From NCBI GenBank assembly GCA_020073385.1, contig JAIQFH010000008.1:1-64000 (forward strand): DNA of 64,000 nt, written 5' to 3'. The notes below the pieces were generated by a model. It had not been told where the DNA came from and ran no database searches. It was given only the letters and a program-made list of their open reading frames with translations. The stretch is from Terriglobia bacterium (GTDB lineage: Bacteria; Acidobacteriota; Terriglobia; Terriglobales; Acidobacteriaceae). Below are positions 1 to 64,000 of this stretch, one piece after another. Numbering within the stretch: position 1 is the first letter of the stretch; each line of letters opens with the position of its first letter. The position numbers were made by a program, and so were the translations under genes.

Positions 1-156
1 AGTCCAGCCACCAATCCATAGTGTCGATCGGCGCTCTTCAGCAGCAAGGCTCCGCCGTCGGAACTCCCCTCACGCTGATCGAACTGAGCCACCACAGGCT
101 TGCGAAAAATTCCCGGGAACAACAAACACTGTGTTGTGCTATCTTCAGACATTCAG

Positions 157-214
157 AAGCCTCTTTTGTTGCTCAAACATTGTCTAGACAACATGTTTGT
201 AACAGAGGAGGCTT
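157..214. promoter_or_regulatory. Nested palindromes upstream of the polysaccharide cluster
   Basis: The 324 bases before the first glycosyltransferase contain no convincing gene. They hold a nested symmetric structure. A perfect 12-bp palindrome TTGTCTAGACAA (180-191) is flanked by CAAACA (174-179) and TGTTTG (194-199). An outer pair, AAGCCTC (157-163) and GAGGCTT (208-214), encloses it. This could be an operator for a dimeric regulator or a hairpin in the leader of the downstream operon. No clear -35/-10 pair was found. Seen directly; function inferred. Confidence 0.5.
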
Positions 215-324
215 TTGTTGTCTTCAAATATATGAATTATCCGGGCTAAGTCAGGGTCTGCGAACACCGCTGAATTCTGGGATAGGCATGGGGATACATC
301 TCTCCCAAAAGGAAGAAGTTTTGG

Positions 325-1440
325 ATGCGAATCGGAATTGATGCGCATTGCGTTGGCCAGAGGAAGACTGGAAACGAGACCTATACTTATAATCTCGTGA
401 AACACCTAGGACTGCTTGAGCCCGACGATATCGATTACATCGTGTATCTCACCTCGAAGGCTGAAGACAATGGATGGTTTTTTTCCGGCGCACAGAGTCG
501 TACGAAATTGATTCGACCGGAGACTCCCTATCTTCGGATTCCGATTGGGCTTGCCGTGGAGAGCCGTGCAGAAAAATTGGATGTGTTTCACGCGCAGTAT
601 CTATTGCCGCACCATTTACGCTGCCGTACGGTGCTTACGGTCCATGATGTGATCTACGAGCGATTCCCAGAGTTCTTCACGAAGTGGGACTATTACCGTA
701 ACAAGATTGGGGTCCCTCGGTCCTGCCGGCGTGCGGACCATATCATCACGGTTTCGGAGTCGAGCAAGCGCGATTTGATCGAGATTTATGGTCTAGACGC
801 AAGGCGAATCACAGTGACCTACCCGGGACCGGACGACTGCTACCGTCCGCTCCATCAGGAGGAAGCAAAAGAACGCATCAGGAGAAGATACGGGGTCGAG
901 GGCGAGTTCATCCTGTATGTGGGCGCGATTCAGCCAAGAAAAAACGTTCCCCGATTACTCTCTGCGTTTGCTGAGCTTAAGCATAACCAGCAAATACCAC
1001 AGAAGCTGGTCATCGTAGGCCCTAAAGCATGGCTGGCCGCAGAAGCATTCCGCGCGATACAAAATCATCCAGCTAAGGGCGATATAGTTGTGACGGGCTA
1101 TGTGCCCCAGGAAGATTTGGCGTACTTTTACAACGCCGCTACAGTCTTTGTATATGTGTCAATCTGTGAGGGATTCGGACTTCCTGTTCTCGAAGCAATG
1201 GCGTGCGGAACGCCTACAATTACATCTCGTGGCTCTTCACTTGAGGAAGTTGCGGGCGGGGCTGCAGTTCTTGTTGATCCGCTAGATGTATCTGCGATCG
1301 CGTTTGCTATTGAAAATGTCCTATCGGATTCCAATCTAAGGGCAAGGCTTCGGGTACTCGGTGTGGCCCGGAGTAGCCACTTCAGTTGTCATGAAATGGC
1401 ACTACGTACGCAAGCGGTTTATCGCCAGCTCATGTCTTGA
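325..1440 (+). CDS. GT4-family glycosyltransferase
   Basis: A 371-residue GT-B glycosyltransferase, probably transferring a sugar from a nucleotide-sugar donor to a growing envelope polysaccharide on the cytoplasmic face. The N-terminal half has the usual GIDAH and HDVIYERFPEFF segments. The C-terminal donor-binding half shows YVGAIQPRKN near residue 192 and the E-x7-E motif region EGFGLPVLEAMACGTP near 283, both typical of GT4. The ATG at 325 follows AAGGAAG, a reasonable ribosome-binding site. It overlaps the next reading frame region only slightly, so the two glycosyltransferases are probably co-transcribed. The sugar and acceptor cannot be told from sequence. Confidence 0.9.
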   Translation: MRIGIDAHCVGQRKTGNETYTYNLVKHLGLLEPDDIDYIVYLTSKAEDNGWFFSGAQSRTKLIRPETPYLRIPIGLAVESRAEKLDVFHAQYLLPHHLRCRTVLTVHDVIYERFPEFFTKWDYYRNKIGVPRSCRRADHIITVSESSKRDLIEIYGLDARRITVTYPGPDDCYRPLHQEEAKERIRRRYGVEGEFILYVGAIQPRKNVPRLLSAFAELKHNQQIPQKLVIVGPKAWLAAEAFRAIQNHPAKGDIVVTGYVPQEDLAYFYNAATVFVYVSICEGFGLPVLEAMACGTPTITSRGSSLEEVAGGAAVLVDPLDVSAIAFAIENVLSDSNLRARLRVLGVARSSHFSCHEMALRTQAVYRQLMS

Positions 1441-1484
1441 GATGTGCGTGTCAGGGGCGCAAACTGCGGGGGCTTGATAGGTTT

Positions 1485-2627
1485 ATGCGGATCGCAATGA
1501 TCGGAATTAAAGCAATCCCGGCGCGATTTGGGGGATTCGAAACTGCCGTCGACGAGCTGTCCCGAGGTTTAGTAAAACGCACCCACTACGTGCGCGTTTA
1601 TAACCGTTCAGGCATGTCAACCTGGCAGGGGAGGGACTATGACGGAGTCGAGCTAGTCACTCTGCCAATTGTGCGCTCCAAAAACTTGAGCACGATTGTG
1701 CACGCTTTCCTAGCCACGCTGCATGTCCTTTTTCATCCTGTCGACGTGGTGCATTATTTCACGACAGGTGCAACGCTGTTTGCGCCAATACCGCGGCTTT
1801 TCGGAATGAAGGTGGTCTGTTCTGTGGATGGGACAGATTGGCAGCGAGGGAAATGGGGAAGATTCGCTCGATGGTACCTAAGACTTTCCGAGCGCCTAGC
1901 GGTTTTGTTTTGTCACGGGCTCGTGGCTGACTCGCATGACGTAATGCACTATTACCGCGAGGCGTATGGAGCTGAATCATCCTTCATCGCCTATGGGATG
2001 CGCGAGGCTAGATCCAAAGGGCGTGAATGGATGGAACATTTTGGTCTCCAAAGCAGAGAGTATGTGCTCTTTGTGGGCCGCCTCGTACCTGAAAACAACA
2101 TTCACCTTTTGATTCAGGCCTTTGAGAGTACGAGATCTGACAAAAAACTGGTCATTGTTGGGGACGACCCCTGGGAGAAAGAGTACGTGCGATTGCTTAA
2201 ATCCACTCAAGATCCTCGTATAATTTTCACCGGCGGCGTGTATGGTGACGGTTACGAGCAACTTCAGAGAAACGCCTACTTGTTTGTGCTGCCAGATGAG
2301 GTTGGTGGGACTCATCCCGCTCTGGTTGAAGCGATGGGGTTTGGGAATTGTGTCTTGGTGAACGACACACCATCAAACATGGAAGTCATTGGCGACGCTG
2401 GATTCAGCTACCGCGGGGCAGATGGGGCCGACGATCTTCGGGTACAACTGCAAATGCTGGTGGACAATCCGCAAGCCGTGCAGGCTTACCGGTCTAAGTC
2501 AGGTCAACGTGCGCTAACGCACTACCGCTGGGAGGATGTAGTTCTATCGCACGTGGTCTTCTACCAGACTGTCCTCAATGGAAAGTCGTTGGATGCTCTG
2601 AAGAACCTCGAATCCGAGCACTCCTAA
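1485..2627 (+). CDS. DUF1972/GT4-type glycosyltransferase (rhamnosyltransferase-like)
   Basis: A 380-residue glycosyltransferase starting MRIAMIGIKAIPARFGGFET. This N-terminus is characteristic of the DUF1972 group of GT4 enzymes, some of which are annotated as rhamnosyltransferases. The C-terminal half carries LFVGRLVPENNIHLL and a GGTHPALVEAMGFG donor-site segment. An in-frame ATG at 1437 would add 16 residues, but family members begin at the MRIAMIG position, so 1485 is preferred. The gene lies 44 bases after the first glycosyltransferase. Its likely role is the second or later sugar addition in the same polysaccharide repeat unit. Linkage and sugar are unknown. Confidence 0.87.
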   Translation: MRIAMIGIKAIPARFGGFETAVDELSRGLVKRTHYVRVYNRSGMSTWQGRDYDGVELVTLPIVRSKNLSTIVHAFLATLHVLFHPVDVVHYFTTGATLFAPIPRLFGMKVVCSVDGTDWQRGKWGRFARWYLRLSERLAVLFCHGLVADSHDVMHYYREAYGAESSFIAYGMREARSKGREWMEHFGLQSREYVLFVGRLVPENNIHLLIQAFESTRSDKKLVIVGDDPWEKEYVRLLKSTQDPRIIFTGGVYGDGYEQLQRNAYLFVLPDEVGGTHPALVEAMGFGNCVLVNDTPSNMEVIGDAGFSYRGADGADDLRVQLQMLVDNPQAVQAYRSKSGQRALTHYRWEDVVLSHVVFYQTVLNGKSLDALKNLESEHS

Positions 2628-2640
2628 CTACTGTGGAATC

Positions 2641-3333
2641 TTGTCGCAAAGGGGCGTGATGCCACCAATGTGTAAGCCGGTGCAAGCAGAAACGTCAGTC
2701 GTACAACATCGATCGCCGAACTGGGACGACCCATTCTTGGTGGGTTGCAAACGGGTTTTCGACGTGGCTGTTTCAGCATCTCTGTTGCTGATGCTCGCTC
2801 CCCTTTTCGTAGTTCTGGCGGCGCTGGTCAAGCTGACATCGCGTGGGACCGTCTTCTACCGTTGGCAAGTAGTTGGTCAAAGTGGCCTTCCGTTCACAGG
2901 ATATAAGTTCCGGTCCATGTATTCGAACGCGGATGAGCTAAAGGCGCAACTTGAATCCTCAAATGAAATGTCAGGACCTGTCTTCAAGCTAACGAATGAT
3001 CCCCGTGTCACTAGGGCAGGAGCATGGATGCGTCGTTATAGCCTGGATGAGCTTCCCCAGCTCTACAGCGTGCTCAAAGGCGACATGAGTCTGGTCGGTC
3101 CTAGGCCACCGCTTAAAAGTGAGTACGCCCATTTTAATGAATATCAGAAGCAAAAGCTTGCAGTGAAGCCGGGCATAAGCTGTCTCTGGCAGGTTAACGG
3201 CAGGAACGATGTAAAGAATTTCGACGAGTGGGTGAAACTCGACTTGGACTACATCCGAACTTGGACCCCGATGCTGGACATAAAGATCCTTGTGAAGACT
3301 GCAGGTGAGGTCTTGGTAGGGTCGGGCAAGTGA
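2641..3333 (+). CDS. Polyprenyl-phosphate sugar-1-phosphate transferase (small PGT)
   Basis: A 230-residue monotopic phosphoglycosyl transferase of the PglC/WcaJ catalytic-domain type. It would move a sugar-1-phosphate from a nucleotide sugar to undecaprenyl phosphate and so start repeat-unit synthesis. One membrane segment lies around residues 36-60. It is followed by the YKFRSMY segment, the SLDELPQL motif with the catalytic Asp-Glu dyad, GDMSLVGPRP, and VKPGISCLWQVNGR. The frame opens with TTG at 2641; an ATG at 2659 is a plausible alternative start. A truncated copy of its last ~50 codons occurs at 3883-4032, so the gene was once duplicated. Confidence 0.88.
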   Translation: MSQRGVMPPMCKPVQAETSVVQHRSPNWDDPFLVGCKRVFDVAVSASLLLMLAPLFVVLAALVKLTSRGTVFYRWQVVGQSGLPFTGYKFRSMYSNADELKAQLESSNEMSGPVFKLTNDPRVTRAGAWMRRYSLDELPQLYSVLKGDMSLVGPRPPLKSEYAHFNEYQKQKLAVKPGISCLWQVNGRNDVKNFDEWVKLDLDYIRTWTPMLDIKILVKTAGEVLVGSGK

Positions 3334-3375
3334 TTCTTCATATGACAGCCGGAAGTCCCATCCGAATTTGCAACG

Positions 3376-3892
3376 CACATCGATCCGAAAATCCATCCGC
3401 ACGGTCGGCCAAGCTATATTTCCTCGAACGTCGATTTCATTCAAGGATACGTCACTGACCGGGCGACGCTTCTTGCGGCCTTGCAAGGCGTAGACATCGT
3501 ATCCCACCAGGCTGCATATCAGGATTACATGCCGGACTTCTCCCGATTCGTGCATGTAAACGCAGCTGGAACTGCGTTGCTTTATGAGCTTTGTGGGGTG
3601 GGCGCTGAAGAACGAGCCGCTGATCATCTACGAAGATGGACTGCAGACCAGAGACTTCGTGCACGTCTATGACGTTGTCGACGCCAACATGCGTGTTTTG
3701 CAGGAGGACACAGATTTTCAGGCCTTCAACGTCGGAAGCGGTAGGCCGACCACAGTTTTGGAATATGCAAACCTGGTTCGTGCAAAACTTTCGTCGGATA
3801 TCGGACTCACAGTCTCGGGAGAATACCGTCGCGGTGATAATCGACACAGCGTTTCAGATATCGAGAAACTTCGCGTACTTGTTTATGGCTGG
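3376..3892 (+). pseudogene. Remnant of a second NAD-dependent epimerase gene
   Basis: Two pieces, in different frames, match the intact epimerase at 4088. Bases from ~3376 to 3591 encode the segment up to SRFVHVNAAGTALLYEL. Bases 3584-3892 encode NEPLIIYEDG through DNRHSVSDIEKLR. About 120 codons between them are missing, including the YxxxK active site, and so are the N-terminal NAD-binding GGAGFIGSH segment and the C-terminus. The gene cannot make an active enzyme. The remaining match to the downstream copy is close (the stretch AAYQDYMPDFSRF is identical), so the duplication is a recent paralogue pair or a product of recombination between related clusters. Confidence 0.85.
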
Positions 3893-4032
3893 TAAATGGT
3901 CGAAATAGAATCAATGATTTCGATGAATGGGTCAGGCTCGACCTGCAATACATACGTAACTGGTCCCTCACGCTGGTTCTCAAAACCCTTATGAAGACAG
4001 CTCGTGAAGTTCTTGCAGGATCCGGCCGGTAG
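3883..4032 (+). pseudogene. 3' remnant of a second sugar transferase gene
   Basis: Read from 3883 the sequence encodes LWLVNGRNRINDFDEWVR and continues to EVLAGSGR and a TAG at 4030. This aligns along its whole length with the last ~50 residues of the intact sugar transferase ending at 3333 (CLWQVNGRNDVKNFDEWVK ... EVLVGSGK). The rest of the gene is gone. It is fused directly to the end of the epimerase remnant, near the shared sequence TATGGCTGG. It has no start and no catalytic part, so it is not expected to be functional. Confidence 0.85.
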
Positions 4033-4087
4033 TTGCACAGCGCTTTGGGGGGAACAGAGCCTCCCACACCGAGGGAAGGTCAATTTC

Positions 4088-5200
4088 ATGACAAAAGTAC
4101 TGGTCACTGGAGGCGCGGGCTTTATTGGCTCGCATCTGGTAGACCGTTTCTTGCAGGAAGGCTTTGAGGTTCGCGTCCTGGATAGCCTTGACCCGAAGGT
4201 ACACCCATTTGGACGCCCAGCTTACGTACCGCCAACGGTTGAGTTTATCGAGGGCAGCGTTACCGATCGAGAGGTCTTGGCGCACGCCTTAAAAGGTGTG
4301 GACGTTGTATCCCATCAGGCTGCATACCAGGACTATATGCCTGATTTCTCACGGTTCCTGAATGTGAATGCAGTGGGAACGGCGCTGATTTACGAATTAA
4401 TTGTTCAGGAGCGTTTGCCCGTGAAGAAGGTGATCGTGGCTTCTTCTCAAGCCGTTTACGGAGAGGGGCAGTACGATTGCACGGCGCACGGCTTCCTGCT
4501 GCCAACGCCACGTTCTCAGTCGCAACTGACCGAACGCAGGTGGGAGGTCCTGTGTCCACGCTGCACACATCCTGCGCGGCCCAGATTGCTGCAAGAGGAA
4601 CATACGAATCCGTACAATCAGTACGCCGTTTCCAAGCTTGCGCAGGAGAAGACGGCGCTTGGGCTGGGATGGATCCATGGGATCCCGACGGTTGCCCTGC
4701 GCTACTCCGTTACCCAAGGACCTCGCCAATCGCTGTTCAATCACTACTCCGGGGTGTGTCGAATTTTCGTGAGCGGCGCTTTGGCCGGCAATCCCTTGAT
4801 CATTTATGAAGACGGGCAGCAGACGCGCGATTTCGTCCACATTGAGGACGTAGTGAACGCTAACATGCTGGTTCTGCAGCAGGACGCAGCTGATGCGCAA
4901 GCATTCAATGTTGGAAGCGGACGGGCAACCTCCGTGCTCGAGTATGCCCGACTCGTCCGCGAGAAGACCGGGACTGAAGTCGAATTTCGCATTCCGGCTG
5001 AGTACCGAACCGGCGACAACCGTCATAGCGTGTCATCCATCTCGAAGCTACAGGCATTGGGCTGGTGTCCGACGCACAGTCTTTCGGACATCCTCGATGA
5101 CTTTCTAATGTGGGTCGAACAAAGTGGGGGTATTCCGGAAAAGGTGCAGGATGCCTATTCCAATATGAAACAGGCCGGTGTCGTGCTAGCGGCCGGTTAA
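4088..5200 (+). CDS. NAD-dependent sugar epimerase/dehydratase (extended SDR)
   Basis: A 370-residue extended short-chain dehydrogenase acting on a nucleotide-activated sugar. The Rossmann motif GGAGFIGSH is at residues 7-15 and the catalytic YAVSK is near residue 180. An insertion with cysteines (YDCTAHG, then LCPRCTHPA) follows VYGEGQ. Such cysteine-containing inserts are known from dTDP-L-rhamnose 4-epimerase-type enzymes, so that subfamily is the best guess, not a proof. ATG 4088 (MTKVLVTGG) is the natural start; an earlier in-frame ATG at 4004 lies inside the sugar-transferase remnant. It sits in the polysaccharide cluster and probably supplies one of its nucleotide sugars. Confidence 0.85.
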   Translation: MTKVLVTGGAGFIGSHLVDRFLQEGFEVRVLDSLDPKVHPFGRPAYVPPTVEFIEGSVTDREVLAHALKGVDVVSHQAAYQDYMPDFSRFLNVNAVGTALIYELIVQERLPVKKVIVASSQAVYGEGQYDCTAHGFLLPTPRSQSQLTERRWEVLCPRCTHPARPRLLQEEHTNPYNQYAVSKLAQEKTALGLGWIHGIPTVALRYSVTQGPRQSLFNHYSGVCRIFVSGALAGNPLIIYEDGQQTRDFVHIEDVVNANMLVLQQDAADAQAFNVGSGRATSVLEYARLVREKTGTEVEFRIPAEYRTGDNRHSVSSISKLQALGWCPTHSLSDILDDFLMWVEQSGGIPEKVQDAYSNMKQAGVVLAAG

Positions 5201-5263
5201 AGATTATTGAAGGATCAGGTTTCCTTTTCCTAATTCCACGTCCCAGACGAGCTAAGCCTCAAT

Positions 5264-5935
5264 ATGAGCACAGTACCTAAACAGCGAGTCAGTGATGTCG
5301 ATTCTTGTCCTCCTTCGGCACCTCACGAACTCACGCGCTCGGAAAGTTATTTTTTAGGCGTAGAGTCCGTCCTTCGAGGGCTGCCGTTTGCCGTTATCGA
5401 TCGCGTTGTCGACGCACTGTGGCACGCTTACATTGAAGACCGAACTGTCTACGTATTTGGTAACGGTGGCAGCGCCGCGCTCGCCTCTCACTGTGCCTGT
5501 GATCTTGGTAAGGGCACAGTCGTGAACGGCAATCGCCGCTTCCGAGTGTTGGCGCTAACGGATAACGTGCCATTAATGACGGCATGGTCAAATGATGCTT
5601 CTTACGAAGACGTGTTTGCTGAGCAGTTATCGACCTTTGTCGACAAGGATGATATCGCTCTGGCAATCAGCGGAAGTGGCAACTCGCCGAATGTGCTTAA
5701 GGCCCTCAAAGTTGCTAAGGACGCCGGCGCTTTCACCATCGGGCTGACCGGCTTTCAAGGTGGCCGAATGAAACCCCTATGCGATCTCTGCGTGATCGTT
5801 CCGTCCGACAGCATGCAGATAATTGAAGATCTCCACGTTTGCGTGAACCATGCGATTTTTTCCGCTGTGCGGGTACGGATGCTCAACTCGGTCGTGAAAA
5901 CTTCTGCCCGCAAGAAGGTTGGGGTCTCGGCTTGA
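5264..5935 (+). CDS. gmhA: Phosphoheptose (sedoheptulose-7-phosphate) isomerase
   Basis: A 223-residue single-SIS-domain protein. It would convert sedoheptulose 7-phosphate to D-glycero-D-manno-heptose 7-phosphate in the cytoplasm, the first committed step of nucleotide-heptose synthesis. Visible SIS/GmhA motifs are VFGNGGSAALASHCACDLGKG near residue 65, AISGSGNSPNVLKAL near 137, and the C-terminal IIEDLHVCVNHAIF. Length is slightly above the usual ~195 because of an N-terminal extension. A GHMP kinase and a nucleotidyltransferase of the same pathway follow within 3 kb, which strongly supports the assignment. Confidence 0.9.
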   Translation: MSTVPKQRVSDVDSCPPSAPHELTRSESYFLGVESVLRGLPFAVIDRVVDALWHAYIEDRTVYVFGNGGSAALASHCACDLGKGTVVNGNRRFRVLALTDNVPLMTAWSNDASYEDVFAEQLSTFVDKDDIALAISGSGNSPNVLKALKVAKDAGAFTIGLTGFQGGRMKPLCDLCVIVPSDSMQIIEDLHVCVNHAIFSAVRVRMLNSVVKTSARKKVGVSA

Positions 5936-5949
5936 TCTGCAAGCTCTCG

Positions 5950-7389
5950 ATGACTGCCCGCAACCTGCGAAATAGTGTTCTGACCGCCGACCTCGCGTGG
6001 GGCATGCTCGCCATGCCTCTCGCCTACTTATTACGCTATGGCTGGGTCTGGCACGGGCCCAAGGATCGTTCGGCCCTCATCTTCATCCCACCCCTAATGG
6101 CAACTCTGTTGCTTTGGAGTTTGATGTCTTCTTGGGTTCGACTCGATGGGTTTCGGTCCGGCTGGCTCTTCTCCGCTGTCGTGTCTCAACTGCTCCTATC
6201 AGTTTTGGCCTTGATGTGCGCTCTCTTCACTCTCGCATACTTGCTGCGAGAATTTATTTCCCGACTCGCGCTTGGGTATTTTGGTCTATTACTCTTCTTG
6301 GGCTTTCTGGTGATCCGGGTAATTGCGAGATCAATCCTCGCTTCCCGACGAGCTCGAGGGCTCATCCGGAGAGTTGTGATCGTTGGAAACGGTCCTCTGG
6401 CTCGCGAGATGGTCACCAAAATCGAGTGCCATCCTGAGATGCTTCGCGAAGTTGTCGGTTTTCTTAGCCCTGGCGAGGACGCTTGCCCCAACCTTCCATC
6501 GGTGAGCCGCAAGGAAGCGATCACACTCCAAAGCTCCAATGTCGCTGAACTCCTTGAGTCCCGGGGAGTAGATGAGATCATTCTGACAGTTCCGACGCCC
6601 GGGCATCCTGAAATAATGGACCTTACGTCACGTTGTAATAGCCGAGGAATTGCGGTAAGCATGGTTCCTCAGCCCTACGAGCTTTATCTTACGAAACACG
6701 AACTGACAGACCTCGATGGTGTGCCATTATTGCAATTGCTACCAGTCACTTCAGCTAATACGGAACCATTCTGGAAACGCGCCTTCGACGTTTGCTTGAC
6801 CCTCGTTCTACTGCCTGTATGCCTGGTGCCGATGCTGACCGCAGCAGCGCTGCTCAAGTTGAGGAAAGGGCGGGCATTCTGCACTGAGCGTCGGCTTGGG
6901 AAAAATGGCGTGCAATTCGCCATATACCGTCTAAATTCACCCCGCACCGCGACCGTTCTGCCGCGTTATGAACGACTGCTTCAAAAGCTTAGCATTACGG
7001 AATTACCTCAATTGTTCAATGTCTTCCGAGGTGATATGAGCCTCGTCGGACCCAGGCCTGAGGGACTCGACCGAGCACGCCGCTACACCGAGTGGACTCG
7101 CCAACGGCTTAAAGTCAAACCGGGGATCACTGGTCTAGCACAGGTGTACGGCTTGCGGCATCAGCACTCCTCTGAAGATAAAACTCGCTACGACCTGCAA
7201 TACGTTCTTCACCGCTCACCTTTCCAGGATATCTCTCTATTACTCCAAACAGCATGGACACTCGTTCTGCGAATGTTCCGCAAGCAGGGTCCGGATGCTC
7301 CTTCGGAGGTTGCACCGGAGGGAACCGCGGACCTTACCTTTCAGGAGAGTTTAGTTCATGCTCATAGTTCGCAGTCCAGTGCGGATTAG
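5950..7389 (+). CDS. Membrane polyprenyl glycosylphosphotransferase (large PGT, WbaP/WcaJ-like)
   Basis: A 479-residue protein with about four N-terminal membrane segments, a Rossmann-like middle domain (VVIVGNGPLAREMV near residue 145) and a C-terminal phosphoglycosyl transferase domain with GDMSLVGPRPEG and VKPGITGLAQVYG. This is the architecture of initiating transferases such as WbaP and WcaJ. The motif normally reading S-L-D-E-L-P-Q here reads SITELPQ: the Asp that acts as nucleophile in PglC is Thr (codon 6997-6999). The enzyme may therefore be inactive or work differently. ATG 5950 follows the gmhA stop closely; an earlier in-frame start at 5839 would overlap gmhA by 97 bases. The 3' end overlaps the next gene by 32 bases. 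Confidence 0.85.
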   Translation: MTARNLRNSVLTADLAWGMLAMPLAYLLRYGWVWHGPKDRSALIFIPPLMATLLLWSLMSSWVRLDGFRSGWLFSAVVSQLLLSVLALMCALFTLAYLLREFISRLALGYFGLLLFLGFLVIRVIARSILASRRARGLIRRVVIVGNGPLAREMVTKIECHPEMLREVVGFLSPGEDACPNLPSVSRKEAITLQSSNVAELLESRGVDEIILTVPTPGHPEIMDLTSRCNSRGIAVSMVPQPYELYLTKHELTDLDGVPLLQLLPVTSANTEPFWKRAFDVCLTLVLLPVCLVPMLTAAALLKLRKGRAFCTERRLGKNGVQFAIYRLNSPRTATVLPRYERLLQKLSITELPQLFNVFRGDMSLVGPRPEGLDRARRYTEWTRQRLKVKPGITGLAQVYGLRHQHSSEDKTRYDLQYVLHRSPFQDISLLLQTAWTLVLRMFRKQGPDAPSEVAPEGTADLTFQESLVHAHSSQSSAD

Positions 7390-8437
7390 TTTTGGTGGTG
7401 GTGGTACTGACTTGCCAGCCTACTATGAACAGTTCGGTGGGTCAGTTCTAAGTGCAGCCATCAACAAGTATTTCTATACTGTCCTCACAACGCGCTCGGA
7501 CGCCCGCATTCAGGTGATTTCTTCTGACCTGCGGGTGTTCGAGACTTGGCATGACATCGCCAAAATGAACTTGCGTGGAAGTTCGCTGGAGATTCCGTTA
7601 GCGGTATTAAAGGAGATGAATTGTGACATAGCGGTTGATCTCTTCCTGGCATCGGAGATCCCGCCAGGCACAGGGCTTGGATCCTCTGCCAGTGTGTGCG
7701 TCAATATTCTGAAAACCTTGACCACTTACCTCCAGCAGACGATTTCAAAGCAAGACCTTGCCGAGCGTTCATTTTATATCGCGCGTCACATTTTACAGAA
7801 GCACGTGGGAAAGCAAGACGAATATGCGGCTGCGTTTGGAGGTTTGAACTTCATCTCATTTCATCCGGACGGCAGCACAGAAGTGGAACCTATCGATCTG
7901 AACCCATCTGTTCTGACGGAGCTCCAGCGGAACTTGATGCTCTTCTTTACCGGTTCGTCCCATCACTCCTGGACCATACTTCAGGAACAGGAATCATCCT
8001 CCCGTAGTCAAACGGGTACTGCCATTGATGCTTTGCACGAGGTGAAAGCGCTGGGCATTCGCATGCGTAGCGCTCTTCAGCAGGGAGATATAAGAGAACT
8101 AGGCACACTGCTTCATGAAGGATGGCAAGCAAAACGTCGAATCTCGACAAAAATCTCTACACCCCGTATCGATGAACTCTATAGCCTCGCCTTGCAGAAC
8201 GGTGCAGTGGGAGGCAAGATTACCGGAGCCGGCGGCGGGGGCTTCCTGCTTCTCTATTGCGAACCTGAATTTCAGGGTAATGTCCGCGAGGCGATGCGGC
8301 ACCAAGACGTTCACGAAATGAACTTCGCGTTTGATATGCAGGGCGCGCAGGCCATCGTGAACGATCCATTTGTGAGTCGCGATCAACGCGGCGGTTGCCG
8401 CTGGACTTTTGTTTCGACGCAAACGCCTGTCGCTTAG
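7358..8437 (+). CDS. hddA: D-glycero-D-manno-heptose 7-phosphate kinase-like GHMP kinase
   Basis: A 359-residue GHMP-family sugar kinase. The N-terminus RSPVRISFGGGGTDLPAYY is the signature of the HddA/fucose-kinase-like group. The ATP-binding loop PPGTGLGSSASV lies near residue 105, and the C-terminal GAGGGGFLLLY motif near 287. In the GDP-heptose pathway HddA phosphorylates D-glycero-alpha-D-manno-heptose 7-phosphate at C1. The upstream gmhA and the downstream nucleotidyltransferase fit this route. Its start overlaps the preceding membrane transferase by 32 bases, implying translational coupling. A related sugar-1-kinase role cannot be excluded. Confidence 0.87.
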   Translation: MLIVRSPVRISFGGGGTDLPAYYEQFGGSVLSAAINKYFYTVLTTRSDARIQVISSDLRVFETWHDIAKMNLRGSSLEIPLAVLKEMNCDIAVDLFLASEIPPGTGLGSSASVCVNILKTLTTYLQQTISKQDLAERSFYIARHILQKHVGKQDEYAAAFGGLNFISFHPDGSTEVEPIDLNPSVLTELQRNLMLFFTGSSHHSWTILQEQESSSRSQTGTAIDALHEVKALGIRMRSALQQGDIRELGTLLHEGWQAKRRISTKISTPRIDELYSLALQNGAVGGKITGAGGGGFLLLYCEPEFQGNVREAMRHQDVHEMNFAFDMQGAQAIVNDPFVSRDQRGGCRWTFVSTQTPVA

Positions 8438-8462
8438 GCTCAGCCGACATTTAGACTTTTCC

Positions 8463-9155
8463 ATGAAGGCCTTCCTCTTAGCCGCGGGTCACGGCACCAG
8501 GCTTCGACCAATCACCGACCATGTCCCAAAGTGCCTTGTGCCAATTCGAGGTATACCGATGCTCACGATTTGGCTCAGGTTGTGCAAGAAACTTGGCATC
8601 AAAGATGTACTGATAAACCTTCATGCACATGCCCACGCGGTACGGACTTTTCTGCGCGAATTGGCAGATGGCGATGTGCGCGTCAAAGTGGCAGAGGAAA
8701 CACATCTGCTCGGAAGCGCCGGAACCCTGCGCGCCAATCGCAGCTGGGTTGAAGGAGAGGAACTGTTCTGGGTTTTTTACGCGGACGTTCTTCATTGTGC
8801 CGATCTTGCAACGATGCTGCACTTGCACCGCCAACGCAAAGTAGCGGCAACTCTTGGCGTCTACGAAGTTCCTGACCCTTCTCGCTGTGGGATCATCACG
8901 GCTAATTCTGAGGACATTATCGAGAACTTCGTTGAGAAGCCTAAACTACCAACCAGCAACCTGGCGTTCTCGGGACTGATGATTGCAACCCCAGCTTTAT
9001 TGGATGTTATTCCTGAGCGCATTCCCTCGGACATCGGATTCGATGTACTGCCACAACTGAAGAATCAAATGCTGGCCTTTCGGATAAGTGATTACCTGAT
9101 CGATGTTGGCACCATGGAGAACTATCAAAAGGCGCAAACCACATGGCCCGGGTAA
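8463..9155 (+). CDS. hddC: Sugar-1-phosphate nucleotidyltransferase (HddC-like)
   Basis: A 230-residue nucleotidyltransferase with the pyrophosphorylase signature LAAGHGTRLRPITDHVPKCL at the N-terminus. A DVLHCADL segment near residue 107 probably supplies metal ligands, and IENFVEKPKLP lies near 157. It would activate a sugar 1-phosphate to an NDP-sugar in the cytoplasm. Position after gmhA and the HddA-like kinase suggests the substrate is D-glycero-alpha-D-manno-heptose 1-phosphate and the product GDP-heptose, as for HddC. Some mannose-1-phosphate guanylyltransferases look alike. ATG 8463 (MKAFLLAAG) is chosen over an in-frame ATG at 8409 because family members start there. Confidence 0.8.
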   Translation: MKAFLLAAGHGTRLRPITDHVPKCLVPIRGIPMLTIWLRLCKKLGIKDVLINLHAHAHAVRTFLRELADGDVRVKVAEETHLLGSAGTLRANRSWVEGEELFWVFYADVLHCADLATMLHLHRQRKVAATLGVYEVPDPSRCGIITANSEDIIENFVEKPKLPTSNLAFSGLMIATPALLDVIPERIPSDIGFDVLPQLKNQMLAFRISDYLIDVGTMENYQKAQTTWPG

Positions 9156-9898
9156 AAAAACAGTTGAGCGTAACTAATTCTGTGTTCAAGGGAATTGTTT
9201 TCGATTTAGATGGCGTCATTGTTGATAGCCACCCCCTACACAAACGGGCTTGGCGCGCCTTTCTTGCCTATCTCGGGAAGGACGTGTCGGAAGCGGACCT
9301 TGACTTCATTTTTGAAGGACGGAAGCGGAGAGAAATCCTTATTCATTTTCTCGGCGAACTTTCGGATTCCGACATTCAACTATACGGCGACAAGAAGGAT
9401 GAATTTTTCCGGCAGGCCTCTGCGGATCTGAAACCCATTAGCGGCAGCGTCGAATTCATCAACAATGTCAGGCAGGCTGAGTTATCCATGGCGGTTGCCA
9501 CATCTGCAAGCCGGCAGCGTGCACAGTGGACACTTGAGCAACTTGAACTGGCAGAATGTTTCGGCGTCGTGGTAAGCGGTGATGACGTCGCCCTGGGGAA
9601 ACCGCATCCCGCGATTTACCGAATCGCAGCTCAGCGACTCTCGGTTCCTCCTGAGTTTCTTCTCGCCGTTGAAGATTCCGTCTCTGGCGTTCGCTCGGCA
9701 GTCTCTGCGGGACTCCGCTGCATCGCCATCGCGCCCCCAGAGAACGCCAGTCCATTGATTGAGGTTGGCGCTGAACGGGTGGTTCCGACCCTGATGAATT
9801 TGTCCATTCAAGATCTGGAGGAAATGTTCAGTAGCTCCCGCCGCGCTTGTCGCCACGTCACGTTCCAACACGCTAAGTCCGCTCCAGTATCTCAGTAA
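9143..9898 (+). CDS. HAD-superfamily phosphatase (beta-phosphoglucomutase-like, subfamily IA)
   Basis: A 251-residue HAD hydrolase. Motif I is FDLDGVIVDSHPLHKRAW with the nucleophile Asp and the +2 Asp. Motif II is the Thr-Ser pair in VATSASRQR. Motif III is the Lys in LGKPHPAIY and motif IV the VEDSVSGVRSA segment. It resembles phosphatases and phosphoglucomutases of subfamily IA. It overlaps the end of the nucleotidyltransferase by 13 bases and so is co-translated with the heptose genes. The usual heptose-bisphosphate phosphatase GmhB is a different HAD subfamily (IIIA) and was not seen, so this protein may fill that step; this is inference. Confidence 0.8.
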   Translation: MARVKKQLSVTNSVFKGIVFDLDGVIVDSHPLHKRAWRAFLAYLGKDVSEADLDFIFEGRKRREILIHFLGELSDSDIQLYGDKKDEFFRQASADLKPISGSVEFINNVRQAELSMAVATSASRQRAQWTLEQLELAECFGVVVSGDDVALGKPHPAIYRIAAQRLSVPPEFLLAVEDSVSGVRSAVSAGLRCIAIAPPENASPLIEVGAERVVPTLMNLSIQDLEEMFSSSRRACRHVTFQHAKSAPVSQ

Positions 9899-10034
9899 AG
9901 CGGTCGTTCGTTCACAACGAAATCTCTTCGGTAAACGGCAACTCCCGAAATTGCGCGGCGAACAGATGTTACATGGGGAGTCGGCATACCGAGCCATGGG
10001 ATACCAAATCTCCGACCAGGAGTGACGTAGCAGC

Positions 10035-11084
10035 ATGAAATTCGCGGATTATCGCGAACAAGCTGAAAGTCGAGGGAGTGTATTCCAATTACCCGTCGGA
10101 TTGGTACTGCTGATTTTCGTTGCAGCGGGCGGAACGATGGAGGCCCAGTCTCCCCGAGAATTGGTTGCTGAACCTCCTGTGCTCGGTGCCGTCACGCAAA
10201 CACGAAAAGTTACCGGAGACTTCATTTCCGAAACCGGGCCGAGCAATGCTCACGAGAATTCGGGCCTGTTGTCCCCGGGGGCACCTTGTGCGAGGGAGGA
10301 TTCTGCCTTTGTTGTTGATGAATGCCCAATGACTACTTCCCGTACCGATCTTTTCGGCGCTCAAGGGCTCTTGCCAGAGTCAGTTGCGCCAAAAACGCCG
10401 CCGGTGGCGATGAACGATTCTTCTCGGGAGAATTCGAAGGCATCTGTTGTCGAACCATCTCTGACCTCCAAACCTGACTTTAATCGTAATCCTTACTACA
10501 AGAACAAGCTCGAATTCTCGTTAGACGGCGGATGGCTCCCCATCAACATACCTTTTGTTTTCGACGTTTTCCTGGGTGATGCCTATACTATGACATCACT
10601 CAGATACACTCTAGTACCCGTCATAGGCTCTCTCCGTTGGCAAATAAATGATGTTAGCGGACCTTGGATTCTTCGCGGCAATTGGGATCTGGAGCTCAGC
10701 GGGGCAGTGACTTTTATCCCGAGGGGACCGGAGACACGCTATTTTGCTTGGATCATGGGTGTTCGAAGGAACTTCGTTCCGCGTCATGGAAAGATTGCTC
10801 CCTACTTCGATGGACGAGTGGGCCTCGGAGGTATTGATGCAAAGGAACCAGCGGGTGTCTTGTATGCCCAGGGGCAGGACTTTACGTTTACTGTGAACTT
10901 GGGCAGTGGAGTCCGGTATAACTTCAATCCCCGCTACTCGATCTCGGCTGGCTTGAATTGGATGCATATTTCAAATCTCTATTTGTCCGAACCGAAGTTC
11001 GCGAATTACGGCATTAATGTTTACGGACCCATGTTCGGAATCAATGTGCGAATCGGCAAGCCTCACCACCATGCCTCAGACTAG
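10035..11084 (+). CDS. PagL-like lipid A 3-O-deacylase / acyloxyacyl hydrolase family outer-membrane protein
   Basis: A 349-residue exported protein. A signal-like hydrophobic stretch (LVLLIFVAAGG) lies near residues 22-34. A ~110-residue low-complexity linker follows, then a beta-barrel-like domain from ~residue 150 with alternating aromatic strands. Near the C-terminus WMHISNLYLSE matches the His-x-Ser-Asn active-site region of PagL, where His and Ser are catalytic. PagL enzymes are ~150-190 residues, so the N-terminal linker is unusually long. The neighbouring heptose/polysaccharide genes fit a lipopolysaccharide-modifying role. Activity is inferred from the motif and barrel pattern only. 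Confidence 0.72.
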   Translation: MKFADYREQAESRGSVFQLPVGLVLLIFVAAGGTMEAQSPRELVAEPPVLGAVTQTRKVTGDFISETGPSNAHENSGLLSPGAPCAREDSAFVVDECPMTTSRTDLFGAQGLLPESVAPKTPPVAMNDSSRENSKASVVEPSLTSKPDFNRNPYYKNKLEFSLDGGWLPINIPFVFDVFLGDAYTMTSLRYTLVPVIGSLRWQINDVSGPWILRGNWDLELSGAVTFIPRGPETRYFAWIMGVRRNFVPRHGKIAPYFDGRVGLGGIDAKEPAGVLYAQGQDFTFTVNLGSGVRYNFNPRYSISAGLNWMHISNLYLSEPKFANYGINVYGPMFGINVRIGKPHHHASD

Positions 11085-11173
11085 CCCTCAGACATCAATT
11101 TCTGCAATTAAACCTGCCACCATGTCGGCGCCTGCTCCCTGTAGCCAGAGTCCCGAAGGGAAAGGAGTGTGGA

Positions 11174-11605
11174 ATGCAAATTTCCCTTCTGAGATTTCCG
11201 GATAAATCCCGGCGACTAGAAGCAGTGAAACTACCGCCTGCTCCCCGACTATGCGCCTTGACGGCTGCGATCGCAATATCGGTGGCGTGCGGCTGCGGTA
11301 CGCCGCACGCGACTCTTAGTTTCACAGCTCCATCCACTGCGACCGCAGGTTCTCCTTTTACAGTTACCGTGACCGTGACGATCGGGGAAAAGCGGGACAC
11401 GATTGTCAACAACTACATACATTTCACCAGTTCTGATCCAGCAGCCGTGCTTCCCGTTGACTATACCTTCACTCCGGCGGATGCAGGTTCCCATACTTGG
11501 ACTAATGGCTTCGTCCTGAAGACACCCGGGAGTCAGACCGTATCCGGGAGCATGTACGACGCCAGTGGCATCAACGGAACCGCAAATGTGACCGTTTCTC
11601 CATGA
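11174..11605 (+). CDS. Small lipoprotein with Ig-like domain
   Basis: A 143-residue secreted protein. A hydrophobic segment ending VACGCG (about residues 38-43) looks like a lipobox. It is followed by one Ig-like/beta-sandwich domain with TFTPADAGSHTW and a C-terminal repeat-like NVTVSP ending. The ATG follows AAAGGAGTG, a good ribosome-binding site. Function unknown. A frameshifted remnant of the C-terminal part of a paralogue lies at 14714-14846, beyond the recombination module, so this gene marks the left side of a rearranged segment. Confidence 0.7.
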   Translation: MQISLLRFPDKSRRLEAVKLPPAPRLCALTAAIAISVACGCGTPHATLSFTAPSTATAGSPFTVTVTVTIGEKRDTIVNNYIHFTSSDPAAVLPVDYTFTPADAGSHTWTNGFVLKTPGSQTVSGSMYDASGINGTANVTVSP

Positions 11606-11944
11606 GCACAAGGCATTCTTCAAGGATGGCTGCCCGCCTTCTGGGACCAGTTCCTGCAACATATCCCTTCCCTCCTTCTGAGGCACGCTCATCGGCATCG
11701 GGGCTTTCGATCAGGGGCCCAAAAACCGACGGTCTTGAGCAATGTCGCGGGACTATTCAATTTGCTTAAGGAATCTGGGTGTGGAAAATGCGATTGAAAG
11801 AACTCAAAAAAGAAACTGGAGGTTTTGTCTCGTTCTAGTCGGGTGGGAATCCTACAACGCGAGAAACGGGAACTGAGGACGCACATCCAGAAGGCGATCT
11901 GGTCAAGCTAGTGCAAGTACAGTTCAAAAGGATGCCGAAAGCGA
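11606..11944. other. Non-coding stretch with left copy of an imperfect direct repeat
   Basis: No gene is supported here. The first ~50 bases after the lipoprotein stop match the bases after the truncated paralogue at 14847 onward (compare CTTCAAGGATGGCTGCCC with CTTCAACTACGGCTGCCC). A second short match is GATCAGGGGCCCAAAAACC (~11710-11728), which resembles GATTCAGGGGCCCCGAAAC (~15054-15072). The rest up to the HNH gene looks like decayed sequence. Confidence 0.5.
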
Positions 11945-12178
11945 TCATGAACGAGCCCGATGGGCCTTGGCGTGACAGACCGCGCAAAGCGTGATTAAGT
12001 TCGCTTCGGAGTCGTCTCCCAGACGACTCCGAAATTCTTTGTGGTGAACCTCCAGATTCGACATCGTGCCGCAGGATTGACAACGCCAGCCATCGCGATG
12101 CAGTACCTGCTGCCGGAGGCTCTCATAGGAGGCAGCATCGAGTCGCACGCGCGGGAGTGTAGGCCGATTTGAACTCAT
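11945..12178 (-). CDS. Small HNH endonuclease
   Basis: A 77-residue HNH-fold nuclease, last gene of the minus-strand recombination module. The pattern is complete for the family: CQSC near residue 33, LEVHHKEF near 42 with the catalytic His pair, N60 in EANLITLC, and CAVCHAKAH with the second metal-binding Cys pair. The start ATG (12178) overlaps the stop of the upstream gene as ATGA, so translation is coupled. A longer reading in the same frame exists but only this part has family character. Such small HNH proteins are common in phages and mobile elements as homing or packaging-associated nucleases. Target unknown. Confidence 0.85.
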   Translation of the reverse strand: MSSNRPTLPRVRLDAASYESLRQQVLHRDGWRCQSCGTMSNLEVHHKEFRSRLGDDSEANLITLCAVCHAKAHRARS

Positions 12179-12873
12179 GACGCCTTCTCGATCAGACCTT
12201 CGAGAAATGCCTGCCGCTGCTCCCCGGGCAGAAATCTGAAGAACCGCGTCATCGAAAACAGCAACGTCTCTGGATCTCCTTTGTCCAGGTTGGCTCCGGC
12301 CAAAAAGTCCGCGCAGATCATCTCCAGGCAGTAGCCACGCGATCGATCGCTTCCCAGCATCAGCGCCGCGGTTTCGATCGCTTTCTCGATGACGGGCATC
12401 TGGCTCTGGTACAGTTTGAAGTAGACAATCTCCCAAGGCTCCGTTTCCCGCCCTGTTAGTTCCTTCTCAACCTCCTTCTTGAAGTCCTCTTTCGGCATCT
12501 GCCGGGCTTTGTGCAACCAGGTTGCACAATCAAAGTTCTGCCTGTCCCGCCTCGCGAGCTTGACCAGCTCGATCCCCTTCGCCCATCCCACTTCCTTCAG
12601 CTGTTTCCTCGCCTGCGGCGGCAAGTTCTCATGGATCGACATCAGGTAGTAGGCTTTCCTCCTCGATTCAGGAAAACGCCTTTCCAGAAACTCATCGAAA
12701 CACTTCAAACTTTCCAGCCGCCAGTACTGCCCCGCCCGTACCTCGCATAAATAGCGCGCGAGCTCGACGAACTTCGTGTCTCGCTCCGTCTCCTTCCGCT
12801 GTTCCCAGGCCAGAATCTCATCAATCTTCCCCAGTACGAATACGGCACGGCGACGATTGAATTTCGGCGGCAT
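12175..12873 (-). CDS. Conserved hypothetical protein of the recombination module
   Basis: A 232-residue, charged, probably alpha-helical cytoplasmic protein that I do not recognise as a named family. The ATG at 12873 (MPPKFNRRRAVFVLGKIDEI) lies 10 bases after the nuclease stop, and the 3' end overlaps the HNH gene, so it belongs to the same operon. It contains one region rich in Arg/Lys (residues ~60-100) that could bind DNA. A 46-base remnant encoding EVERELTGRETEP, closely similar to its EVEKELTGRETEP segment, lies at ~14912-14960, so a second copy once existed nearby. A longer in-frame start at 12969 is possible. Confidence 0.65.
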   Translation of the reverse strand: MPPKFNRRRAVFVLGKIDEILAWEQRKETERDTKFVELARYLCEVRAGQYWRLESLKCFDEFLERRFPESRRKAYYLMSIHENLPPQARKQLKEVGWAKGIELVKLARRDRQNFDCATWLHKARQMPKEDFKKEVEKELTGRETEPWEIVYFKLYQSQMPVIEKAIETAALMLGSDRSRGYCLEMICADFLAGANLDKGDPETLLFSMTRFFRFLPGEQRQAFLEGLIEKAS

Positions 12874-12883
12874 AGGCGGATAC

Positions 12884-13688
12884 TCAGTAACTAAGCTCGT
12901 CAAGCCAATCAAGACTCTCGGCTCCTGGACGCCGCACGACGGAGGCGTCAACCATTTCCTGTTTTCCAAGGCAAAGCCCTACATACGGACAGCTGCTGCA
13001 GGGATTCTGGGGAAAGCGGATACCACTGTGCGGCAGAAAGTCCGCCGACTCGATTCGGCGGACCGTGCCCTCCACTAGGCGGCCAAACTCCTCGCGCTGT
13101 TCGCCTGTGATCGTGGTGCGCAGGTACTGCACCTCGACAAGCCGCCTGCGGACGAAGACGACCTGCGCGACCTCCGCAATTCCTGTCATCCACGAATAAC
13201 AAACCAGCTGCGGATCCAGAGACAACAGTCCTTCTGGCTCTTCCGGGTATCGGCTGGACGACGTTTTCCACTCCAGAAGACAGCGCTTGCCATCGAGTTT
13301 TCCGATGGCATCGATATAGGAGACGAAGTCGTTCTTGTTGCCCACGGGACGTGTGAACTTGATCTGCAGATTTCGTTGAGGCTGGTTGATCTGCACGCGA
13401 CTGTCTTGGCAGAAGCGGGTCAAGAGCATGATTCCCTGCTGGAGCATGCGATCCCAGGAGTCTCCGTTGGAGTAAATGCAGGCGTCCGCCCTGGCAGGCA
13501 GACCACTCGGCGAACAGGACAGGGCCGGGGTCTTCCCGGCGAAAGACTGCACCCAAGGATCGTTCGAAGGCACGACCGAAGAGCATTGCCGCCCGCGTGT
13601 CCTTCTCCTTCCACCCATCAAGATAGCGATGCCGATAGCGCCGCGGACAGGTGAGGTATTGGCTGATCTGGGTGAAACTGTACGTCAT
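12884..13688 (-). pseudogene. RecB/Cas4-like PD-(D/E)XK nuclease, frameshifted
   Basis: A nuclease of the RecB/Cas4/AddB-like PD-(D/E)XK group, split by a frameshift. The N-terminal part (from ATG 13688, MTYSFTQISQYLTCPRRYRHR) runs in one frame to FAEWSACQ. The rest, from ADACIYSNGDSWDRM, is one frame away; the shift lies at about 13480-13500. The C-terminal part shows the catalytic pattern YIDAIGKLDG, then LLEWKTSSS. With the early Cys of CPRRY, the late cysteines in CSSCPYVGLC suggest a four-Cys iron-sulfur cluster. If the shift is a sequencing error the gene is intact; otherwise it is inactive. Confidence 0.75.
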
Positions 13689-14116
13689 CAGGCCACCTGC
13701 GGGTTGTCGAGGTTTGCGGGAGAGAGTTCTTCCCAACGACGGGCAGGAGCAAAGCCATCAAGCCGGAGCAGGGATGTGCCATTAAAGACGATGTGGCTGA
13801 TCTTGACCACGCCTTTCAGACCTACGAGCTGGGTTTCGTCCACTTCATCGCGTCCGAGCAGTTCGGTGTCGTAGCCGAAGTCGCGCAGAAACCAGTTGAG
13901 TTTCCACAGCGCTTTCGGATTGCAGTAGAGGCGGCTGGAAACGACGTGGCCAGAAAGCCTGCCGGGCTCCAGGACGACGAGACTGAGCGTGTAGTAGGGC
14001 TTTGGAGCCTGCCGCCGAAACTGGACTCGTTGCACCCGAACAAGGAACACTCCGTCCGGGATCTGGTCGGCGGCACAGCGATCGGCGGCGTGCAGACCTG
14101 TAATCTGGCGTTTCAT
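13688..14116 (-). CDS. Phage-type single-strand DNA-binding-like protein (DUF669-like)
   Basis: A 142-residue cytoplasmic protein with an OB-fold-like beta pattern in its middle (VFLVRVQRVQFRRQ, then YYTLSLVVLEPG). The LYCNPKALWKLNWFLRDFGYD segment resembles phage proteins of the DUF669 ssDNA-binding group. It sits between an SSAP-like gene and a RecB-type nuclease, the usual order in phage recombination modules. The start overlaps the end of the upstream gene by four bases and its stop overlaps the next start as TGATG, so coupling is tight. The family call is tentative. Confidence 0.55.
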   Translation of the reverse strand: MKRQITGLHAADRCAADQIPDGVFLVRVQRVQFRRQAPKPYYTLSLVVLEPGRLSGHVVSSRLYCNPKALWKLNWFLRDFGYDTELLGRDEVDETQLVGLKGVVKISHIVFNGTSLLRLDGFAPARRWEELSPANLDNPQVA

Positions 14117-14568
14117 GCGGCACCCTCTTTCTGGCCGAGATAACTGTTGAGCTGGCAGAGCAGGGCATTGCGGTCTTTCTCGGCCCAGTCGGCAAGATGC
14201 TGGACAAAAGTTCTCGACCTGTTCACGCGTGGCTTCCGAAGCGTCTTCACGGCGCAGAAATCAGTCGCGTACGACTTAACCAGGTTCGGATCCAGTTGAT
14301 GCTGGCGGATGACGTGGCAGAGGCGATCGCGGACGGTACGGCTCGTTCCGTTCCCGTTGGCAGGTTGTGGCGGAGGCTTCTTTGCATCGGGCGCCTGAGG
14401 TGTCGGTTCTGCAAAGGATCCGATCTCCTCGACCGAGCAGATACCGATCCCCCAGGCTTTGCGCAGAGCTCGGTTTACAGCTCGGGTTTCGGCGACTCGC
14501 ATCTCTGCCCCATGGACGAGGAACGAAACGTTCGACTTCTTGTCGAGAACAATCTGGATTGTAACCAT
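14113..14568 (-). CDS. ssDNA-annealing-protein-like fragment
   Basis: A 151-residue protein whose N-terminal part contains GAEMRVAETRAVNRALRKAW and GIGICSVEE. This AETRAVNRALR-type helix is shared by phage single-strand annealing/recombination proteins of the Erf/Sak-like sets. The usual ~80-100 residues upstream of this segment are missing, so the gene looks 5'-truncated. A Pro-rich linker (residues ~55-75) and a helical C-terminal domain follow. It is first in the minus-strand module and overlaps the next gene. It may still be translated from ATG 14568, but it is probably a remnant. Confidence 0.5.
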   Translation of the reverse strand: MVTIQIVLDKKSNVSFLVHGAEMRVAETRAVNRALRKAWGIGICSVEEIGSFAEPTPQAPDAKKPPPQPANGNGTSRTVRDRLCHVIRQHQLDPNLVKSYATDFCAVKTLRKPRVNRSRTFVQHLADWAEKDRNALLCQLNSYLGQKEGAA

Positions 14569-15267
14569 GTATGTCGAGTCTACTCCACAGTATACTCCAC
14601 ATCCATCCGAGCGAGGCAGAAACAGATTTGCGAGCGTTTGGTTCGAACCGATGGAGAGTACCCGAAATTTTACGAAACGAAGCCAACAGCTCCTTTGTTA
14701 TGTGTGGGTTGTTGAATTCACCGGAGCCAAAGCCCAAAACTGGACCAACGGCTTCACCTTGTGACTCCGGGCAATCAGACCATATCCGCAACCATCTATG
14801 ACGCCACCGGCATCAACGGAACCGCCAAGGTGACAGTCTCTCCATGAGCGCGCAGGCGTTCTTCAACTACGGCTGCCCTTCTTCTTGGACCGGCTCCGCC
14901 ATACCGCTTCACTGGTTCGGTTTCCCGCCCAGTCAGTTCCCGCTCGACCTCCTAGTGGCCAACGAGTTGACCCTCAGCTTTGTCCCCAATGTCGAACAGC
15001 GGCTATTGAAGTGCCCCCGTTCGCCGTACAAATCCCCATGTGAGTTCTCGGTTGATTCAGGGGCCCCGAAACTTGGACCATCTAGACTAGACACCACTCT
15101 TAGATTGCCCCTGCCGAGTGCTCGTAGGGATCGACTGAGTAGCGCTCTTTTATTGCTCTTAGTGGCTCGCCGCTGACCTGTCGCGTGACTATAATTCGTG
15201 GTGAGAAATGGCATGGAGGCCGGCAGCTATCCTGGCCAAGTTCCATCAAATCTCTCGACAGGGACCC
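14569..15267. other. Gene-free mosaic of debris before the kinase gene
   Basis: Bases 14714-14846 encode the end of a lipoprotein paralogue: NWTNGFTL, one lost base, then TPGNQTISATIYDATGINGT and a stop, matching the intact gene at 11174. Bases ~14912-14960, read on the minus strand, encode EVERELTGRETEP, a scrap of the hypothetical gene at 12175. A TATAAT at 15190-15195 lies 73 bases before the kinase start, without a clear -35 box. No intact gene was seen. Confidence 0.65.
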
Positions 15268-17835
15268 ATGATCGGCAAGTCACTTCGCTCGTATCGCATC
15301 GAGGCCAAGTTGGGAGCCGGCGGTATGGGCGTGGTTTACAAGGCCGTCGATTCCCGTCTCGGACGAACTGCCGCCATCAAAATCCTTTCGACATCCGCTT
15401 TGAGTGCAGAGCGGGAACGGCGCTTTGTGCAGGAAGCGAAGGCAGCTTCTTCTCTCAACCATCCGAATATCGTCACGATCTATGACATTGATACACAGGA
15501 GATCGATGGCAAGCCGCTGCAATACATCGCCATGGAGTACGTGGCGGGCGAAACTCTCGACCAACTGATCGGGAAGAAGGGGCTCCGAATCCGCGATGTA
15601 CTGAAATATGCAATCCAGATTGCGGACGCGTTGGCCGCTGCTCACGCGGCTGGGATTGTGCATCGCGACCTCAAGCCCTCGAATGTGATCGTGACTTCTC
15701 AGGGCGTCGTCAAGATCCTGGATTTCGGATTGGCTAAGCTGAATGAAACGGGCGAAGCCGATGCTTATGCCGAAACCATGCACGGCGAGGGGTCGCCTTT
15801 GACCGAGGAGGGAACGATCCTTGGAACTGTCGCTTACATGTCTCCCGAACAGGCTGACGGCAAGAAGGTCGACAGCCGTTCCGACGTTTTCACCTTCGGG
15901 TCAGTCGTGTACGAAATGGCGACGGGCCAGCGTGCGTTCTCCGGCGGGTCGAAGTTGTCGTCGCTCTCGGCTGTGCTCTTCAAAGATCCGCAGCCTGCCT
16001 CGCACGCTGTTGCTGATATCCCACCGGAACTTGACCGGATCATCGCGCGATGCTTGAAGAAAGATCCTGAGCGCCGCTGGCAGACCATGGCCGACGTGAA
16101 GGTGGCGCTCGAAGAGTTGCGCGATGAGTTGGAGTCCAGCAACGTCGCGCATGCGATTCCGTCTCCCGCGGTACGACGCCCATCGCGGACGCGAGTCTGG
16201 ACGGGCTTAGGCGTGCTGGCGGGAGTCCTGCTCGGAGTTGCGCTGCACATCTCGTATGAGCGGACATACTCGCGGCCCGCGGAGCCACCCTCGTTCCAGC
16301 GTCTGACGTTCCGCCGCGGCGACGTCACCTCGGCGAAATTCGCTCCGGGCGAGACCGTTGTCTTCAGCGCCGAGTGGGACGGCGCCGCATCCACTTTATT
16401 TTCCGCCCAGCCCGGCAATCGTGAAGCGCGGGCGCTGCCGCTTCCCAGCGCGAGAGTCCTGGCGATCTCGCCGAGTGGGGAGATGGCAATCCTGTTGGGC
16501 GGCGAAGATGTTGGCACACTGGCTCGCGTGCCGTTTGGTGGTGGCTCACCACGAGAGGTGCTGGAGGGCGTGAGTGGCGCGGATTGGGGGCCGGACGGAG
16601 ACTCTCTTGCCGTGGTGCGCGCAGTCGGCGGAAAGTTCCGGCTGGAGTATCCCATCGGCACTGTGTTGTACGAAACCGAGAAGCGCCCGCCCATGACGCC
16701 GCGGGTATCGTCAGACGGAAAGCTGGTAGCATTTTTTGATTTCGACGTCGAAGTCGGCGACTACTCCCTGTGCATCGTCGGTCCAAGTCATCCCCGGCAA
16801 GTTTTGTCGCACGGATGGCGTGCCATAGGAGCATTGAATTGGTCGCACGACAATCGTGAGGTCTGGTTCTCCGGAGGACAGCTTGGCGGCGATCCGGCTC
16901 TCTTCGCGATTAATCTCTCGGGCGTGCAGCGGCTGGTGACGCAAACTGGCGGAATTATCGTGATGCAGGATGTGGCTCGCGACGGCCGCGTCTTGCTGAG
17001 CACGGTCAATTCACGCCTGGGGATCCTTTATTCGCCGCCGAACGGCGGAGCACAACGCGACCTAGCCTGGCTCGATTCGTCTTTGATTTATGAACTCTCG
17101 AACGACGCTCAGTCGCTGGTCTTCGTTGAGCTTTCCAACGGTCAAGGACGCAACTCTGCCATCTACCTGAGGAAGACGAACGGTTCTCCCGCGGTACAGC
17201 TTGGATACGGGAACCGGCCTTCCCTCTCGCCCGACGGCAAATGGGTGGCGTGCATACATCATGAACTGGAGCGCTCCCGTCTGATGTTGCTTCCTACCGG
17301 TCCCGGAGAATCGCAATTCGCAAAGATCGACGGAATGCACTTCGACGGGGTGGAGTGGTTCCCCGATAACAAGAGAATTCTCTTCACTGGAAACGAAACC
17401 GGGCACCGGACGCGTACCTGGATCTACGACCTGGAGACGAACAAGACGACGCCGGTCACTCCAGAAGGTACGCGAGGGATGCGGGTTTCGCCCGACGGCA
17501 AGTCGTTTATCACAGTTGACCCGCACAAACTCTTGCTGACGCCTGTAGGTGGCGGGAATTCCAGGACTGTCGTCGACCTGCAAAACGGAGAGAGTGTCGT
17601 GCGCTGGAGTAGCGATGGGCGCTACCTTTTCCTGCAGCAACGAGAACCCACCAGCATCAAGATCAGCCGCCTGGAGATTGCATCCAGCCATCAAGAACCG
17701 TGGTTCGTGGTGAAGGTTCCCGAACCAGGCGCGCAGTTTTTTGGACCGCTGGCTCTATCGGCGGACGGAAAGGCCTGTGCCAGCACCTTCCAACGCGACC
17801 TGGCGAATCTTTTCCTGGTGCGAGGGCTGAGGTGA
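15268..17835 (+). CDS. Ser/Thr protein kinase with C-terminal beta-propeller
   Basis: An 855-residue Hanks-type receptor kinase. The kinase domain (about residues 5-270) has the Gly loop GAGGMGVVY, the Lys in AIKIL, HRDLKPSN, DFGLA and SPEQ, so it should be active. One membrane segment follows (WTGLGVLAGVLLGVALHI, ~residues 311-328). The external half carries TolB/PD40-like repeats such as SPDGKWVA and SSDGRYLF, predicted to form a beta-propeller. This layout is abundant in Acidobacteriota. ATG 15268 has AGGGA in front; an in-frame ATG at 15208 would add 20 residues and sits too near the TATAAT. The signal sensed is unknown. Confidence 0.9.
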   Translation: MIGKSLRSYRIEAKLGAGGMGVVYKAVDSRLGRTAAIKILSTSALSAERERRFVQEAKAASSLNHPNIVTIYDIDTQEIDGKPLQYIAMEYVAGETLDQLIGKKGLRIRDVLKYAIQIADALAAAHAAGIVHRDLKPSNVIVTSQGVVKILDFGLAKLNETGEADAYAETMHGEGSPLTEEGTILGTVAYMSPEQADGKKVDSRSDVFTFGSVVYEMATGQRAFSGGSKLSSLSAVLFKDPQPASHAVADIPPELDRIIARCLKKDPERRWQTMADVKVALEELRDELESSNVAHAIPSPAVRRPSRTRVWTGLGVLAGVLLGVALHISYERTYSRPAEPPSFQRLTFRRGDVTSAKFAPGETVVFSAEWDGAASTLFSAQPGNREARALPLPSARVLAISPSGEMAILLGGEDVGTLARVPFGGGSPREVLEGVSGADWGPDGDSLAVVRAVGGKFRLEYPIGTVLYETEKRPPMTPRVSSDGKLVAFFDFDVEVGDYSLCIVGPSHPRQVLSHGWRAIGALNWSHDNREVWFSGGQLGGDPALFAINLSGVQRLVTQTGGIIVMQDVARDGRVLLSTVNSRLGILYSPPNGGAQRDLAWLDSSLIYELSNDAQSLVFVELSNGQGRNSAIYLRKTNGSPAVQLGYGNRPSLSPDGKWVACIHHELERSRLMLLPTGPGESQFAKIDGMHFDGVEWFPDNKRILFTGNETGHRTRTWIYDLETNKTTPVTPEGTRGMRVSPDGKSFITVDPHKLLLTPVGGGNSRTVVDLQNGESVVRWSSDGRYLFLQQREPTSIKISRLEIASSHQEPWFVVKVPEPGAQFFGPLALSADGKACASTFQRDLANLFLVRGLR

Positions 17836-17861
17836 GAGGAATTCTTACAGGGCCGGACTAA

Positions 17862-17885
17862 GTGGCGCTCGTCGGTGAGCGCTAC
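17862..17885 (+). terminator. Hairpin after the kinase gene
   Basis: GTGGCGCTC (17862-17870) pairs with GAGCGCTAC (17877-17885) across a 6-base loop, with one G-U pair. It begins 27 bases after the kinase stop. No T-run follows, so termination activity is uncertain. Confidence 0.35.
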
Positions 17886-17933
17886 CGCCTGCTAACATCA
17901 CAGAAAACCGATTAAGTAAGCAATGGAAGGCGC

Positions 17934-18440
17934 TTAGGGCAGCGGCTGCCAGAGCTCAATCTTGTTCCCATCCACGTCATAGATCCAGGCAAAGCGACCG
18001 TACGATTCATCCATACGTTTGGCGTCAATCTTTACTCCCTCTTGTTTTAAGCGGTCGAGTAAAGCATCCATATCGTCCACGATGTAGTTGATCATGAACG
18101 GTGCGGGGCTGGGATCGAAATACTTAGTGGAGTCGGGAAAAACAGTCCAAACTGTAACGTGTTCCTTTTGCGGGTCGTCGTGTTCGCGCCACGGAAGCAT
18201 CGCGCCTTGGCCTTTGTCAGCGAGTCCAAGATGCTTCGCATACCATTCGCGCATCTGATCACGATTAGCAGATTTGAAGAAGACCCCGCCGATTCCAAGG
18301 ATGCGCCCGCGCTGCTCCATTTTGACAGGCGGCTTCGACTTTTCAGGTTGCGAAGATTGCACGTCTTGTCCTCCTTTTGAGCCGGCCGAGATGAGCAACA
18401 GCGAGCCGAACGCAAATGTGCTCCACGGTATTCCTTGCAT
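17934..18440 (-). CDS. Exported VOC/glyoxalase-family protein
   Basis: A 168-residue protein with a signal-like N-terminus (FAFGSLLLISAGS) followed by one vicinal-oxygen-chelate domain. The betaalphabeta halves are visible as ILGIGGVFFKSANRDQMREW and INYIVDDMDALLDRLKQEGV, ending with WIYDVDGNKIELWQP, the usual Glu ligand region. Single-domain VOC proteins act as dimers in metal-dependent lyases, dioxygenases or resistance proteins. Export of such a domain is less usual. No operon partner is evident. Substrate unknown. Confidence 0.75.
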   Translation of the reverse strand: MQGIPWSTFAFGSLLLISAGSKGGQDVQSSQPEKSKPPVKMEQRGRILGIGGVFFKSANRDQMREWYAKHLGLADKGQGAMLPWREHDDPQKEHVTVWTVFPDSTKYFDPSPAPFMINYIVDDMDALLDRLKQEGVKIDAKRMDESYGRFAWIYDVDGNKIELWQPLP

Positions 18441-18648
18441 TCGGCGGATTATACATAAGTTTCGATTCCAATGGAGAAATCGGTTCGCTCAAGGTTCGCC
18501 GCAATTCACTTTTTCAGATCACGCATGAGGTCTCGAACTGGCTTGGCTACGCGATCGTAGCGAATAGAATCTCATTACTAGGCGGCGTTCCGTGTGACGG
18601 GAAAGGAGCGAAGCAGAATGATGTTTCGTGCGCCCGGGCGGCCTCGCA

Positions 18649-19506
18649 CTACTTGAGGAGCGGCGCGAAGACCATTCCGACCGGACCCAAGTCTCGCATC
18701 TTCGCGTACGATGACCTCGACATCTCTCGGGCCTTGGCAGTGTGACAGAAGTACGCGTTCAACGGATTGAACGGCACCTCGATGTTAGACAGAGCCTTGG
18801 CGAGGCCTTGATTCTCCATGGCGAATTTCTTGACCTTTTCAAAGGCCTTTCCGCTGACCTGAAAGAATTCGAGCGAGCCTTGCAGATGCTTATCCATTTC
18901 CATGAAGCCGGTGTGCGAGGAGCGGAGGGGTGCGCTGTGGAGTTCCGATGTGTACATGTTCTCGACCAGGACAGCAAAAAATTCCTCGTCGTTCTCGTAC
19001 ATAATGAGTCCCTTGTCTGTGGCATCGTTCAGCACCAGCTTCTTGGAAACTATGCGCAGTGCATGGACCAGTTCGTGCAGCAGAATCTCGTCGGTGGACG
19101 GGGTGTACTGAGAAATTTGCCTTTTGAGTTTGTAGCAGGCTCCTCCCTTGTTCCACTTGTCTGGGGTAAAGGTAATCACGGCCCGCATCTCCGGAAGCTT
19201 GGTGCCCGCGACACGGTTCAATTGCGCTATCGCCTTGGTCAATGCAAACTGCTTTTCGTCTCCTTCGACCGTTGTGGCCTCAGACGACGAGCAGATCGTG
19301 ATATCCCACGGATCGGGCACGATTCGCACCACGAGCCCGTGCAACCGGATGGCATTGAGCACCGCCCGCCCTACCTTGGAGAGGCCGATCGTCACGAGGA
19401 CTTTGCGAACATCATTCTCCCAGGCTTTCGGGTGAATGGGCGGGTTTTTCCAGGTGAAATAAGAGCTGGGATCGATCCAGATCCCAAACTGCGATTCGTA
19501 ATGCAT
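18649..19506 (-). CDS. HExxH zinc metallopeptidase, effector-like (M91-like)
   Basis: A 285-residue protein without signal peptide. The motif LLHELVHALR (about residue 150) supplies the two His and the catalytic Glu of a zincin. A downstream NDEEFFAVLVENMY segment offers the third ligand Glu. This layout resembles the M91/NleD-type effector peptidases. The start ATG at 19506 has a perfect AGGAGG seven bases upstream, which decides it over an in-frame start at 19701. The gene stands alone, 13 kb from the T6SS island. Delivery by that system is a possibility, not shown. Target unknown. Confidence 0.65.
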   Translation of the reverse strand: MHYESQFGIWIDPSSYFTWKNPPIHPKAWENDVRKVLVTIGLSKVGRAVLNAIRLHGLVVRIVPDPWDITICSSSEATTVEGDEKQFALTKAIAQLNRVAGTKLPEMRAVITFTPDKWNKGGACYKLKRQISQYTPSTDEILLHELVHALRIVSKKLVLNDATDKGLIMYENDEEFFAVLVENMYTSELHSAPLRSSHTGFMEMDKHLQGSLEFFQVSGKAFEKVKKFAMENQGLAKALSNIEVPFNPLNAYFCHTAKAREMSRSSYAKMRDLGPVGMVFAPLLK

Positions 19507-19921
19507 GTAACCTCCTGCGTCAAGCCTTGATCCCGTGATAGATCGAGACCAATTCCGAATTGCGGCCCTTGCTCGGTCCGCCCACTTCTCGAGCTCTATT
19601 CGTATAAACGCAAACGGAGAGCACAAGACGACATAAAAACTCAGAAGGAAAACAAAGGGCCGGTCATTGATTGGAAGGATCGAGCGGGCAAGACGGGGCA
19701 AATGGCCGGACGCTGCAGGTCCCTAAGTTAGGGAGGATAATGCTGGGGCTTTCGCCGGGAAGCCGCCTTCGATTGGCCTGAGAGCATGTTGATGATTTTT
19801 TGGACGAGTCACTGCTGGAGGTGTACGGAGCGCATGATTGGTGTCACGTTCCCCATTTCACTCAAAGACCCTGCAAAGATGTTTTTAGTGATCGCCGATC
19901 ACATCAAAAGCGTCGCGACAA
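19507..19921. other. 415-base gene-free region with small palindrome
   Basis: No gene is supported. TCCCTAA-G-TTAGGGA (19720-19734) is a perfect inverted repeat, and GGCTT/AAGCC (19748-19764) forms a second small hairpin. Both lie in the presumed leader/promoter area of the metallopeptidase or the terminator area of the esterase gene; neither use can be decided. Confidence 0.4.
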
Positions 19922-20977
19922 TTATCCGACCGACCCGGTCTTGGCGAGATAGCGATCCATCCACTCAAGGATGAGCTTCCTCATTTCCGGCAGTTCCACG
20001 TGGGCCGCCTCGAAAAGTTCAATGCGGCAATCCGCCTCCTTCCCATACTCGCGATACAGCGGAAGCAGGTGATTGCGGACTTTCTCGACGCCAAGGGGAG
20101 GAGTCAGAGGATCCTGTCGCCCATTCACGCTCAGACGAGGGCGGGGCACGATCAACTCGTTGATGTCTGCCGTCTGGAAATGCTTGAGCAGAGAAGGCAC
20201 GTAATAAAAGATTGCGTGGTCGCTGAGAGCCCGAGCTTTGATCAGTTCTTCATAGTCAGTGAGACAGCAAACGTCCAGGCACAAATGAAGCCGCGGGTCG
20301 AGAGCGGCAAGCCACCATGCTTTGGTCGCGCCCATTGACATTCCGAGTGTACCTAGACGTTGGGGATCGACCTCAGGACGGCTGGCGAGATAATCAAGGG
20401 CGCGGAATTCGTCAAACATCATCATGCCAAAGAGCACCTGGCCCTTCCACAACATGAGCTTGAAGGTGTCTTCCTCGCCTTTTTTCCCGTCACTCTCGTG
20501 TTTACGTTCGCCGAAGCACCAGCTATCGATGGCGAGCGTTACCAGACCTTTTTCAACGCAGACGGGTGCGTAGGCCGGCTGCGCATCGACACCCCGCAGA
20601 AGTTGCTCCTTCCCAAGGCCATACATTCCGCCGTGCCAATGAATGTAAAGAAGACCAGGCGCGGGTGTCTGACGTTTGTCGGGAATCAACAGCAAGGCGG
20701 GAACAGGCTCTCTGCCGTTTAGATCGAGGATAAGGCGTTCGAGGGTATAGCCCTCATGCTTCTCGGTGCTCAGCACCTTTGGCTTTGCTGGCTGGTGCTG
20801 CCATGGCAGATCACCGAGCAAGCCCCAAAGTTCCTTTCGGCGGCGTTCCTGAAACGAAGTGAATTCTTCACGCGACCGCGAGGTTTCGTCGGAGGCAAAA
20901 GGCTTCGTACCTGTTGTGCTCCAAAATGCTGCTGCCGCACAACTCTGCACGAACTCGCGTCTGGTTGGCGGTGGCAC
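19922..20977 (-). CDS. Tat-exported alpha/beta hydrolase (acetyl-xylan-esterase/dienelactone-hydrolase type)
   Basis: A ~351-residue exported hydrolase. With the GTG at 20977 (purine-rich GGGGGGCAAGA upstream) the protein opens with PPPTRREFVQSCAAAAFW, a Tat signal, at the right distance from the start; an ATG at 21070 would add 31 residues. The catalytic triad is visible: Ser in LGMSMGA, Asp in NGRQDPLTPP and His in EAAHVELPEM. YIHWHGGMYG is a probable oxyanion-hole segment. Such enzymes remove acetyl or other acyl groups from plant polysaccharides in the periplasm or outside. Monocistronic as far as can be seen. Confidence 0.8.
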   Translation of the reverse strand: MPPPTRREFVQSCAAAAFWSTTGTKPFASDETSRSREEFTSFQERRRKELWGLLGDLPWQHQPAKPKVLSTEKHEGYTLERLILDLNGREPVPALLLIPDKRQTPAPGLLYIHWHGGMYGLGKEQLLRGVDAQPAYAPVCVEKGLVTLAIDSWCFGERKHESDGKKGEEDTFKLMLWKGQVLFGMMMFDEFRALDYLASRPEVDPQRLGTLGMSMGATKAWWLAALDPRLHLCLDVCCLTDYEELIKARALSDHAIFYYVPSLLKHFQTADINELIVPRPRLSVNGRQDPLTPPLGVEKVRNHLLPLYREYGKEADCRIELFEAAHVELPEMRKLILEWMDRYLAKTGSVG

Positions 20978-21125
20978 TCTTGCCCCCCAATTTAGTTTCG
21001 ATTTAATCCGTACGTCGAGATGATTCGCCCGACTGGCGCGAATCTTACGTCTGAGAAACGGGCAAGTCAATGAAGGGTATTGAATCGGCAGGAGCTCGAA
21101 GGATTCTTGCCGTGAGTCCTTCTCC

Positions 21126-23099
21126 TTAGCGCGCGCGCTTGGGCTTCAGGTTCAGGGTGCGAATCAAACGGAATAAGTGATTCGCATGCACTCCGAGGAT
21201 CTTCGCAGCTTCGGTGTAATTTCCATTGGCCTGCTCGATGGCCCGCTCGATCAACACCTTCTTCGCCTCGCGGATGCCTTCAGCCAGCGCATTCACGGGC
21301 TGCCCCGAAGCGACGGTTTCCTCCAGAATCGAATCCGGCAAATCCTCAGCCAGAATCACTTCCGTCGAGCCCAGCACCACGGCACGCTCAATGGCATTTT
21401 CGAGCTCACGCACGTTGCCGGGCCAATCGTAGCGCATGAGGCAAGCCTGGGCCTCGGGAGAGATCCCGGCCACGCGCCGTTTCACCTTCTCAGCGTGCTG
21501 TGCCGCGAAAAATGCCGCCAGCAGCGGAATATCCTCGCGTCGCTCGCGCAACGCAGGCATCTGGAGCGAAACCACATTCAGCCGGTAGTAGAGATCCGAG
21601 CGAAATGTTCCGCTGCGCGATGCTTCTTTGAGATCTCTATTGGTAGCGGCGATCAGCCGCACATCGAGTTTGATGGGGCGTGTGCCTCCGACACGCTCGA
21701 ATTCGCGCTCCTGTAGAACGCGCAGAAGTTTGGCCTGCATGGGAAGGGCGAGTTCTCCGATTTCATCCAGAAAAACCGTACCGCCTTCGGCGACTTCCAG
21801 CTTGCCCTTCTTTTGCGCAACCGCGCCGGTAAAGGCTCCACGCTCGTGGCCGAACAGCTCGCTCTCGAGCAATGTTTCCGTGATGGCGGCGCAGTTGATG
21901 GCGACAAACGGTTTGTCCGCGCGAGCGCTGTTCAGGTGGACGGCGCGCGCGACCAATTCTTTGCCTGTTCCGCTCTCTCCGGAAATGAGTACCGTCGAAT
22001 CGCGCCCGGCGACCCGGGAAACGAATTCGTAGACTTCGCGCATGGCCTTGCTCTCCCCGACCATGCTGTGATGAATATTCAACTCCTCGTGCAGGCGGCG
22101 GTTTTCGCCATCGAGCCTCTCCAGGTGCCGGGCATTTTCGATGGTGAGCGCGGTGATGTTTCCGAGGGTAGTGACAAGCTGCAAGAGATCGGAGTCGAAA
22201 CGCGAGCCGGGAGAACTGGCCTCGAGATACATCACCCCCAAGACCTTGCCCTGCACTTCAAGAGGAACAGCCAAGACCGAGTGCACCCGGCGTTCGAGCA
22301 GGCTTTCCGCCTCGCGGTAAGTGTCGTCGCTTTGGACGTCGCTCGAAAGTACGGCGATATTCTCTTTGAGGACGCGGTTCAAGATCGTTTGGCTGGCGTG
22401 GACCGCATGGTTAGCTCCGAGGCGGCGGTCGCGGCCAGCGATGGACGAAAATCCGTCGGCCCCGTCTTCCGTCAACAAAATGGCGGCTTGATCAGCCGGG
22501 ACCGCTCCAAGTACAGCCTCCAGCGCTTTTTCCTGCAGAGCCGCCAGGCCGCGCACCGAATTCAGGGTCCGGCTGAAATCGAGGAGCACGTTGAGATCAC
22601 GAACGGTTCTGGCAGTGGCCGGAAGACCCTCAGGCCGTGGAGGCTGCAGGTAGAGCGCATCCTGTTTTCGCAGGATGACCGTTGCAGCTCCCGGCGCGGG
22701 AGTGGCATCAAGCTGCAGTAAAGCATCGGTGCTGGACTCTCCGCCTGGCCCCTGAAATACCAGTACGGAGTTCCCCACCCGGATCTGGTCTCCTGGTAAA
22801 AGAACTCTCTCCCGGACGGGCACGCCGCTGACGAAGGTATTGTTGCGGCTCTCCAGATCGACCAACCGGAAGGCGTCGGCCTCCTTGCGGATAATGCAGT
22901 GCCGACGGGATACCAGCGAGTCAAGGAGGGAAATCTGATTCGAGGGATCCCGGCCGATCGAGACCTCCGTCTCAGCCAGGGAAAAGACTTTACCCTTGAG
23001 GGGTCCGCTGACGGCCTCCAGCCGCGCGCCGCCGGCAGCCACGCCTTGTTCGCCCGAGCCCATGACGCCATGAGTATACTCGGCCCCCCTAGGCTCCAC
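21126..23099 (-). CDS. FHA-GAF-AAA-Fis sigma-54-dependent activator
   Basis: A 657-residue transcriptional activator. An FHA domain (about residues 35-110, IGRDPSN ... SRRH) reads phosphothreonine. A GAF domain (about 175-325) follows, then the AAA+ domain with Walker A GESGTGKE, the sigma-54-contacting GAFTGA, and Walker B LDEIGEL. A Fis-type helix-turn-helix lies at the C-terminus ([20 protein letters not shown]). It should open sigma-54 promoters when its FHA/GAF part receives a signal, plausibly from one of the Ser/Thr kinases in this window. Its targets are unknown; no clear -24/-12 box was found in front of the T6SS genes. ATG 23063 is an alternative start. Confidence 0.92.
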
Positions 23100-23345
23100 C
23101 GTGCTCGCACCTAACAGAAAGGTTAGGCCCTCGCGTTTTTGTTTGGGATTTCCCGGTCAAAGCTCCAGGCCCATTCCAGAAGGTCAGGGGCTGGAAACGG
23201 ATTACCCCTTATTTTTCAATGAGCCTCCGGCTGTTACAAAGAAGAGCTGCCTTGTCAAGGATTTGGAGCACTGCTTGCTTTACTAAAGTCACTTGCGACG
23301 GTCCGAACCGAGCAAGAATTCCCCAGGTCCCAAAGGAGTACGACA

Positions 23346-23525
23346 ATGAAGGAAAAGATGAATGCAAAGCTGGTAGCGAAAATCGCGATTATGACCGCCG
23401 TAATGATCGGCGCATTCTTGGCAGCGAGCGTTCAAACGGTGCCTTCCGCTGACGGAGGCCCCCTCCTTCTGTGCCCACCCCGGTCAACGCACTGCCAATC
23501 CTCGCTGCCGACTCTGCGGAGCTAG
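23346..23525 (+). CDS. Small exported peptide (59 aa)
   Basis: A short frame MKEKMNAKLVAKIAIMTAVM... with AAAGGAG in front of its ATG. Residues ~9-32 form one hydrophobic signal or membrane segment. The mature part is only ~25 residues and holds two cysteines (43 and 50). A strong intrinsic terminator follows 55 bases after the stop. The ribosome-binding site, signal-like segment and terminator together suggest a real gene with its own transcript, although it is too short for homology judgement. It lies divergent from the sigma-54 activator. Confidence 0.5.
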   Translation: MKEKMNAKLVAKIAIMTAVMIGAFLAASVQTVPSADGGPLLLCPPRSTHCQSSLPTLRS

Positions 23526-23580
23526 TTAAAGCCGTAGAGCAGAGCGATACCGCCGTCTGAGAGACGCGAATAAAATTTTT

Positions 23581-23617
23581 GGGTCGGCCCCCGCTTAGAT
23601 GGCCGGCCCTTTTCCTT
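23581..23617 (+). terminator. Rho-independent terminator
   Basis: GGGTCGGCC (23581-23589) pairs with GGCCGGCCC (23601-23609), one G-T pair, 11-base loop, followed by TTTTCCTTT. Position fits the end of the small peptide transcript. Confidence 0.8.
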
Positions 23618-23772
23618 TAGTCGCAATCCCTGCCACATAGCCCCTAGCGGAGATCAGTTGGGCTGCGCCTTCAGTCACACTTTCTGGTGACTTCACTCAC
23701 ATTCCGCGGTAACAACGGCTGCTATGAAAAAGAGGTATTCACACCCCATCTTTGGACCAAGGGGAGCAGTCG

Positions 23773-24531
23773 ATGTTTCGGTTTATCGTTGTTTCTGCCT
23801 TCATTTCTCTGTGCACCGTAGGTAGCCCTGCTCAGGAGCTCGGAGATCAGCACACAGGACCTGCGCTGAACAACGCCAATCAATCCGCTCGAAGCGGTGA
23901 ACGTGCACGAACCCGGGGAGTGGCGGACGGCCACATTTCGATTACACGTCTCCGGGAGCCTCGCAAAGTCCGGCGACTCTATCAGCAGGCTATGGAGGCG
24001 TGGTTGAAGCATAAAACCGCGGAGGCAGTCCGTAGGCTTGAGCAAGCTTTGAACCTCTATCCGCCGTTTCCCGAGGCTCTCACTTTCTACGGAGGCATTC
24101 AAGCCTCCCTGCAGCAGTGGGAGTCGGCAGAACGGAGCCTGCAGGCTGCCATTCAAAGCGATCCCAGTTATTCCCCGGCTTACGCAGTCTTGGCAGGAAT
24201 CTACAACGCCCAAGCACGCTTCGATGATGCGCAAGAGGCGGCGCAGCAGGCGCTCTCGGAAGGTGCCGACTCGTGGGATGTGCAGTACGAAATCGCACGC
24301 GCAATGATCGGCAAGAAGCAGTATGAAACGGCGCTCTCAGTCACCGAAGCCGCGCTGCGCTCGACCCCACACGGGAGCTTGATGCACCTCGCGAAGGCGC
24401 ATGCACTGCTAGGACTCGGAAGGTATCCGCAAGCTGTCACCGAACTCAGAGCTTACTTACGCTATCAGCCCGATAGTGAGGGATCGGAGCGAGCCCGCGA
24501 TCTACTGAACCAAATTCAGGGTGCTGAGTGA
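23773..24531 (+). CDS. Exported TPR protein
   Basis: A 252-residue secreted protein. A signal peptide (FRFIVVSAFISLCTVGSPAQ) is followed by four or more tetratricopeptide units, for example residues ~80-110 (TAEAVRRLEQALNLYPPFPE) and the unit containing WESAERSLQAAIQSDPSY. The last units include TALSVTEAALRSTP and a final pair ending near residue 235. TPR superhelices bind partner proteins; no enzyme domain is present. ATG 23773 has GGGGAG upstream and places the signal peptide at the N-terminus; an in-frame ATG at 23752 is less likely. Partner unknown. Confidence 0.82.
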   Translation: MFRFIVVSAFISLCTVGSPAQELGDQHTGPALNNANQSARSGERARTRGVADGHISITRLREPRKVRRLYQQAMEAWLKHKTAEAVRRLEQALNLYPPFPEALTFYGGIQASLQQWESAERSLQAAIQSDPSYSPAYAVLAGIYNAQARFDDAQEAAQQALSEGADSWDVQYEIARAMIGKKQYETALSVTEAALRSTPHGSLMHLAKAHALLGLGRYPQAVTELRAYLRYQPDSEGSERARDLLNQIQGAE

Positions 24532-24627
24532 AGAGACGATTGTGATGATGGGCGAGGCCGCGATGCCCGCAGTTCCTGGCTCCGTGCTCGCTTTTCCAGT
24601 AGCGCCTTCGCGGCGGAACGATCACGC

Positions 24628-25284
24628 TTAGCGCTTCGAGGAGGCGATGGTGGCCAGCAGGCTGTCATCGGCGCCGACGTCTGCAAGGCGCTTTCGGGTG
24701 CTGGTGCTGAGAGCGAAATCAACTCCGTAGGTATTGACCAGGGTCGCCATGCGTTTGCTGGTAATCCCACCGTTGAGTCCGGTTTCCACTTCGCCGAATG
24801 AGAATGGCGGCGGCTTGTTCGTTTTCGTCTGTTTCGGTATTGTCGTGGATGCCTCGGATGCATGCCAGTCGGCTTCCTTGGCAGAGATCGAGCCCTCCGA
24901 CAGCATCTCGGAAAGGTGAGTCTGCGCAGTCTGCGCGTGCTTGAGATCTTTATCGCCCTGTTTGGCGGCCTTCCTGTACCACTTCGCCGCTTCTGAAGGA
25001 TCCTTCTCCGTGTTAATCCCCTTCTGGTACATGTACCCCAACACGACCTGTGCACTTGTGTAGCCCTGGAGTGCGGACCTTTTTAGCCACTCCATCCCTT
25101 TGGTGGAGTCCTTGCCGACGCCCTTTCCTTCGGAATAGGCATCGGCCAAATCGAATTGCGCTTTGGCATCTCCCGCCTCGGCCTTGTGACGAAGTGCATC
25201 GAAGTCGGCCGTCTGGGCCGAAACCAAAGCTGTCGCCAAGGCCACGGAGGCGACATGCATGATGAATTTGAGCCGAAGAAGCAT
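24628..25284 (-). CDS. Exported Sel1-repeat protein
   Basis: A 218-residue protein with an N-terminal signal segment (FIMHVASVALATALVSAQ). Two Sel1 repeats follow: DAKAQFDLADAYSEGKGVGKD and YTSAQVVLGYMYQKGINTEKD, each closing with the EWLKRSA / KWYRKAA helix. The C-terminal ~90 residues are low-complexity and end in TLVNTYGVDFALSTSTRKRL. Sel1 repeats act as protein-protein scaffolds. The frame stays open far upstream, but that part lies opposite the kinase gene at 25432 and is not expected to be coding. Divergent from that kinase with ~150 bases between. Confidence 0.75.
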   Translation of the reverse strand: MLLRLKFIMHVASVALATALVSAQTADFDALRHKAEAGDAKAQFDLADAYSEGKGVGKDSTKGMEWLKRSALQGYTSAQVVLGYMYQKGINTEKDPSEAAKWYRKAAKQGDKDLKHAQTAQTHLSEMLSEGSISAKEADWHASEASTTIPKQTKTNKPPPFSFGEVETGLNGGITSKRMATLVNTYGVDFALSTSTRKRLADVGADDSLLATIASSKR

Positions 25285-25431
25285 GAGTACAGGAGCGCCG
25301 GTTGAGTTCCGAAGCCATTCTCTGCGTTTGTGCGTCCGGTTGGCAAGCTCTTGACACGCGGCAGGTTCTGCATGAGCATTCTTTTCATTGCGTGCTCGCC
25401 AGCTCACGGCCGGATCTGTCAGCGTGAACCG

Positions 25432-27180
25432 ATGAAATATTGTCCCTCGTGCCATAAAACCTATCCGGGCGACTACAACGTGTGTCCGGCGGATCAAACC
25501 GGACTGCAAAGTAGCCATGAGTTTCAGCCCGGAATGATCATCCGCAAAAAATACGAGATCCTCGCGCGGATTGGCATTGGCGGAATGGGAGCTGTCTACA
25601 AAGGACGACACGTCACGTTCAACGAGCTCTGCGCCATCAAGGTCGTCAATGATTCGATCGCGGGCGATGCGAACTTCCTGCAGCGGTTTCAGACCGAAGC
25701 GGTTGTAACCCGGAAACTGCGACATCCGAATGCGGTGCGCGTGGATGACTTTGACTACACGGATGACGGCCGCCCGTTCATCGTCATGGAGTTGGTGGAA
25801 GGACGGAACGTTGGGGAAATCCTTCAGGCCGAAGGACCCTTGCGTGTGCCGCGAGCCGTTCGTATCGCCACCCAGGCGGCGCTGGCGCTCGGAGCCGCGC
25901 ACAAACTTGGCTTCGTTCACCGGGACATCAAGCCGGGGAACATCATTCTCACTACGGATGAACTGGGACAGGAAACCGCCAAGGTTCTGGATTTCGGGAT
26001 AGCCAAGTTACGTCAGTCCGTCGGAGACACACAATCGGGAATGACCATGACCGGCATGGTTGTGGGTACGCCGCTGTACATGTCGCCGGAGCAGTTCATG
26101 GGGAAGAAGGCGGGCGAAGAGATTGACGGCCGCACTGATCTTTACTCGCTTGGCGTCGTGCTGTATCAGATGGTCACCGCGAGGCTGCCCTTTGAGGGCG
26201 ACACTCTGTACTCCATCATGATGCAGCACATGCAGGGAACGGTGCGCCCGCCAGATGAACTTGTGCCGGAGTTGAATATTCCTCCGGCACTTTCGAAAGT
26301 AATTCTGAAATCGATTGCTAAGGCGCGCGAGTCGCGCTTTCAAAGTGCGGAAGAATTTATTGCTGCCCTGGAGCAGGTGGGAAGCGATACTCCTTCCAGT
26401 GTGAGAGTTGAAATGCCTCTTGCGGGCTTTTCAGGTGCGGCCCCCAGTCCTGCAAGTACTGGCTCGCAGGATGTGAAGGCGCCGCCCACGCCCCAGCCCA
26501 TTCAATCAGACCAGGCATCGATTACACCTCCTTCTTCCGCGTCAGTCACTCTGCAATCGCCGGGCGTCACGCCCGCGGCTTATGTTCCCTCCGCGCCGTC
26601 CACCCAGCCGCCCTTGCCCAAAAGCGCCGCGCAGCACGTCTTCGTCCAGCAAAGGACATTCAAGGCGAGGAACATTCTGGTGCTGATTGGACTGTGTCTG
26701 GCGCTTGTAGTGATTGCGGGAGTCGGCTATCTCAAGTACCGGACCCTCCAGCGCACGAAGATCGAGAACGCGGTGGTGGAAAGCCTCAAGAACGCAACGT
26801 CGCCCGCCGTCCGTGCGGCGCACATTAAGGTGTCCGTGTCTGACACCGGCGAGGTCATACTCGACGGGGTCGTGCCGAGCATGGTGGATTCGACTACTGC
26901 GACATCTTTGTCCGCCATGGTTGCAGGAGTGACCCGGGTCAACAATCGACTCCAGGTGGTTCCTCCCATAGCTCCACCTCCGAATGTGAATAACACCGAC
27001 AACTCGGATTCCTTAGTCAACAAAGGTATGGCCTCTCTTGATGCCGGCGATTACACAACCGCAATCGACTGCTTCACCAAAGCGGCGAATGATCCGAACA
27101 ACAAAAGCGCTAAAGGATTGCTTGAGACGGCACGGCGGGCACAGAAGACAGAGGAAGAGTTGCTGAAGAAGCGGCGCTAG
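25432..27180 (+). CDS. Ser/Thr kinase with Zn-ribbon, TM, BON and TPR domains
   Basis: A 582-residue receptor kinase. The N-terminal zinc ribbon MKYCPSCHKTYPG ... CPADQ supports ATG 25432. The kinase domain (about residues 35-300) has GIGGMGAVY, AIKVV, HRDIKPGN, DFGIA and SPEQ. A Pro-rich linker leads to one membrane segment (ILVLIGLCLALVVIAGVGYL, ~residue 410). Outside follow a BON-like domain (GEVILDGVVPSMVD ... VNNRLQVV) and a short TPR-like pair (ASLDAGDYTTAIDCFTKAA). BON domains bind phospholipid or envelope components, so this kinase may sense the envelope. No phosphatase lies next to it. Confidence 0.9.
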   Translation: MKYCPSCHKTYPGDYNVCPADQTGLQSSHEFQPGMIIRKKYEILARIGIGGMGAVYKGRHVTFNELCAIKVVNDSIAGDANFLQRFQTEAVVTRKLRHPNAVRVDDFDYTDDGRPFIVMELVEGRNVGEILQAEGPLRVPRAVRIATQAALALGAAHKLGFVHRDIKPGNIILTTDELGQETAKVLDFGIAKLRQSVGDTQSGMTMTGMVVGTPLYMSPEQFMGKKAGEEIDGRTDLYSLGVVLYQMVTARLPFEGDTLYSIMMQHMQGTVRPPDELVPELNIPPALSKVILKSIAKARESRFQSAEEFIAALEQVGSDTPSSVRVEMPLAGFSGAAPSPASTGSQDVKAPPTPQPIQSDQASITPPSSASVTLQSPGVTPAAYVPSAPSTQPPLPKSAAQHVFVQQRTFKARNILVLIGLCLALVVIAGVGYLKYRTLQRTKIENAVVESLKNATSPAVRAAHIKVSVSDTGEVILDGVVPSMVDSTTATSLSAMVAGVTRVNNRLQVVPPIAPPPNVNNTDNSDSLVNKGMASLDAGDYTTAIDCFTKAANDPNNKSAKGLLETARRAQKTEEELLKKRR

Positions 27181-27235
27181 TGGACTGTGAGCAGAAGGCG
27201 TTAGTGGTGGAGACCCGGCGGTCCCATATTCAACA

Positions 27236-27415
27236 AACTTAACCACGGTAAAGGCATTTTGCTTTTCTCCGCGCTCTCTGCGGACCTTCTCGGCGAGCTC
27301 CGCGATCTAAGCCTCTGCTTTCCCGTCAGTCTGGCCAAAACCCCAAAACGCAGAGGCCGCCGAGGACCCCCGCCGAGTTCGCGGAGAAAAAGCTATTTGA
27401 CGACACGGTTCACCT
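27236..27415. repeat. Long imperfect inverted repeat (MITE/REP-like)
   Basis: In the 310-base gap between two convergent genes, GCTTTTCTCCGCG (27261-27273) pairs with CGCGGAGAAAAAGC (27380-27393), and CCTCTGC (27312-27318) with GCAGAGG (27350-27356). The flanks are weakly complementary out to about 27236 and 27415. It has the size and shape of a non-coding miniature element or an extended REP. It could also end transcripts from both sides. Copy number elsewhere in the genome cannot be judged here. Confidence 0.6.
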
Positions 27416-27490
27416 TCTGCCAACAACCCAACCGCTCGAACCTACCAACGAAATCTATGCGACAGGTTTTTTGGCGTCCGTTACTCAGCA

Positions 27491-28084
27491 CTACCCGACA
27501 GCATTTCCCCGCACCAGTACCGGCGCAGGCTGCACAGCTGGTTGGATAGCTTGCACCACGTTTTGCGGCACTGCGATGGCACCACCGAATGAACTGAAGG
27601 CGCTTTGCAGTTGATTGGCCAAGTAAGGCGCGAACATGACAGCTCCGCTGAAAAGGTAATAGATCACGGATTTCATGTCCGCCAGGTTTACCGTGCCCGC
27701 GAACGCGGAGTAGAGAAAGTAGTAGCCGAAGCCGAGAAAGACCCCCAGGATATTCAGCAGTCCCAGAAGCGCCATCAGCCGGCTAGAACTCGCGACCATC
27801 AGTGGCTTGACTCCCGGAGGAAGTGGATCGGGCTGATTGCCGGCTTCCTCCGACAAAGCGTCGCCGAGGAACCAGTTCTGGCTACGCAAGAGTCCGACGA
27901 CAATGAACACAAATGCAAAACCCAGGATCAGAGTCATGATACAAAACGCCGCCCAGAAGACCGTTGCCTTTGAAACTCCAAAGTTAGCGGGAGCGGGCGC
28001 TACCGGCTGCTGGGCCCATGCCATAGCGGGGCTCAACAAAGCGCCAACCAGAAAAGTCAAAGCGGGCTTGATTCGGACTTTCAT
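27491..28084 (-). CDS. Inner-membrane protein, three TM segments after a signal peptide
   Basis: A 197-residue membrane protein of unrecognised family. A signal peptide (ALTFLVGALLSPAMAWAQQ) is followed by a membrane segment (VFWAAFCIMTLILGFAFVFIVVG has the core), a soluble loop, and two more segments around residues 103-128 and 138-155. The C-terminus is Val/Pro/Gln-rich. ATG 28084 has GGAGGATTCC upstream. Convergent with the kinase gene. No catalytic motif was seen; function unknown. Confidence 0.7.
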   Translation of the reverse strand: MKVRIKPALTFLVGALLSPAMAWAQQPVAPAPANFGVSKATVFWAAFCIMTLILGFAFVFIVVGLLRSQNWFLGDALSEEAGNQPDPLPPGVKPLMVASSSRLMALLGLLNILGVFLGFGYYFLYSAFAGTVNLADMKSVIYYLFSGAVMFAPYLANQLQSAFSSFGGAIAVPQNVVQAIQPAVQPAPVLVRGNAVG

Positions 28085-28154
28085 TGGAATCCTCCACCAC
28101 GTAATTTGCGCTGTTCAGGAGAAAGGGGATCTCTCCGGGGCATCGACATCAATC

Positions 28155-29195
28155 TCAAGCCGGAACGCTATCGGTTCGGGCCAGATAACTACTGTTTACC
28201 CACAGGGAATCGGCCGAATCAATTCGGCTCCAACCATTCTGCTCCTGATACACATAGAGAGAAGTTCCCATGCTCAATGTGTTCCGAACTATACCGGACA
28301 ACGAAGGGAGGCTGCGGACGTTAAGCGCGCTGGCCGTAACCCGCGCCGCATATTGCGCGGCCACCTTAGCCGTCCCGCTGCTCCTTATCAGGAAGTGATT
28401 GTCGACCCAGCTTGCTTTGGATGGATCGATCGCGCTCCACCCATCGCGATCTTCGTACACGCTGACGTCTACGCCGCGACTCAATTGCTTGCTGACCATG
28501 GCGCTAGTAGTCGGTTGAGCGCGCACGTTGAGCGTATCCACTCCCACTTCCGCCGTGTATAGGACCTGCGCCTGTTGCGCAGGAGTCTGTCCGCGAGAGG
28601 CTGCCGCAAACGCCGCCAATTGCTGTTTGATTAGAGGGATGAAATTTGCTTCCGCAGCGGCGACCGTATTGCCCGAGAAGAACACAGTGCCAGGACAAGT
28701 TTTCGTAGTCCCGGTCCCATTGGTGCGCACCCCGGTGTTGAGGTCGTACCAATGGTGATACACACAACTGTTTGAGTCAGGGGACAGATTGAATCTCTTA
28801 CACAGCAGCGCGAAGACCTTAATAATGCAATCACGATGCTGAGGGGTCATGGAATCGAGCCCGTCGAAATTGCCCACATTCTCGACGCAGATTCCGTTGC
28901 GGTTGGCGCCCTTGATCCCGGCCGGGACCGTATCGATCGATCGACACACGGCCACCGTGCCATCGGGAAAGGTCGTCAGGTTTTGCGCGATCTCGGAGAA
29001 ACCTCTCTCCAGGTGTGCTCGTTCCATGGCCCCGAGAAGGTCAAAATGATTGGTCTGATGAAAGTTCTCGTATGAGGGAACAAAGGTGTGGTGACACTGC
29101 ACGAGCTGGATGACGCGGCTGAACGAAGATGTATCTAGCCACGATGCAAATTCCGGAACATCACATAAAATGAATTTTCCCTGTTGTTGTCTCAT
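28155..29195 (-). CDS. N-acetylmuramoyl-L-alanine amidase-like protein with two SH3 domains
   Basis: A 346-residue peptidoglycan-active protein. The amidase_2/PGRP-like domain covers about residues 25-195: a metal-ligand His region QCHHTFVPSY near residue 33, NGICVENVGNF near 100, and YHHWYD ... KTCPGTVFF near 145-170. Two bacterial SH3 domains follow, each with the LNVR start and a W near the end (DTLNVRAQP, ASALNVRSLP). It would cut the amide between muramic acid and the stem peptide. No signal peptide is visible, so export must be by another route (phage-type lysis, T6SS or none). Neighbours do not settle this. Confidence 0.8.
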   Translation of the reverse strand: MRQQQGKFILCDVPEFASWLDTSSFSRVIQLVQCHHTFVPSYENFHQTNHFDLLGAMERAHLERGFSEIAQNLTTFPDGTVAVCRSIDTVPAGIKGANRNGICVENVGNFDGLDSMTPQHRDCIIKVFALLCKRFNLSPDSNSCVYHHWYDLNTGVRTNGTGTTKTCPGTVFFSGNTVAAAEANFIPLIKQQLAAFAAASRGQTPAQQAQVLYTAEVGVDTLNVRAQPTTSAMVSKQLSRGVDVSVYEDRDGWSAIDPSKASWVDNHFLIRSSGTAKVAAQYAARVTASALNVRSLPSLSGIVRNTLSMGTSLYVYQEQNGWSRIDSADSLWVNSSYLARTDSVPA

Positions 29196-29314
29196 GGCTG
29201 TTCTACCTGGCGGGCCCGCCTTCCGATCATGCCGCTATGGAAATCGGTGAACTCTGCCACGGATCAAATCCTCCTCCTTACTACTTCACTCGAAAGACAT
29301 GCGCCAGGGATGGA

Positions 29315-31027
29315 TCACGATCCCTGACTGAATGCTTCCTTCACGACTTGTGATTCGGTCTGATCGGCAGCGGACTGCTGTTCTTCCAGCGTTTTGGCCG
29401 CGTTGTTATCCGGAGACGGAGGCGGAACATCCGAGGGTACGGTTTTCGTGTCAGGAGCCTTCGGCAATCCGTTCTGACCTTGCTTTGAGGAAAGATCCTT
29501 CATGCCGTTGTCTAACTGCTCCTCGAACTTGTTGTGCATTTCCTGCAGGTCATCGACACCGATTGCGATTTCCTGACCCGCAGCGCAATCCGACTTTTTG
29601 CTTGCGGAAACAGTAGCTGTCACCTTGCGATCCTCGTCGGGAGTATCGGAAGTTCGCTTGATGACGTCGCCCGCAGTCAACTGGCACTCCTGGCCATTCG
29701 ACGAAACCGTGAGATCGCTGGCAACAATGAAGGTGTGCCGGGCTGGATCGAGCGCAGCCGGAACATCTTGCGACGTTGTGGCGGCAGGACTCTCCTGGCT
29801 ACCGGAGGAAGACTGCTGTGCCTCAGCTTGCTGCGCCGCAAGTTGGGCCTTTACTTCCTCGGCAATGGCTTCCTTCACTTCGGGAGTCAGAGTGACGGGG
29901 CCAGAGTTCGTGGCGGAGTTGTCATCGCCCGAGGGCTGCGACTGTTGCTGATCTCCTCCTCCATTGTCGCTGTTAGCGGCTGCGGCCCTAGCCGCCGCCC
30001 GGGCTTCATACGCAGCCTGCAGATTCGTCGCGATGAGGTAGTCCGTCAGCCAGAACGCCGCTGAGGGGTAGACAGGATACGGCGCAAAATAACCGCCGTA
30101 GTATCCGTACCAAGGTGAATGTCCCCAGCCCCAGCCGTAGTACACCGGCGCCGGCCAGGGATTGTAGGCCCAGCCGTAGTACACCGGAGCGTAATAATAC
30201 GCGGGATGATATCGGTAGTAGCAGCAATAGCCACCATACGAATAGGAACGATAGACGTGGGTATAGGTGACGTGATTGACCACCACGGTCCGCGACACAT
30301 ACGTGTTACGGCCTCGGGTGACATACGCGCGTTGAACATAGCCAGAATTCCGTCCTGTGGTGACGACACGAGCGCCGTTATGGGTGCTGACAATCGTGCG
30401 GCTGCCATTCATTCCGTGGTTAATCTGCATGCCGTTACGATTGATGGTGCGAATTTGTCCGTTCGGGCGAATTACCGCGGACCCACCGCCGCGAAGGCTA
30501 ACTTGCCGGCCGGGCAGAGGGCGGTTCACCGGGTTCATCCGGGTCGCCATCCTGCCATTGGCATTTGCATTTGCATTTCCCATCGGCCCGTGAGCATTGC
30601 CCATCGTTCCGGGCCGATTCATGTTTCCAGAAGTTCCGGGCCTGCCCATAGTCGTCGATCCTGGTCTCCCCGTAGTTCCAGTGTTCGTCCTTCCGCCCAT
30701 GGTGTTGTTGTTCGGCCGATATCCCATGTTGGTGTTCGGGCGATTGCCCATGTTGGTGTTCGGACGATTCCCCATGGTGGTGTTCGGCCTGTTTCCCATG
30801 CCGGTTGAGGGCCTGGTATTCATAGGCGGACGATTCGTGGGCGCAGTCCGGTTGACTGGCGCATGCTGAGCCGGCGCGCTCATGTGAGGTGCCGGCGCGG
30901 GTCTGGGCGGGGGCGATGAACTACCCTTCTTGTCATGTTGGCCCTCGGCTACGGCAATCAATCCGGCCAGCACAATGAACAAGACCAAACTCCGAACTAC
31001 TGTCCCACGGCTTCCGACTGGATTCAT
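29315..31027 (-). CDS. Secreted Asn/Gly-repeat and Tyr-rich surface protein
   Basis: A 570-residue exported protein. ATG 31027 has a good AGGAG and gives a signal peptide (SLVLFIVLAGLIAVAEG). Residues ~50-150 are low-complexity with about four tandem NRPNTNMG-type octapeptides. A central part (about 260-340) is very rich in Tyr/Trp/Gly (YGYYGGYFAPYPVYP). The C-terminal ~170 residues contain an ordered domain (HTFIVASDLTVSSNGQECQL) that may be an SH3/OB-like fold, then an acidic tail. I do not recognise the family. Features suggest an extracellular or periplasmic structural protein. Confidence 0.65.
   Translation of the reverse strand: MNPVGSRGTVVRSLVLFIVLAGLIAVAEGQHDKKGSSSPPPRPAPAPHMSAPAQHAPVNRTAPTNRPPMNTRPSTGMGNRPNTTMGNRPNTNMGNRPNTNMGYRPNNNTMGGRTNTGTTGRPGSTTMGRPGTSGNMNRPGTMGNAHGPMGNANANANGRMATRMNPVNRPLPGRQVSLRGGGSAVIRPNGQIRTINRNGMQINHGMNGSRTIVSTHNGARVVTTGRNSGYVQRAYVTRGRNTYVSRTVVVNHVTYTHVYRSYSYGGYCCYYRYHPAYYYAPVYYGWAYNPWPAPVYYGWGWGHSPWYGYYGGYFAPYPVYPSAAFWLTDYLIATNLQAAYEARAAARAAAANSDNGGGDQQQSQPSGDDNSATNSGPVTLTPEVKEAIAEEVKAQLAAQQAEAQQSSSGSQESPAATTSQDVPAALDPARHTFIVASDLTVSSNGQECQLTAGDVIKRTSDTPDEDRKVTATVSASKKSDCAAGQEIAIGVDDLQEMHNKFEEQLDNGMKDLSSKQGQNGLPKAPDTKTVPSDVPPPSPDNNAAKTLEEQQSAADQTESQVVKEAFSQGS
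30696..30818. repeat. 24-bp tandem repeat inside the surface-protein gene
   Basis: About five units of CCCATGTTGGTGTTCGGGCGATTG and variants: 30696-30722 (27 bases), 30723-30746, 30747-30770, 30771-30794 and a diverged 30795-30818. On the minus strand they encode NRPNTNMG octapeptides. Unit number could vary by slippage. Confidence 0.8.
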
Positions 31028-31415
31028 GACAAACTCCTGGCTAAATAGTGATGGCTGGTCAGGCTGCGTTACAAAATTCTGAGCGCCCCGCACAGACGTG
31101 AATCTGCGGACCTCTGAGACGGCCTTCGCCCGTTCAAAACCCTGGACCCCGGGGGGAATCGCCACACAACCCGAACGTCAGCCCGCAAATCTCTTGCGGC
31201 TCGCTCAAAAGAGCGAAACCCGGAAATTCGCGATTCGTTTCGGTCTAGGAGGCGGTGGCGATCAAATCTTCGTCCTGTCCGGGGGAGCAGTCAAGTGTAA
31301 ACGCGCATTCTCCGGCGGATCGGTCAGCCGTTGCCGATGCGGGGTATAATCCTGCCTAAAGGGCACTATTTCGCCTAAATCCGAACCCAATGCTGAAGGG
31401 AACAGCCATCAGGGA
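31028..31415. promoter_or_regulatory. Divergent intergenic region
   Basis: 388 bases between the surface-protein gene (minus) and the tail-anchored protein gene (plus). TATAAT at 31345-31350 could be the -10 box of the plus gene, leaving a ~60-base leader; the -35 position is poor. No gene or clear repeat seen. Confidence 0.4.
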
Positions 31416-32939
31416 ATGAAATTCAGCGAAAAGTACGAACTTCTGGAATCGCTTACCACGGGCGCAGTGGAGACTTTCGTGGCCAATGACAGGGTACGGG
31501 GTGAGCGTGTGCTGGTGCACATCGTGGAATGCGCCCCCCAGAGGCCGGAGCAGACCACCGCGGAGTGGGCACTTGAGTCGTTCCGCAGACTCGCTCCCGA
31601 GCCACCCGGGCCCGTGCTTGAAACGGGGAAATACAGTGGCGCGAAGTACGCTTACGTCGTCACCAAGCCTGCAGACGAGAATATTGTGAAGGCTTGGACC
31701 CGACGATACGAACTTCATGTCGAGGATACGAAAGAGACCAAGGTACAGGCACTGAAGAGGGAAACCAGCGCTCCGGTTGTTACTCCGCCGTTGGCACCCA
31801 CAATCACGCCAAAGGAACCGTCGGCTCCCGGTCAGATGACGCAGCTATTTCGCGATTTCGATTCGCTGGCAAAATCCAAGGCTTCGGAACCCGCCATCCC
31901 ACCGAGTGTTCCTGTGCGACCTGCCCCCTCAACCAGTCTGCCTGGCGAGTCTGGAGTGCATGCGGCAGATCCATGGAATACCTCCAGGCTGAAGGCTGCA
32001 TCACCGCCGAAGGAACCTCCCTTCGCCGTTCCTCCGGTTCCGCCCAAAACAATTGCCCCAGAGTTGCCGCCTCCTGTCGCTCGAGACAATGCAAAGCCCG
32101 GCGAATTTACCAGCTTCTTCCAGGGTCCTTTCCGTGGAGACGGCCCCTCGGACATGCCGGCGTACTCATCACAGCCGGTCGAGCCGGCGAAAAAAAATGT
32201 GGGAGAGTTTACGGCTCTGTTCGGTGGAGCAACGCCTCCAAAATCAACGCCAGCGCCACCCGGCGCCACCGGGCCAAGTTTTACCGGGTTGTTTAAGGAC
32301 TTCGAGGCTCCCCAGCCAACACACAATGTCCCACCGCAGCAGGGCGGCGTCATGCCACCGTCAGTTCAGCCTTTGCCCACTGTGCCGCCGATGAATGCCG
32401 CTCCTGTGCCGGATCCCGTTTTCGCAGCGTCGCCGCCAGTTCCGGTAGCGATTCCAAACCTTCCGACACCGGCGATTCCCCCATCCCCGAGCGTGCCTGC
32501 CGAAAGACCTCTTCCTCAACGGCCGAGTTCTTTGTCAGGAGACGGCGCTACCGGTGCATTCATGCATCACACCGCGGAGCCGACGTCAGTCCCCGTAGAA
32601 GCACCCAGTGGACCGAGTCCGTACACGCAGATCATTTCGCGTTCGAAACTGGCGGCCGCCGAGGAAGGCGAAACCGAGCAAGCGCCTGCCGCGGGTGCAG
32701 GGGCGGGAAAGTTCGCAGCTCCCGCGATGCCCAAAATTCCAGGGGCGGCGCCACCGCCCATCCCGAAGATGCCGAAGGCGCCGCCTATGCCCAAAGTGAA
32801 GGCACCCCCGGCGCCAAAGGCTCCAAAAATCGACGCCCCCGCACCACCGCCTGTGTCGTTGTGGCCGTTGATCATCACACTGACGGTACTTTTCGTCCTC
32901 GCGGTAATACTGGTGCTGTACTTCGTGCTGAGACACTAG
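31416..32939 (+). CDS. Tail-anchored Pro-rich protein with kinase-N-lobe-like domain
   Basis: A 507-residue protein of unknown function. Residues 1-95 resemble the N-lobe of a Hanks kinase (KYELLESLTTGAVETF with a degenerate Gly loop), but no C-lobe, catalytic loop or DFG follows. Residues ~115-480 are Pro/Ala-rich and disordered. They contain four spaced copies of a short motif: GQMTQLFRDF (139-148), GEFTSFFQGP (229-238), GEFTALFG (263-270) and PSFTGLFKDF (287-296). One C-terminal membrane segment (LIITLTVLFVLAVILVLYFV) anchors it. It lies next to the T6SS island and convergent with tssK. It may be a scaffold whose repeated motif docks a partner. Confidence 0.65.
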   Translation: MKFSEKYELLESLTTGAVETFVANDRVRGERVLVHIVECAPQRPEQTTAEWALESFRRLAPEPPGPVLETGKYSGAKYAYVVTKPADENIVKAWTRRYELHVEDTKETKVQALKRETSAPVVTPPLAPTITPKEPSAPGQMTQLFRDFDSLAKSKASEPAIPPSVPVRPAPSTSLPGESGVHAADPWNTSRLKAASPPKEPPFAVPPVPPKTIAPELPPPVARDNAKPGEFTSFFQGPFRGDGPSDMPAYSSQPVEPAKKNVGEFTALFGGATPPKSTPAPPGATGPSFTGLFKDFEAPQPTHNVPPQQGGVMPPSVQPLPTVPPMNAAPVPDPVFAASPPVPVAIPNLPTPAIPPSPSVPAERPLPQRPSSLSGDGATGAFMHHTAEPTSVPVEAPSGPSPYTQIISRSKLAAAEEGETEQAPAAGAGAGKFAAPAMPKIPGAAPPPIPKMPKAPPMPKVKAPPAPKAPKIDAPAPPPVSLWPLIITLTVLFVLAVILVLYFVLRH

Positions 32940-32976
32940 AGGAAAACAACCGCGCGCTGCGAGAGATACTTCAAGA

Positions 32977-34335
32977 TCAGTTGGATTGGGGAAGAAGGAT
33001 CAGCAGCTCGAGTGTGGGATTCGGCAGTTCTCCCGGGACGTAGGCCGCAAAGTTGCGGGCACGATTGACAGCCTCCCATGCGGGCCCGGACTGATTTAAC
33101 GCGAAGTACTGATACTTGAGCTTCACCGGAATAGCACTCGGCGGGTTCGTCAAGTGGCGAAGCTGAATTCCGGGCAAAGCCTGCCGAACCAGGTGCTCGA
33201 TGTGGGTAGCTGAACAGGTTTTCACCAGCTGCGGCACTCTTTGAATGACGTTTTCTTCCGTCGTCTCCGCACTGACCGCGAGATACATCCGCGTGTTCGC
33301 GAGATACTTGTCCTGCTCGATCGCCGTGGCATAAATCGAATTGGAGCCGGGCATCAGTTTCAGCGGCAGAGATACCAAATTCGTCGGCACAACCGTCTCG
33401 AGCAGCGCGCGCAATTTTTCGTCGAGCTCGGCAAAAATTGGTCCGAGAGACTCATGCACATAGGCCGGCAGATCGCGAGGACGCAACTTCTGCGAGAACG
33501 TGGTTAGAGACCCGGCCAGCGAGACCATTGCCGCATAGAGTTCCTCCGGGTGGCCCTTCTTGCTCTCATACAGGTGAGAGAAAACCGGGAAGTTTGAATT
33601 CACGGTGTAGAGCAGCCAGAAGTTCGCGATGTCGGAAGCGGTGAAATCGGCCAGGCTCTGGTTCTTTTGGCGGCGTCCGGCGGAGAGCTGCGTGCTGCGC
33701 GCGGAAAGAAGTTCCACCAGGCCGCGAAGCAGCCCGACCAGAAATTCGTTCGCTCCGATTTCGATTAGTGGCGGAACAAACCTGGGATTGAGTTGATATG
33801 TGCCCGCAGTCGTCCGCTCAACGTTGGCGATGCGCAGCACTGACGAACCTTCGCGGTTTTCTGAATCCGCGAGCAAGCGCATGTTCTTTCGAGCTATCTG
33901 GATCGGTTTCTCACTGACGCCGGTATTCTCGTCGCGAAAAGAGGTGACCTCGGCCAGGTAGCGTGTTCCGCTCTCCTTACCGCTGGAGACGTTCAGTCCG
34001 CGTTGCCGGTAATCGGGAACTGCCAGATAGATGTCGAGGTTCTTGGTCCCCGGATCGAAAAATTCCTCCAGCGACTTGGAGGGCGGCGGAGGATCGGCTT
34101 CGGGGATCTCGAATAAAAGCCCGTCAGGAAAAATTCCAGAAGCGCGCGTAACGGCAAACTGTCCCTCGGCAAGAAGCTCTCCGTTGATCGATAACTCTCG
34201 AAATCCCCACGGACAGAACTTCAACGCTTGCAACCGAAAGTTGAGTGTGTCCTCGAGAAAGCGATCCTGGACCTGCATGTGCTGCGGCGTCAGGAAGGTG
34301 CCTTTGGTCCAGAGAACGGGTTTGAGTTGCTTCAT
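32977..34335 (-). CDS. tssK: T6SS baseplate subunit TssK
   Basis: A 452-residue TssK/VasE/ImpJ-family protein. The N-terminus PVLWTKGTFLTPQHMQVQDR is the family signature (in most members W-x-G-x-F-L-x-P-Q-H-x-Q). TssK forms trimers that link the baseplate (TssEFG-VgrG) to the membrane complex in the cytoplasm. Length is typical. It is the most distal minus-strand gene of the island in this window, separated from the other baseplate genes by vgrG, effector and unknown genes. No usual TssL partner is adjacent. Confidence 0.93.
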   Translation of the reverse strand: MKQLKPVLWTKGTFLTPQHMQVQDRFLEDTLNFRLQALKFCPWGFRELSINGELLAEGQFAVTRASGIFPDGLLFEIPEADPPPPSKSLEEFFDPGTKNLDIYLAVPDYRQRGLNVSSGKESGTRYLAEVTSFRDENTGVSEKPIQIARKNMRLLADSENREGSSVLRIANVERTTAGTYQLNPRFVPPLIEIGANEFLVGLLRGLVELLSARSTQLSAGRRQKNQSLADFTASDIANFWLLYTVNSNFPVFSHLYESKKGHPEELYAAMVSLAGSLTTFSQKLRPRDLPAYVHESLGPIFAELDEKLRALLETVVPTNLVSLPLKLMPGSNSIYATAIEQDKYLANTRMYLAVSAETTEENVIQRVPQLVKTCSATHIEHLVRQALPGIQLRHLTNPPSAIPVKLKYQYFALNQSGPAWEAVNRARNFAAYVPGELPNPTLELLILLPQSN

Positions 34336-34502
34336 GCGAATGAGACCCAGCGTGCCGGCATCGACGTGGAAACGGGCGTCGGGCCGTTTTTATACGGCTG
34401 CCCACGATAACAATTCCTGAGCCAGGAAGCAAAGGGCAAACGGGCGAGGACAGAGCAAAACGGAGGATGGCCGTTGAAGGTAAGGATTTGGACAGCTTGC
34501 AG

Positions 34503-34871
34503 TTAGCTCTTGGAATCCTGGGAATCCTGGTCAGAGTTCCAGAGACCTTCCATAAACTGCATCCAGTCCTGCGTCCGGGCGCGGAAAATTCGCTTGGCGC
34601 TGCGGGAAAAAATGGCAAGGCCAAAGTCGCCGCGAGCGCGGCGTAGCACGATTTTGATCTCCTCAACCACGTCTTGGGGGATTGAGGCGTTGACTTCGAG
34701 GCTCTCGAGTAATTCGAACATGTCGGGCGCAGCCGCGATGAGGCTGGCGTTCGCATTGGCTTCTACCTCTGCGTCCACCGACGCCACCGGCAGTCCACAC
34801 CGATCTACGACCCGCGACATCTTCTGCGGGTCAATCCGCCACATTCCAGAGGTGACTTTACTCTTTGCCAT
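34503..34871 (-). CDS. Small hypothetical protein with phage-like helix motif
   Basis: A 122-residue cytoplasmic protein. Residues ~30-60 (VEANANASLIAAAPDMFELL) match the EANARLIAAAP-type helix often seen in small phage and plasmid proteins of unknown function. The remainder is helical and charged with an Arg-rich stretch (SRSAKRIFRARTQDWM). It lies 167 bases upstream of tssK, between it and the repeat protein. No T6SS function is known for this motif; role not assigned. Confidence 0.55.
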   Translation of the reverse strand: MAKSKVTSGMWRIDPQKMSRVVDRCGLPVASVDAEVEANANASLIAAAPDMFELLESLEVNASIPQDVVEEIKIVLRRARGDFGLAIFSRSAKRIFRARTQDWMQFMEGLWNSDQDSQDSKS

Positions 34872-35042
34872 ACCACTGCTTTCTAGAAGGGGCTCCCCTC
34901 TATTAGGTCTTATCGTCTATTCTGTTGGATGACTGGTTACCCTTCAAGGTTACTAAGGTGTTTAAGGGGTTAACGGGAGGGGTACGGGGTAGAGATAAAG
35001 CATACACAGAACTCGACTTAGACGTATTCGAGCGGTGGGCCA

Positions 35043-36197
35043 CTACTCCTTCGAGAATTCCGGCGTCCCGAGTGTGAAGTCTCCATGCGGAACCGCCATG
35101 CCGAGCCTGCGGGCCTCTCGCTTTATGTCGTCGTAGTCATTAATCGCCCGATTGACCTGGTCGTTGGTCACGCCGCTGCCTGGAATGGTTTGTCTCCTGA
35201 ATAGCTCTGCAACTGCGGCCTTTCTTCTCTTCAGGATGAGATTGAACACATCGACTACAGCCGACTGTCCTCCTGAATCGTCATCCGACAGTCCCATGAG
35301 CTGTTTCTCCCGCTCGTCGCCCTGCACAGCGACGAGCAACTCCCGGAACTTTTTGTCGGACACCGTGCCCATCGATTTCGTCTCTTCGTCGATCAGATCC
35401 TTGAGAGCCTTAATCCTGCGCTCTGAGACAAGATGGATGACCTCGACGACGGCCTGATTGACCCGCTCGCTTTTCTTCGCGCCCTCCGCGTCGTCGGCCA
35501 TTCCCATGAGTTGTCTCTGGCGCTCAATGCCCATGACCACCGCAATCGCCTCGCGAAACTTGTCGTCAGGGATTGCTCCAGAAAAAGCCTTCTCCCGCTT
35601 GACGAGGTCTTCCAAGATTGCTGTTCTCTTTTCAGCGGAACGGTCGATCACCTTCACCATCAGGTCCGACGCTTCTTGGGCAGCCGGATCATCCTCAACG
35701 CCCAACAACTGTTCCTGGCGCATCACACCAAGCATGGTTGTCATCTTCTCAGCCATATCCTCTTCTTTGGCGGTAGGATCAGCGAGAAGGGCTCTAACGG
35801 CGTTGGTCGCGCTCCCCAATGGAGACTTGGCTCTTTCGATCTCCTCGTCGTAGGCGGCGATGACTTCCTCAAACCACGCGGCTGTTTTCGAGCCTGCCCC
35901 GAACTCCCGAATGGCTTGCTGCTGCATGCGGACGTTTTCCCCACGCAGGAACACCAACTCCTCTAAGCGGAGCGGAGTACCATCCAGATGCTTCGAATGA
36001 TGGATGTCGTAGAGGAATTGACGATCTGCGTCGGTGAACGAGGAAGAAAACAATCCGGTTCCTTCCACATCACCAGATCTTCCTTGCGAGACGTTAGCCT
36101 TGTTCTGAGTCCGTGCCATGGTGCCGCCGTCACTGATGGGGCTGTTTGTGGGTGTCCCGATCGGGCCTCTGCCACCAGTATTGACGAAGTCGTTCAT
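35043..36197 (-). CDS. T6SS-island protein with three ~67-residue repeats
   Basis: A 384-residue, acidic, mostly helical cytoplasmic protein that I do not recognise. Three tandem repeats of ~66-70 residues lie at about 146-211, 212-282 and 283-348. The repeat core is RQEQLLGVEDD / RQRQLMGMADD / REKQLMGLSDD, followed by a helix (AEKRTAILEDLVKRE / SERRIKALKDLIDEE / LKRRKAAVAELFRRQ) and a D-KFRE junction. The first 55 residues are Gly/Ser/Asn-rich. It is divergent from the PAAR-like gene with 109 bases between. It could be a cargo adaptor, chaperone or effector; nothing visible decides this. Confidence 0.7.
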   Translation of the reverse strand: MNDFVNTGGRGPIGTPTNSPISDGGTMARTQNKANVSQGRSGDVEGTGLFSSSFTDADRQFLYDIHHSKHLDGTPLRLEELVFLRGENVRMQQQAIREFGAGSKTAAWFEEVIAAYDEEIERAKSPLGSATNAVRALLADPTAKEEDMAEKMTTMLGVMRQEQLLGVEDDPAAQEASDLMVKVIDRSAEKRTAILEDLVKREKAFSGAIPDDKFREAIAVVMGIERQRQLMGMADDAEGAKKSERVNQAVVEVIHLVSERRIKALKDLIDEETKSMGTVSDKKFRELLVAVQGDEREKQLMGLSDDDSGGQSAVVDVFNLILKRRKAAVAELFRRQTIPGSGVTNDQVNRAINDYDDIKREARRLGMAVPHGDFTLGTPEFSKE

Positions 36198-36306
36198 GCA
36201 CCCTCAACAGGCAAATTATGCGACCCCTACTGCAAAGGCTGACGGTTGCAATCCGATCCGGCTCTGCTAGAATTTCCGGCAGTCTTTCCCGCCGAGGATT
36301 TCTCGT

Positions 36307-36696
36307 ATGCCGATGCAAGTCTGTATGGGGGCCTCCATGATGTGCACGATGGGCATGGCGCCAAGTACGCTGGTCGTTCTTCCCATCAATCGTGTCATGA
36401 CCGATCAGGTTCCCGACGCCAACATCATGGACTACATTCCCCTGGTGAATATCATGCCGTTTGGCATGTGCATGTCGCCCGCGAATCCGATGGTGGCGGC
36501 AGCGACCGCTGCGGCCATGGGCGTGCTGACCCCCATGCCGTGTATTCCCATGACGGTGGCCCCGTGGGTGCCTGGTGCCCCTACCGTCCTACTCGGGAGC
36601 ATGCCCACCCTCGACAATACCTCGACACTCATGTGCATGTGGGCGGGAGTCATCACGTTTGTGACACCGGGGGAGTTCACGGTCATGGTTCCGTAA
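36307..36696 (+). CDS. PAAR-like T6SS spike-tip protein (DUF4280-like)
   Basis: A 129-residue Met/Cys/Pro-rich protein (PMQVCMGASMMCTMGMAP ... PMPCIPMTVAPWVPG), the composition and repeat pattern of DUF4280/PAAR-like proteins. These form the sharpened cone on the VgrG trimer and often carry or recruit effectors. The protein ends soon after the cone domain (GEFTVMVP), so it bears no effector domain itself. It is the only plus-strand gene within the baseplate/effector part of the island, 1 kb from the vgrG end. GAGGA precedes ATG 36307. Confidence 0.8.
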   Translation: MPMQVCMGASMMCTMGMAPSTLVVLPINRVMTDQVPDANIMDYIPLVNIMPFGMCMSPANPMVAAATAAAMGVLTPMPCIPMTVAPWVPGAPTVLLGSMPTLDNTSTLMCMWAGVITFVTPGEFTVMVP

Positions 36697-36734
36697 CCCA
36701 GTCACCGCCCCGGTTTCAGCGCATGCTATCGGCT

Positions 36735-37175
36735 CTAGAAGCAGCTGATCTTCTTGACACTTCGAAAGCCGGTCTTCTCGTCATAAGCCACCTCGCATCG
36801 CAGAAATTTCTTGGGTAGCTTTTGGGTCAGCGATTGCGATGTATCCCTATACAGACATGAGATCCAAACATCATCGGAGACAGAAGAGAGATCAAAGGTG
36901 TCAACTCTACTCTTCTTGGTCTTGGTGCTGCTCGAAGGAGCCTGGTACACCAGCTTCTCAGGGGGGCCCTCGGAGAAACCCACGCCATAGAAATGATGGA
37001 TGCCGTTCCTACTGCTGTCATGAGCGCTCCACCCCGGAAGGTCAGCCAGGTTTGCCGATTCCTGAACCACAAGGGTAGACGGACAGTGGATGTCAGTCGA
37101 CTGAGACACTGCTGGCTTGCAGAGCAGCAAAGCAACTACCGCCAGCAATCCACGTTGCAGTTTGGCTTGTGTCAT
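36735..37175 (-). CDS. STY0301-like exported protein, candidate immunity factor
   Basis: A 146-residue exported protein with signal peptide (QRGLLAVVALLLCKPAVSQ). Four Cys and the pattern IHCPSTLVV ... WSAHD ... VWISCLY ... FLRCEVAYDE resemble the small periplasmic STY0301-type family. Its ATG (37175) overlaps the stop of the amidase-like effector gene by four bases, so the two are translated together. Exported partner after a non-exported cell-wall enzyme is the usual layout of a T6SS immunity gene, because toxin acts in the periplasm. The function is inferred from this context. Confidence 0.65.
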   Translation of the reverse strand: MTQAKLQRGLLAVVALLLCKPAVSQSTDIHCPSTLVVQESANLADLPGWSAHDSSRNGIHHFYGVGFSEGPPEKLVYQAPSSSTKTKKSRVDTFDLSSVSDDVWISCLYRDTSQSLTQKLPKKFLRCEVAYDEKTGFRSVKKISCF

Positions 37176-37618
37176 AGGATGATCGAGTAACAATCGCCAT
37201 TGTTCATCTGGATCGCACCGTTTTCTGGTTTGCCTTTATACTTCAGCACCCGGTTTTGGATCTTGTCAGGAAACGGGTCGACGTGTTGCTCCAAAACCAG
37301 GAAACCACTCCCGTCTTTTTGCGCCTCCACAAAGAAGCAGGCATGGTTGCCCGAGGCCAAGCTTAGGTATTTGCCGTCCTTGTTGAAGGTCGCAATGGCA
37401 GTTCCTCGTTCGATCTTTCCAGCGTCGACGGCTTCCTTAACGGATGTCCCCTGAGACCAATCGCGCGACCGAGCGCACTTCTCGCTCCCATCGTTCACAC
37501 CGTAAACCTTGACGAGGGCGACGCATTGGACTCCGTAGGCAGGATCCTCAACCACGGCATCTTTGCCAATTAGGGAAAGCAATAGAGCAGGGTCGTTGAT
37601 CACGTACGGACCAGACAC
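37172..37618 (-). CDS. BPSL0067-like cell-wall amidase, candidate T6SS effector
   Basis: A 148-residue protein without signal peptide. The Cys of VQCVALVKVYG (~residue 32) and the His of GNHACFFVEAQ (~residue 93) fit the Cys/His pair of NlpC/P60-like amidases; the whole pattern, including RGTAIATFNKDGKYLS, matches the BPSL0067-type family. The GTG start has AAGGAGG seven bases upstream. It sits directly behind vgrG (34-base gap) and in front of its putative immunity gene, the normal place for a VgrG-delivered cargo. It would cut peptidoglycan cross-links of competitors. Immunity and delivery are inferred. Confidence 0.72.
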   Translation of the reverse strand: MSGPYVINDPALLLSLIGKDAVVEDPAYGVQCVALVKVYGVNDGSEKCARSRDWSQGTSVKEAVDAGKIERGTAIATFNKDGKYLSLASGNHACFFVEAQKDGSGFLVLEQHVDPFPDKIQNRVLKYKGKPENGAIQMNNGDCYSIIL

Positions 37619-37652
37619 GCAAGCCTCCTTTTCCTACTGTGGCGTTAGAACA

Positions 37653-39749
37653 CTAATTCAGCTTCGTTCCCTTGGTGCCATCGTCGGCTGTATCGGGATC
37701 CTGCGGGTCCTGGGGAGAATCCGGGCTGCCTCCACTGGGATCGCTAGTCATCGCGGGCATGCTGCCGCTGTTGAGGAATACAAAGGGAGTGCCTGTGACG
37801 AATACGCCCCCGGGGCTGATGTCGACGGAATTTGACCCCGATTTGAGCGTGATTCCCGCCGGACATTCGATCACGATGCCCGCCTGTCCGGTCAGATGGA
37901 TACTCATGGCAGTCATGGCATATCCCATGGTGATGGACTCATTCTTACCGCCAGTCACCGATAGCGATACGTTCCCGGTCACGCTCTCGCTCTGATTCCC
38001 AGTAACCGAGAGAGACTTGTTCCCTGTGACACTCTCCATCTGATTGCCGCCAACGTTGAGCGACAAATTGGTGTCAATCTTCTCGAACTGGCTGCCCTGG
38101 ACGTGCAGGTGCTTGTCCGCCTGCACTTGTTCCTGCTGATTGGTGGTCACGATCAGATGGCGATTGGCGCCGATGAATTCCCGCGAGTCGTTCTCCACTC
38201 GCAGGTCCATGTCTTTCTCGGCGTTCATGAAGATCTGTTCCTGTCCTTTCAGATCTTCGAAGCGCAGTTCGTTGTAATTGGAAGAGCCTCCGCCTTTGGA
38301 ACTCCGCGACATGAACGTGCTGCGCGTCTGGTTATCAGGCAGCGTGTACGGGGGCATCTGGTCTGCGTTATAAACGCGACCGGTGATTACGGGCCGGTCA
38401 GGATCTCCTTCCAAAAAGCTCACCAGGACCTCCTGGCCTATGCGTGGAATCCAGATGGCACCCCAGTTTCCGCCCGCCCACGGCTGCGAAACACGAATCC
38501 AACAGGAGCTATTCTCGTTCTTCTCTCCCAGGCGATCCCAGTAGAACTGCACAATAACCCGTCCGTATTTATCGACCCAGATCTCTTCTCCTGACTTGCC
38601 GACAACCAACGCTGGCTGGGGGCCCTGCACAAAGGGCTTCGGAGTCACACGCAGCGGTCGATAGGGAACGGATGCCGGGATGCAAGTGAAGTGGTTGGAA
38701 TACGTTTCTCCGCCTGTGGTACCAGCCGTTGTGTAACTCTGCCCGGCAGACCCGAAGTGGCGAACTTCTGTGGTGACATAGTTCGTGTTTTGATCGGAGC
38801 GGTAATGATTCTTCAGCTGGAATGAAAATCCGGACATGAGCGCGCGAGCATTCCCGGCTCCGGAGACGACCATGTGCCCAGCTTCTTCCTCTTGCATATG
38901 CACTTTGGCCACGGTGTCGCCTTCATCTTTAGTGGTATGAAGGCCGGGATAGTCATACAACTCCAGATCCTGGCTGGCAGAAAGTTCCACGACCGTGGGT
39001 TCGTTGGAGAGAAGGTTGGTCGAAGGCGTCGTGAAATTGTAATCGGTCACCGTATACTTCCCGGTCTTGACCTCCTGCTCCACGTGCCAGTTGATGATCA
39101 CTTCCGGGTCGGCCAGGCCCCCAACCTGCGTGTCGTAGCTGATCGGAGAATTGGGACAGGCGGGCAGATTGCTCGATTGATCGGCCAGAACCAGCGTGTG
39201 CTTGTTCTGGGTTGTGTGGTCGAAGTAGTAGAAGATGCCAAACTCTTCCATCAGTCGTGAAACGAAGTTGAAGGAAGTCTCGCGATACTGCACACAATAC
39301 TCGAGCTGCGGATAGCTGTTCTTCAGGTTGAGCTTGAAATCCTTGAAACCAAATGGATCGAAGATCTTACTGATAATGTCAGGTACGGCCATGTTCTGAA
39401 AGATGCGACAATCCGCCTCTCTAGTCAGGAACCATAGCCAGGGCACAACCTGCGCGCGGTAGTGCGTGAACGAGCGCTCATCTGTTTCGCCTTGCGTGAA
39501 GCGGCTCACAAAACCGCTGATATAGCGGGGAGAACCGTCGGGCAGCTGAACCTTAATCGAGACCTTCTGCCCGACGATGTCATCGAAGGAGATGGAGTTG
39601 TTGTCGTATGCCAGGAGATCGAGATCGTAGCTGAACAGGCGCGAAATGCCTTCATAGCCGGTGATCTCCTGCAGCAGGAGCACGTCCTTGCCTAGCGGAG
39701 TATCAATGGCAAATAGCCGGTGATCTTGGGTGTAATTTTCGTCTGGCAC
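37653..39749 (-). CDS. vgrG: T6SS spike protein VgrG (TssI)
   Basis: A 698-residue VgrG. The gp27-like N-terminal part (FAIDTPLGKDVLLLQEITG) and the gp5-like OB part (YGRVIVQFYWDRLGEKNENSS, then GWIPRIGQEVLV-like IWIPRIGQEVLVSFLEGDPD) are complete. A beta-helix with NQSESVTGN/NKSLSVTGN repeats follows, and the end is a short Pro/Asp/Gly-rich tail rather than an effector domain. It forms the trimeric spike that is pushed out with Hcp. The frame opens with GTG. An effector gene follows after 34 bases and a PAAR-like gene lies near, a complete spike set. Confidence 0.94.
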   Translation of the reverse strand: MPDENYTQDHRLFAIDTPLGKDVLLLQEITGYEGISRLFSYDLDLLAYDNNSISFDDIVGQKVSIKVQLPDGSPRYISGFVSRFTQGETDERSFTHYRAQVVPWLWFLTREADCRIFQNMAVPDIISKIFDPFGFKDFKLNLKNSYPQLEYCVQYRETSFNFVSRLMEEFGIFYYFDHTTQNKHTLVLADQSSNLPACPNSPISYDTQVGGLADPEVIINWHVEQEVKTGKYTVTDYNFTTPSTNLLSNEPTVVELSASQDLELYDYPGLHTTKDEGDTVAKVHMQEEEAGHMVVSGAGNARALMSGFSFQLKNHYRSDQNTNYVTTEVRHFGSAGQSYTTAGTTGGETYSNHFTCIPASVPYRPLRVTPKPFVQGPQPALVVGKSGEEIWVDKYGRVIVQFYWDRLGEKNENSSCWIRVSQPWAGGNWGAIWIPRIGQEVLVSFLEGDPDRPVITGRVYNADQMPPYTLPDNQTRSTFMSRSSKGGGSSNYNELRFEDLKGQEQIFMNAEKDMDLRVENDSREFIGANRHLIVTTNQQEQVQADKHLHVQGSQFEKIDTNLSLNVGGNQMESVTGNKSLSVTGNQSESVTGNVSLSVTGGKNESITMGYAMTAMSIHLTGQAGIVIECPAGITLKSGSNSVDISPGGVFVTGTPFVFLNSGSMPAMTSDPSGGSPDSPQDPQDPDTADDGTKGTKLN

Positions 39750-39828
39750 AACCCCACCCTTCGTTGCGGATTACTAACTCTCAGAAACAGTTCCGACGCC
39801 TCACGCCAATCCTTGGCGCGGCGGAAAC

Positions 39829-42594
39829 TTACTGGTACACAAATGCTCCGTCGGTTCCAATCCCGACATTAATTCGCGACATCGCTTCGCCAGCAGCCAT
39901 GCCTGTCAACAACTGTCGAGAGATGTCAGGCAGCAGCGTATTCGTCAGAATGTTGTCGACGTTGCGGGCGCCGCTTTCGACCTCGGTGCACCGCTTGGCC
40001 ACTTCGTCGATCAAGGCCGCATCGTAGGTTAGATCGATCTTGTGGTTTTCCTGGATACGCCGCTGAATCTTGCCCAGCTTCAGGCGGATGATTTGCTTCA
40101 TGTTTTCGTCGCGAATCGGCATGTAAGGAATCAGCACCATTCGACCGAGGAAAGCCGGTTTGAAGATTTTGTTCAGCTCCGGTTTGAGCGCTTTTACCAG
40201 ACCGTCTGGACCCGGCATGGTTTCGGGGTCGGCGCACAGTTTGGCCATCGTGTCGGTGCCGGCGTTGGTCGTGAGAATGATAATCGTATTCTTGAAATCG
40301 ATTTCGCGTCCTTCGCCATCTTCCATGTTGCCCTTATCGAACACCTGATAGAAGAGTTCGAGCACGTCGGGATGCGCCTTCTCCACTTCATCGAGCAGGA
40401 CCACCGCGTACGGACGCCGGCGGACAGCCTCGGTAAGCACGCCTCCCTCGCCGTAACCGACATATCCCGGAGGCGAGCCTTTCAAGGTCGACACGGTGTG
40501 CGCTTCCTGGAACTCCGACATATTGATCGTGATCAGGTTTTTTTCGCCGCCATACAAAAGATCGGAGAGAGCCAACGCGGTCTCGGTTTTGCCGACACCG
40601 CTCGGCCCGACCAGCATGAAAACACCGATGGGCTTGTTGGGATCGTCGAGCCGCGCACGCGCCGTCGAAATCCGCTGGCTGATGATTTCGAGCGCATGAG
40701 TCTGTCCAATGACGCGTTGGCCAAGGACTGAGGGCAGAGAAAGGACTGTGGAGATTTCGTCCTTCATCATCTTGCCGACAGGAATTCCGGTCCATCCTGA
40801 GATGACCTCGCCGACCATCTGTGCGTCGAGGGCCACTCGGATCATTGGGGATTCGCCCTGCAGAGCCGCGAGTTCGGACTCCGCTTGCACAAGTTTGGCG
40901 CGCAATTCCGCAGGATCGACGGGCTTGGCAGCTTCCTGCACCGCCGTAGCGGTGGCGGACGCTGTCTCCGTTGCCACTGCGCTTGCGGCTGGAGCAGGCG
41001 GTGCTGCCTCGGCGGCGACCCCAGGAATTTCCGGCGCAGTAATGTTGCCCTTTCCATTCTGCGAGGCAACAGCGCCTTCGATCTGATTGCGAAGATCCCG
41101 GATCGTGGTTACAAGATCCCGTTCTTTCTCGAAACGAGTGCGCAACGTTGAGAGGCGCGATTCAATTTCTGTACTCTTCGTCGCGATCGCTTCTAGCCGC
41201 TCACGATGGTCTGCGCCAGTGGCCGCCTCCCGCTCGAGAATCCTCTTCTGAACGGCAAGATCATCGAGTTGGCGCACGCTGTCTTCGATCGCAGGCGGAG
41301 TTGCACTCTGGCCCAAAGCCAGCCGTGCACACGCGGTGTCGAGTACGCTGACTGCCTTGTCAGGCAGCTGCCGTCCGGCCAAATAGCGATGCGAAAGATG
41401 AACGGCTGCCGTCAGTCCTTCATCCAGAATACGCACCTTGTGATGCTTCTCGAGTGAAGGAACGATCCCGCGCAGCATCGTCATGCACTGCGTCTCGATG
41501 GGCTCTTCCACCTTCACGACCTGGAATCGACGTGCAAGTGCAGGATCTTTTTCAAAATATTTCTTGTACTCCGACCATGTGGTTGCGGCGACCGTGCGCA
41601 GTTCGCCGCGGGCCAGGGCCGGCTTCAACAGGTTTGCAGCATCGCCCTGCCCCGCTTGCCCGCCAGCGCCAATCATGGTGTGGGCTTCGTCGATGAACAG
41701 GATGATCGGAATCGGCGAAGATTTCACTTCCTCAATCAGCCCTTTCAGCCGGTTCTCGAATTCACCTTTGATTCCCGCTCCAGCCTGAAGAAGAGCCAGA
41801 TCGAGTGTGCGCACGATAACGTTGCGCAGCGGTGGAGGCACGTCGCCTTCGGCAACGCGCAGCGCGAATCCTTCCACGACAGCCGTTTTACCGACGCCAG
41901 CCTCGCCCGTCAGGATCGGATTATTCTGGCGGCGCCGCATCAGGATATCGACTACCTGCCGGATCTCGAAATCGCGGCCCAACACGGGATCGATCTTCCC
42001 AGTCTTCGCCTTCTCCGTGAGGTTGATGGTGAACTGGTCGAGATTGGGAGTTTTCCCTCCTGCCTTCGGACCTGCCGATGGCGCACCCGGGGCGGCGGCG
42101 GCAGCAGCAGCGGCGGCCTGCACTTCCTCGCCTGAGTTCGCGACAATCGATGCGAAGTCCTTCTTCAGAGCATCCGGCTGAATCTTCTGGAATTCACGGC
42201 TTATATCGCGCATCAGGCGCACCAATTCTTCATGGGTCGCCAGCGCAAGAATGGTGAATCCGGTGCGAACCTGTCCCGCGTTGTAATCGATCGAGCCGAT
42301 CGTCCATGCCTCGACCAGCATCCGCATAAGCGATGGGCTGATTGCCGGGGTGCGCGCATTCCCAGATTTCAGCTTGTCGAGAGCACGCGCCAATTCGCCG
42401 GAGAATCTCGAGGTGTCGATCTCAAAATGCTTAAAGATGGCGGTGACATCGTTGTCGGTCGAATCGAGGAGCTTGCTCAGATAGTGCTCCACCTCGATGT
42501 CATAATGCGTGCGGGCCAGGCAAAGTCCTGCCGCAGCTTCCAACGCTCCGCGGGTCGAGTCGTTCAGCTTACCGATCAGAGATTTCAGATTCAT
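39829..42594 (-). CDS. clpV: T6SS sheath-recycling ATPase ClpV (TssH)
   Basis: A 921-residue AAA+ ATPase of the Clp/Hsp100 family. An N-domain (residues 1-160, LIGKLNDSTRGALEAAAGLC) is typical of ClpV and binds TssC. The first AAA domain has GEAGVGKTAVVE, the middle coiled coil lies at about 420-540 with an Ala/Pro-rich insertion near 540-575, and the second AAA domain has GPSGVGKTETALAL. It disassembles contracted TssBC sheath for reuse. ATG 42594 (AAAGGGG upstream) is preferred over a start at 42645. It follows tssG by four bases, so it is part of the same operon. Confidence 0.94.
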   Translation of the reverse strand: MNLKSLIGKLNDSTRGALEAAAGLCLARTHYDIEVEHYLSKLLDSTDNDVTAIFKHFEIDTSRFSGELARALDKLKSGNARTPAISPSLMRMLVEAWTIGSIDYNAGQVRTGFTILALATHEELVRLMRDISREFQKIQPDALKKDFASIVANSGEEVQAAAAAAAAAPGAPSAGPKAGGKTPNLDQFTINLTEKAKTGKIDPVLGRDFEIRQVVDILMRRRQNNPILTGEAGVGKTAVVEGFALRVAEGDVPPPLRNVIVRTLDLALLQAGAGIKGEFENRLKGLIEEVKSSPIPIILFIDEAHTMIGAGGQAGQGDAANLLKPALARGELRTVAATTWSEYKKYFEKDPALARRFQVVKVEEPIETQCMTMLRGIVPSLEKHHKVRILDEGLTAAVHLSHRYLAGRQLPDKAVSVLDTACARLALGQSATPPAIEDSVRQLDDLAVQKRILEREAATGADHRERLEAIATKSTEIESRLSTLRTRFEKERDLVTTIRDLRNQIEGAVASQNGKGNITAPEIPGVAAEAAPPAPAASAVATETASATATAVQEAAKPVDPAELRAKLVQAESELAALQGESPMIRVALDAQMVGEVISGWTGIPVGKMMKDEISTVLSLPSVLGQRVIGQTHALEIISQRISTARARLDDPNKPIGVFMLVGPSGVGKTETALALSDLLYGGEKNLITINMSEFQEAHTVSTLKGSPPGYVGYGEGGVLTEAVRRRPYAVVLLDEVEKAHPDVLELFYQVFDKGNMEDGEGREIDFKNTIIILTTNAGTDTMAKLCADPETMPGPDGLVKALKPELNKIFKPAFLGRMVLIPYMPIRDENMKQIIRLKLGKIQRRIQENHKIDLTYDAALIDEVAKRCTEVESGARNVDNILTNTLLPDISRQLLTGMAAGEAMSRINVGIGTDGAFVYQ

Positions 42595-42598
42595 ATCG

Positions 42599-43666
42599 CT
42601 ACCCCTTTGTTGATTCGAGCGCCAGCACCGTGTCACCTGGATCACGTTGGAACGGCGCCGATTTCACCCATGACACCCACCCCAGTTGCGGCCCGGAAAC
42701 GCCAGCCGCGCCCAAGGTGCAAGCCGGAACCTGCTCGCGCTCCAGAATAAGATTTAGTTCAAAATCCCACTCATCGTTGGAAAAGAAACGGACCCAGCTT
42801 TTCAGCGGCTTGAACGACTGTCCATGGGGCAAAAAATCCGCGTAGCGCTCCAGGCTCAGCGGACCGAGCACGATCCGCACGCGAGACTGCTGGTTCCACA
42901 TCTCATCTCCAACCACGGCTCCAAACCCGAGTTCGCCGCTGTCAGTGTTCTCTTCCGCCAATCGACATTGCGTTTCACGATCGAGGCGATACCACCCACC
43001 CGAGAACTGCTCAATCGCCACCGGAACGTCGAAGTAATCCGACAGAATCTGCTGCAAAGCCTGGGCCGATCGGGGCCGCTGCCCCAACAGGCCGGCGTAG
43101 TAAACCAGCAACTCGTCAGACACGGTCTGCCGGTCGCGCATGCCGTCGGTGCCGAGCCCGAGCAGGCTCAGCAGTTGCCGGGAAAATCGATCGCGCTCGC
43201 CGCGCTCACAGGCCACATCAATCCGGTACTTCCGCCAGGCGCGATAGAAGAGCGAAATGATTCGGTGATTAAAAATGTCGAGAAAATCGCGCAGCGATGT
43301 GTCGCCTTCGCGCTGTCTCTCGATGATGAGCGACGTAAAAGGGTTGGGGAGAACACCCTCCGGCCCAGTCAGGCCCATGAAATTGACGAGCATTCGTACC
43401 GGCCCATCCTCGGGCCACTCTGCTTCCTGAATCTGGCTAGCGGGGAACGCCAGGGAAGGATGCGCGCGGAAATGCGCAACCTCGGCCTGCGGCTGGACGA
43501 ATTGCCCGACCGACTTCCTCTCCGGACTAAACCTCTCAAGCAGGCGAACTGCCTGAAAGAAATCGAAGGTATACGGCTCGCGATGGAGCTTCTCTTCGAT
43601 TTCGCTACCCGGCTGATTCCCGGATTTCGTCAGATCAGGATTGACTGTCCCGCTCTCGGTGTCCAC
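42599..43666 (-). CDS. tssG: T6SS baseplate subunit TssG
   Basis: A 355-residue TssG/ImpH-family protein. The segment YTFDFFQAVRLLER near residue 33, FRAHPSLAFPASQI near 71 and LVNFMGLTGPEGVLP near 92 are the family hallmarks. TssG binds TssF in a 1:2 wedge of the baseplate. The GTG start overlaps tssF by 37 bases, which implies coupled translation and equal supply. Length is within the normal range. The C-terminal end is four bases from clpV. Confidence 0.93.
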   Translation of the reverse strand: MDTESGTVNPDLTKSGNQPGSEIEEKLHREPYTFDFFQAVRLLERFSPERKSVGQFVQPQAEVAHFRAHPSLAFPASQIQEAEWPEDGPVRMLVNFMGLTGPEGVLPNPFTSLIIERQREGDTSLRDFLDIFNHRIISLFYRAWRKYRIDVACERGERDRFSRQLLSLLGLGTDGMRDRQTVSDELLVYYAGLLGQRPRSAQALQQILSDYFDVPVAIEQFSGGWYRLDRETQCRLAEENTDSGELGFGAVVGDEMWNQQSRVRIVLGPLSLERYADFLPHGQSFKPLKSWVRFFSNDEWDFELNLILEREQVPACTLGAAGVSGPQLGWVSWVKSAPFQRDPGDTVLALESTKG

Positions 43667-45489
43667 TCCTCCAGCGCCTCCCTTCGCTGACGGCTGCGAG
43701 CGACCAACTGCGTAAAACTGTTCATCGAGGTGTAGAGGCCAAAAAACTTCTCCAGCACGCTCGCAAACAAATACGCGCCACTGCCGCTGAACTGCTCTTC
43801 GTCGAACTCGATTTCAACGCGCGTGCCTCGCGCAAAACCCACCCCATGCTCGGAAGCGACCCGCGTGAAATGCCTCCGCGAACTCACCGAAGTGATCCCT
43901 GTGATCTGCTTCTTGATGTCAGCGGAATCTGAAAAATCGTAGAGTTCGAGTATCTTCTGCAGCGCTTCCTTGCCATCGTCGACGATCGAGAGGTAGTTCA
44001 GGGAAAGGTGCGAAATCAGAGACCACAAGGTCTTGCCATCCAGTGGCGGGCGCAGGGTGCGCGTCGGCTTGTGTAACGCGACAATCCGCTTGATCGCTGC
44101 GCCGCCTGTCATTTCGAAGTCTCCGGCTTCACTGCCGAAAGGCAGACGAGCCACCAGATCGCGATTCGTGCACGTGCAACGTACTGTGACGGCGTCGTAG
44201 TCCAACTCCATGGGACGAACTGAAATATCGACCAGCGAAAGGAACACGTCGGTGCCCTCATCGCCCTTCCGATTGGAAACCGAGCGCGTGATGTACCAAT
44301 ATGCGGGGCTGGTTCCCTGCACCGCATGACGCTCTGAGTAGAGCGGATGATAGGTCACCGTTTGATGAGTCTCGGCGTCGGTACTGACCACCTCGTCCAC
44401 CGAGTAAATCTCCATGGTTTGACGGCGCCGCGCGTCGGGGACGATTGGATATTGGTAGCGAGTCTGATCAACAAGGATGGGCTCGGCAACCTGGGAGAAC
44501 AAATTGATGATGGGTGCGCACCCCAGGCGCAGCGTCCGGTCGTTGACAGCAACTTCCAGGCGTTGATGACGTCCGTCTTGCTCGAAGGGAGAAATCATGA
44601 ACAGCAACTCGGCCTTCGAGGTGAAGCCTGCTTGCTGCAACTGAGAGAGCCCCTTCAGACTCATGAAAAAGAATTTCTCAGGGAACGCAAAGTACTCCTG
44701 CAGCAAGCGGTATCCCATGAACGATCGCCGGGGATACGGCAAGACGTCCTCGTTCTCCCCGAATCCCATCGGCTGAAGATTGCGCGCGGAAATTTCTCGC
44801 ACCGGAGCTTTCGGCTTGGCGGGATCACGCAGCAGAATGCGCACGCAGTTCCGGCATAGCAGCTCGTAAATTGCGTGGACGACCGAACTCTCACCATTCA
44901 GATAGAAGGAAAGCGTTTCGAGGTCCAACTTCTCAAACGAAACGTCGGGAAAACATTCCAGTTCAACTCGCAGGACGGCGGCTTCAGAAGCACGCAGGGC
45001 TGGCCGGATGCGGTCTGGCGTCATCCACTGTGCTTGCGAAACCTTGAAAGGCCACAGGGTTGTGTCGTAGGAGGTCCGGAACTTGCACGGTACTCCTTCG
45101 ACCGGCCGCGAATAAAGAACCGTTCCCTTTGGAATCTTCAGGGCGCTCGTCAGCTTGCCGCTTTCCGGGTCGCTATGAAATTGGGCCACTGTCATCGACG
45201 GCACCGGACGTAGATAGTGCGGGTAGAGGATGTTCAGCAACGCTTCGGTGATCAGCGGAAAGTCGTCGTCGATGCGCAAATGAACGCGGGCAGCGAGCAG
45301 CGCAAACGCCTCCAACATGCGCTCGACGTGAGGATCTTCGCAGCGATCTGATTCGAGCAGCAAACGCGAAGCGATCTTGGGGTACTTATCGGCGAACTCA
45401 GCCCCAACCTGACGCAGGAAGGTGAGCTCACTCTCGTAGTACTCTCTCAGCTCATTGCGCAAGATCGGCTCCCTTGATCTCGTACTCAC
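43630..45489 (-). CDS. tssF: T6SS baseplate subunit TssF
   Basis: A 619-residue TssF/ImpG-family protein. The N-terminal ELREYYESELTFLRQVGAEF and DPHVERMLEAFALLAARVHL are diagnostic. Middle segments such as FPEKFFFMSLKGLSQL also fit. TssF, with TssG and TssE, makes the wedge that surrounds VgrG. The best-fitting upstream start is GTG 45489, within the 3' end of tssE (38-base overlap). A downstream TTG (ILRNELREYY) is an alternative start. Confidence 0.94.
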   Translation of the reverse strand: MSTRSREPILRNELREYYESELTFLRQVGAEFADKYPKIASRLLLESDRCEDPHVERMLEAFALLAARVHLRIDDDFPLITEALLNILYPHYLRPVPSMTVAQFHSDPESGKLTSALKIPKGTVLYSRPVEGVPCKFRTSYDTTLWPFKVSQAQWMTPDRIRPALRASEAAVLRVELECFPDVSFEKLDLETLSFYLNGESSVVHAIYELLCRNCVRILLRDPAKPKAPVREISARNLQPMGFGENEDVLPYPRRSFMGYRLLQEYFAFPEKFFFMSLKGLSQLQQAGFTSKAELLFMISPFEQDGRHQRLEVAVNDRTLRLGCAPIINLFSQVAEPILVDQTRYQYPIVPDARRRQTMEIYSVDEVVSTDAETHQTVTYHPLYSERHAVQGTSPAYWYITRSVSNRKGDEGTDVFLSLVDISVRPMELDYDAVTVRCTCTNRDLVARLPFGSEAGDFEMTGGAAIKRIVALHKPTRTLRPPLDGKTLWSLISHLSLNYLSIVDDGKEALQKILELYDFSDSADIKKQITGITSVSSRRHFTRVASEHGVGFARGTRVEIEFDEEQFSGSGAYLFASVLEKFFGLYTSMNSFTQLVARSRQRREALEEWTPRAGQSILI

Positions 45490-45949
45490 CTTTGCCTAGC
45501 TCGAGCACCGTGTCGAAGCGCACCGGTTCCGGGGCAGGATCCATGCAGAGCAATCCTTCAATCACGAATTTCAGCGTCCGATAGCTGCCTTCCACGGGTT
45601 CCATGCGCACACGCGCGCGCTTGAGCCGGGGCTCAAAGGTCGCAATTGCGGCCTCCATGTCGCGAACCAGATCAGCGTGATCACGGGTTGACAGCACGGA
45701 CTTCGAAGACACGTCCGCGAAACCATAGTGATAGACGGAACGGTTAGTCTCGCGAGCAGAATCGGGAGCCAGATCGATGGTTCGCCTGGTATTGAGCAGC
45801 CATTCCAGATCACGCTTCAGCGCCGATTTCAGCTCACGAAGCGATTGCGCGCGCGACAGAGGAATCTCCGAGCGCGTCTTTGGATCGCGATCGATCAGGC
45901 GATCGAGCACGGAGAGGGTGACGGGGCCGGTAGCATCTCGTCTGGGCAT
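45452..45949 (-). CDS. tssE: T6SS baseplate subunit TssE (gp25-like)
   Basis: A 165-residue gp25/lysozyme-like baseplate protein. SVLDRLIDRD near the N-terminus, LKRDLEWLLNTRR near residue 47 and SVYHYGFADVSS near 72 are the family pattern; the Glu-Trp-Leu-Leu-Asn-Thr-Arg core typical of TssE is complete. It starts the sheath at the baseplate. It follows tssA by three bases and overlaps tssF, so the order A-E-F-G-clpV forms one continuous block. Confidence 0.93.
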   Translation of the reverse strand: MPRRDATGPVTLSVLDRLIDRDPKTRSEIPLSRAQSLRELKSALKRDLEWLLNTRRTIDLAPDSARETNRSVYHYGFADVSSKSVLSTRDHADLVRDMEAAIATFEPRLKRARVRMEPVEGSYRTLKFVIEGLLCMDPAPEPVRFDTVLELGKGEYEIKGADLAQ

Positions 45950-45952
45950 GCC

Positions 45953-47764
45953 TTATTTTGCGTCTCCCAGCGCTTGTGCCGGATCGAGCCGGCAGATCCT
46001 CTCGAAAATCTTTTGTTGCGCGGCCTTGTCCGCCTGGATCTTGACGCTCATCTTCATCAGGGTCGCCAAGGCACTGGCTACCAGGCCGGGATCTTCCCAT
46101 TCGTCCAGTTTGTGATTTTCGATGGCCGCCGCGAGATCGTCGAGAATGGGTTGCGCCACGTTAGCCTTATTCGTGCTGGCGCAGATCTCGACCAGTTGCA
46201 ACCGCCGGCGGAAGCGCTCGCGGCCGGAACGTTTGCGGGCAATGTCCTGCTGCAGAATCTCGAACGCCTTCCGTTCCTTGCCTTCGCGCAGGGCCTGTAG
46301 CGCAGAAACATAAGCATCGGTAGGCTGGCCCGGCCATCCGGAGCCCAGACCGTTCGACGAGGCGGCGCGCGCGGACCCATCCGCCGTCGGTGTTGCTGCG
46401 GCAGGTGCCTGGCTCAACGTCACCAGCCAGGCGCGGGTCTCCGCATTCGCTGCCGGAGTTTCATCCATCAGGGTGGCATCCAGCAACTGCGGAATGTCGG
46501 TGACCAACGCTTTCAATTCCGAGCGGATGGCACGCGCGATAGCTTCATAACCGCTGCCCAGCGCTTCGCATGCCTCGACCACAAAGCGCTGCATATCCAG
46601 CCAAGCTCTTCCGCAGGGAAGAGCCATGGCACTTTCTGCCGCGTCCAGCAACTCTTCGTACTTCTTGTCCAGAAACAACTTTTTTAAATGCCGGCGTAAC
46701 TCGGTGGGGGGTGCTTCAAGCTTCGTAGGATCCGCCAGTTCGATCGCGGCTCGCAGTTCCCCCCATCGCAAACCCCGCAACATGAGATAGGAGGCCGGGC
46801 TTTGCGGTTCACGACGCCGCAAAAAGGCTGCTGCCTCCGCCACTTTCTTGATCGCATCGACGCGGTCGGCAGGCTCCGAAGAGCCATCGAGAGAGATCAT
46901 CACACCGGCACGAACCGCACTCGCAGCCGTCCCGGCAGTTTCGCCCTCGGCGCCGGGCGCGCCCTCTGCGACAGGAACCACTTCCACGGGATCGGGTTCC
47001 TTCTCGCGCTTCTTCTGCAGGAAACCGTGAATCAGATGCCGGCTCGCCTCCAGACCGGACTGCAGGGGACCAAACGCCGGCCCTTCGTCGCCAAATTTCT
47101 CATCACAACTTTTCTTCAGGCGAGCCAGGTTTTCCAGGGACGCATCCAAATCCTTCTCAGCCTGCGCGTAGAACTTCTTCGGAGTCTCTTCAAATGCCTT
47201 GTCGAAAAGTTCCGGAGTAAGTTTTCCCTCCTTCACGAGCTGGGCGCGCTTTTTCTTTGCGTCGTCGTTCTTGGCCTGGTCTTCATAGCCGACATCACGG
47301 GACTGCTTGTGATCCAGCATGCCGTACTTGGCCTTCTCGACCACAGGTACCAGCTTGAGCGGAATGTCGAGCTTGACTCCGATGAAACCGAGAGGAGCGC
47401 CACGCGATTCCGCGTCGCCGTCTTCTATCTCGGGGTGGAGCGTGTCCCAAAATTTTTCGACCAGCCCGCAACAAAGCGCCAGACCATCCTTCAACCCGCC
47501 AAAGCCGCGCTGCTTCAGCATCGCCTCCGTGAGCCATGCCGCCAATTGCAGGTCTTTGGTTTTGGTGGTGAGCAGCTCGGTGGTGAGCTTGATTACCTGC
47601 GCGTTGTCAGAGACCTTGCGGTCCTGCTCAGTCATCCCGGGCGGCGGTTGCGCTTCTTCGCGCCGCGCCTCTTTGATTTTGTCGTAGACGGGGTCGTAGC
47701 GGAGATTGGCCCCGCTCGGATTGGGGCCCTCGATGGGATTCAGCAGATCGTCAGGAAAGGGCAT
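45953..47764 (-). CDS. tssA: T6SS protein TssA
   Basis: A 603-residue TssA-family protein. The N-terminal ImpA domain is complete (LLNPIEGPNPSGANLRYDPVY, DWLTEA-type AAWLTEAMLKQRGF). A helical middle domain (about residues 300-430) and an Ala/Ser-rich linker are followed by the ImpA-like/VasJ C-terminal helices (QALREGKERKAFEIL). TssA guides tube and sheath assembly, either as a cap or at the baseplate depending on its C-terminal class, which cannot be fixed here. ATG 47764 lies six bases after tagJ. Confidence 0.9.
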   Translation of the reverse strand: MPFPDDLLNPIEGPNPSGANLRYDPVYDKIKEARREEAQPPPGMTEQDRKVSDNAQVIKLTTELLTTKTKDLQLAAWLTEAMLKQRGFGGLKDGLALCCGLVEKFWDTLHPEIEDGDAESRGAPLGFIGVKLDIPLKLVPVVEKAKYGMLDHKQSRDVGYEDQAKNDDAKKKRAQLVKEGKLTPELFDKAFEETPKKFYAQAEKDLDASLENLARLKKSCDEKFGDEGPAFGPLQSGLEASRHLIHGFLQKKREKEPDPVEVVPVAEGAPGAEGETAGTAASAVRAGVMISLDGSSEPADRVDAIKKVAEAAAFLRRREPQSPASYLMLRGLRWGELRAAIELADPTKLEAPPTELRRHLKKLFLDKKYEELLDAAESAMALPCGRAWLDMQRFVVEACEALGSGYEAIARAIRSELKALVTDIPQLLDATLMDETPAANAETRAWLVTLSQAPAAATPTADGSARAASSNGLGSGWPGQPTDAYVSALQALREGKERKAFEILQQDIARKRSGRERFRRRLQLVEICASTNKANVAQPILDDLAAAIENHKLDEWEDPGLVASALATLMKMSVKIQADKAAQQKIFERICRLDPAQALGDAK

Positions 47765-47770
47765 GTTCGA

Positions 47771-48502
47771 TCAGGCGGCCACAGAGGCGGGATTGAACTC
47801 GAGTGCCCGCAGTTCAAGGAACGGGATTTCCTCCTCGTCCACCACCCACATCTTCTGGCCATAAGGAACTTGATATTCGCCGCCTTCAGGCTTCTCCCAT
47901 ACCGTCACGCGTCCCAGGCGTACCGCTTCATCCGGATGACGCCACGAAAACGGAGCGAGCACTGGAAGAAGAACTTCCCCAAGCTCGGTACCCTTGAAAG
48001 CAGGCGTGGTGCGCACCGCGGCTGGCGTCCAAATCAGATCTCGGAGTTTTGTCGGCGGCGGGATCTCGATCGAAGCTACGTGCTCCAGCGGCAGCAGCAA
48101 ATAGTTCCCTGCTGCGAACATCTCCAGCTTGGCGCCGGTTCTGGGATCTGCATCGGAAAAATAAGTGAAAGACTTTCCATTCGCCGTTCCGCCTCGGCTC
48201 GGAGAATCATCCTCCTCCGCCGTTTGCGCGCTGGGAAATTCTCCCCTCTCAAACACATCTTGCCGCTGGCGCTCCGCAAACAACGCGCTGCGATAGAGCA
48301 ACACCCCCATCTCGCTCTGCGGCCCGGCTTGGGCGAGGACTTCCAATTGCTTATCGGCGCGCTCATATTCGCCCGCAAAACACAGCAATTCAAACAGGAA
48401 GGTCCGGCGGCGCACGTCAGTAGGATTTTCGCGCAATTCTGCGCCCAGCGCCTTGATGGCGTCGCTCAGCCGGCCTGCCCGGTATAGCTCTTGTGGATTC
48501 AT
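47771..48502 (-). CDS. tagJ: T6SS accessory protein TagJ (ImpE family)
   Basis: A 243-residue ImpE/TagJ-family protein. An N-terminal TPR-like helical part (YRAGRLSDAIKALGAELREN, RTFLFELLCFAGEYERAD) precedes a beta-rich C-terminal domain with the conserved WTPAAVRTTPAFKG-type segment and WEKPEGGEYQVPYGQKMW near the end. TagJ binds ClpV and the sheath protein TssB in some systems. It lies between hcp and tssA, its typical place in subtype i3-like loci. A strong hairpin separates it from hcp. Confidence 0.88.
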   Translation of the reverse strand: MNPQELYRAGRLSDAIKALGAELRENPTDVRRRTFLFELLCFAGEYERADKQLEVLAQAGPQSEMGVLLYRSALFAERQRQDVFERGEFPSAQTAEEDDSPSRGGTANGKSFTYFSDADPRTGAKLEMFAAGNYLLLPLEHVASIEIPPPTKLRDLIWTPAAVRTTPAFKGTELGEVLLPVLAPFSWRHPDEAVRLGRVTVWEKPEGGEYQVPYGQKMWVVDEEEIPFLELRALEFNPASVAA

Positions 48503-48591
48503 TCAGGCACCCACGATTGGGGATGAGTTTTGCGAGTACTCTCGAAACAAATTCTTCTGGGACAAAAAAACGATTACGCTGCCACAGAGCT

Positions 48592-48642
48592 CTGGAGGCA
48601 CTCCGGCTCTAACTGCTTTCGCAGCCGCCGAAGTGCCTCCAG
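48592..48642 (-). terminator. Strong hairpin between hcp and tagJ
   Basis: AGTGCCTCCAG (48632-48642) and CTGGAGGCACT (48592-48602) form a perfect 11-bp stem, with an inner GGCT/AGCC stem in the loop. It starts 28 bases after the hcp stop on the minus strand. A run of seven T on the minus strand (48570-48564) follows 21 bases later. It may end part of the hcp transcript or protect its 3' end. Confidence 0.6.
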
Positions 48643-48670
48643 CTTCAATCGACATCAAGCCATCGCCCAG

Positions 48671-49156
48671 TTAGCTGGTCGTAGCTGTGGCGATGTTGTA
48701 GGTCGCATTCCCTGCATTCTGCACCGAACCGTCTGCGCTGTTCTGGGTGCTGAACGCGTATTGGATCTGCTCATAGGCGAAGCTCACGCTCTGGGTAGGC
48801 TTGCCCTGCTGGCCGCCGCCCATGCTGTGGCTCGTAATGTAGCAGTTGGTGAAGGTCACCGTTATATAGTCATACGGATTCGCACCGCCGCCGGACTCTT
48901 GCAGCGTGAATACCGCGCTGTCGACGGGCTTGCCGTTGTAGAGCTGGTTTAGAACCTGAGCGCTGGACGCGTCGACCTCGCACGTAAAGCTGAAGTCCGA
49001 GAGCGACACCGTGCCACCCGAAAGACCATTACTGCCGAGGTTCGCCGGGTTCGAGGCACCGAATGAATAGCTCTCACACTCGATGTTTTTTTCCTTTCCC
49101 ACCGTCTTGGATTCGCCATCAATTCCCTTAAGCAAAATATACGCAGCACCTGGCAT
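48671..49156 (-). CDS. hcp: T6SS tube protein Hcp (TssD)
   Basis: A 161-residue Hcp-family protein that stacks as hexamer rings to form the inner tube and can carry small effectors in its lumen. The N-terminus AYILLKGIDGESK, the ECESYSFGASNP segment and YDYITVTFTNCYITSH fit the PF05638 pattern. The C-terminus is Ala/Thr/Asn-rich and ends without extension domain. ATG 49156 has a perfect GAGGAGG upstream, expected for a highly made protein. It lies 79 bases after tssC and ahead of a strong hairpin. Confidence 0.92.
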   Translation of the reverse strand: MPGAAYILLKGIDGESKTVGKEKNIECESYSFGASNPANLGSNGLSGGTVSLSDFSFTCEVDASSAQVLNQLYNGKPVDSAVFTLQESGGGANPYDYITVTFTNCYITSHSMGGGQQGKPTQSVSFAYEQIQYAFSTQNSADGSVQNAGNATYNIATATTS

Positions 49157-49235
49157 TGCAATTCCTCCTCATTCGAACATTTAGATTCAAGCGCCCTTAG
49201 GGCCTTGTTTGAAACTTGGGCTTATACAACGTTCA

Positions 49236-50720
49236 TCACTTGGCAGCAGCCGGCAGTTCCGCCACCAGTCGCAGCGATACATTCAGTTCATCAAGCTGGA
49301 AGTGTGGCCGCAGATACGCGATCGCGCGGTACACTCCGGGCTTGCCTTTTACTTCTTCCACATCGATACGTGCTTCTCTCAGGGGGAACTTCGCCTTGGT
49401 TGCCTGGTTGGCCTTGTCGTCCTGCGTCACATACTGGCCGATCCAGCGGTTCAGATAGCGCCAGCAGTCGTCGCGCGACATGAAGCCGCCGATTTTGTCG
49501 CGCATCATCGACTTCAGATAGTGCGCGAACCTGCATGTAGCCATCATGTACGGCAGTTGCGCCGAAATGCGGGCATTCGCCGTCGCCGAATCGGAATCGT
49601 ACAGCTTCGGCTTGTTGCACGACTGAATGCTGAAGAACGCAGCCTTATCGGTACCCTTGCAGTGAACCAGCGGCACCAGACCCTGATCCGCCAGTTCCTT
49701 CTCGCGACGATCAGTGATCGCGATTTCTGTCGGGCACTTCAGAGCGACGTCGCCCTCGTCCGTGCGGAAGGTGTGAGACGGCATCCCGTCGACCAGACCA
49801 CCGCCCTCCACGCCGCGAATCGCCACGCACCAGCCGTAGGTGGCAAACGCCTGGGTCATCTTTGACGCGAGCGCGTAGGCAGCGTTACCCCATAGATACT
49901 TGGAGTGATCGGTGCCGTCCACGCCCTCTTCGAAGTTGAACCCCTCGACCGGGGAGGTATCGCGACCGTAAGGCAGACGCATGAGAACGCGTGGGCAGGT
50001 CAGCGCGACATATTTGGAGTCATCGCTCTCGCGGAAGCCCTTCCACTTCGCGTACTCGGTGCTATCGAAGATCTTTCCGATGTCTCGCGGCTGATCCAGA
50101 TTCGTGAAGCTTTCCATGTTGAGCAATTCAGACGAGGCAGCCGACAAGAACGGTGCATGCGCGGCCGCGGCGACCTGCGAGACCTTCTCCAGCAGTTCCA
50201 GGTCTTCCGGATGCTTGCTGAATTCGTAATCGCCGACCAGCGCGCCAAACGGTTCACCGCCAAAAAGTCCGTACTCTTCCTCGTAGACTTTCTTGAACAT
50301 CGCACTTTGATCAAACTCAGGTGCGCGCTGTAAGTCGCGCAGAAGATCTTTTTTCGATGCGTTGAGCACACGGATCTTCAGCTGAGTGCCGGTCTCGGAT
50401 TGATCCAGCAGATACTTGAGCCCGCGCCAAGTCCCTTCCAGTTTCTGGAACTGGGCGTTGTGCAGGATTTCATTCAACTGAATCGAGACCAGGTGATCGA
50501 TCTGCGCCACGCGGGCGGAAATCATTTGGTCGGCATCCCGGCCCAGAGCCATCGATCCTTCAAGAACCTGGGCGACAAACTCCTTGACCAGATTCTTGCC
50601 TCTCTCGCGAGCTGCGGGGTCGGCAAAGCGGCCCTGTTCTACGATCTGATCGAGAAGAGTCGATTCTGCCGCCTGTTCTACTACTGCGGAACTACCGGCT
50701 GTTTTCTGGGTCTCAGGCAT
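49236..50720 (-). CDS. tssC: T6SS contractile sheath large subunit TssC
   Basis: A 494-residue TssC/VipB/ImpC protein. Conserved parts include LEGTWRGLKYLLDQSETG near residue 90, EYGLFGGEPFGALVGDYEF near 147, LMRLPYGRDTSPVEGFNFEE near 245, and the C-terminal RFAHYLKSMMRDKIGGFMSR ... LNRWIGQYV region. It pairs with TssB to make the contractile sheath around the Hcp tube. It overlaps tssB by eight bases. Length and motifs are complete, in contrast to the fused paralogue at 51662. Confidence 0.95.
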   Translation of the reverse strand: MPETQKTAGSSAVVEQAAESTLLDQIVEQGRFADPAARERGKNLVKEFVAQVLEGSMALGRDADQMISARVAQIDHLVSIQLNEILHNAQFQKLEGTWRGLKYLLDQSETGTQLKIRVLNASKKDLLRDLQRAPEFDQSAMFKKVYEEEYGLFGGEPFGALVGDYEFSKHPEDLELLEKVSQVAAAAHAPFLSAASSELLNMESFTNLDQPRDIGKIFDSTEYAKWKGFRESDDSKYVALTCPRVLMRLPYGRDTSPVEGFNFEEGVDGTDHSKYLWGNAAYALASKMTQAFATYGWCVAIRGVEGGGLVDGMPSHTFRTDEGDVALKCPTEIAITDRREKELADQGLVPLVHCKGTDKAAFFSIQSCNKPKLYDSDSATANARISAQLPYMMATCRFAHYLKSMMRDKIGGFMSRDDCWRYLNRWIGQYVTQDDKANQATKAKFPLREARIDVEEVKGKPGVYRAIAYLRPHFQLDELNVSLRLVAELPAAAK

Positions 50721-51234
50721 TGGGTTCCCCCTTCGGGCCGACTTCGGCCTTCAGCTTATCGAGTTTGTCGGTCTTGCTCACGGCGTCGAGCAGCGCTTCG
50801 TCGAGCTTCTCGTTGGTCTGCAGCGTGCCCTTCAGGTCATTGAGGCGGGTGCGCAAATCGAGCAACTCTTTCAGCGGCTTTACTTGACGAGCCACCTGCT
50901 CGGGTTCGAAATCTTCCAGGCTCTTGAATTTCAAGTCCACTTTGATTTGTCCTGCGTTGGAGTCCTCACTGAGCTTGTTTTCCACCGCGAAGGAGAGGTG
51001 CGGCTTCATGCTTTCGAGAACGGAATCGAAGTTGTCGGGCGTGACCTCGACAAAGCGCCGTTCTTTGAGTTTCGGCAGAGGTTGTTCCGGTTGGCCGGTA
51101 AAGTCGCCCAGAACACCCACTACGAACGGCAGTTCCTTAATTTCGATTGCGCCGCCGGTCTCTACGTCGTAGGTGATCTGAACGCGGGGCGGACGCACGC
51201 GGTCCAATTTATGCTGAGTGCTCGGTTTTGCCAT
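50713..51234 (-). CDS. tssB: T6SS contractile sheath small subunit TssB
   Basis: A 173-residue TssB/VipA/ImpB protein. The hallmarks are RVQITYDVETGGAIEIKELP, FVVGVLGDFTGQ near residue 37, RRFVEVTPDNFDSVLESMKP near 61, and SLEDFEPEQVARQV near 110. The C-terminal helix (LNEALLDAVSKTDKL-like) interlocks with neighbouring TssC. It is the first gene of the tssBC-hcp-tagJ-AEFG-clpV run; the 427 bases upstream hold three inverted repeats and probably its promoter. Confidence 0.95.
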   Translation of the reverse strand: MAKPSTQHKLDRVRPPRVQITYDVETGGAIEIKELPFVVGVLGDFTGQPEQPLPKLKERRFVEVTPDNFDSVLESMKPHLSFAVENKLSEDSNAGQIKVDLKFKSLEDFEPEQVARQVKPLKELLDLRTRLNDLKGTLQTNEKLDEALLDAVSKTDKLDKLKAEVGPKGEPNA

Positions 51235-51661
51235 ATTAGCTCCCTACCTCTCGAGTTTTCGGAGAAGTGCCTTAATAGGTGAATTATTAAATCTTGCAAT
51301 CGCCGGGGAAGCGGTTGAGGTGGCCCAACCTCACAGGAAATTAGGCCTGTTGCCACAGGCCCAAATGGGCCGTGGGTCAAGGGTTTATCACAAGCCCCTA
51401 CCTCAGTCAAGTACTCCGCCTCTTTTTTGCTGCAATTTCTATTGGCCGGATACGAGAACCACTCTCTTGAGTCTCATAGGTCAACAAGAGATAGTGTTCC
51501 AGATCACACGAACGTTTCTCGGCCCACGTCTGAAAAGCGACTTCTTGGTGCATCTTCCCTTGTTTTGCCTTAGCGAAGACTCGGTTCAGTAGGCAACACG
51601 CCTCCGGACCTTCCCCAGGGAGAGGGCTCGAGGACTGGAGTCAGGGGCGAAGATCAATGAC
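51235..51661 (-). promoter_or_regulatory. Leader of tssB with three inverted repeats
   Basis: A gene-free 427-base region. Three perfect stem-loops lie within 57 bases: TGAGGT/ACCTCA (51316-51333), GGCCTG/CAGGCC (51344-51361) and GGCCCA/TGGGCC (51359-51372). GGCCCA occurs at both 51322-51327 and 51359-51364, so the TGGGCC at 51367-51372 can pair with either, allowing alternative structures. The cluster begins ~80 bases before the tssB start. No clear sigma-54 box (GG-N10-GC) was found. The remainder shows nothing recognisable. Confidence 0.6.
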
Positions 51662-53188
51662 TTAAGCTTGCCAGCGCCCTGCCAACGGCCTCTGCGGATC
51701 GGCAATCGACTGAAACCTCCCTACCCGCACCGAGTCCCGGCCCTTATAAGAAACCAGCGGAATCAGTCCCCGATCGAGAATGCGTTCGACCGCTTCCTCG
51801 GTTAGGAGAACCTCAGCACAAGGCTTTGACTGCGGGTCGCCATCAGCCCGATATGTATGGAGAGGCAAGTTCTCGACTTGAGAGACTATGCCCGGCCGCA
51901 TCTCCCATCCTGCCTCACTGAAAGATTGCCCCAGCAACAGGGCCACAGCAAATGCCGGATTGCCCCACAGATACCCGCCGTGGGATGGGGATCCGGGAAG
52001 CTCCTCGAAGTCGAAAGACTCTAGCGGTGAGGTTTCCCGTCCATACGGCAGGCGCAGCAAGAATCGCGGCATTGCCAATGCCACAGACGCGGATTCGGGC
52101 CGCAAACGAACCTGTTTCCAGGAATCCTGCGCCTTTGACTCGTTCCATTCGCGCGGATGAGGTGCAACCTCGAGGGAAGCACAACCCAGCAATGACGGAT
52201 CTGCCTCCCCAAGGAACGCGGCACCCGCGCGCTGGGCGACCGCACCCAGCTTCGCGAGTAGTTCTGTGTCTTGACCCTCGGATCCAAATTTGAAGTTCCC
52301 CACGACAACCGTCCACGGATCCCCTCCGGGCGTTTCGATGGCTTCCTCCACCAGCAACCGGAAGATTCCCGTCCTGCGAAGATCCTCAGAAGTCTTCAGG
52401 TCTGTCGCCAACTCCTGCTTCGAAATATCGATCAGATAGATCTTCAGTTGCGGTCCGGTTTCGATCTGTCGGACCAGCAGGAACGTGGCACGCCAGATCG
52501 CTTCCAAAGCCTGGAAATCAGGATGGTGCAGAATGACACGCATAGAGTCGCCAATCACCCGGTCAACCGCCGCCACCACATCCGACTGGCGGGGATCAGG
52601 AGCGCTCACGGAATACTTGGCCGCGAGCTGGCGCGCGAATTCATGGACCTCACCCGTTTTGCGGGCAGGCTCCAGCGCGATGCGAGACTCCGTCTGTTCG
52701 ATCATCTCGTCGAGGAGACTGCCAGATGCCAGGCGAACTGGACTGGGCGGCGTTATCCGCGGGCTTTCTTTTTCTTGAGCAGTAGCCGCGGGACGGAGAC
52801 CAAGCTCCTCCGCGACCTTTGCGAATGCCGACGAGTCCTGCACTCGCTCGCGCAGGCCTTTGAGTTTCTGGAAGGCTTCGTTCTCGAAAAGACGGTCGGG
52901 ATGAAAATCGTCCAACTCCGAGAAACGAAACACCAGCGGGGGTTGGCTCTCAGTGGGGAGGTGCAACTCAGGGTGCAATTTCGACAAAACGTCGTCGAAA
53001 TTGTCTGAGTCCACCAGATTCGGACGACGTTCACCAATCGTCTTCGGGTCGATCAGACCTCGATTCGCTCGACCGCTGAAATCGCCAAGTATCGCGATGC
53101 AGAAGGGCGTCTCTGAGGTGGGCCGCGCAAGGGTGCTTTCTTCGCTGGCTCGCAAGTTGACGCCACCAAAATCAAAACGGTTTGACAT
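51662..53188 (-). CDS. TssB-TssC fusion sheath paralogue, C-terminally shortened
   Basis: A 508-residue protein joining both sheath subunits. Residues ~25-110 match TssB (FCIAILGDFSGRANRG, PNLVDSDNFDDVLSKLHPEL, DDFHPDRLF). Residues ~155-508 match TssC (DFQALEAIWRATFLLVRQIETG, FLLRLPYGRETSPLESFDFEE, YLWGNPAFAVALLLG). The last ~130 residues of TssC are absent: the protein ends soon after LIPLVSYKGRDS. It is therefore unlikely to be an ordinary sheath unit. It could cap, seed or regulate the sheath. It lies upstream of tssB behind a 427-base gap, with a good GAGGAG before its ATG. Confidence 0.85.
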   Translation of the reverse strand: MSNRFDFGGVNLRASEESTLARPTSETPFCIAILGDFSGRANRGLIDPKTIGERRPNLVDSDNFDDVLSKLHPELHLPTESQPPLVFRFSELDDFHPDRLFENEAFQKLKGLRERVQDSSAFAKVAEELGLRPAATAQEKESPRITPPSPVRLASGSLLDEMIEQTESRIALEPARKTGEVHEFARQLAAKYSVSAPDPRQSDVVAAVDRVIGDSMRVILHHPDFQALEAIWRATFLLVRQIETGPQLKIYLIDISKQELATDLKTSEDLRRTGIFRLLVEEAIETPGGDPWTVVVGNFKFGSEGQDTELLAKLGAVAQRAGAAFLGEADPSLLGCASLEVAPHPREWNESKAQDSWKQVRLRPESASVALAMPRFLLRLPYGRETSPLESFDFEELPGSPSHGGYLWGNPAFAVALLLGQSFSEAGWEMRPGIVSQVENLPLHTYRADGDPQSKPCAEVLLTEEAVERILDRGLIPLVSYKGRDSVRVGRFQSIADPQRPLAGRWQA

Positions 53189-53243
53189 GGAGACTCCTCG
53201 AGAGAATGCTGCCTTGGGGAGATGAGGCAGCCCCGACTTTCTT

Positions 53244-54554
53244 CTATTGATCCCGCTGCTGAGCTACTTGAATCTTACGCAGCCCTTCTCTCGCGTCCGG
53301 ATTATTCGGCTGCAATTGCAGAATGACTCGGTACTCCTGTGCGGCTTTCGCGTAATTCCCATTGCCGGCGTCCGACCTGGCCCACTGCAACAGGCGCGAG
53401 ATGTCTTTCTGGGTCATGCCATCGTACGTACTGTTGCCTTCGAATCCCACAATCGGTGTATCTTCCGGCTTCTTGGGGGGAACATTGTCCTTGGCCGTCT
53501 TGTCGACCGGAGTCTTGTTTGTGCCCGTTTTCTTAGCAACTGGGGGCTGCGGCTTTGCAGGTGGCTGTGTAACCGGTTGCGCCACCGGTGGAGGCTGCGG
53601 AACGCTACTTGTCGGGGTTTCCGTTGTAGGTGTCGCTGCCGGCGTCTCGCTTGCCGGCAATTTAGGCGGAACGTTGGAACTCGACCAGGGGTGAAACAAT
53701 ACAAGCGCTACACCCACCAGCACGATCGCAACCGCCCCGACCACCATTCTCGAACGCGTGATGAAGGCGCTCCGCTCCTCGAACTCTGCCAGTCCGTCCT
53801 CGAAGGTTCCCTCTCGATTTTTGAGTCCATCGGTAACGGGTGGCTTTCTCGAAGCGGTGTCCATTCTCTCTGAAGCGCCGGCGTCCTTGCGAGGCGCATT
53901 CACGATCATGGTCGCCCCAACCGGCGGACCTATCTCCACTGTTGGAGGCGCCACGGCTGCCGAATTCCGCAGGCTCGCCAACTGCTCAGCTGACGCCCAT
54001 ACCAACTCCGCGAGTCCAGCATGTTCGGTTCCGCCCGTGGTGAGCGCGGGCACTGAGCGAAGCTCAATCCCGGGAAGATTCTGGAACCGCCTTGAGACTT
54101 CTTCGGCGAGAATGATTTGCCCTGGCTCGGCCAGCCGTAGCGCACTCTGCGCCATCCCTTGACTGAATCCTTCTGTCACGGGCGGATGGATCAATACCGC
54201 GGCCCCCAGGTAATCCCCCGGTCGGCAGGCGAGAAATTCCAGGATTGCCGTCTGGATACGCTTTGCTGCCACCAGTGCCAGTAGTGAATTGCTGAAATGC
54301 GCGGCCATCGCGGCGGGCGTCTCCCCTGCGGCGCGACCGTGGCTTGCCGCCACCAGGTCGGTAATCATGTACACGAGGACGCTCTCGCTGTTCCAGGTCA
54401 AAGCCGCCGTACCGCCACTGTTGTCTCGACGCCACACTCGAATGGTCAGATCCGCGGCTTCGGAAGCAGCAATCCGACTCCCGGTCGCTGGGCTCTGCTC
54501 GGGGTTCGCGATCTCGAACTCTTTGCTGTCCGTCTTCGGTTCGAAAGGCACCAT
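53244..54554 (-). CDS. Degenerate-cyclase-like / TM / TPR membrane protein
   Basis: A 436-residue protein. The N-terminal ~215 residues have a class III nucleotidyl-cyclase-like pattern (VLVYMITDLVAASHGRAAGE near the N-terminus, and SALRLAEPGQIILAEEVSRR near 160), but no clear metal-binding Asp pair was seen, so it is probably a degenerate sensory or binding domain. One membrane segment follows (MVVGAVAIVLVGVALVLFH). Outside come a Pro/Thr-rich linker and a short TPR-like C-terminus (AKAAQEYRVILQLQPNNPDA). It lies between the TssB-TssC fusion and the divergent TPR/kinase/phosphatase genes. Unknown family; ATG 54554 chosen, an upstream in-frame start at 54635 is possible. Confidence 0.62.
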   Translation of the reverse strand: MVPFEPKTDSKEFEIANPEQSPATGSRIAASEAADLTIRVWRRDNSGGTAALTWNSESVLVYMITDLVAASHGRAAGETPAAMAAHFSNSLLALVAAKRIQTAILEFLACRPGDYLGAAVLIHPPVTEGFSQGMAQSALRLAEPGQIILAEEVSRRFQNLPGIELRSVPALTTGGTEHAGLAELVWASAEQLASLRNSAAVAPPTVEIGPPVGATMIVNAPRKDAGASERMDTASRKPPVTDGLKNREGTFEDGLAEFEERSAFITRSRMVVGAVAIVLVGVALVLFHPWSSSNVPPKLPASETPAATPTTETPTSSVPQPPPVAQPVTQPPAKPQPPVAKKTGTNKTPVDKTAKDNVPPKKPEDTPIVGFEGNSTYDGMTQKDISRLLQWARSDAGNGNYAKAAQEYRVILQLQPNNPDAREGLRKIQVAQQRDQ

Positions 54555-54685
54555 GAGGCTCGGGACTCGGGGGGAAGAGGGATACGTCCGGGACAGTAGG
54601 TTACGCCAAAATGCCACGCGTGGCAAACATTTCACTCGCCGGCTTCATGGCACAGACGTGCCCCTGCTATCCCCCTTGGGAATGC

Positions 54686-54713
54686 TTGACTTCAGACCTA
54701 CACTGAGTATGAT
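54686..54713 (+). promoter_or_regulatory. Sigma-70-type promoter for the TPR/kinase/phosphatase genes
   Basis: TTGACT (54686-54691) and TATGAT (54708-54713) are separated by 16 bases, a near-consensus promoter in the divergent gap. The predicted start lies ~50 bases before the gene at 54770. Confidence 0.6.
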
Positions 54714-54769
54714 TACGGGCACTACGCAGGGCGAATTCATATGACGTTAGCTGTCACTCCGGGGATTCT

Positions 54770-57463
54770 ATGCCACGACGTTCGATGCTTCATGCTGCTT
54801 TGTGTCTTTGGCCATTTCTGAAGAGACTGTGTCTTTCACTCCTCCTGATTGCTTTGGTGGTTCCCGCGGTCCAATCGAAAGATGTGCCCATCACCGCAAT
54901 TGAACTCTATGACGGTCCCAACGGGGCCGCCTTTGTGCAATTGACGGGACTGCTTATCAATGGCAAGGCTGAAATGCGCAGCTGCGCGGGCGTGGCGCAG
55001 ATCAATAAATCGAACTATGGCAAGCTGCCAAAAGTAGCGCTCACTCCGTCCGTGACCTCTCTGGAGCGCGATGCCAAAGGGACCATGACGCTCAGCCGCG
55101 GCGCCGAGTCGGAGTGCGTGGTGCCCACCAACTTGAAGTTCGAGAAAGATGAGTCTCTTACTCCGGCGCAACTGGGTGACCGCGTCGTGCTGTCGGGGCA
55201 GGTGCTGAGTTCTTCGGAAAAGGGCGTTACGGCTCTGCCGCCTTTTAAGCCCACGGTAAAGATTGTCTTTGTGCAGGCTCCGGACACCGAACTCGCTGAA
55301 TACCTGCGAGCTAATCGGGCACACTCCATCGCGCAGTGGCAGGATTACCTGGCGCGATACCCCAAAACCGCCCACACCGACGCGGGCAAACAAAGCCTGG
55401 TGGCCCTGCTCCTGAAAGACGGGAGCGATGGTTTAGCCGCTTATCGCAGTTCCGCTTCGTCGAGTTCACCCGCATACGCTCAGCTTCGAACAGCATATCT
55501 GCGCGCCGAACAGGCCCACGAGCTTATTCCCACCAATGACGATGCCAGCAAGTTGCGCGACACCGTGCACTCCGAGCTAGTGCTCGTTGCGGATAAGATC
55601 CGCGCAGAACTGCAGGCCTATCGCCAGGCACTGGCCAATCACACCACGGGATATGCGCACTTGGGAATTAGCCTTCAGCTAACGGAACAGACGCTGGGAG
55701 TGGATCCCCATTTTGATCAGGGTAAAACCCTCGAAGACGCAATCGGAGGGGAAACGAAACGGATTGGAGCGGCGATGCAAAGCGGAGAGTCGAATATCGC
55801 CGCGCAGCACTACGACGAAGCAGTAGCCGCAGTCTCTGATTTCCGCGCTTTCGCCGACGAGGAACCGCGCATCGCAGCTATTCTCGATACGGCTTACAAG
55901 TATCACATCGAGCAAGGCAAGGCCGACATTGCCGGACAGAAATGGCGTGACGCTGTCCAGGAGTTTCAGAGAGCAGTCTCCATCAAGCCAACCGCCGAAG
56001 CTACCGCTGCTCTGAAGCAAGCCCAAGGGAGTCTGCAATCCTCGAACGATCAGGCCGCTGCCGATAACGCTCTGCAACAGAGCAATGCCTTCGAGCAGGA
56101 CAAGAAATTCATCGAGGCTTACGAAGTATTGGCCGATCTCCCGGAGTCCCAGCGAGCCTTGGTCAAGGACCGCATGCAGGCGCTGGAGCCCAACTACGTC
56201 AAGAGCGCGTCCGACGAGGCAAAGCGCCTGATGGACGCTCACAACCCAATACAGGGACGGGCGGACGAGATTGGTGTACAGCAGGCTTATTCATATCTCC
56301 AGCGCGCTTGCACTCTGGAGCCCGACAATCAGAACCTTAAACTCCGTCGTGACCTGGTTTCGCAAACGCTGAGTGATTATTACGTGGCGCGGGCGAAGAT
56401 TTATCTGGAAAAGCCGCTTGGCTCCGGAGTCGGCATCGCCTGGTTGTATCTTCAGGAGGCGCAGCAATACCAGCCCAATCGCGACGATATTCGCGATGAA
56501 CGCACCAAATACTCCGCCGTCCACAACATTCGTTCCACCCTTTCCATCAAGGTGGTATTCCGCGACCAGACCTCGCGGCGTGACAGTTCCGGCTTTGCGG
56601 ACCAGCTTTCCGATGCCATTGCTACGGGCCTCGAGACCACGGCGCTTCCCGTCAGAATTATTCGCGCTGCTGACACCACACCCATCGACCCGAATTTCCA
56701 GTTGATCGGCGACGTGCTTGAACATCGCCCTGTCACTAAACCAAGCATCGAGTCCCTCGATTCCGAATACTTAGTGGGCACCAGGGACATTCCCAACGAC
56801 GACTGGAATAGAGCCAACCGCGAGTATGAGGCGGCAAACCAGGACCTTCAGAAAGCGCAGAGAACCCTCGAGGCCACCCGGCCCCATGGCAAGAAGAAGG
56901 ACATTGCGACGGCGCAGGAGGCGGTCGATGACGCCCAGAAGAAGGCGGACACGTTGGGGCGCAAACTCGACTCCATCCCCAAGACCAAAATGATCGACGT
57001 GACAAAGCCCTACAGCTATACAAGAAAGACGATCGATCTGAGCGCCGTCGTGGAACTTGGATTTCGGATCACCGACTCCAGCGGCAGTGTCGTGGCTGCC
57101 AATCCTTCCATCAAGAAAGAGGCGGAAAAGCAGTTCATGGTTTTGGAGAACGTGAAACCAGAGGACACCAAGGGCGTGAAGCAGCTGGGTACCACGCCGG
57201 ATGAGAATCAGTTCCTCGGCGATGTCGAGATCGGCGCCCGAGGGGACTTAATCAAAGAAGTAAAAGAGAAGGTGCAGACTCTGCCCAGCAAGATTCTGGC
57301 CCAGGCGCGCAAGCACTTCATGGACGGCGATACTGACGGCAGCGCAGAGGAGTACATCCTGTACCTCAATTCGACTCCGGATACTCAAACTCCGGAACGC
57401 GATGAAGCCAGGAAGTTCCTCCACGATCAGTTCAATATGGTTTGGCCGGGCGGTGCCGCCTAG
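54770..57463 (+). CDS. Large exported helical-repeat protein
   Basis: An 897-residue exported protein. The N-terminus has a signal segment (LCLSLLLIALVVPAVQS). A beta-rich domain follows (about residues 35-175), then several TPR-like helical units (for example KWRDAVQEFQRAVSIKPTAE near residue 397). A charged coiled-coil-like part (RANREYEAANQDLQKAQRTL near 685) is followed by a C-terminal domain ending in a TPR-like helix pair (DGDTDGSAEEYILYLNSTPD). I do not recognise the family. Position before the T6SS kinase and phosphatase, and export, suggest a periplasmic scaffold or sensor for the system. Confidence 0.68.
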   Translation: MPRRSMLHAALCLWPFLKRLCLSLLLIALVVPAVQSKDVPITAIELYDGPNGAAFVQLTGLLINGKAEMRSCAGVAQINKSNYGKLPKVALTPSVTSLERDAKGTMTLSRGAESECVVPTNLKFEKDESLTPAQLGDRVVLSGQVLSSSEKGVTALPPFKPTVKIVFVQAPDTELAEYLRANRAHSIAQWQDYLARYPKTAHTDAGKQSLVALLLKDGSDGLAAYRSSASSSSPAYAQLRTAYLRAEQAHELIPTNDDASKLRDTVHSELVLVADKIRAELQAYRQALANHTTGYAHLGISLQLTEQTLGVDPHFDQGKTLEDAIGGETKRIGAAMQSGESNIAAQHYDEAVAAVSDFRAFADEEPRIAAILDTAYKYHIEQGKADIAGQKWRDAVQEFQRAVSIKPTAEATAALKQAQGSLQSSNDQAAADNALQQSNAFEQDKKFIEAYEVLADLPESQRALVKDRMQALEPNYVKSASDEAKRLMDAHNPIQGRADEIGVQQAYSYLQRACTLEPDNQNLKLRRDLVSQTLSDYYVARAKIYLEKPLGSGVGIAWLYLQEAQQYQPNRDDIRDERTKYSAVHNIRSTLSIKVVFRDQTSRRDSSGFADQLSDAIATGLETTALPVRIIRAADTTPIDPNFQLIGDVLEHRPVTKPSIESLDSEYLVGTRDIPNDDWNRANREYEAANQDLQKAQRTLEATRPHGKKKDIATAQEAVDDAQKKADTLGRKLDSIPKTKMIDVTKPYSYTRKTIDLSAVVELGFRITDSSGSVVAANPSIKKEAEKQFMVLENVKPEDTKGVKQLGTTPDENQFLGDVEIGARGDLIKEVKEKVQTLPSKILAQARKHFMDGDTDGSAEEYILYLNSTPDTQTPERDEARKFLHDQFNMVWPGGAA

Positions 57464-57589
57464 CGCAGAACTGTTTTGCCCTGTATTATCCTAGTGCTGT
57501 AAATCGGCTGGAGAGCAGTAAGCCAGCCACACAGCATTTGCACTTCTTCCCCGGGGTGCCGCTTCGCCCTGACAAAGCGACTTACATCC

Positions 57590-60217
57590 GTGACCACTCC
57601 GAATATTAAGCGCATCGGCAAGTACGAAGTGATCGATCTTCTCGGTCGCGGGGGGATGGGTCTCGTCTATCGCGCCTTTGACCGGCAACTCAATCGCGAG
57701 GTCGCGATTAAGACCCTCACCGAAGGATTCTCCGGTGACGAGGAAATGCTGAAGCGCTTCTACCAGGAAGCCGCGAAAACCGGAGCCCTGAAACATCAGA
57801 ATATCGTCACGGTCTACGATCTGGGCGAGCAGGACGGCTTCCCCTACATCGTCATGGAGTACCTGTCCGGCGATCCTCTGGATCGTCTGATCCAGTCCGG
57901 CAAGTCGCAGCCGCTTGCCTCCAAGCTGAAAATTGTGGAGCAAGTCTGTTACGCGCTGGGATATGCCCACCGAAATGACGTCATCCATCGCGACGTCAAG
58001 CCTGCCAATGTCATCGTGCAGTCCGACGGCGTCGTCAAGCTGCTTGATTTCGGCATTGCTCGCCAGGAGAAAACGGAAGGCCATTTGACGCGCACCGGAC
58101 ACGTCATTGGCACGCTGCAATACATGGCGCCCGAGCGCCTGAGGAATGCTGCATTCGACGGACGGTCTGACATCTTCTCCGTTGGCGTGATGATGTTTCA
58201 GCTACTGACCGGACAACTCCCTTTCACCGGCGACTACAGCATCGTGCAGAAGATCCTGACGGAGAAGCACCCTCCGCTCAGCTTGTATCTCGAAAAATAT
58301 CCTCTCGCACTAGACGGCATTCTCGACCGCGCGCTCGCCAAAAGCCCTGATGACCGCTACTCCTCAGCCGACGAGATGGCCGCGGAGATCGGATCTGTTG
58401 AACAAGAACTGAGGAAAGAGCAGGTCACCGAGTGGATTCAGAAGGCCGAGCGCCTGGTGCAGGAAGAAGAATTCACTTCCGCCAGAGACATCCTGCTGCA
58501 GGTGCTGAAGGTCGACAATCAGCAAATCACAGCGCGGCAGATGATTGCGCAGGTTCAGCAGAATCTCAATCTCAGGGCCCGTGCCGAGCAAATCCGGCAG
58601 TTGAAAGCACAGGCCGAGGACGCGTCGGCAGACAAGCGCTACGAAGATGCGATTCACTGCCTGGAAGAAGCCTGCGGGCTTGATCCCTCCAGTTCGGAGC
58701 TTGCGGATCTGCTGGAATCGGTAAGGCAGAAGAAGAGGCGCCGGGAACTGATCGATGGATATCTGCGCGAAGCTGATACGGCCCGCGAGCGCGGCGATCT
58801 GGAGGCTGCTGGAGCAGTGATCGCGAAGGCTCTCGAGGTCGATCGGGACGACTCACGCGTTCGCGCGGCTCATGTGACTCTGGCGCGTCTGATCGAAGAA
58901 GCCACGCGACAGGCTAAAGCGAGGAAATTGCTGGAGAGTGCGCGAAAGGAAATCGGAGCCCGGCATTTCACGGCAGCCATGGAAGCCCTCGCCGAAGCCG
59001 AGAAGGTTGATCCCGCAAATCCCGAATTAATCACGCTGCAGTCCGCTGCCAGGCAAGGCCGCGAGCAGGAGCAGCGCCGGCGCATCCTCGAACAACTTCA
59101 GAACGAGGTTTCGGTTGCCTCAACGGTTGAGGAATTGACTCGCGCTACAAAACTGGTCGAGCAAGGTCTGGAGCGCCTTCCCAATGAGCCCAGCCTGATC
59201 AAGCTGAAGGGTAACCTTGCTCGCAAACTCCGCGATGAGGAGGTCCGCCGGCGCGTTGACGAGGTCGCCCTGCGCTGCCGCAGTCTGATTGAGACTTCTC
59301 CGGAAGAGGCTTTGAAGCTTGTGCATCAACTTCTACACGAAGCGCCTGGAAATGAGCGCCTGATGGCACTTCAGTCCACGATTGTCGGCCATATTTCCGA
59401 GCGCACGCAGGAACAGAACCGCTCCCAGTATCTGCAGCGCGCGCATGAAGCAATGAGCGCTGGACGGTACCCCGAGGCGATGCGTCTTCTGGAAGCCTGC
59501 CAGCGGGAAGGCATCTACTCTCCCGAGATTGCCGAATTGATGGACTTCGCCCGTCAGGAGGCCGATCGCGGCCTGAAGAATACCCACATTCAAGGTTTGA
59601 TGCGGCAAGCGCAGGAACTCATGGCGCGTGGAGCATACGCCGAAGTGGTCGACCTGCTCGGCGCCATTCGGCAGGAGCCGGAGACAGCTTCGTTGATGTT
59701 CGTCCTGGAAGATGCCCGAGCGCGCCTGCAATCCTTCGAACGAACCATCGGGTCTGCCCTGCAAGCCGCAGAGGAACTCCGCACTTACGAGCAGTACGCT
59801 GAAGCCGTTCGATTACTGGAGTCTCAGCCGCCGTCGGTCCTTCAGACTCAAGTCGTACAGAAAGCCCTGGCGACAGTGCGCGAAGCTAGCGCCAGTGAAG
59901 CCACTGCCCTGCAGGCTGTAGGCAGCGCTTACGCCTATCTGGAGTACGGGGATGGCGGTAAACGTACGCTGCAGGAGAATGGGCAATCTCCGCTGCTCAC
60001 CCGAATCGTGCCCATCTTCGCGTCCCGCCGCAAGTCGGTCGCGGATCGTCAGATGTCGTCGGCGATCGACCGAGCCCGAGCCGCGTTCGACGCCGGAGAC
60101 AAAAAACAGGCTGCCAAGGCCCTGGATTCGGTCATTGCCTTCGCTGAATTCGCCAGCAAAGACCTGCAGAACGAGTGGCACACACTCGGCAAGAAAGCGG
60201 GCAAGGCTCGGCGTTAG
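57590..60217 (+). CDS. ppkA: Ser/Thr kinase with long helical-repeat region (PpkA-like)
   Basis: An 875-residue Hanks-type kinase. The catalytic domain (about residues 8-280) has GRGGMGLVY, AIKTL, HRDVKPANV, DFGIA and APER; it should be active. The remaining ~590 residues are helical repeats with TPR-like units (RLVQEEEFTSARDILLQVLK, AQAEDASADKRYEDAIHCLE) and no membrane segment. It is probably cytoplasmic or peripheral, unlike the classical membrane-bound PpkA. GTG 57590 is the start. With the PP2C phosphatase immediately downstream and TssM convergent, it likely controls T6SS assembly by threonine phosphorylation, as the PpkA/PppA pair does. Confidence 0.85.
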   Translation: MTTPNIKRIGKYEVIDLLGRGGMGLVYRAFDRQLNREVAIKTLTEGFSGDEEMLKRFYQEAAKTGALKHQNIVTVYDLGEQDGFPYIVMEYLSGDPLDRLIQSGKSQPLASKLKIVEQVCYALGYAHRNDVIHRDVKPANVIVQSDGVVKLLDFGIARQEKTEGHLTRTGHVIGTLQYMAPERLRNAAFDGRSDIFSVGVMMFQLLTGQLPFTGDYSIVQKILTEKHPPLSLYLEKYPLALDGILDRALAKSPDDRYSSADEMAAEIGSVEQELRKEQVTEWIQKAERLVQEEEFTSARDILLQVLKVDNQQITARQMIAQVQQNLNLRARAEQIRQLKAQAEDASADKRYEDAIHCLEEACGLDPSSSELADLLESVRQKKRRRELIDGYLREADTARERGDLEAAGAVIAKALEVDRDDSRVRAAHVTLARLIEEATRQAKARKLLESARKEIGARHFTAAMEALAEAEKVDPANPELITLQSAARQGREQEQRRRILEQLQNEVSVASTVEELTRATKLVEQGLERLPNEPSLIKLKGNLARKLRDEEVRRRVDEVALRCRSLIETSPEEALKLVHQLLHEAPGNERLMALQSTIVGHISERTQEQNRSQYLQRAHEAMSAGRYPEAMRLLEACQREGIYSPEIAELMDFARQEADRGLKNTHIQGLMRQAQELMARGAYAEVVDLLGAIRQEPETASLMFVLEDARARLQSFERTIGSALQAAEELRTYEQYAEAVRLLESQPPSVLQTQVVQKALATVREASASEATALQAVGSAYAYLEYGDGGKRTLQENGQSPLLTRIVPIFASRRKSVADRQMSSAIDRARAAFDAGDKKQAAKALDSVIAFAEFASKDLQNEWHTLGKKAGKARR

Positions 60218-60353
60218 TCAGTATCGGTACAAAATCTACCGCGCGGAGTTAGGCTTGGGGCGCCGTTTTCCACAACAAAGTTTCGGGCCCTTCAATTCTG
60301 TCGTTTCAGGGTTTACCGTGAGAGAGTGATACGTTAGGATTCCCTGACTCAGC

Positions 60354-61175
60354 ATGAGCTACGTAATCCAAGCCGCCGGCATGACTGATATCGGCCTCGT
60401 GCGCAAGAACAACGAGGACAACTTTGGATACGACTTGCGCCAGGGCATCTTCGTCGTCTGCGACGGCATGGGTGGACAGCAGGCTGGTGAACTGGCCAGC
60501 AAGATAGCGGTAGACACGGTCCTGGGTTTTTACCGGGATACTGGCGATACCACGCGCTCTGGAGTGCAGCAATTCGAAGGCGTCTCACAACGCGCCGCTG
60601 ATCTCGCCGGCGCCATTCAACTCGCCAATCAGGCGATTCACGAAGCTGGCGCGAGGGACATCACCATTGCTGGTATGGGCTCAACCATCGTGGCCGTCGC
60701 GGTCGAAGGCAATCTGTTCTCGATAGCCAACGTCGGCGACAGCCGCATCTACCTAATCCGCAAAAGTGAAGTTGTCCAACTGACCCAGGACCATTCTCTG
60801 GTGATGGAGCAGGTCCGCCGCGGCCTGATGACTCTGGAAGAAGCCGAAAATTCAAAGATGCAGAATGTTATCGTGCGCGCCCTCGGGACCGACGACACGG
60901 TCGAACCCGATCTGGCCGACCACGAGTTCAGTCCTGAAGACGTCCTGCTGCTCTGCAGCGACGGTCTTTCACGCTATGTGAAGGAAGACAAGATCGCGGA
61001 GGCCGTAAATCAGGAGTCTCTGGATAAGGCCTGCAGCGATTTGATTGAAGCCGCTAAGGCGGGCAGCAGCGATGACAACATCACTTGCCTCTTGATTCGA
61101 GCCACCCCACCGTCCTGGAAAGATCGATTCTTCGGCCGGCTGTCGGCTCAAGGGGGGCAGAAAAGCTCCACCTGA
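60354..61175 (+). CDS. pppA: PP2C-type Ser/Thr phosphatase (PppA-like)
   Basis: A 273-residue PPM/PP2C phosphatase. All metal-binding motifs are present: LVRKNNEDNFGY near residue 14, VCDGMGGQQAGE near 32, NVGDSRIYLI near 127, LLCSDGLSRYV near 198 and SSDDNITCLL near 240. It reverses kinase phosphorylation in the cytoplasm. Spaced 136 bases after the kinase gene and in the same direction, it is its natural partner. The C-terminal 25 residues are basic. Convergent with tssM. Confidence 0.9.
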   Translation: MSYVIQAAGMTDIGLVRKNNEDNFGYDLRQGIFVVCDGMGGQQAGELASKIAVDTVLGFYRDTGDTTRSGVQQFEGVSQRAADLAGAIQLANQAIHEAGARDITIAGMGSTIVAVAVEGNLFSIANVGDSRIYLIRKSEVVQLTQDHSLVMEQVRRGLMTLEEAENSKMQNVIVRALGTDDTVEPDLADHEFSPEDVLLLCSDGLSRYVKEDKIAEAVNQESLDKACSDLIEAAKAGSSDDNITCLLIRATPPSWKDRFFGRLSAQGGQKSST

Positions 61176-61215
61176 AAGCGGCGCTTGCAGCAAACTGGCA
61201 AGACTCAGTTACCTT

Positions 61216-64000
61216 CTACTGAGAGACCTTACCAACGCACCTCATCCCCGGGAAATCAGTGAACGGATTGGCAGGACCGCTCACCTGGAGCTGGTAGTCA
61301 TAGGATTTTTGCTTATTGGGGGCAAGCATCACCACCCTGCCGTTGTTCTCGATCACCCACTGCCAGTCATTCGAGGTGATGTGCTTGGCGTGCGAGATAA
61401 ACCGGAACACGGCCCACGGCCCGGCGGGCACCGTGTCGACAGGATCGCCGTTCTTTTCTACAGTAATAACATCCGGCGCTCCCGTCCAAGTAAATGTCTC
61501 CTGGTTCCCCGTGCCCACCAGTTTCTTGTCACCGATCTTTAACTCAACTCCTTCAAGATTGCTTTGGAGAACTTTGAGCGTGTACGACATTTTCGGCGAA
61601 GTCGCCCCTGGCGGGTACAAGGTTTCGTTCAAGCGCGAGAAAGTGGTAAGTGACTGCAGAAATGCCCTCGATGGCGTCACTGGCGCCATCGGATTGGCAA
61701 CATATTGATTCCCACTCTTCAGCGCAAACTGTTTCTCGCTTTCCGCAAACTTCGTGAATCCGTCGCCAAAGATCGCGTTCAACTGGTCGATCGAGACGTC
61801 CTGAAGCGCGCTGGAGTTGAATGGGAACTTGTTTAGCGTAGCGGCGTTAAACTGGCCGCAGAAAGAAGCGGCTCCTTTGTTCGCTGCGGCCACTGGGCCC
61901 ACTTTGATCAGATCTTCGATGCCTTTGATCGGCTCAGTGAGCAGACGACTCACCTGCTGCTCGTTTCCCGGAGTTTGCGAGTGGTCGACAGGCAGAGAAC
62001 TGCTGATGGTGCCCGCCGCCTGCCGAGCCTTTGCCGCTGCATCGGATGCCGGCGCGAGAAGAGTCTGGTCGCCCGAGTTTTGTGCCAGAGCATGAACGGC
62101 CGCGTCCAGCGCCACTAGCGACTCGATGTATTTCGAGGTCGCAGATCCAAGGTATTTATCGGGAGGCGTATCGCTGTCTGTTGGCGCCGGATCCTCCAGC
62201 TGTTGCACCGCTGCAAAAGGCTTCTTCAAGTCCGGCAGAGCCGGATTCACGTTATGCGAAATGAAATACAGCAACTCCATCTGCGGTGATCCGGGGTCGG
62301 TAAGTTTCTGCAGCTTGGTGTCAGCATCGGGCCAATCACCCTTATAGCCTCTAAACCTCGACGTCTTCAAAACCGTATTCCACTCCTTCACAAATTCGTC
62401 GTTGTACATTTGGGTCAGCTGGTGCTGGATAGAAAGTGGGTCCAGACCAAGCGCGTCGGTCGATCCCATGACACATTCGTCGGCTCCGATGTCCGAGGGA
62501 TGCAACAAGGCGTTCTGCACAGCCACATATCCAGCCCGCGTAAATGCCCCGGCGACTCTATGTTCGCTCTCGATGATCTCGCCTGACCTCTGATAGCGCT
62601 CATTAAAGCTTCGCGCGGCCGGATCGGGCACATTTGCTTTCAAGCGCGCGTAGAGCAGATTGGTTCCCACAAACCCTTTCAAATAACCTCGAGTGTGCGA
62701 CACAAGCGTGGCAGAATTCCCTGAGACAAGCCAATTCTTCCTGACTAGTTCTGCAGCGTAAAATTCGAACTGTTTCGTCGCCAAATCCTGCCGGTCTTTA
62801 TCGATCCCACGATCAGCACCCCAGTGGTTCGCCAGTACCTGGGTCAAGAATGCCGCTTTGCTTTGGTCGTAACACTTGTTAGGCGTAATCGAAGTCGTGA
62901 TCAGGTAAGCCTTCAACTCGTTGTACGTCTTCACGTACAGATCATTTGATTGCGGGTCATTGAGAACAGTCGCCGGCGGACTATCGGGTAGAGTCGCCAT
63001 GTTGTCCGTGACGCGCTTCTGTGTGTCCGTAAATAGAAGCCGATTAAAGCGATCGAAGTAAACCGGCTTCGCGTCCCTATAGACTTCGTGGCCCGAATAC
63101 AGCCCCCAGCGCATGCTCCACGGAGCACCGTTCTCCTCCCAGTCTGAAAGGTCGACCAAGTCAGCGCGCAGGCGATCGAGCTTCTGCAAATCACCGATCG
63201 TGGCCGGTTGGCGCTGATCCGACGCTGTTTGCAGCGTTCTCAGTTCGGTGATCTCATCTTGCACCCGCCTCTCCAAGGCGTGATTTTGGAAGAAAGAAAC
63301 GGTGAAGCCGGTGAGAAAAATGAGAACCAGAAAAACTGCGCAGGCCAAGGCGATGCGGCGCATCAGACTAACGTGAGAACTGGAGCCGCTGGCGGCCAGA
63401 GCCACCCGGTCCTTCACCAGGATGTCGTTGAAAAAACTGGACAGGAAGACCCATTGCGGCATCCGGCGGGGACCGCCGCCTCTGAGCGAAGGTGGCGGGG
63501 CGACCTGTGAGCCCGCGCCGCGAAAGATCTGTGTCGCTCCCGAACCCAGGGAGGCTTCCGCCGGCTCCGAAACCATAACTGGCGCCGCCACAACGTCGTC
63601 TACAACAATCGGCCGCACGCCCGTGAAGTAAAAACCCCGCAGGAACGGATTCGTCCCCAGCTGCGTCGGACGGAGCAGATCCACCAGAAATTGCACCAGC
63701 AGCGTACGAAGCTTCTTCAGCTCTCGCGGAAACTCATAAATGCCCGGTAGCTTGTCGCCATCATTTTCGCGCGGAAGCAGCATGATGCGGCGCTCAGCGA
63801 GCGAGTAGAAGATTTCGTCGAATGCCTTGGTCAGCCGTTGCGTTTCCTGATCTGCATAGACGCCCGCGCTCAAAGGCCGAATGGGCAGAGTCGCACCGAG
63901 CACTTCGGCGGCCTCATCCTTGCTCATCTGGCGGACAAATTCGGTAAAGAACGAGATGCGGTCCAGCTTGGTGAACAGAACGTACACGGGAAAGCTGATT
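61216..64000 (-). CDS. tssM: T6SS membrane-complex protein TssM (IcmF), 5' end outside the window
   Basis: The C-terminal ~927 residues of TssM/IcmF. The frame is open to the window edge. It begins ISFPVYVLFTKLDR, part of the IcmF GTPase-like domain (the nucleotide-binding P-loop would lie beyond the edge). A membrane segment follows (RIALACAVFLVLIFLTGFTVSFF, ~residue 210 of the visible part). The large C-terminal periplasmic part ends with the usual beta-rich domain. TssM, with TssL and TssJ, anchors the T6SS in the envelope. TssL and TssJ were not seen and may lie upstream. Confidence 0.92.
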   Translation of the reverse strand, partial: ISFPVYVLFTKLDRISFFTEFVRQMSKDEAAEVLGATLPIRPLSAGVYADQETQRLTKAFDEIFYSLAERRIMLLPRENDGDKLPGIYEFPRELKKLRTLLVQFLVDLLRPTQLGTNPFLRGFYFTGVRPIVVDDVVAAPVMVSEPAEASLGSGATQIFRGAGSQVAPPPSLRGGGPRRMPQWVFLSSFFNDILVKDRVALAASGSSSHVSLMRRIALACAVFLVLIFLTGFTVSFFQNHALERRVQDEITELRTLQTASDQRQPATIGDLQKLDRLRADLVDLSDWEENGAPWSMRWGLYSGHEVYRDAKPVYFDRFNRLLFTDTQKRVTDNMATLPDSPPATVLNDPQSNDLYVKTYNELKAYLITTSITPNKCYDQSKAAFLTQVLANHWGADRGIDKDRQDLATKQFEFYAAELVRKNWLVSGNSATLVSHTRGYLKGFVGTNLLYARLKANVPDPAARSFNERYQRSGEIIESEHRVAGAFTRAGYVAVQNALLHPSDIGADECVMGSTDALGLDPLSIQHQLTQMYNDEFVKEWNTVLKTSRFRGYKGDWPDADTKLQKLTDPGSPQMELLYFISHNVNPALPDLKKPFAAVQQLEDPAPTDSDTPPDKYLGSATSKYIESLVALDAAVHALAQNSGDQTLLAPASDAAAKARQAAGTISSSLPVDHSQTPGNEQQVSRLLTEPIKGIEDLIKVGPVAAANKGAASFCGQFNAATLNKFPFNSSALQDVSIDQLNAIFGDGFTKFAESEKQFALKSGNQYVANPMAPVTPSRAFLQSLTTFSRLNETLYPPGATSPKMSYTLKVLQSNLEGVELKIGDKKLVGTGNQETFTWTGAPDVITVEKNGDPVDTVPAGPWAVFRFISHAKHITSNDWQWVIENNGRVVMLAPNKQKSYDYQLQVSGPANPFTDFPGMRCVGKVSQ

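Follow-up and report, generated by a model that had tools for sequence, protein, structure and literature searches.

Sheath subunits of the type VI secretion system (T6SS) are described as a pair of proteins, TssB (VipA) and TssC (VipB), and the sheaths of phages, R-pyocins and eCIS as single chains (gp18, AFP and PVC) that retain a C-terminal handshake domain. As given in excerpts of PMC4239648, T6SSs can be divided by the type of their TssC N-terminal helix: in V. cholerae its LLDEII motif binds a groove in the ClpV N-domain, and in P. aeruginosa the HsiC1 helix is EFASLL and goes with ClpVs in whose groove Arg6 and Asp87 replace aliphatic residues. For this second type (class B), the same excerpts describe the HsiC1 N-terminus as dispensable for ClpV1 binding, and they place TagJ/HsiE1, a ClpV-sheath adaptor, at the ClpV/sheath interface. 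Two further relatives matter for comparison: TssE, the gp25-like baseplate sheath initiator, and ImpD/TssC40 of Agrobacterium and Rhizobium, a second, divergent TssC-type gene in the T6SS cluster. TssC40 is required for Hcp secretion, and TssB and TssC41 still accumulate in its absence, according to excerpts of PMC3702570.

In the window, that is, the whole 64,000-nucleotide stretch of Terriglobia bacterium DNA that was analysed, a gene at 51662..53188 (minus strand, ATG start, 508 aa ORF) joins a TssB-like half to the N-terminal part of TssC. It encodes a conserved single-chain sheath protomer that is headless, lacking the TssC C-terminal gpW/gp25-like domain; it is a real paralogue and, in its phylum, is confined to genomes with a T6SS. 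In its domain order, in the fold of the TssC part that they share and in having the N-terminal TssC helix, the fusion is like the TssB/TssC pair, but it is one chain, has neither PF18945 nor a recognisable TssB donor strand, and stands beside a full pair. Like ImpD/TssC40, it is an additional, divergent gene of TssC type within a T6SS cluster; the Rhizobium ImpD that we examined, however, has both VipB domains, no TssB half and no N-terminal helix, which is the opposite truncation. Identification of the fusion as an ImpD/TssC40 paralogue was rejected, since such a paralogue would have both VipB domains and no TssB half. Sequence identity to the single-chain sheaths is ~8-16%. TssE is likewise a partial sheath protomer, being the gp25-like part where the fusion is everything else. 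TagJ/HsiE1 is also an accessory, non-universal protein, but an unrelated one of the ImpE/TPR kind; it lies beside the fusion in the window and so has not simply been replaced by it. In the open PMC literature we recognised no description of such a fusion or of a truncated sheath paralogue.

Domain architecture of the fusion

Matches above the curated cut-offs place the chain in two Pfam domain families. PF05591 (T6SS_VipA) covers residues 21-118 (52835..53128, minus strand; profile positions 20-122 of 155; E 8.2e-10, 39.1 bits against a cut-off of 24), and PF05943 (VipB) covers residues 203-489 (51722..52582, minus strand; profile positions 2-294 of 301; E 3.6e-67, 227 bits against a cut-off of 27). 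The latter part also matches VipB/TssC structurally, the match reaching chain residue ~397-400. Pfam found no match to PF18945 (VipB_2, gpW/gp25-like) in the fusion, in contrast to the window's TssC, in which both VipB domains are present (residues 69-368 and 379-489). The fusion stays below the cut-offs of both NCBIfam equivalogs, with 225 bits against 271.5 for TIGR03355 (TssC; profile 3-343 of 473) and 35 bits against 97.25 for TIGR03358 (TssB; profile 23-124 of 160), and by this profile coverage it is short of ~130 TssC residues. The TssB-like half is also trimmed, its Pfam match missing the first ~20 positions, which are the donor-strand region, and the last ~30.

From its N-terminus, the chain is made up of this trimmed half, a ~80-residue linker with one helix (LASGSLLDEMIEQTESR, residues 153-169, at 52682..52732, minus strand) that alignments A1 and A3 show to be conserved, and finally the N-terminal domain of TssC. 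It then stops, 19 residues after the VipB domain, at the expected start of the TssC gpW/gp25-like (handshake) domain, which is replaced by a conserved, family-specific C-terminus with LAGRW-QA at its end (51665..51721, minus strand). The earlier note on this DNA had read the chain as a TssB domain plus ~350 TssC residues with the last ~130 gone, lacking a core sheath domain and coexisting with complete tssB and tssC. Pfam and NCBIfam bear this reading out, PF18945 is absent, and both complete genes lie downstream on the same strand.

In the predicted structure, the TssB-like and TssC-like halves pack into one fold within the single chain. Block means of pLDDT are 91-98 at residues 21-120, and the C-terminus is ordered; the N-terminus is of low confidence, as is the linker (135-181) apart from a helix at 158-166. 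An earlier model from 18 close sequences was set aside at a pLDDT of 64.6. With the handshake domain and parts of TssB missing, the fusion would be unable to polymerise normally.

The T6SS locus of the window

Downstream of the fusion, all on the minus strand, lie complete tssB (50713..51234), complete tssC (49236..50720), which has an LLDQIV N-terminal helix, hcp (48671..49156), tagJ/impE (47771..48502; PF07024), tssA (45953..47764) and gp25-like tssE (45452..45949). These were assigned by Pfam together with NCBIfam, except hcp and tagJ, which were assigned by Pfam. Farther on are clpV (tssH; 39829..42645, minus strand), recognised by its AAA/ClpB-type domains and with Leu at groove residue 6 as in the V. 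cholerae-type class, vgrG and tssK; tssM is on the opposite side of the fusion from these three. The names of tssF and tssG come from similarity to annotated genes of locus L003. A VipB search of the window's own genome found the fusion and tssC as the sole two genes.

Upstream, 55 nt from the fusion, the gene at 53244..54635 (minus strand) has only a weak TPR match in Pfam; by eye, we take its product to have a degenerate class III cyclase-like N-terminus, a membrane segment and C-terminal TPRs. Homologues of this gene lie directly upstream of the fusion in two other loci (L008 and L010). The genes immediately upstream at other loci are of many kinds, and one conserved upstream partner gene is unsupported; two desulfobacterial genes in this position (L012:8884-9909 and L034:9273-9875) look cysteine peptidase-like by eye and are possible effectors. 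Divergent genes at 54770-61175 (plus strand) of the window encode a large protein with no Pfam family above cut-off, a Ser/Thr kinase with TPRs and, by eye, a PPM-type phosphatase; these genes are likely a post-translational switch of the T6SS. A scan for promoters and terminators gave nothing beyond what shuffled sequences explain. TagJ occurs here together with an aliphatic-groove ClpV (Leu6) and an LLDxI-type TssC, and such mixed combinations are noted as exceptions in excerpts of PMC4239648.

Conservation of the truncated architecture

Among the best 120 of 4519 homologues from a search of 5.8 billion proteins, 117 are 500-540 aa long and 115 carry [LIVMF]x[GAT]xW no more than eight residues from the C-terminus. 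Conservation in alignment A1 (18 sequences) extends to the last residues. From a genome scan for relatives of the fusion we kept the best 80 of 388 as loci, so that counts of loci by phylum are not rates. The end of the fusion is incomplete in three of these (L060, L072 and L085); among the 77 complete loci of this best 80, a new C-terminal LxGxW motif is found in 71, from seven or eight phyla. It stands at most 12 residues before the stop in 56 of the complete loci and is followed by a tail in 15. The six complete loci in which it is missing are L035, L049, L053, L058, L076 and L083, chance pattern matches elsewhere in the chains of L035 and L049 not being counted as the end motif. Alignment A3 omits the three loci without a complete end, the near copy L020, and L024, L074, L076 and L083, which are broken or partial.

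We made a profile for the C-terminal domain of TssC from 23 seeds; it scored in all 68 TssCs used as a control and in none of 81 fusion ORFs (the 80 loci and the window; three are clipped by contig ends or breaks), nor did the available DNA up to 1.5 kb downstream of these ORFs hold a remnant of the domain. The handshake acceptor strands that a polymerising sheath protein requires are accordingly missing from the fusion by both Pfam and our own profile. As the domain is absent from ORFs and downstream DNA and the end motif is kept, the truncation has been retained throughout the family.

These results bear on whether the gene is decayed or mis-assembled, a functionless truncated fusion of the neighbouring tssB and tssC. 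One near relative does have its fusion broken over two frames (L024:199-1700, ORFs of 255 and 272 aa, a sequencing error or one broken copy). Against this stand the shared end point with its LxGxW motif in most of the complete loci, the narrow length range of the homologues, the lack of a downstream C-domain remnant and the identity of merely 37% (357 columns) and 32% (115 columns) in BLASTP to the adjacent tssC and tssB products, hence no recent copy. Conservation effectively refutes gene decay or a split gene, to which we give next to no credence. The earlier note had named two signs of decay, orthologues with an intact TssC C-terminus and loss of the reading frame: within the family no such orthologue exists among the 81 ORFs, and the frame is conserved. 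The search it had suggested for equally truncated fusions recovers the same end point in the seven or eight phyla.

Distribution, gene context and origin

The best 80 of 388 loci come from Acidobacteriota, Nitrospirota, Thermodesulfobacteriota, Planctomycetota, Gemmatimonadota, Verrucomicrobiota and Pseudomonadota, and three "Deltaproteobacteria" MAGs among them carry a Myxococcota label. Many sources are MAGs, alongside named strains such as Methylobacter sp. BlB1, Salipiger, Sulfitobacter and Ruegeria. In the window's phylum, 47 of 297 genomes have a TssC-type VipB. With the A3 profile, scored on at most five candidates per genome, a headless fusion (both halves in one open frame) was found in 19 of these 47 and in none of the 250 TssC-negative genomes; within the phylum it is therefore found only with a T6SS, as expected of a T6SS component. 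The fusions of G156 and G177 are divergent and those of G168 and G223 are two pieces of one frame, and frames of ~500 aa that match TssC strongly are present in each of the 19 genomes as well.

Genomes with one of the best 80 loci contain the TssC C-domain in 72 cases (46/50 and 26/30), the eight misses being draft MAGs. ClpV scores above cut-off in 68 of the 80, with a partial, possibly ClpV, match in at least five of the other twelve. A T6SS core gene was recognised in the flank of 45 of the 80 loci and none in 35, flank lengths differing among them; TssH (33), VgrG (30) and TagJ (12) were counted in these flanks. Two gene orders recur, fusion-tssB-tssC-hcp in Acidobacteria and tssH-(0-2 genes)-fusion-vgrG in desulfobacteria and roseobacters.

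In a tree of the shared TssC region, a quick one with long branches, a single branch (SH-aLRT 100) parts 73 fusions from 68 TssCs; by this two-sided arrangement the fusion probably separated once. It evolves faster than the TssC of the same genome, with lower identity in 2069 of 2080 genome pairs, and the two are correlated (r 0.67). At TssC positions of the shared part that are conserved at 90% or more, fusions keep 29 and change 59, a count that excludes positions of intermediate conservation and one misaligned tryptophan. Most fusions have PCxE where TssC has CPTE. That it might be a phage protein was considered and found unsupported: 50,697 phage records gave six partial matches (best coverage 68%), and a scan of IMG/VR gave no confirmed relative.

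The linker helix and the ClpV class

By its sequence, the helix in the linker corresponds to the TssC N-terminal helix of the LLDEII type, the type that ClpV recognises in V. cholerae. We sorted fusions and TssCs into class A (LLDxI type) and class B ([F/I]xxL[L/I]G in fusions, EFxxLL in TssCs), using patterns that, like those of the tails below, were written after viewing the sequences. The class of the fusion equals that of its own genome's TssC in all 51 classifiable pairs among 72 fusions: 30 of the 72 pair A with A (L041 and L059 needed a looser pattern) and 21 pair B with B. There are no crossed pairs, and no class-A helix fits the B pattern or vice versa. The other 21 fusions are uninformative: five of class A occur with a third TssC type (LLDQAI.AT or FLEQAI.AT) and five with a TssC not classed, four A and one B have no TssC read, three unclassed fusions go with the third type, two unclassed have no TssC read, and one unclassed (L054) goes with A. 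In nine genomes (G315, G325, G327, G329, G341, G343, G344, G356 and G358), two TssC C-domain genes lie ~1.6 kb apart in a manner resembling the rhizobial tssC-impD arrangement, and eight of these nine are the eight systems with the third-class TssC helix.

The motor follows the same division. Among 25 ClpVs from the window and the loci, residue 6 is Arg in 13/13 of class B and Leu in 9/9 of class A, and at column 87 the 13 have Asp where the nine have Ala (seven) or Ser (two); fusion helix class and ClpV groove agree in 22 of 22. Of the three unclassed cases, two have Arg at residue 6 and one has Leu. As the fusions look like one family, changes of sheath and ClpV within a system seem to have been accompanied by a change of the fusion's helix. 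Its class switched three times on the best tree and once on supported branches, so that a test of covariation is unable to reach significance, and co-descent with the T6SS class would explain the match as well as coordinated change. The fusion nevertheless has, over these one to three independent switches, the class-matched helix expected of a ClpV ligand of the TssC N-terminal-helix type.

A leashed form in Alphaproteobacteria

Nine of the 17 tail-bearing loci examined (L003, L071, L075, L077, L078, L079, L082, L084 and L086) carry a longer version, mostly in roseobacter relatives, with one Rhizobium and one Roseibium. A single open frame encodes a near-complete TssB joined by a long acidic stretch to the fusion module, after which comes an acidic tail, and the N-terminal QKF stretch of TssB is kept in all eight for which the start is available. 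The TssB of L080 is degenerate, and L004 encodes its acidic-tailed TssB in a gene of its own, immediately upstream. One would predict that a TssB anchored in this way pairs with TssC and becomes part of the sheath, which suggests that the leashed form acts at the sheath.

Of the tails (loci L061, L065 and L068-L086), 16 of 17 terminate, by the pattern used, with D-x-x-L-A-A-L-L-x-x-L or a close variant. The pattern [DE][LFI]xxLL was seen 29 times in tails against 0.9 expected from shuffled tails, a comparison made with a post hoc pattern on related sequences, and the L061 tail has three ETSELDALLGD-type repeats. These repeated E/D-L-x-x-L-L motifs resemble the class-B TssC helix.

Possible functions of the fusion

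We tentatively propose, at somewhat less than even odds, that the fusion imitates a sheath protomer but is dead for polymerisation, and that by docking ClpV it adjusts how sheaths are recycled. The TssB/TssC middle layer and the N-terminal helix of TssC are retained in it and the inner handshake domain is lost, so it may remain outside the sheath wall for want of lattice contacts, and its exposed helix could dock the ClpV N-domain as contracted TssC does. Such a protein might act as a competitor, occupying idle ClpV so that only the contracted, high-avidity sheath attracts the motor, or as an escort that brings ClpV to the sheath. The alphaproteobacterial form, with its full TssB, acidic leash, module and extra E/D-L-x-x-L-L motifs, would be a sheath-anchored version, and its physical anchoring would favour the escort mode there. 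The earlier note had suggested that the chain may start, end or block the sheath or form a different minor ring. A soluble protein directed at ClpV would account for the class-matched helix, the relaxed TssC positions, the fast evolution and the many loci without T6SS neighbours no less well than such roles in the sheath. Several observations weigh against ClpV docking, however. The match of helix and class rests on few switches and co-descent gives the same pattern; the classes were set post hoc and leave 21 of 72 fusions uninformative; the class-B HsiC1 N-terminus, as noted above from excerpts of PMC4239648, is dispensable for ClpV1 binding; the helix could serve to pack against an adjacent sheath protomer instead; the 35 of 80 loci have no recognised T6SS gene in the flank; and the presence of ClpV discriminates little. 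To our knowledge, ClpV is to be expected in nearly all T6SSs.

Next in rank after ClpV targeting comes a sheath end-piece, which caps or starts the sheath by docking on the terminal TssBC ring or on TssE; without a handshake acceptor it would stop or seed polymerisation. We consider this unlikely, if attractive because TssE is the gp25-like domain alone, so that TssE and fusion together would equal one whole protomer. In its favour, the acceptor domain is gone while the remaining fold is kept, and in the nine leashed loci the module is tied to a full TssB able to enter the ring. A short strand-like N-terminus, seen in several class-A fusions, would suit such docking, but the pattern occurs in only 17 of 52 loci with an anchor, with no single conserved motif, and the N-terminus is of low confidence in the model. 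Many positions conserved in TssC are moreover relaxed in fusions, as judged from the alignment and not from coordinates, and 28 of the 47 TssC-positive genomes of the phylum showed no such fusion. More improbable still is an assembly factor, a soluble chaperone or inhibitor that takes free TssB or TssC as its partner and averts premature sheath formation. A sheath-like fold minus its polymerising parts and the restriction to T6SS genomes in the phylum are in keeping with it, but in the model both halves fold together, which would leave no free pairing site.

Taken as a whole, and held slightly more loosely than ClpV docking itself, our proposal is that of an ancient, unrecognised T6SS accessory, in which a non-polymerising protomer with a class-specific ClpV tag would control where and when ClpV acts, and the multi-motif form of roseobacters and relatives would tether the motor to the sheath. 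Only for a few systems is it understood how ClpV is directed to contracted sheaths and away from extended ones, and a sheath protomer minus its polymerising domain plus a ClpV helix would be a ready-made tool for this, possibly a missing regulator. Homologues of the fusion are annotated as "type VI secretion system contractile sheath large subunit" or ImpC; T6SSs beyond the well-studied Proteobacteria thus carry a part masked by annotation.

Other fusions and sheath-derived proteins

One genome of the phylum, G119, contains a TssB-TssC fusion with the C-domain (L155:422-2017, 531 aa; PF05591, PF05943 and PF18945, the last at 54 bits over profile positions 2-97 of 112). Like the headless fusion, it has both halves in one chain and comes from the same phylum; it differs in having PF18945 and in its TssC-like score, 423 bits with the TssC profile against 228 with the headless-fusion profile. 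The genome of G119 additionally encodes an ordinary TssC as well as a headless fusion (439 bits), and by these scores fused, apparently complete sheath subunits are a lineage separate from the headless family. A candidate fused tssB-tssC in G098 was rejected, as stops lie between the two genes.

G121 (L156, G121:C74) has tandem, very divergent VipB-type ORFs of 485 and 519 aa with no recognisable C-domain. They are slightly nearer the headless profile than TssC (101 against 72 bits and 46 against 27) and were left uncounted. Very divergent VipB-type ORFs also occur at G042:C127, G066:C57, G029:C93 and G190:C60:342451-342933, spanning with those of G121 485-540 aa and 43-91 bits. These divergent ORFs of Acidobacteriota T6SS genomes are perhaps further sheath-derived families.
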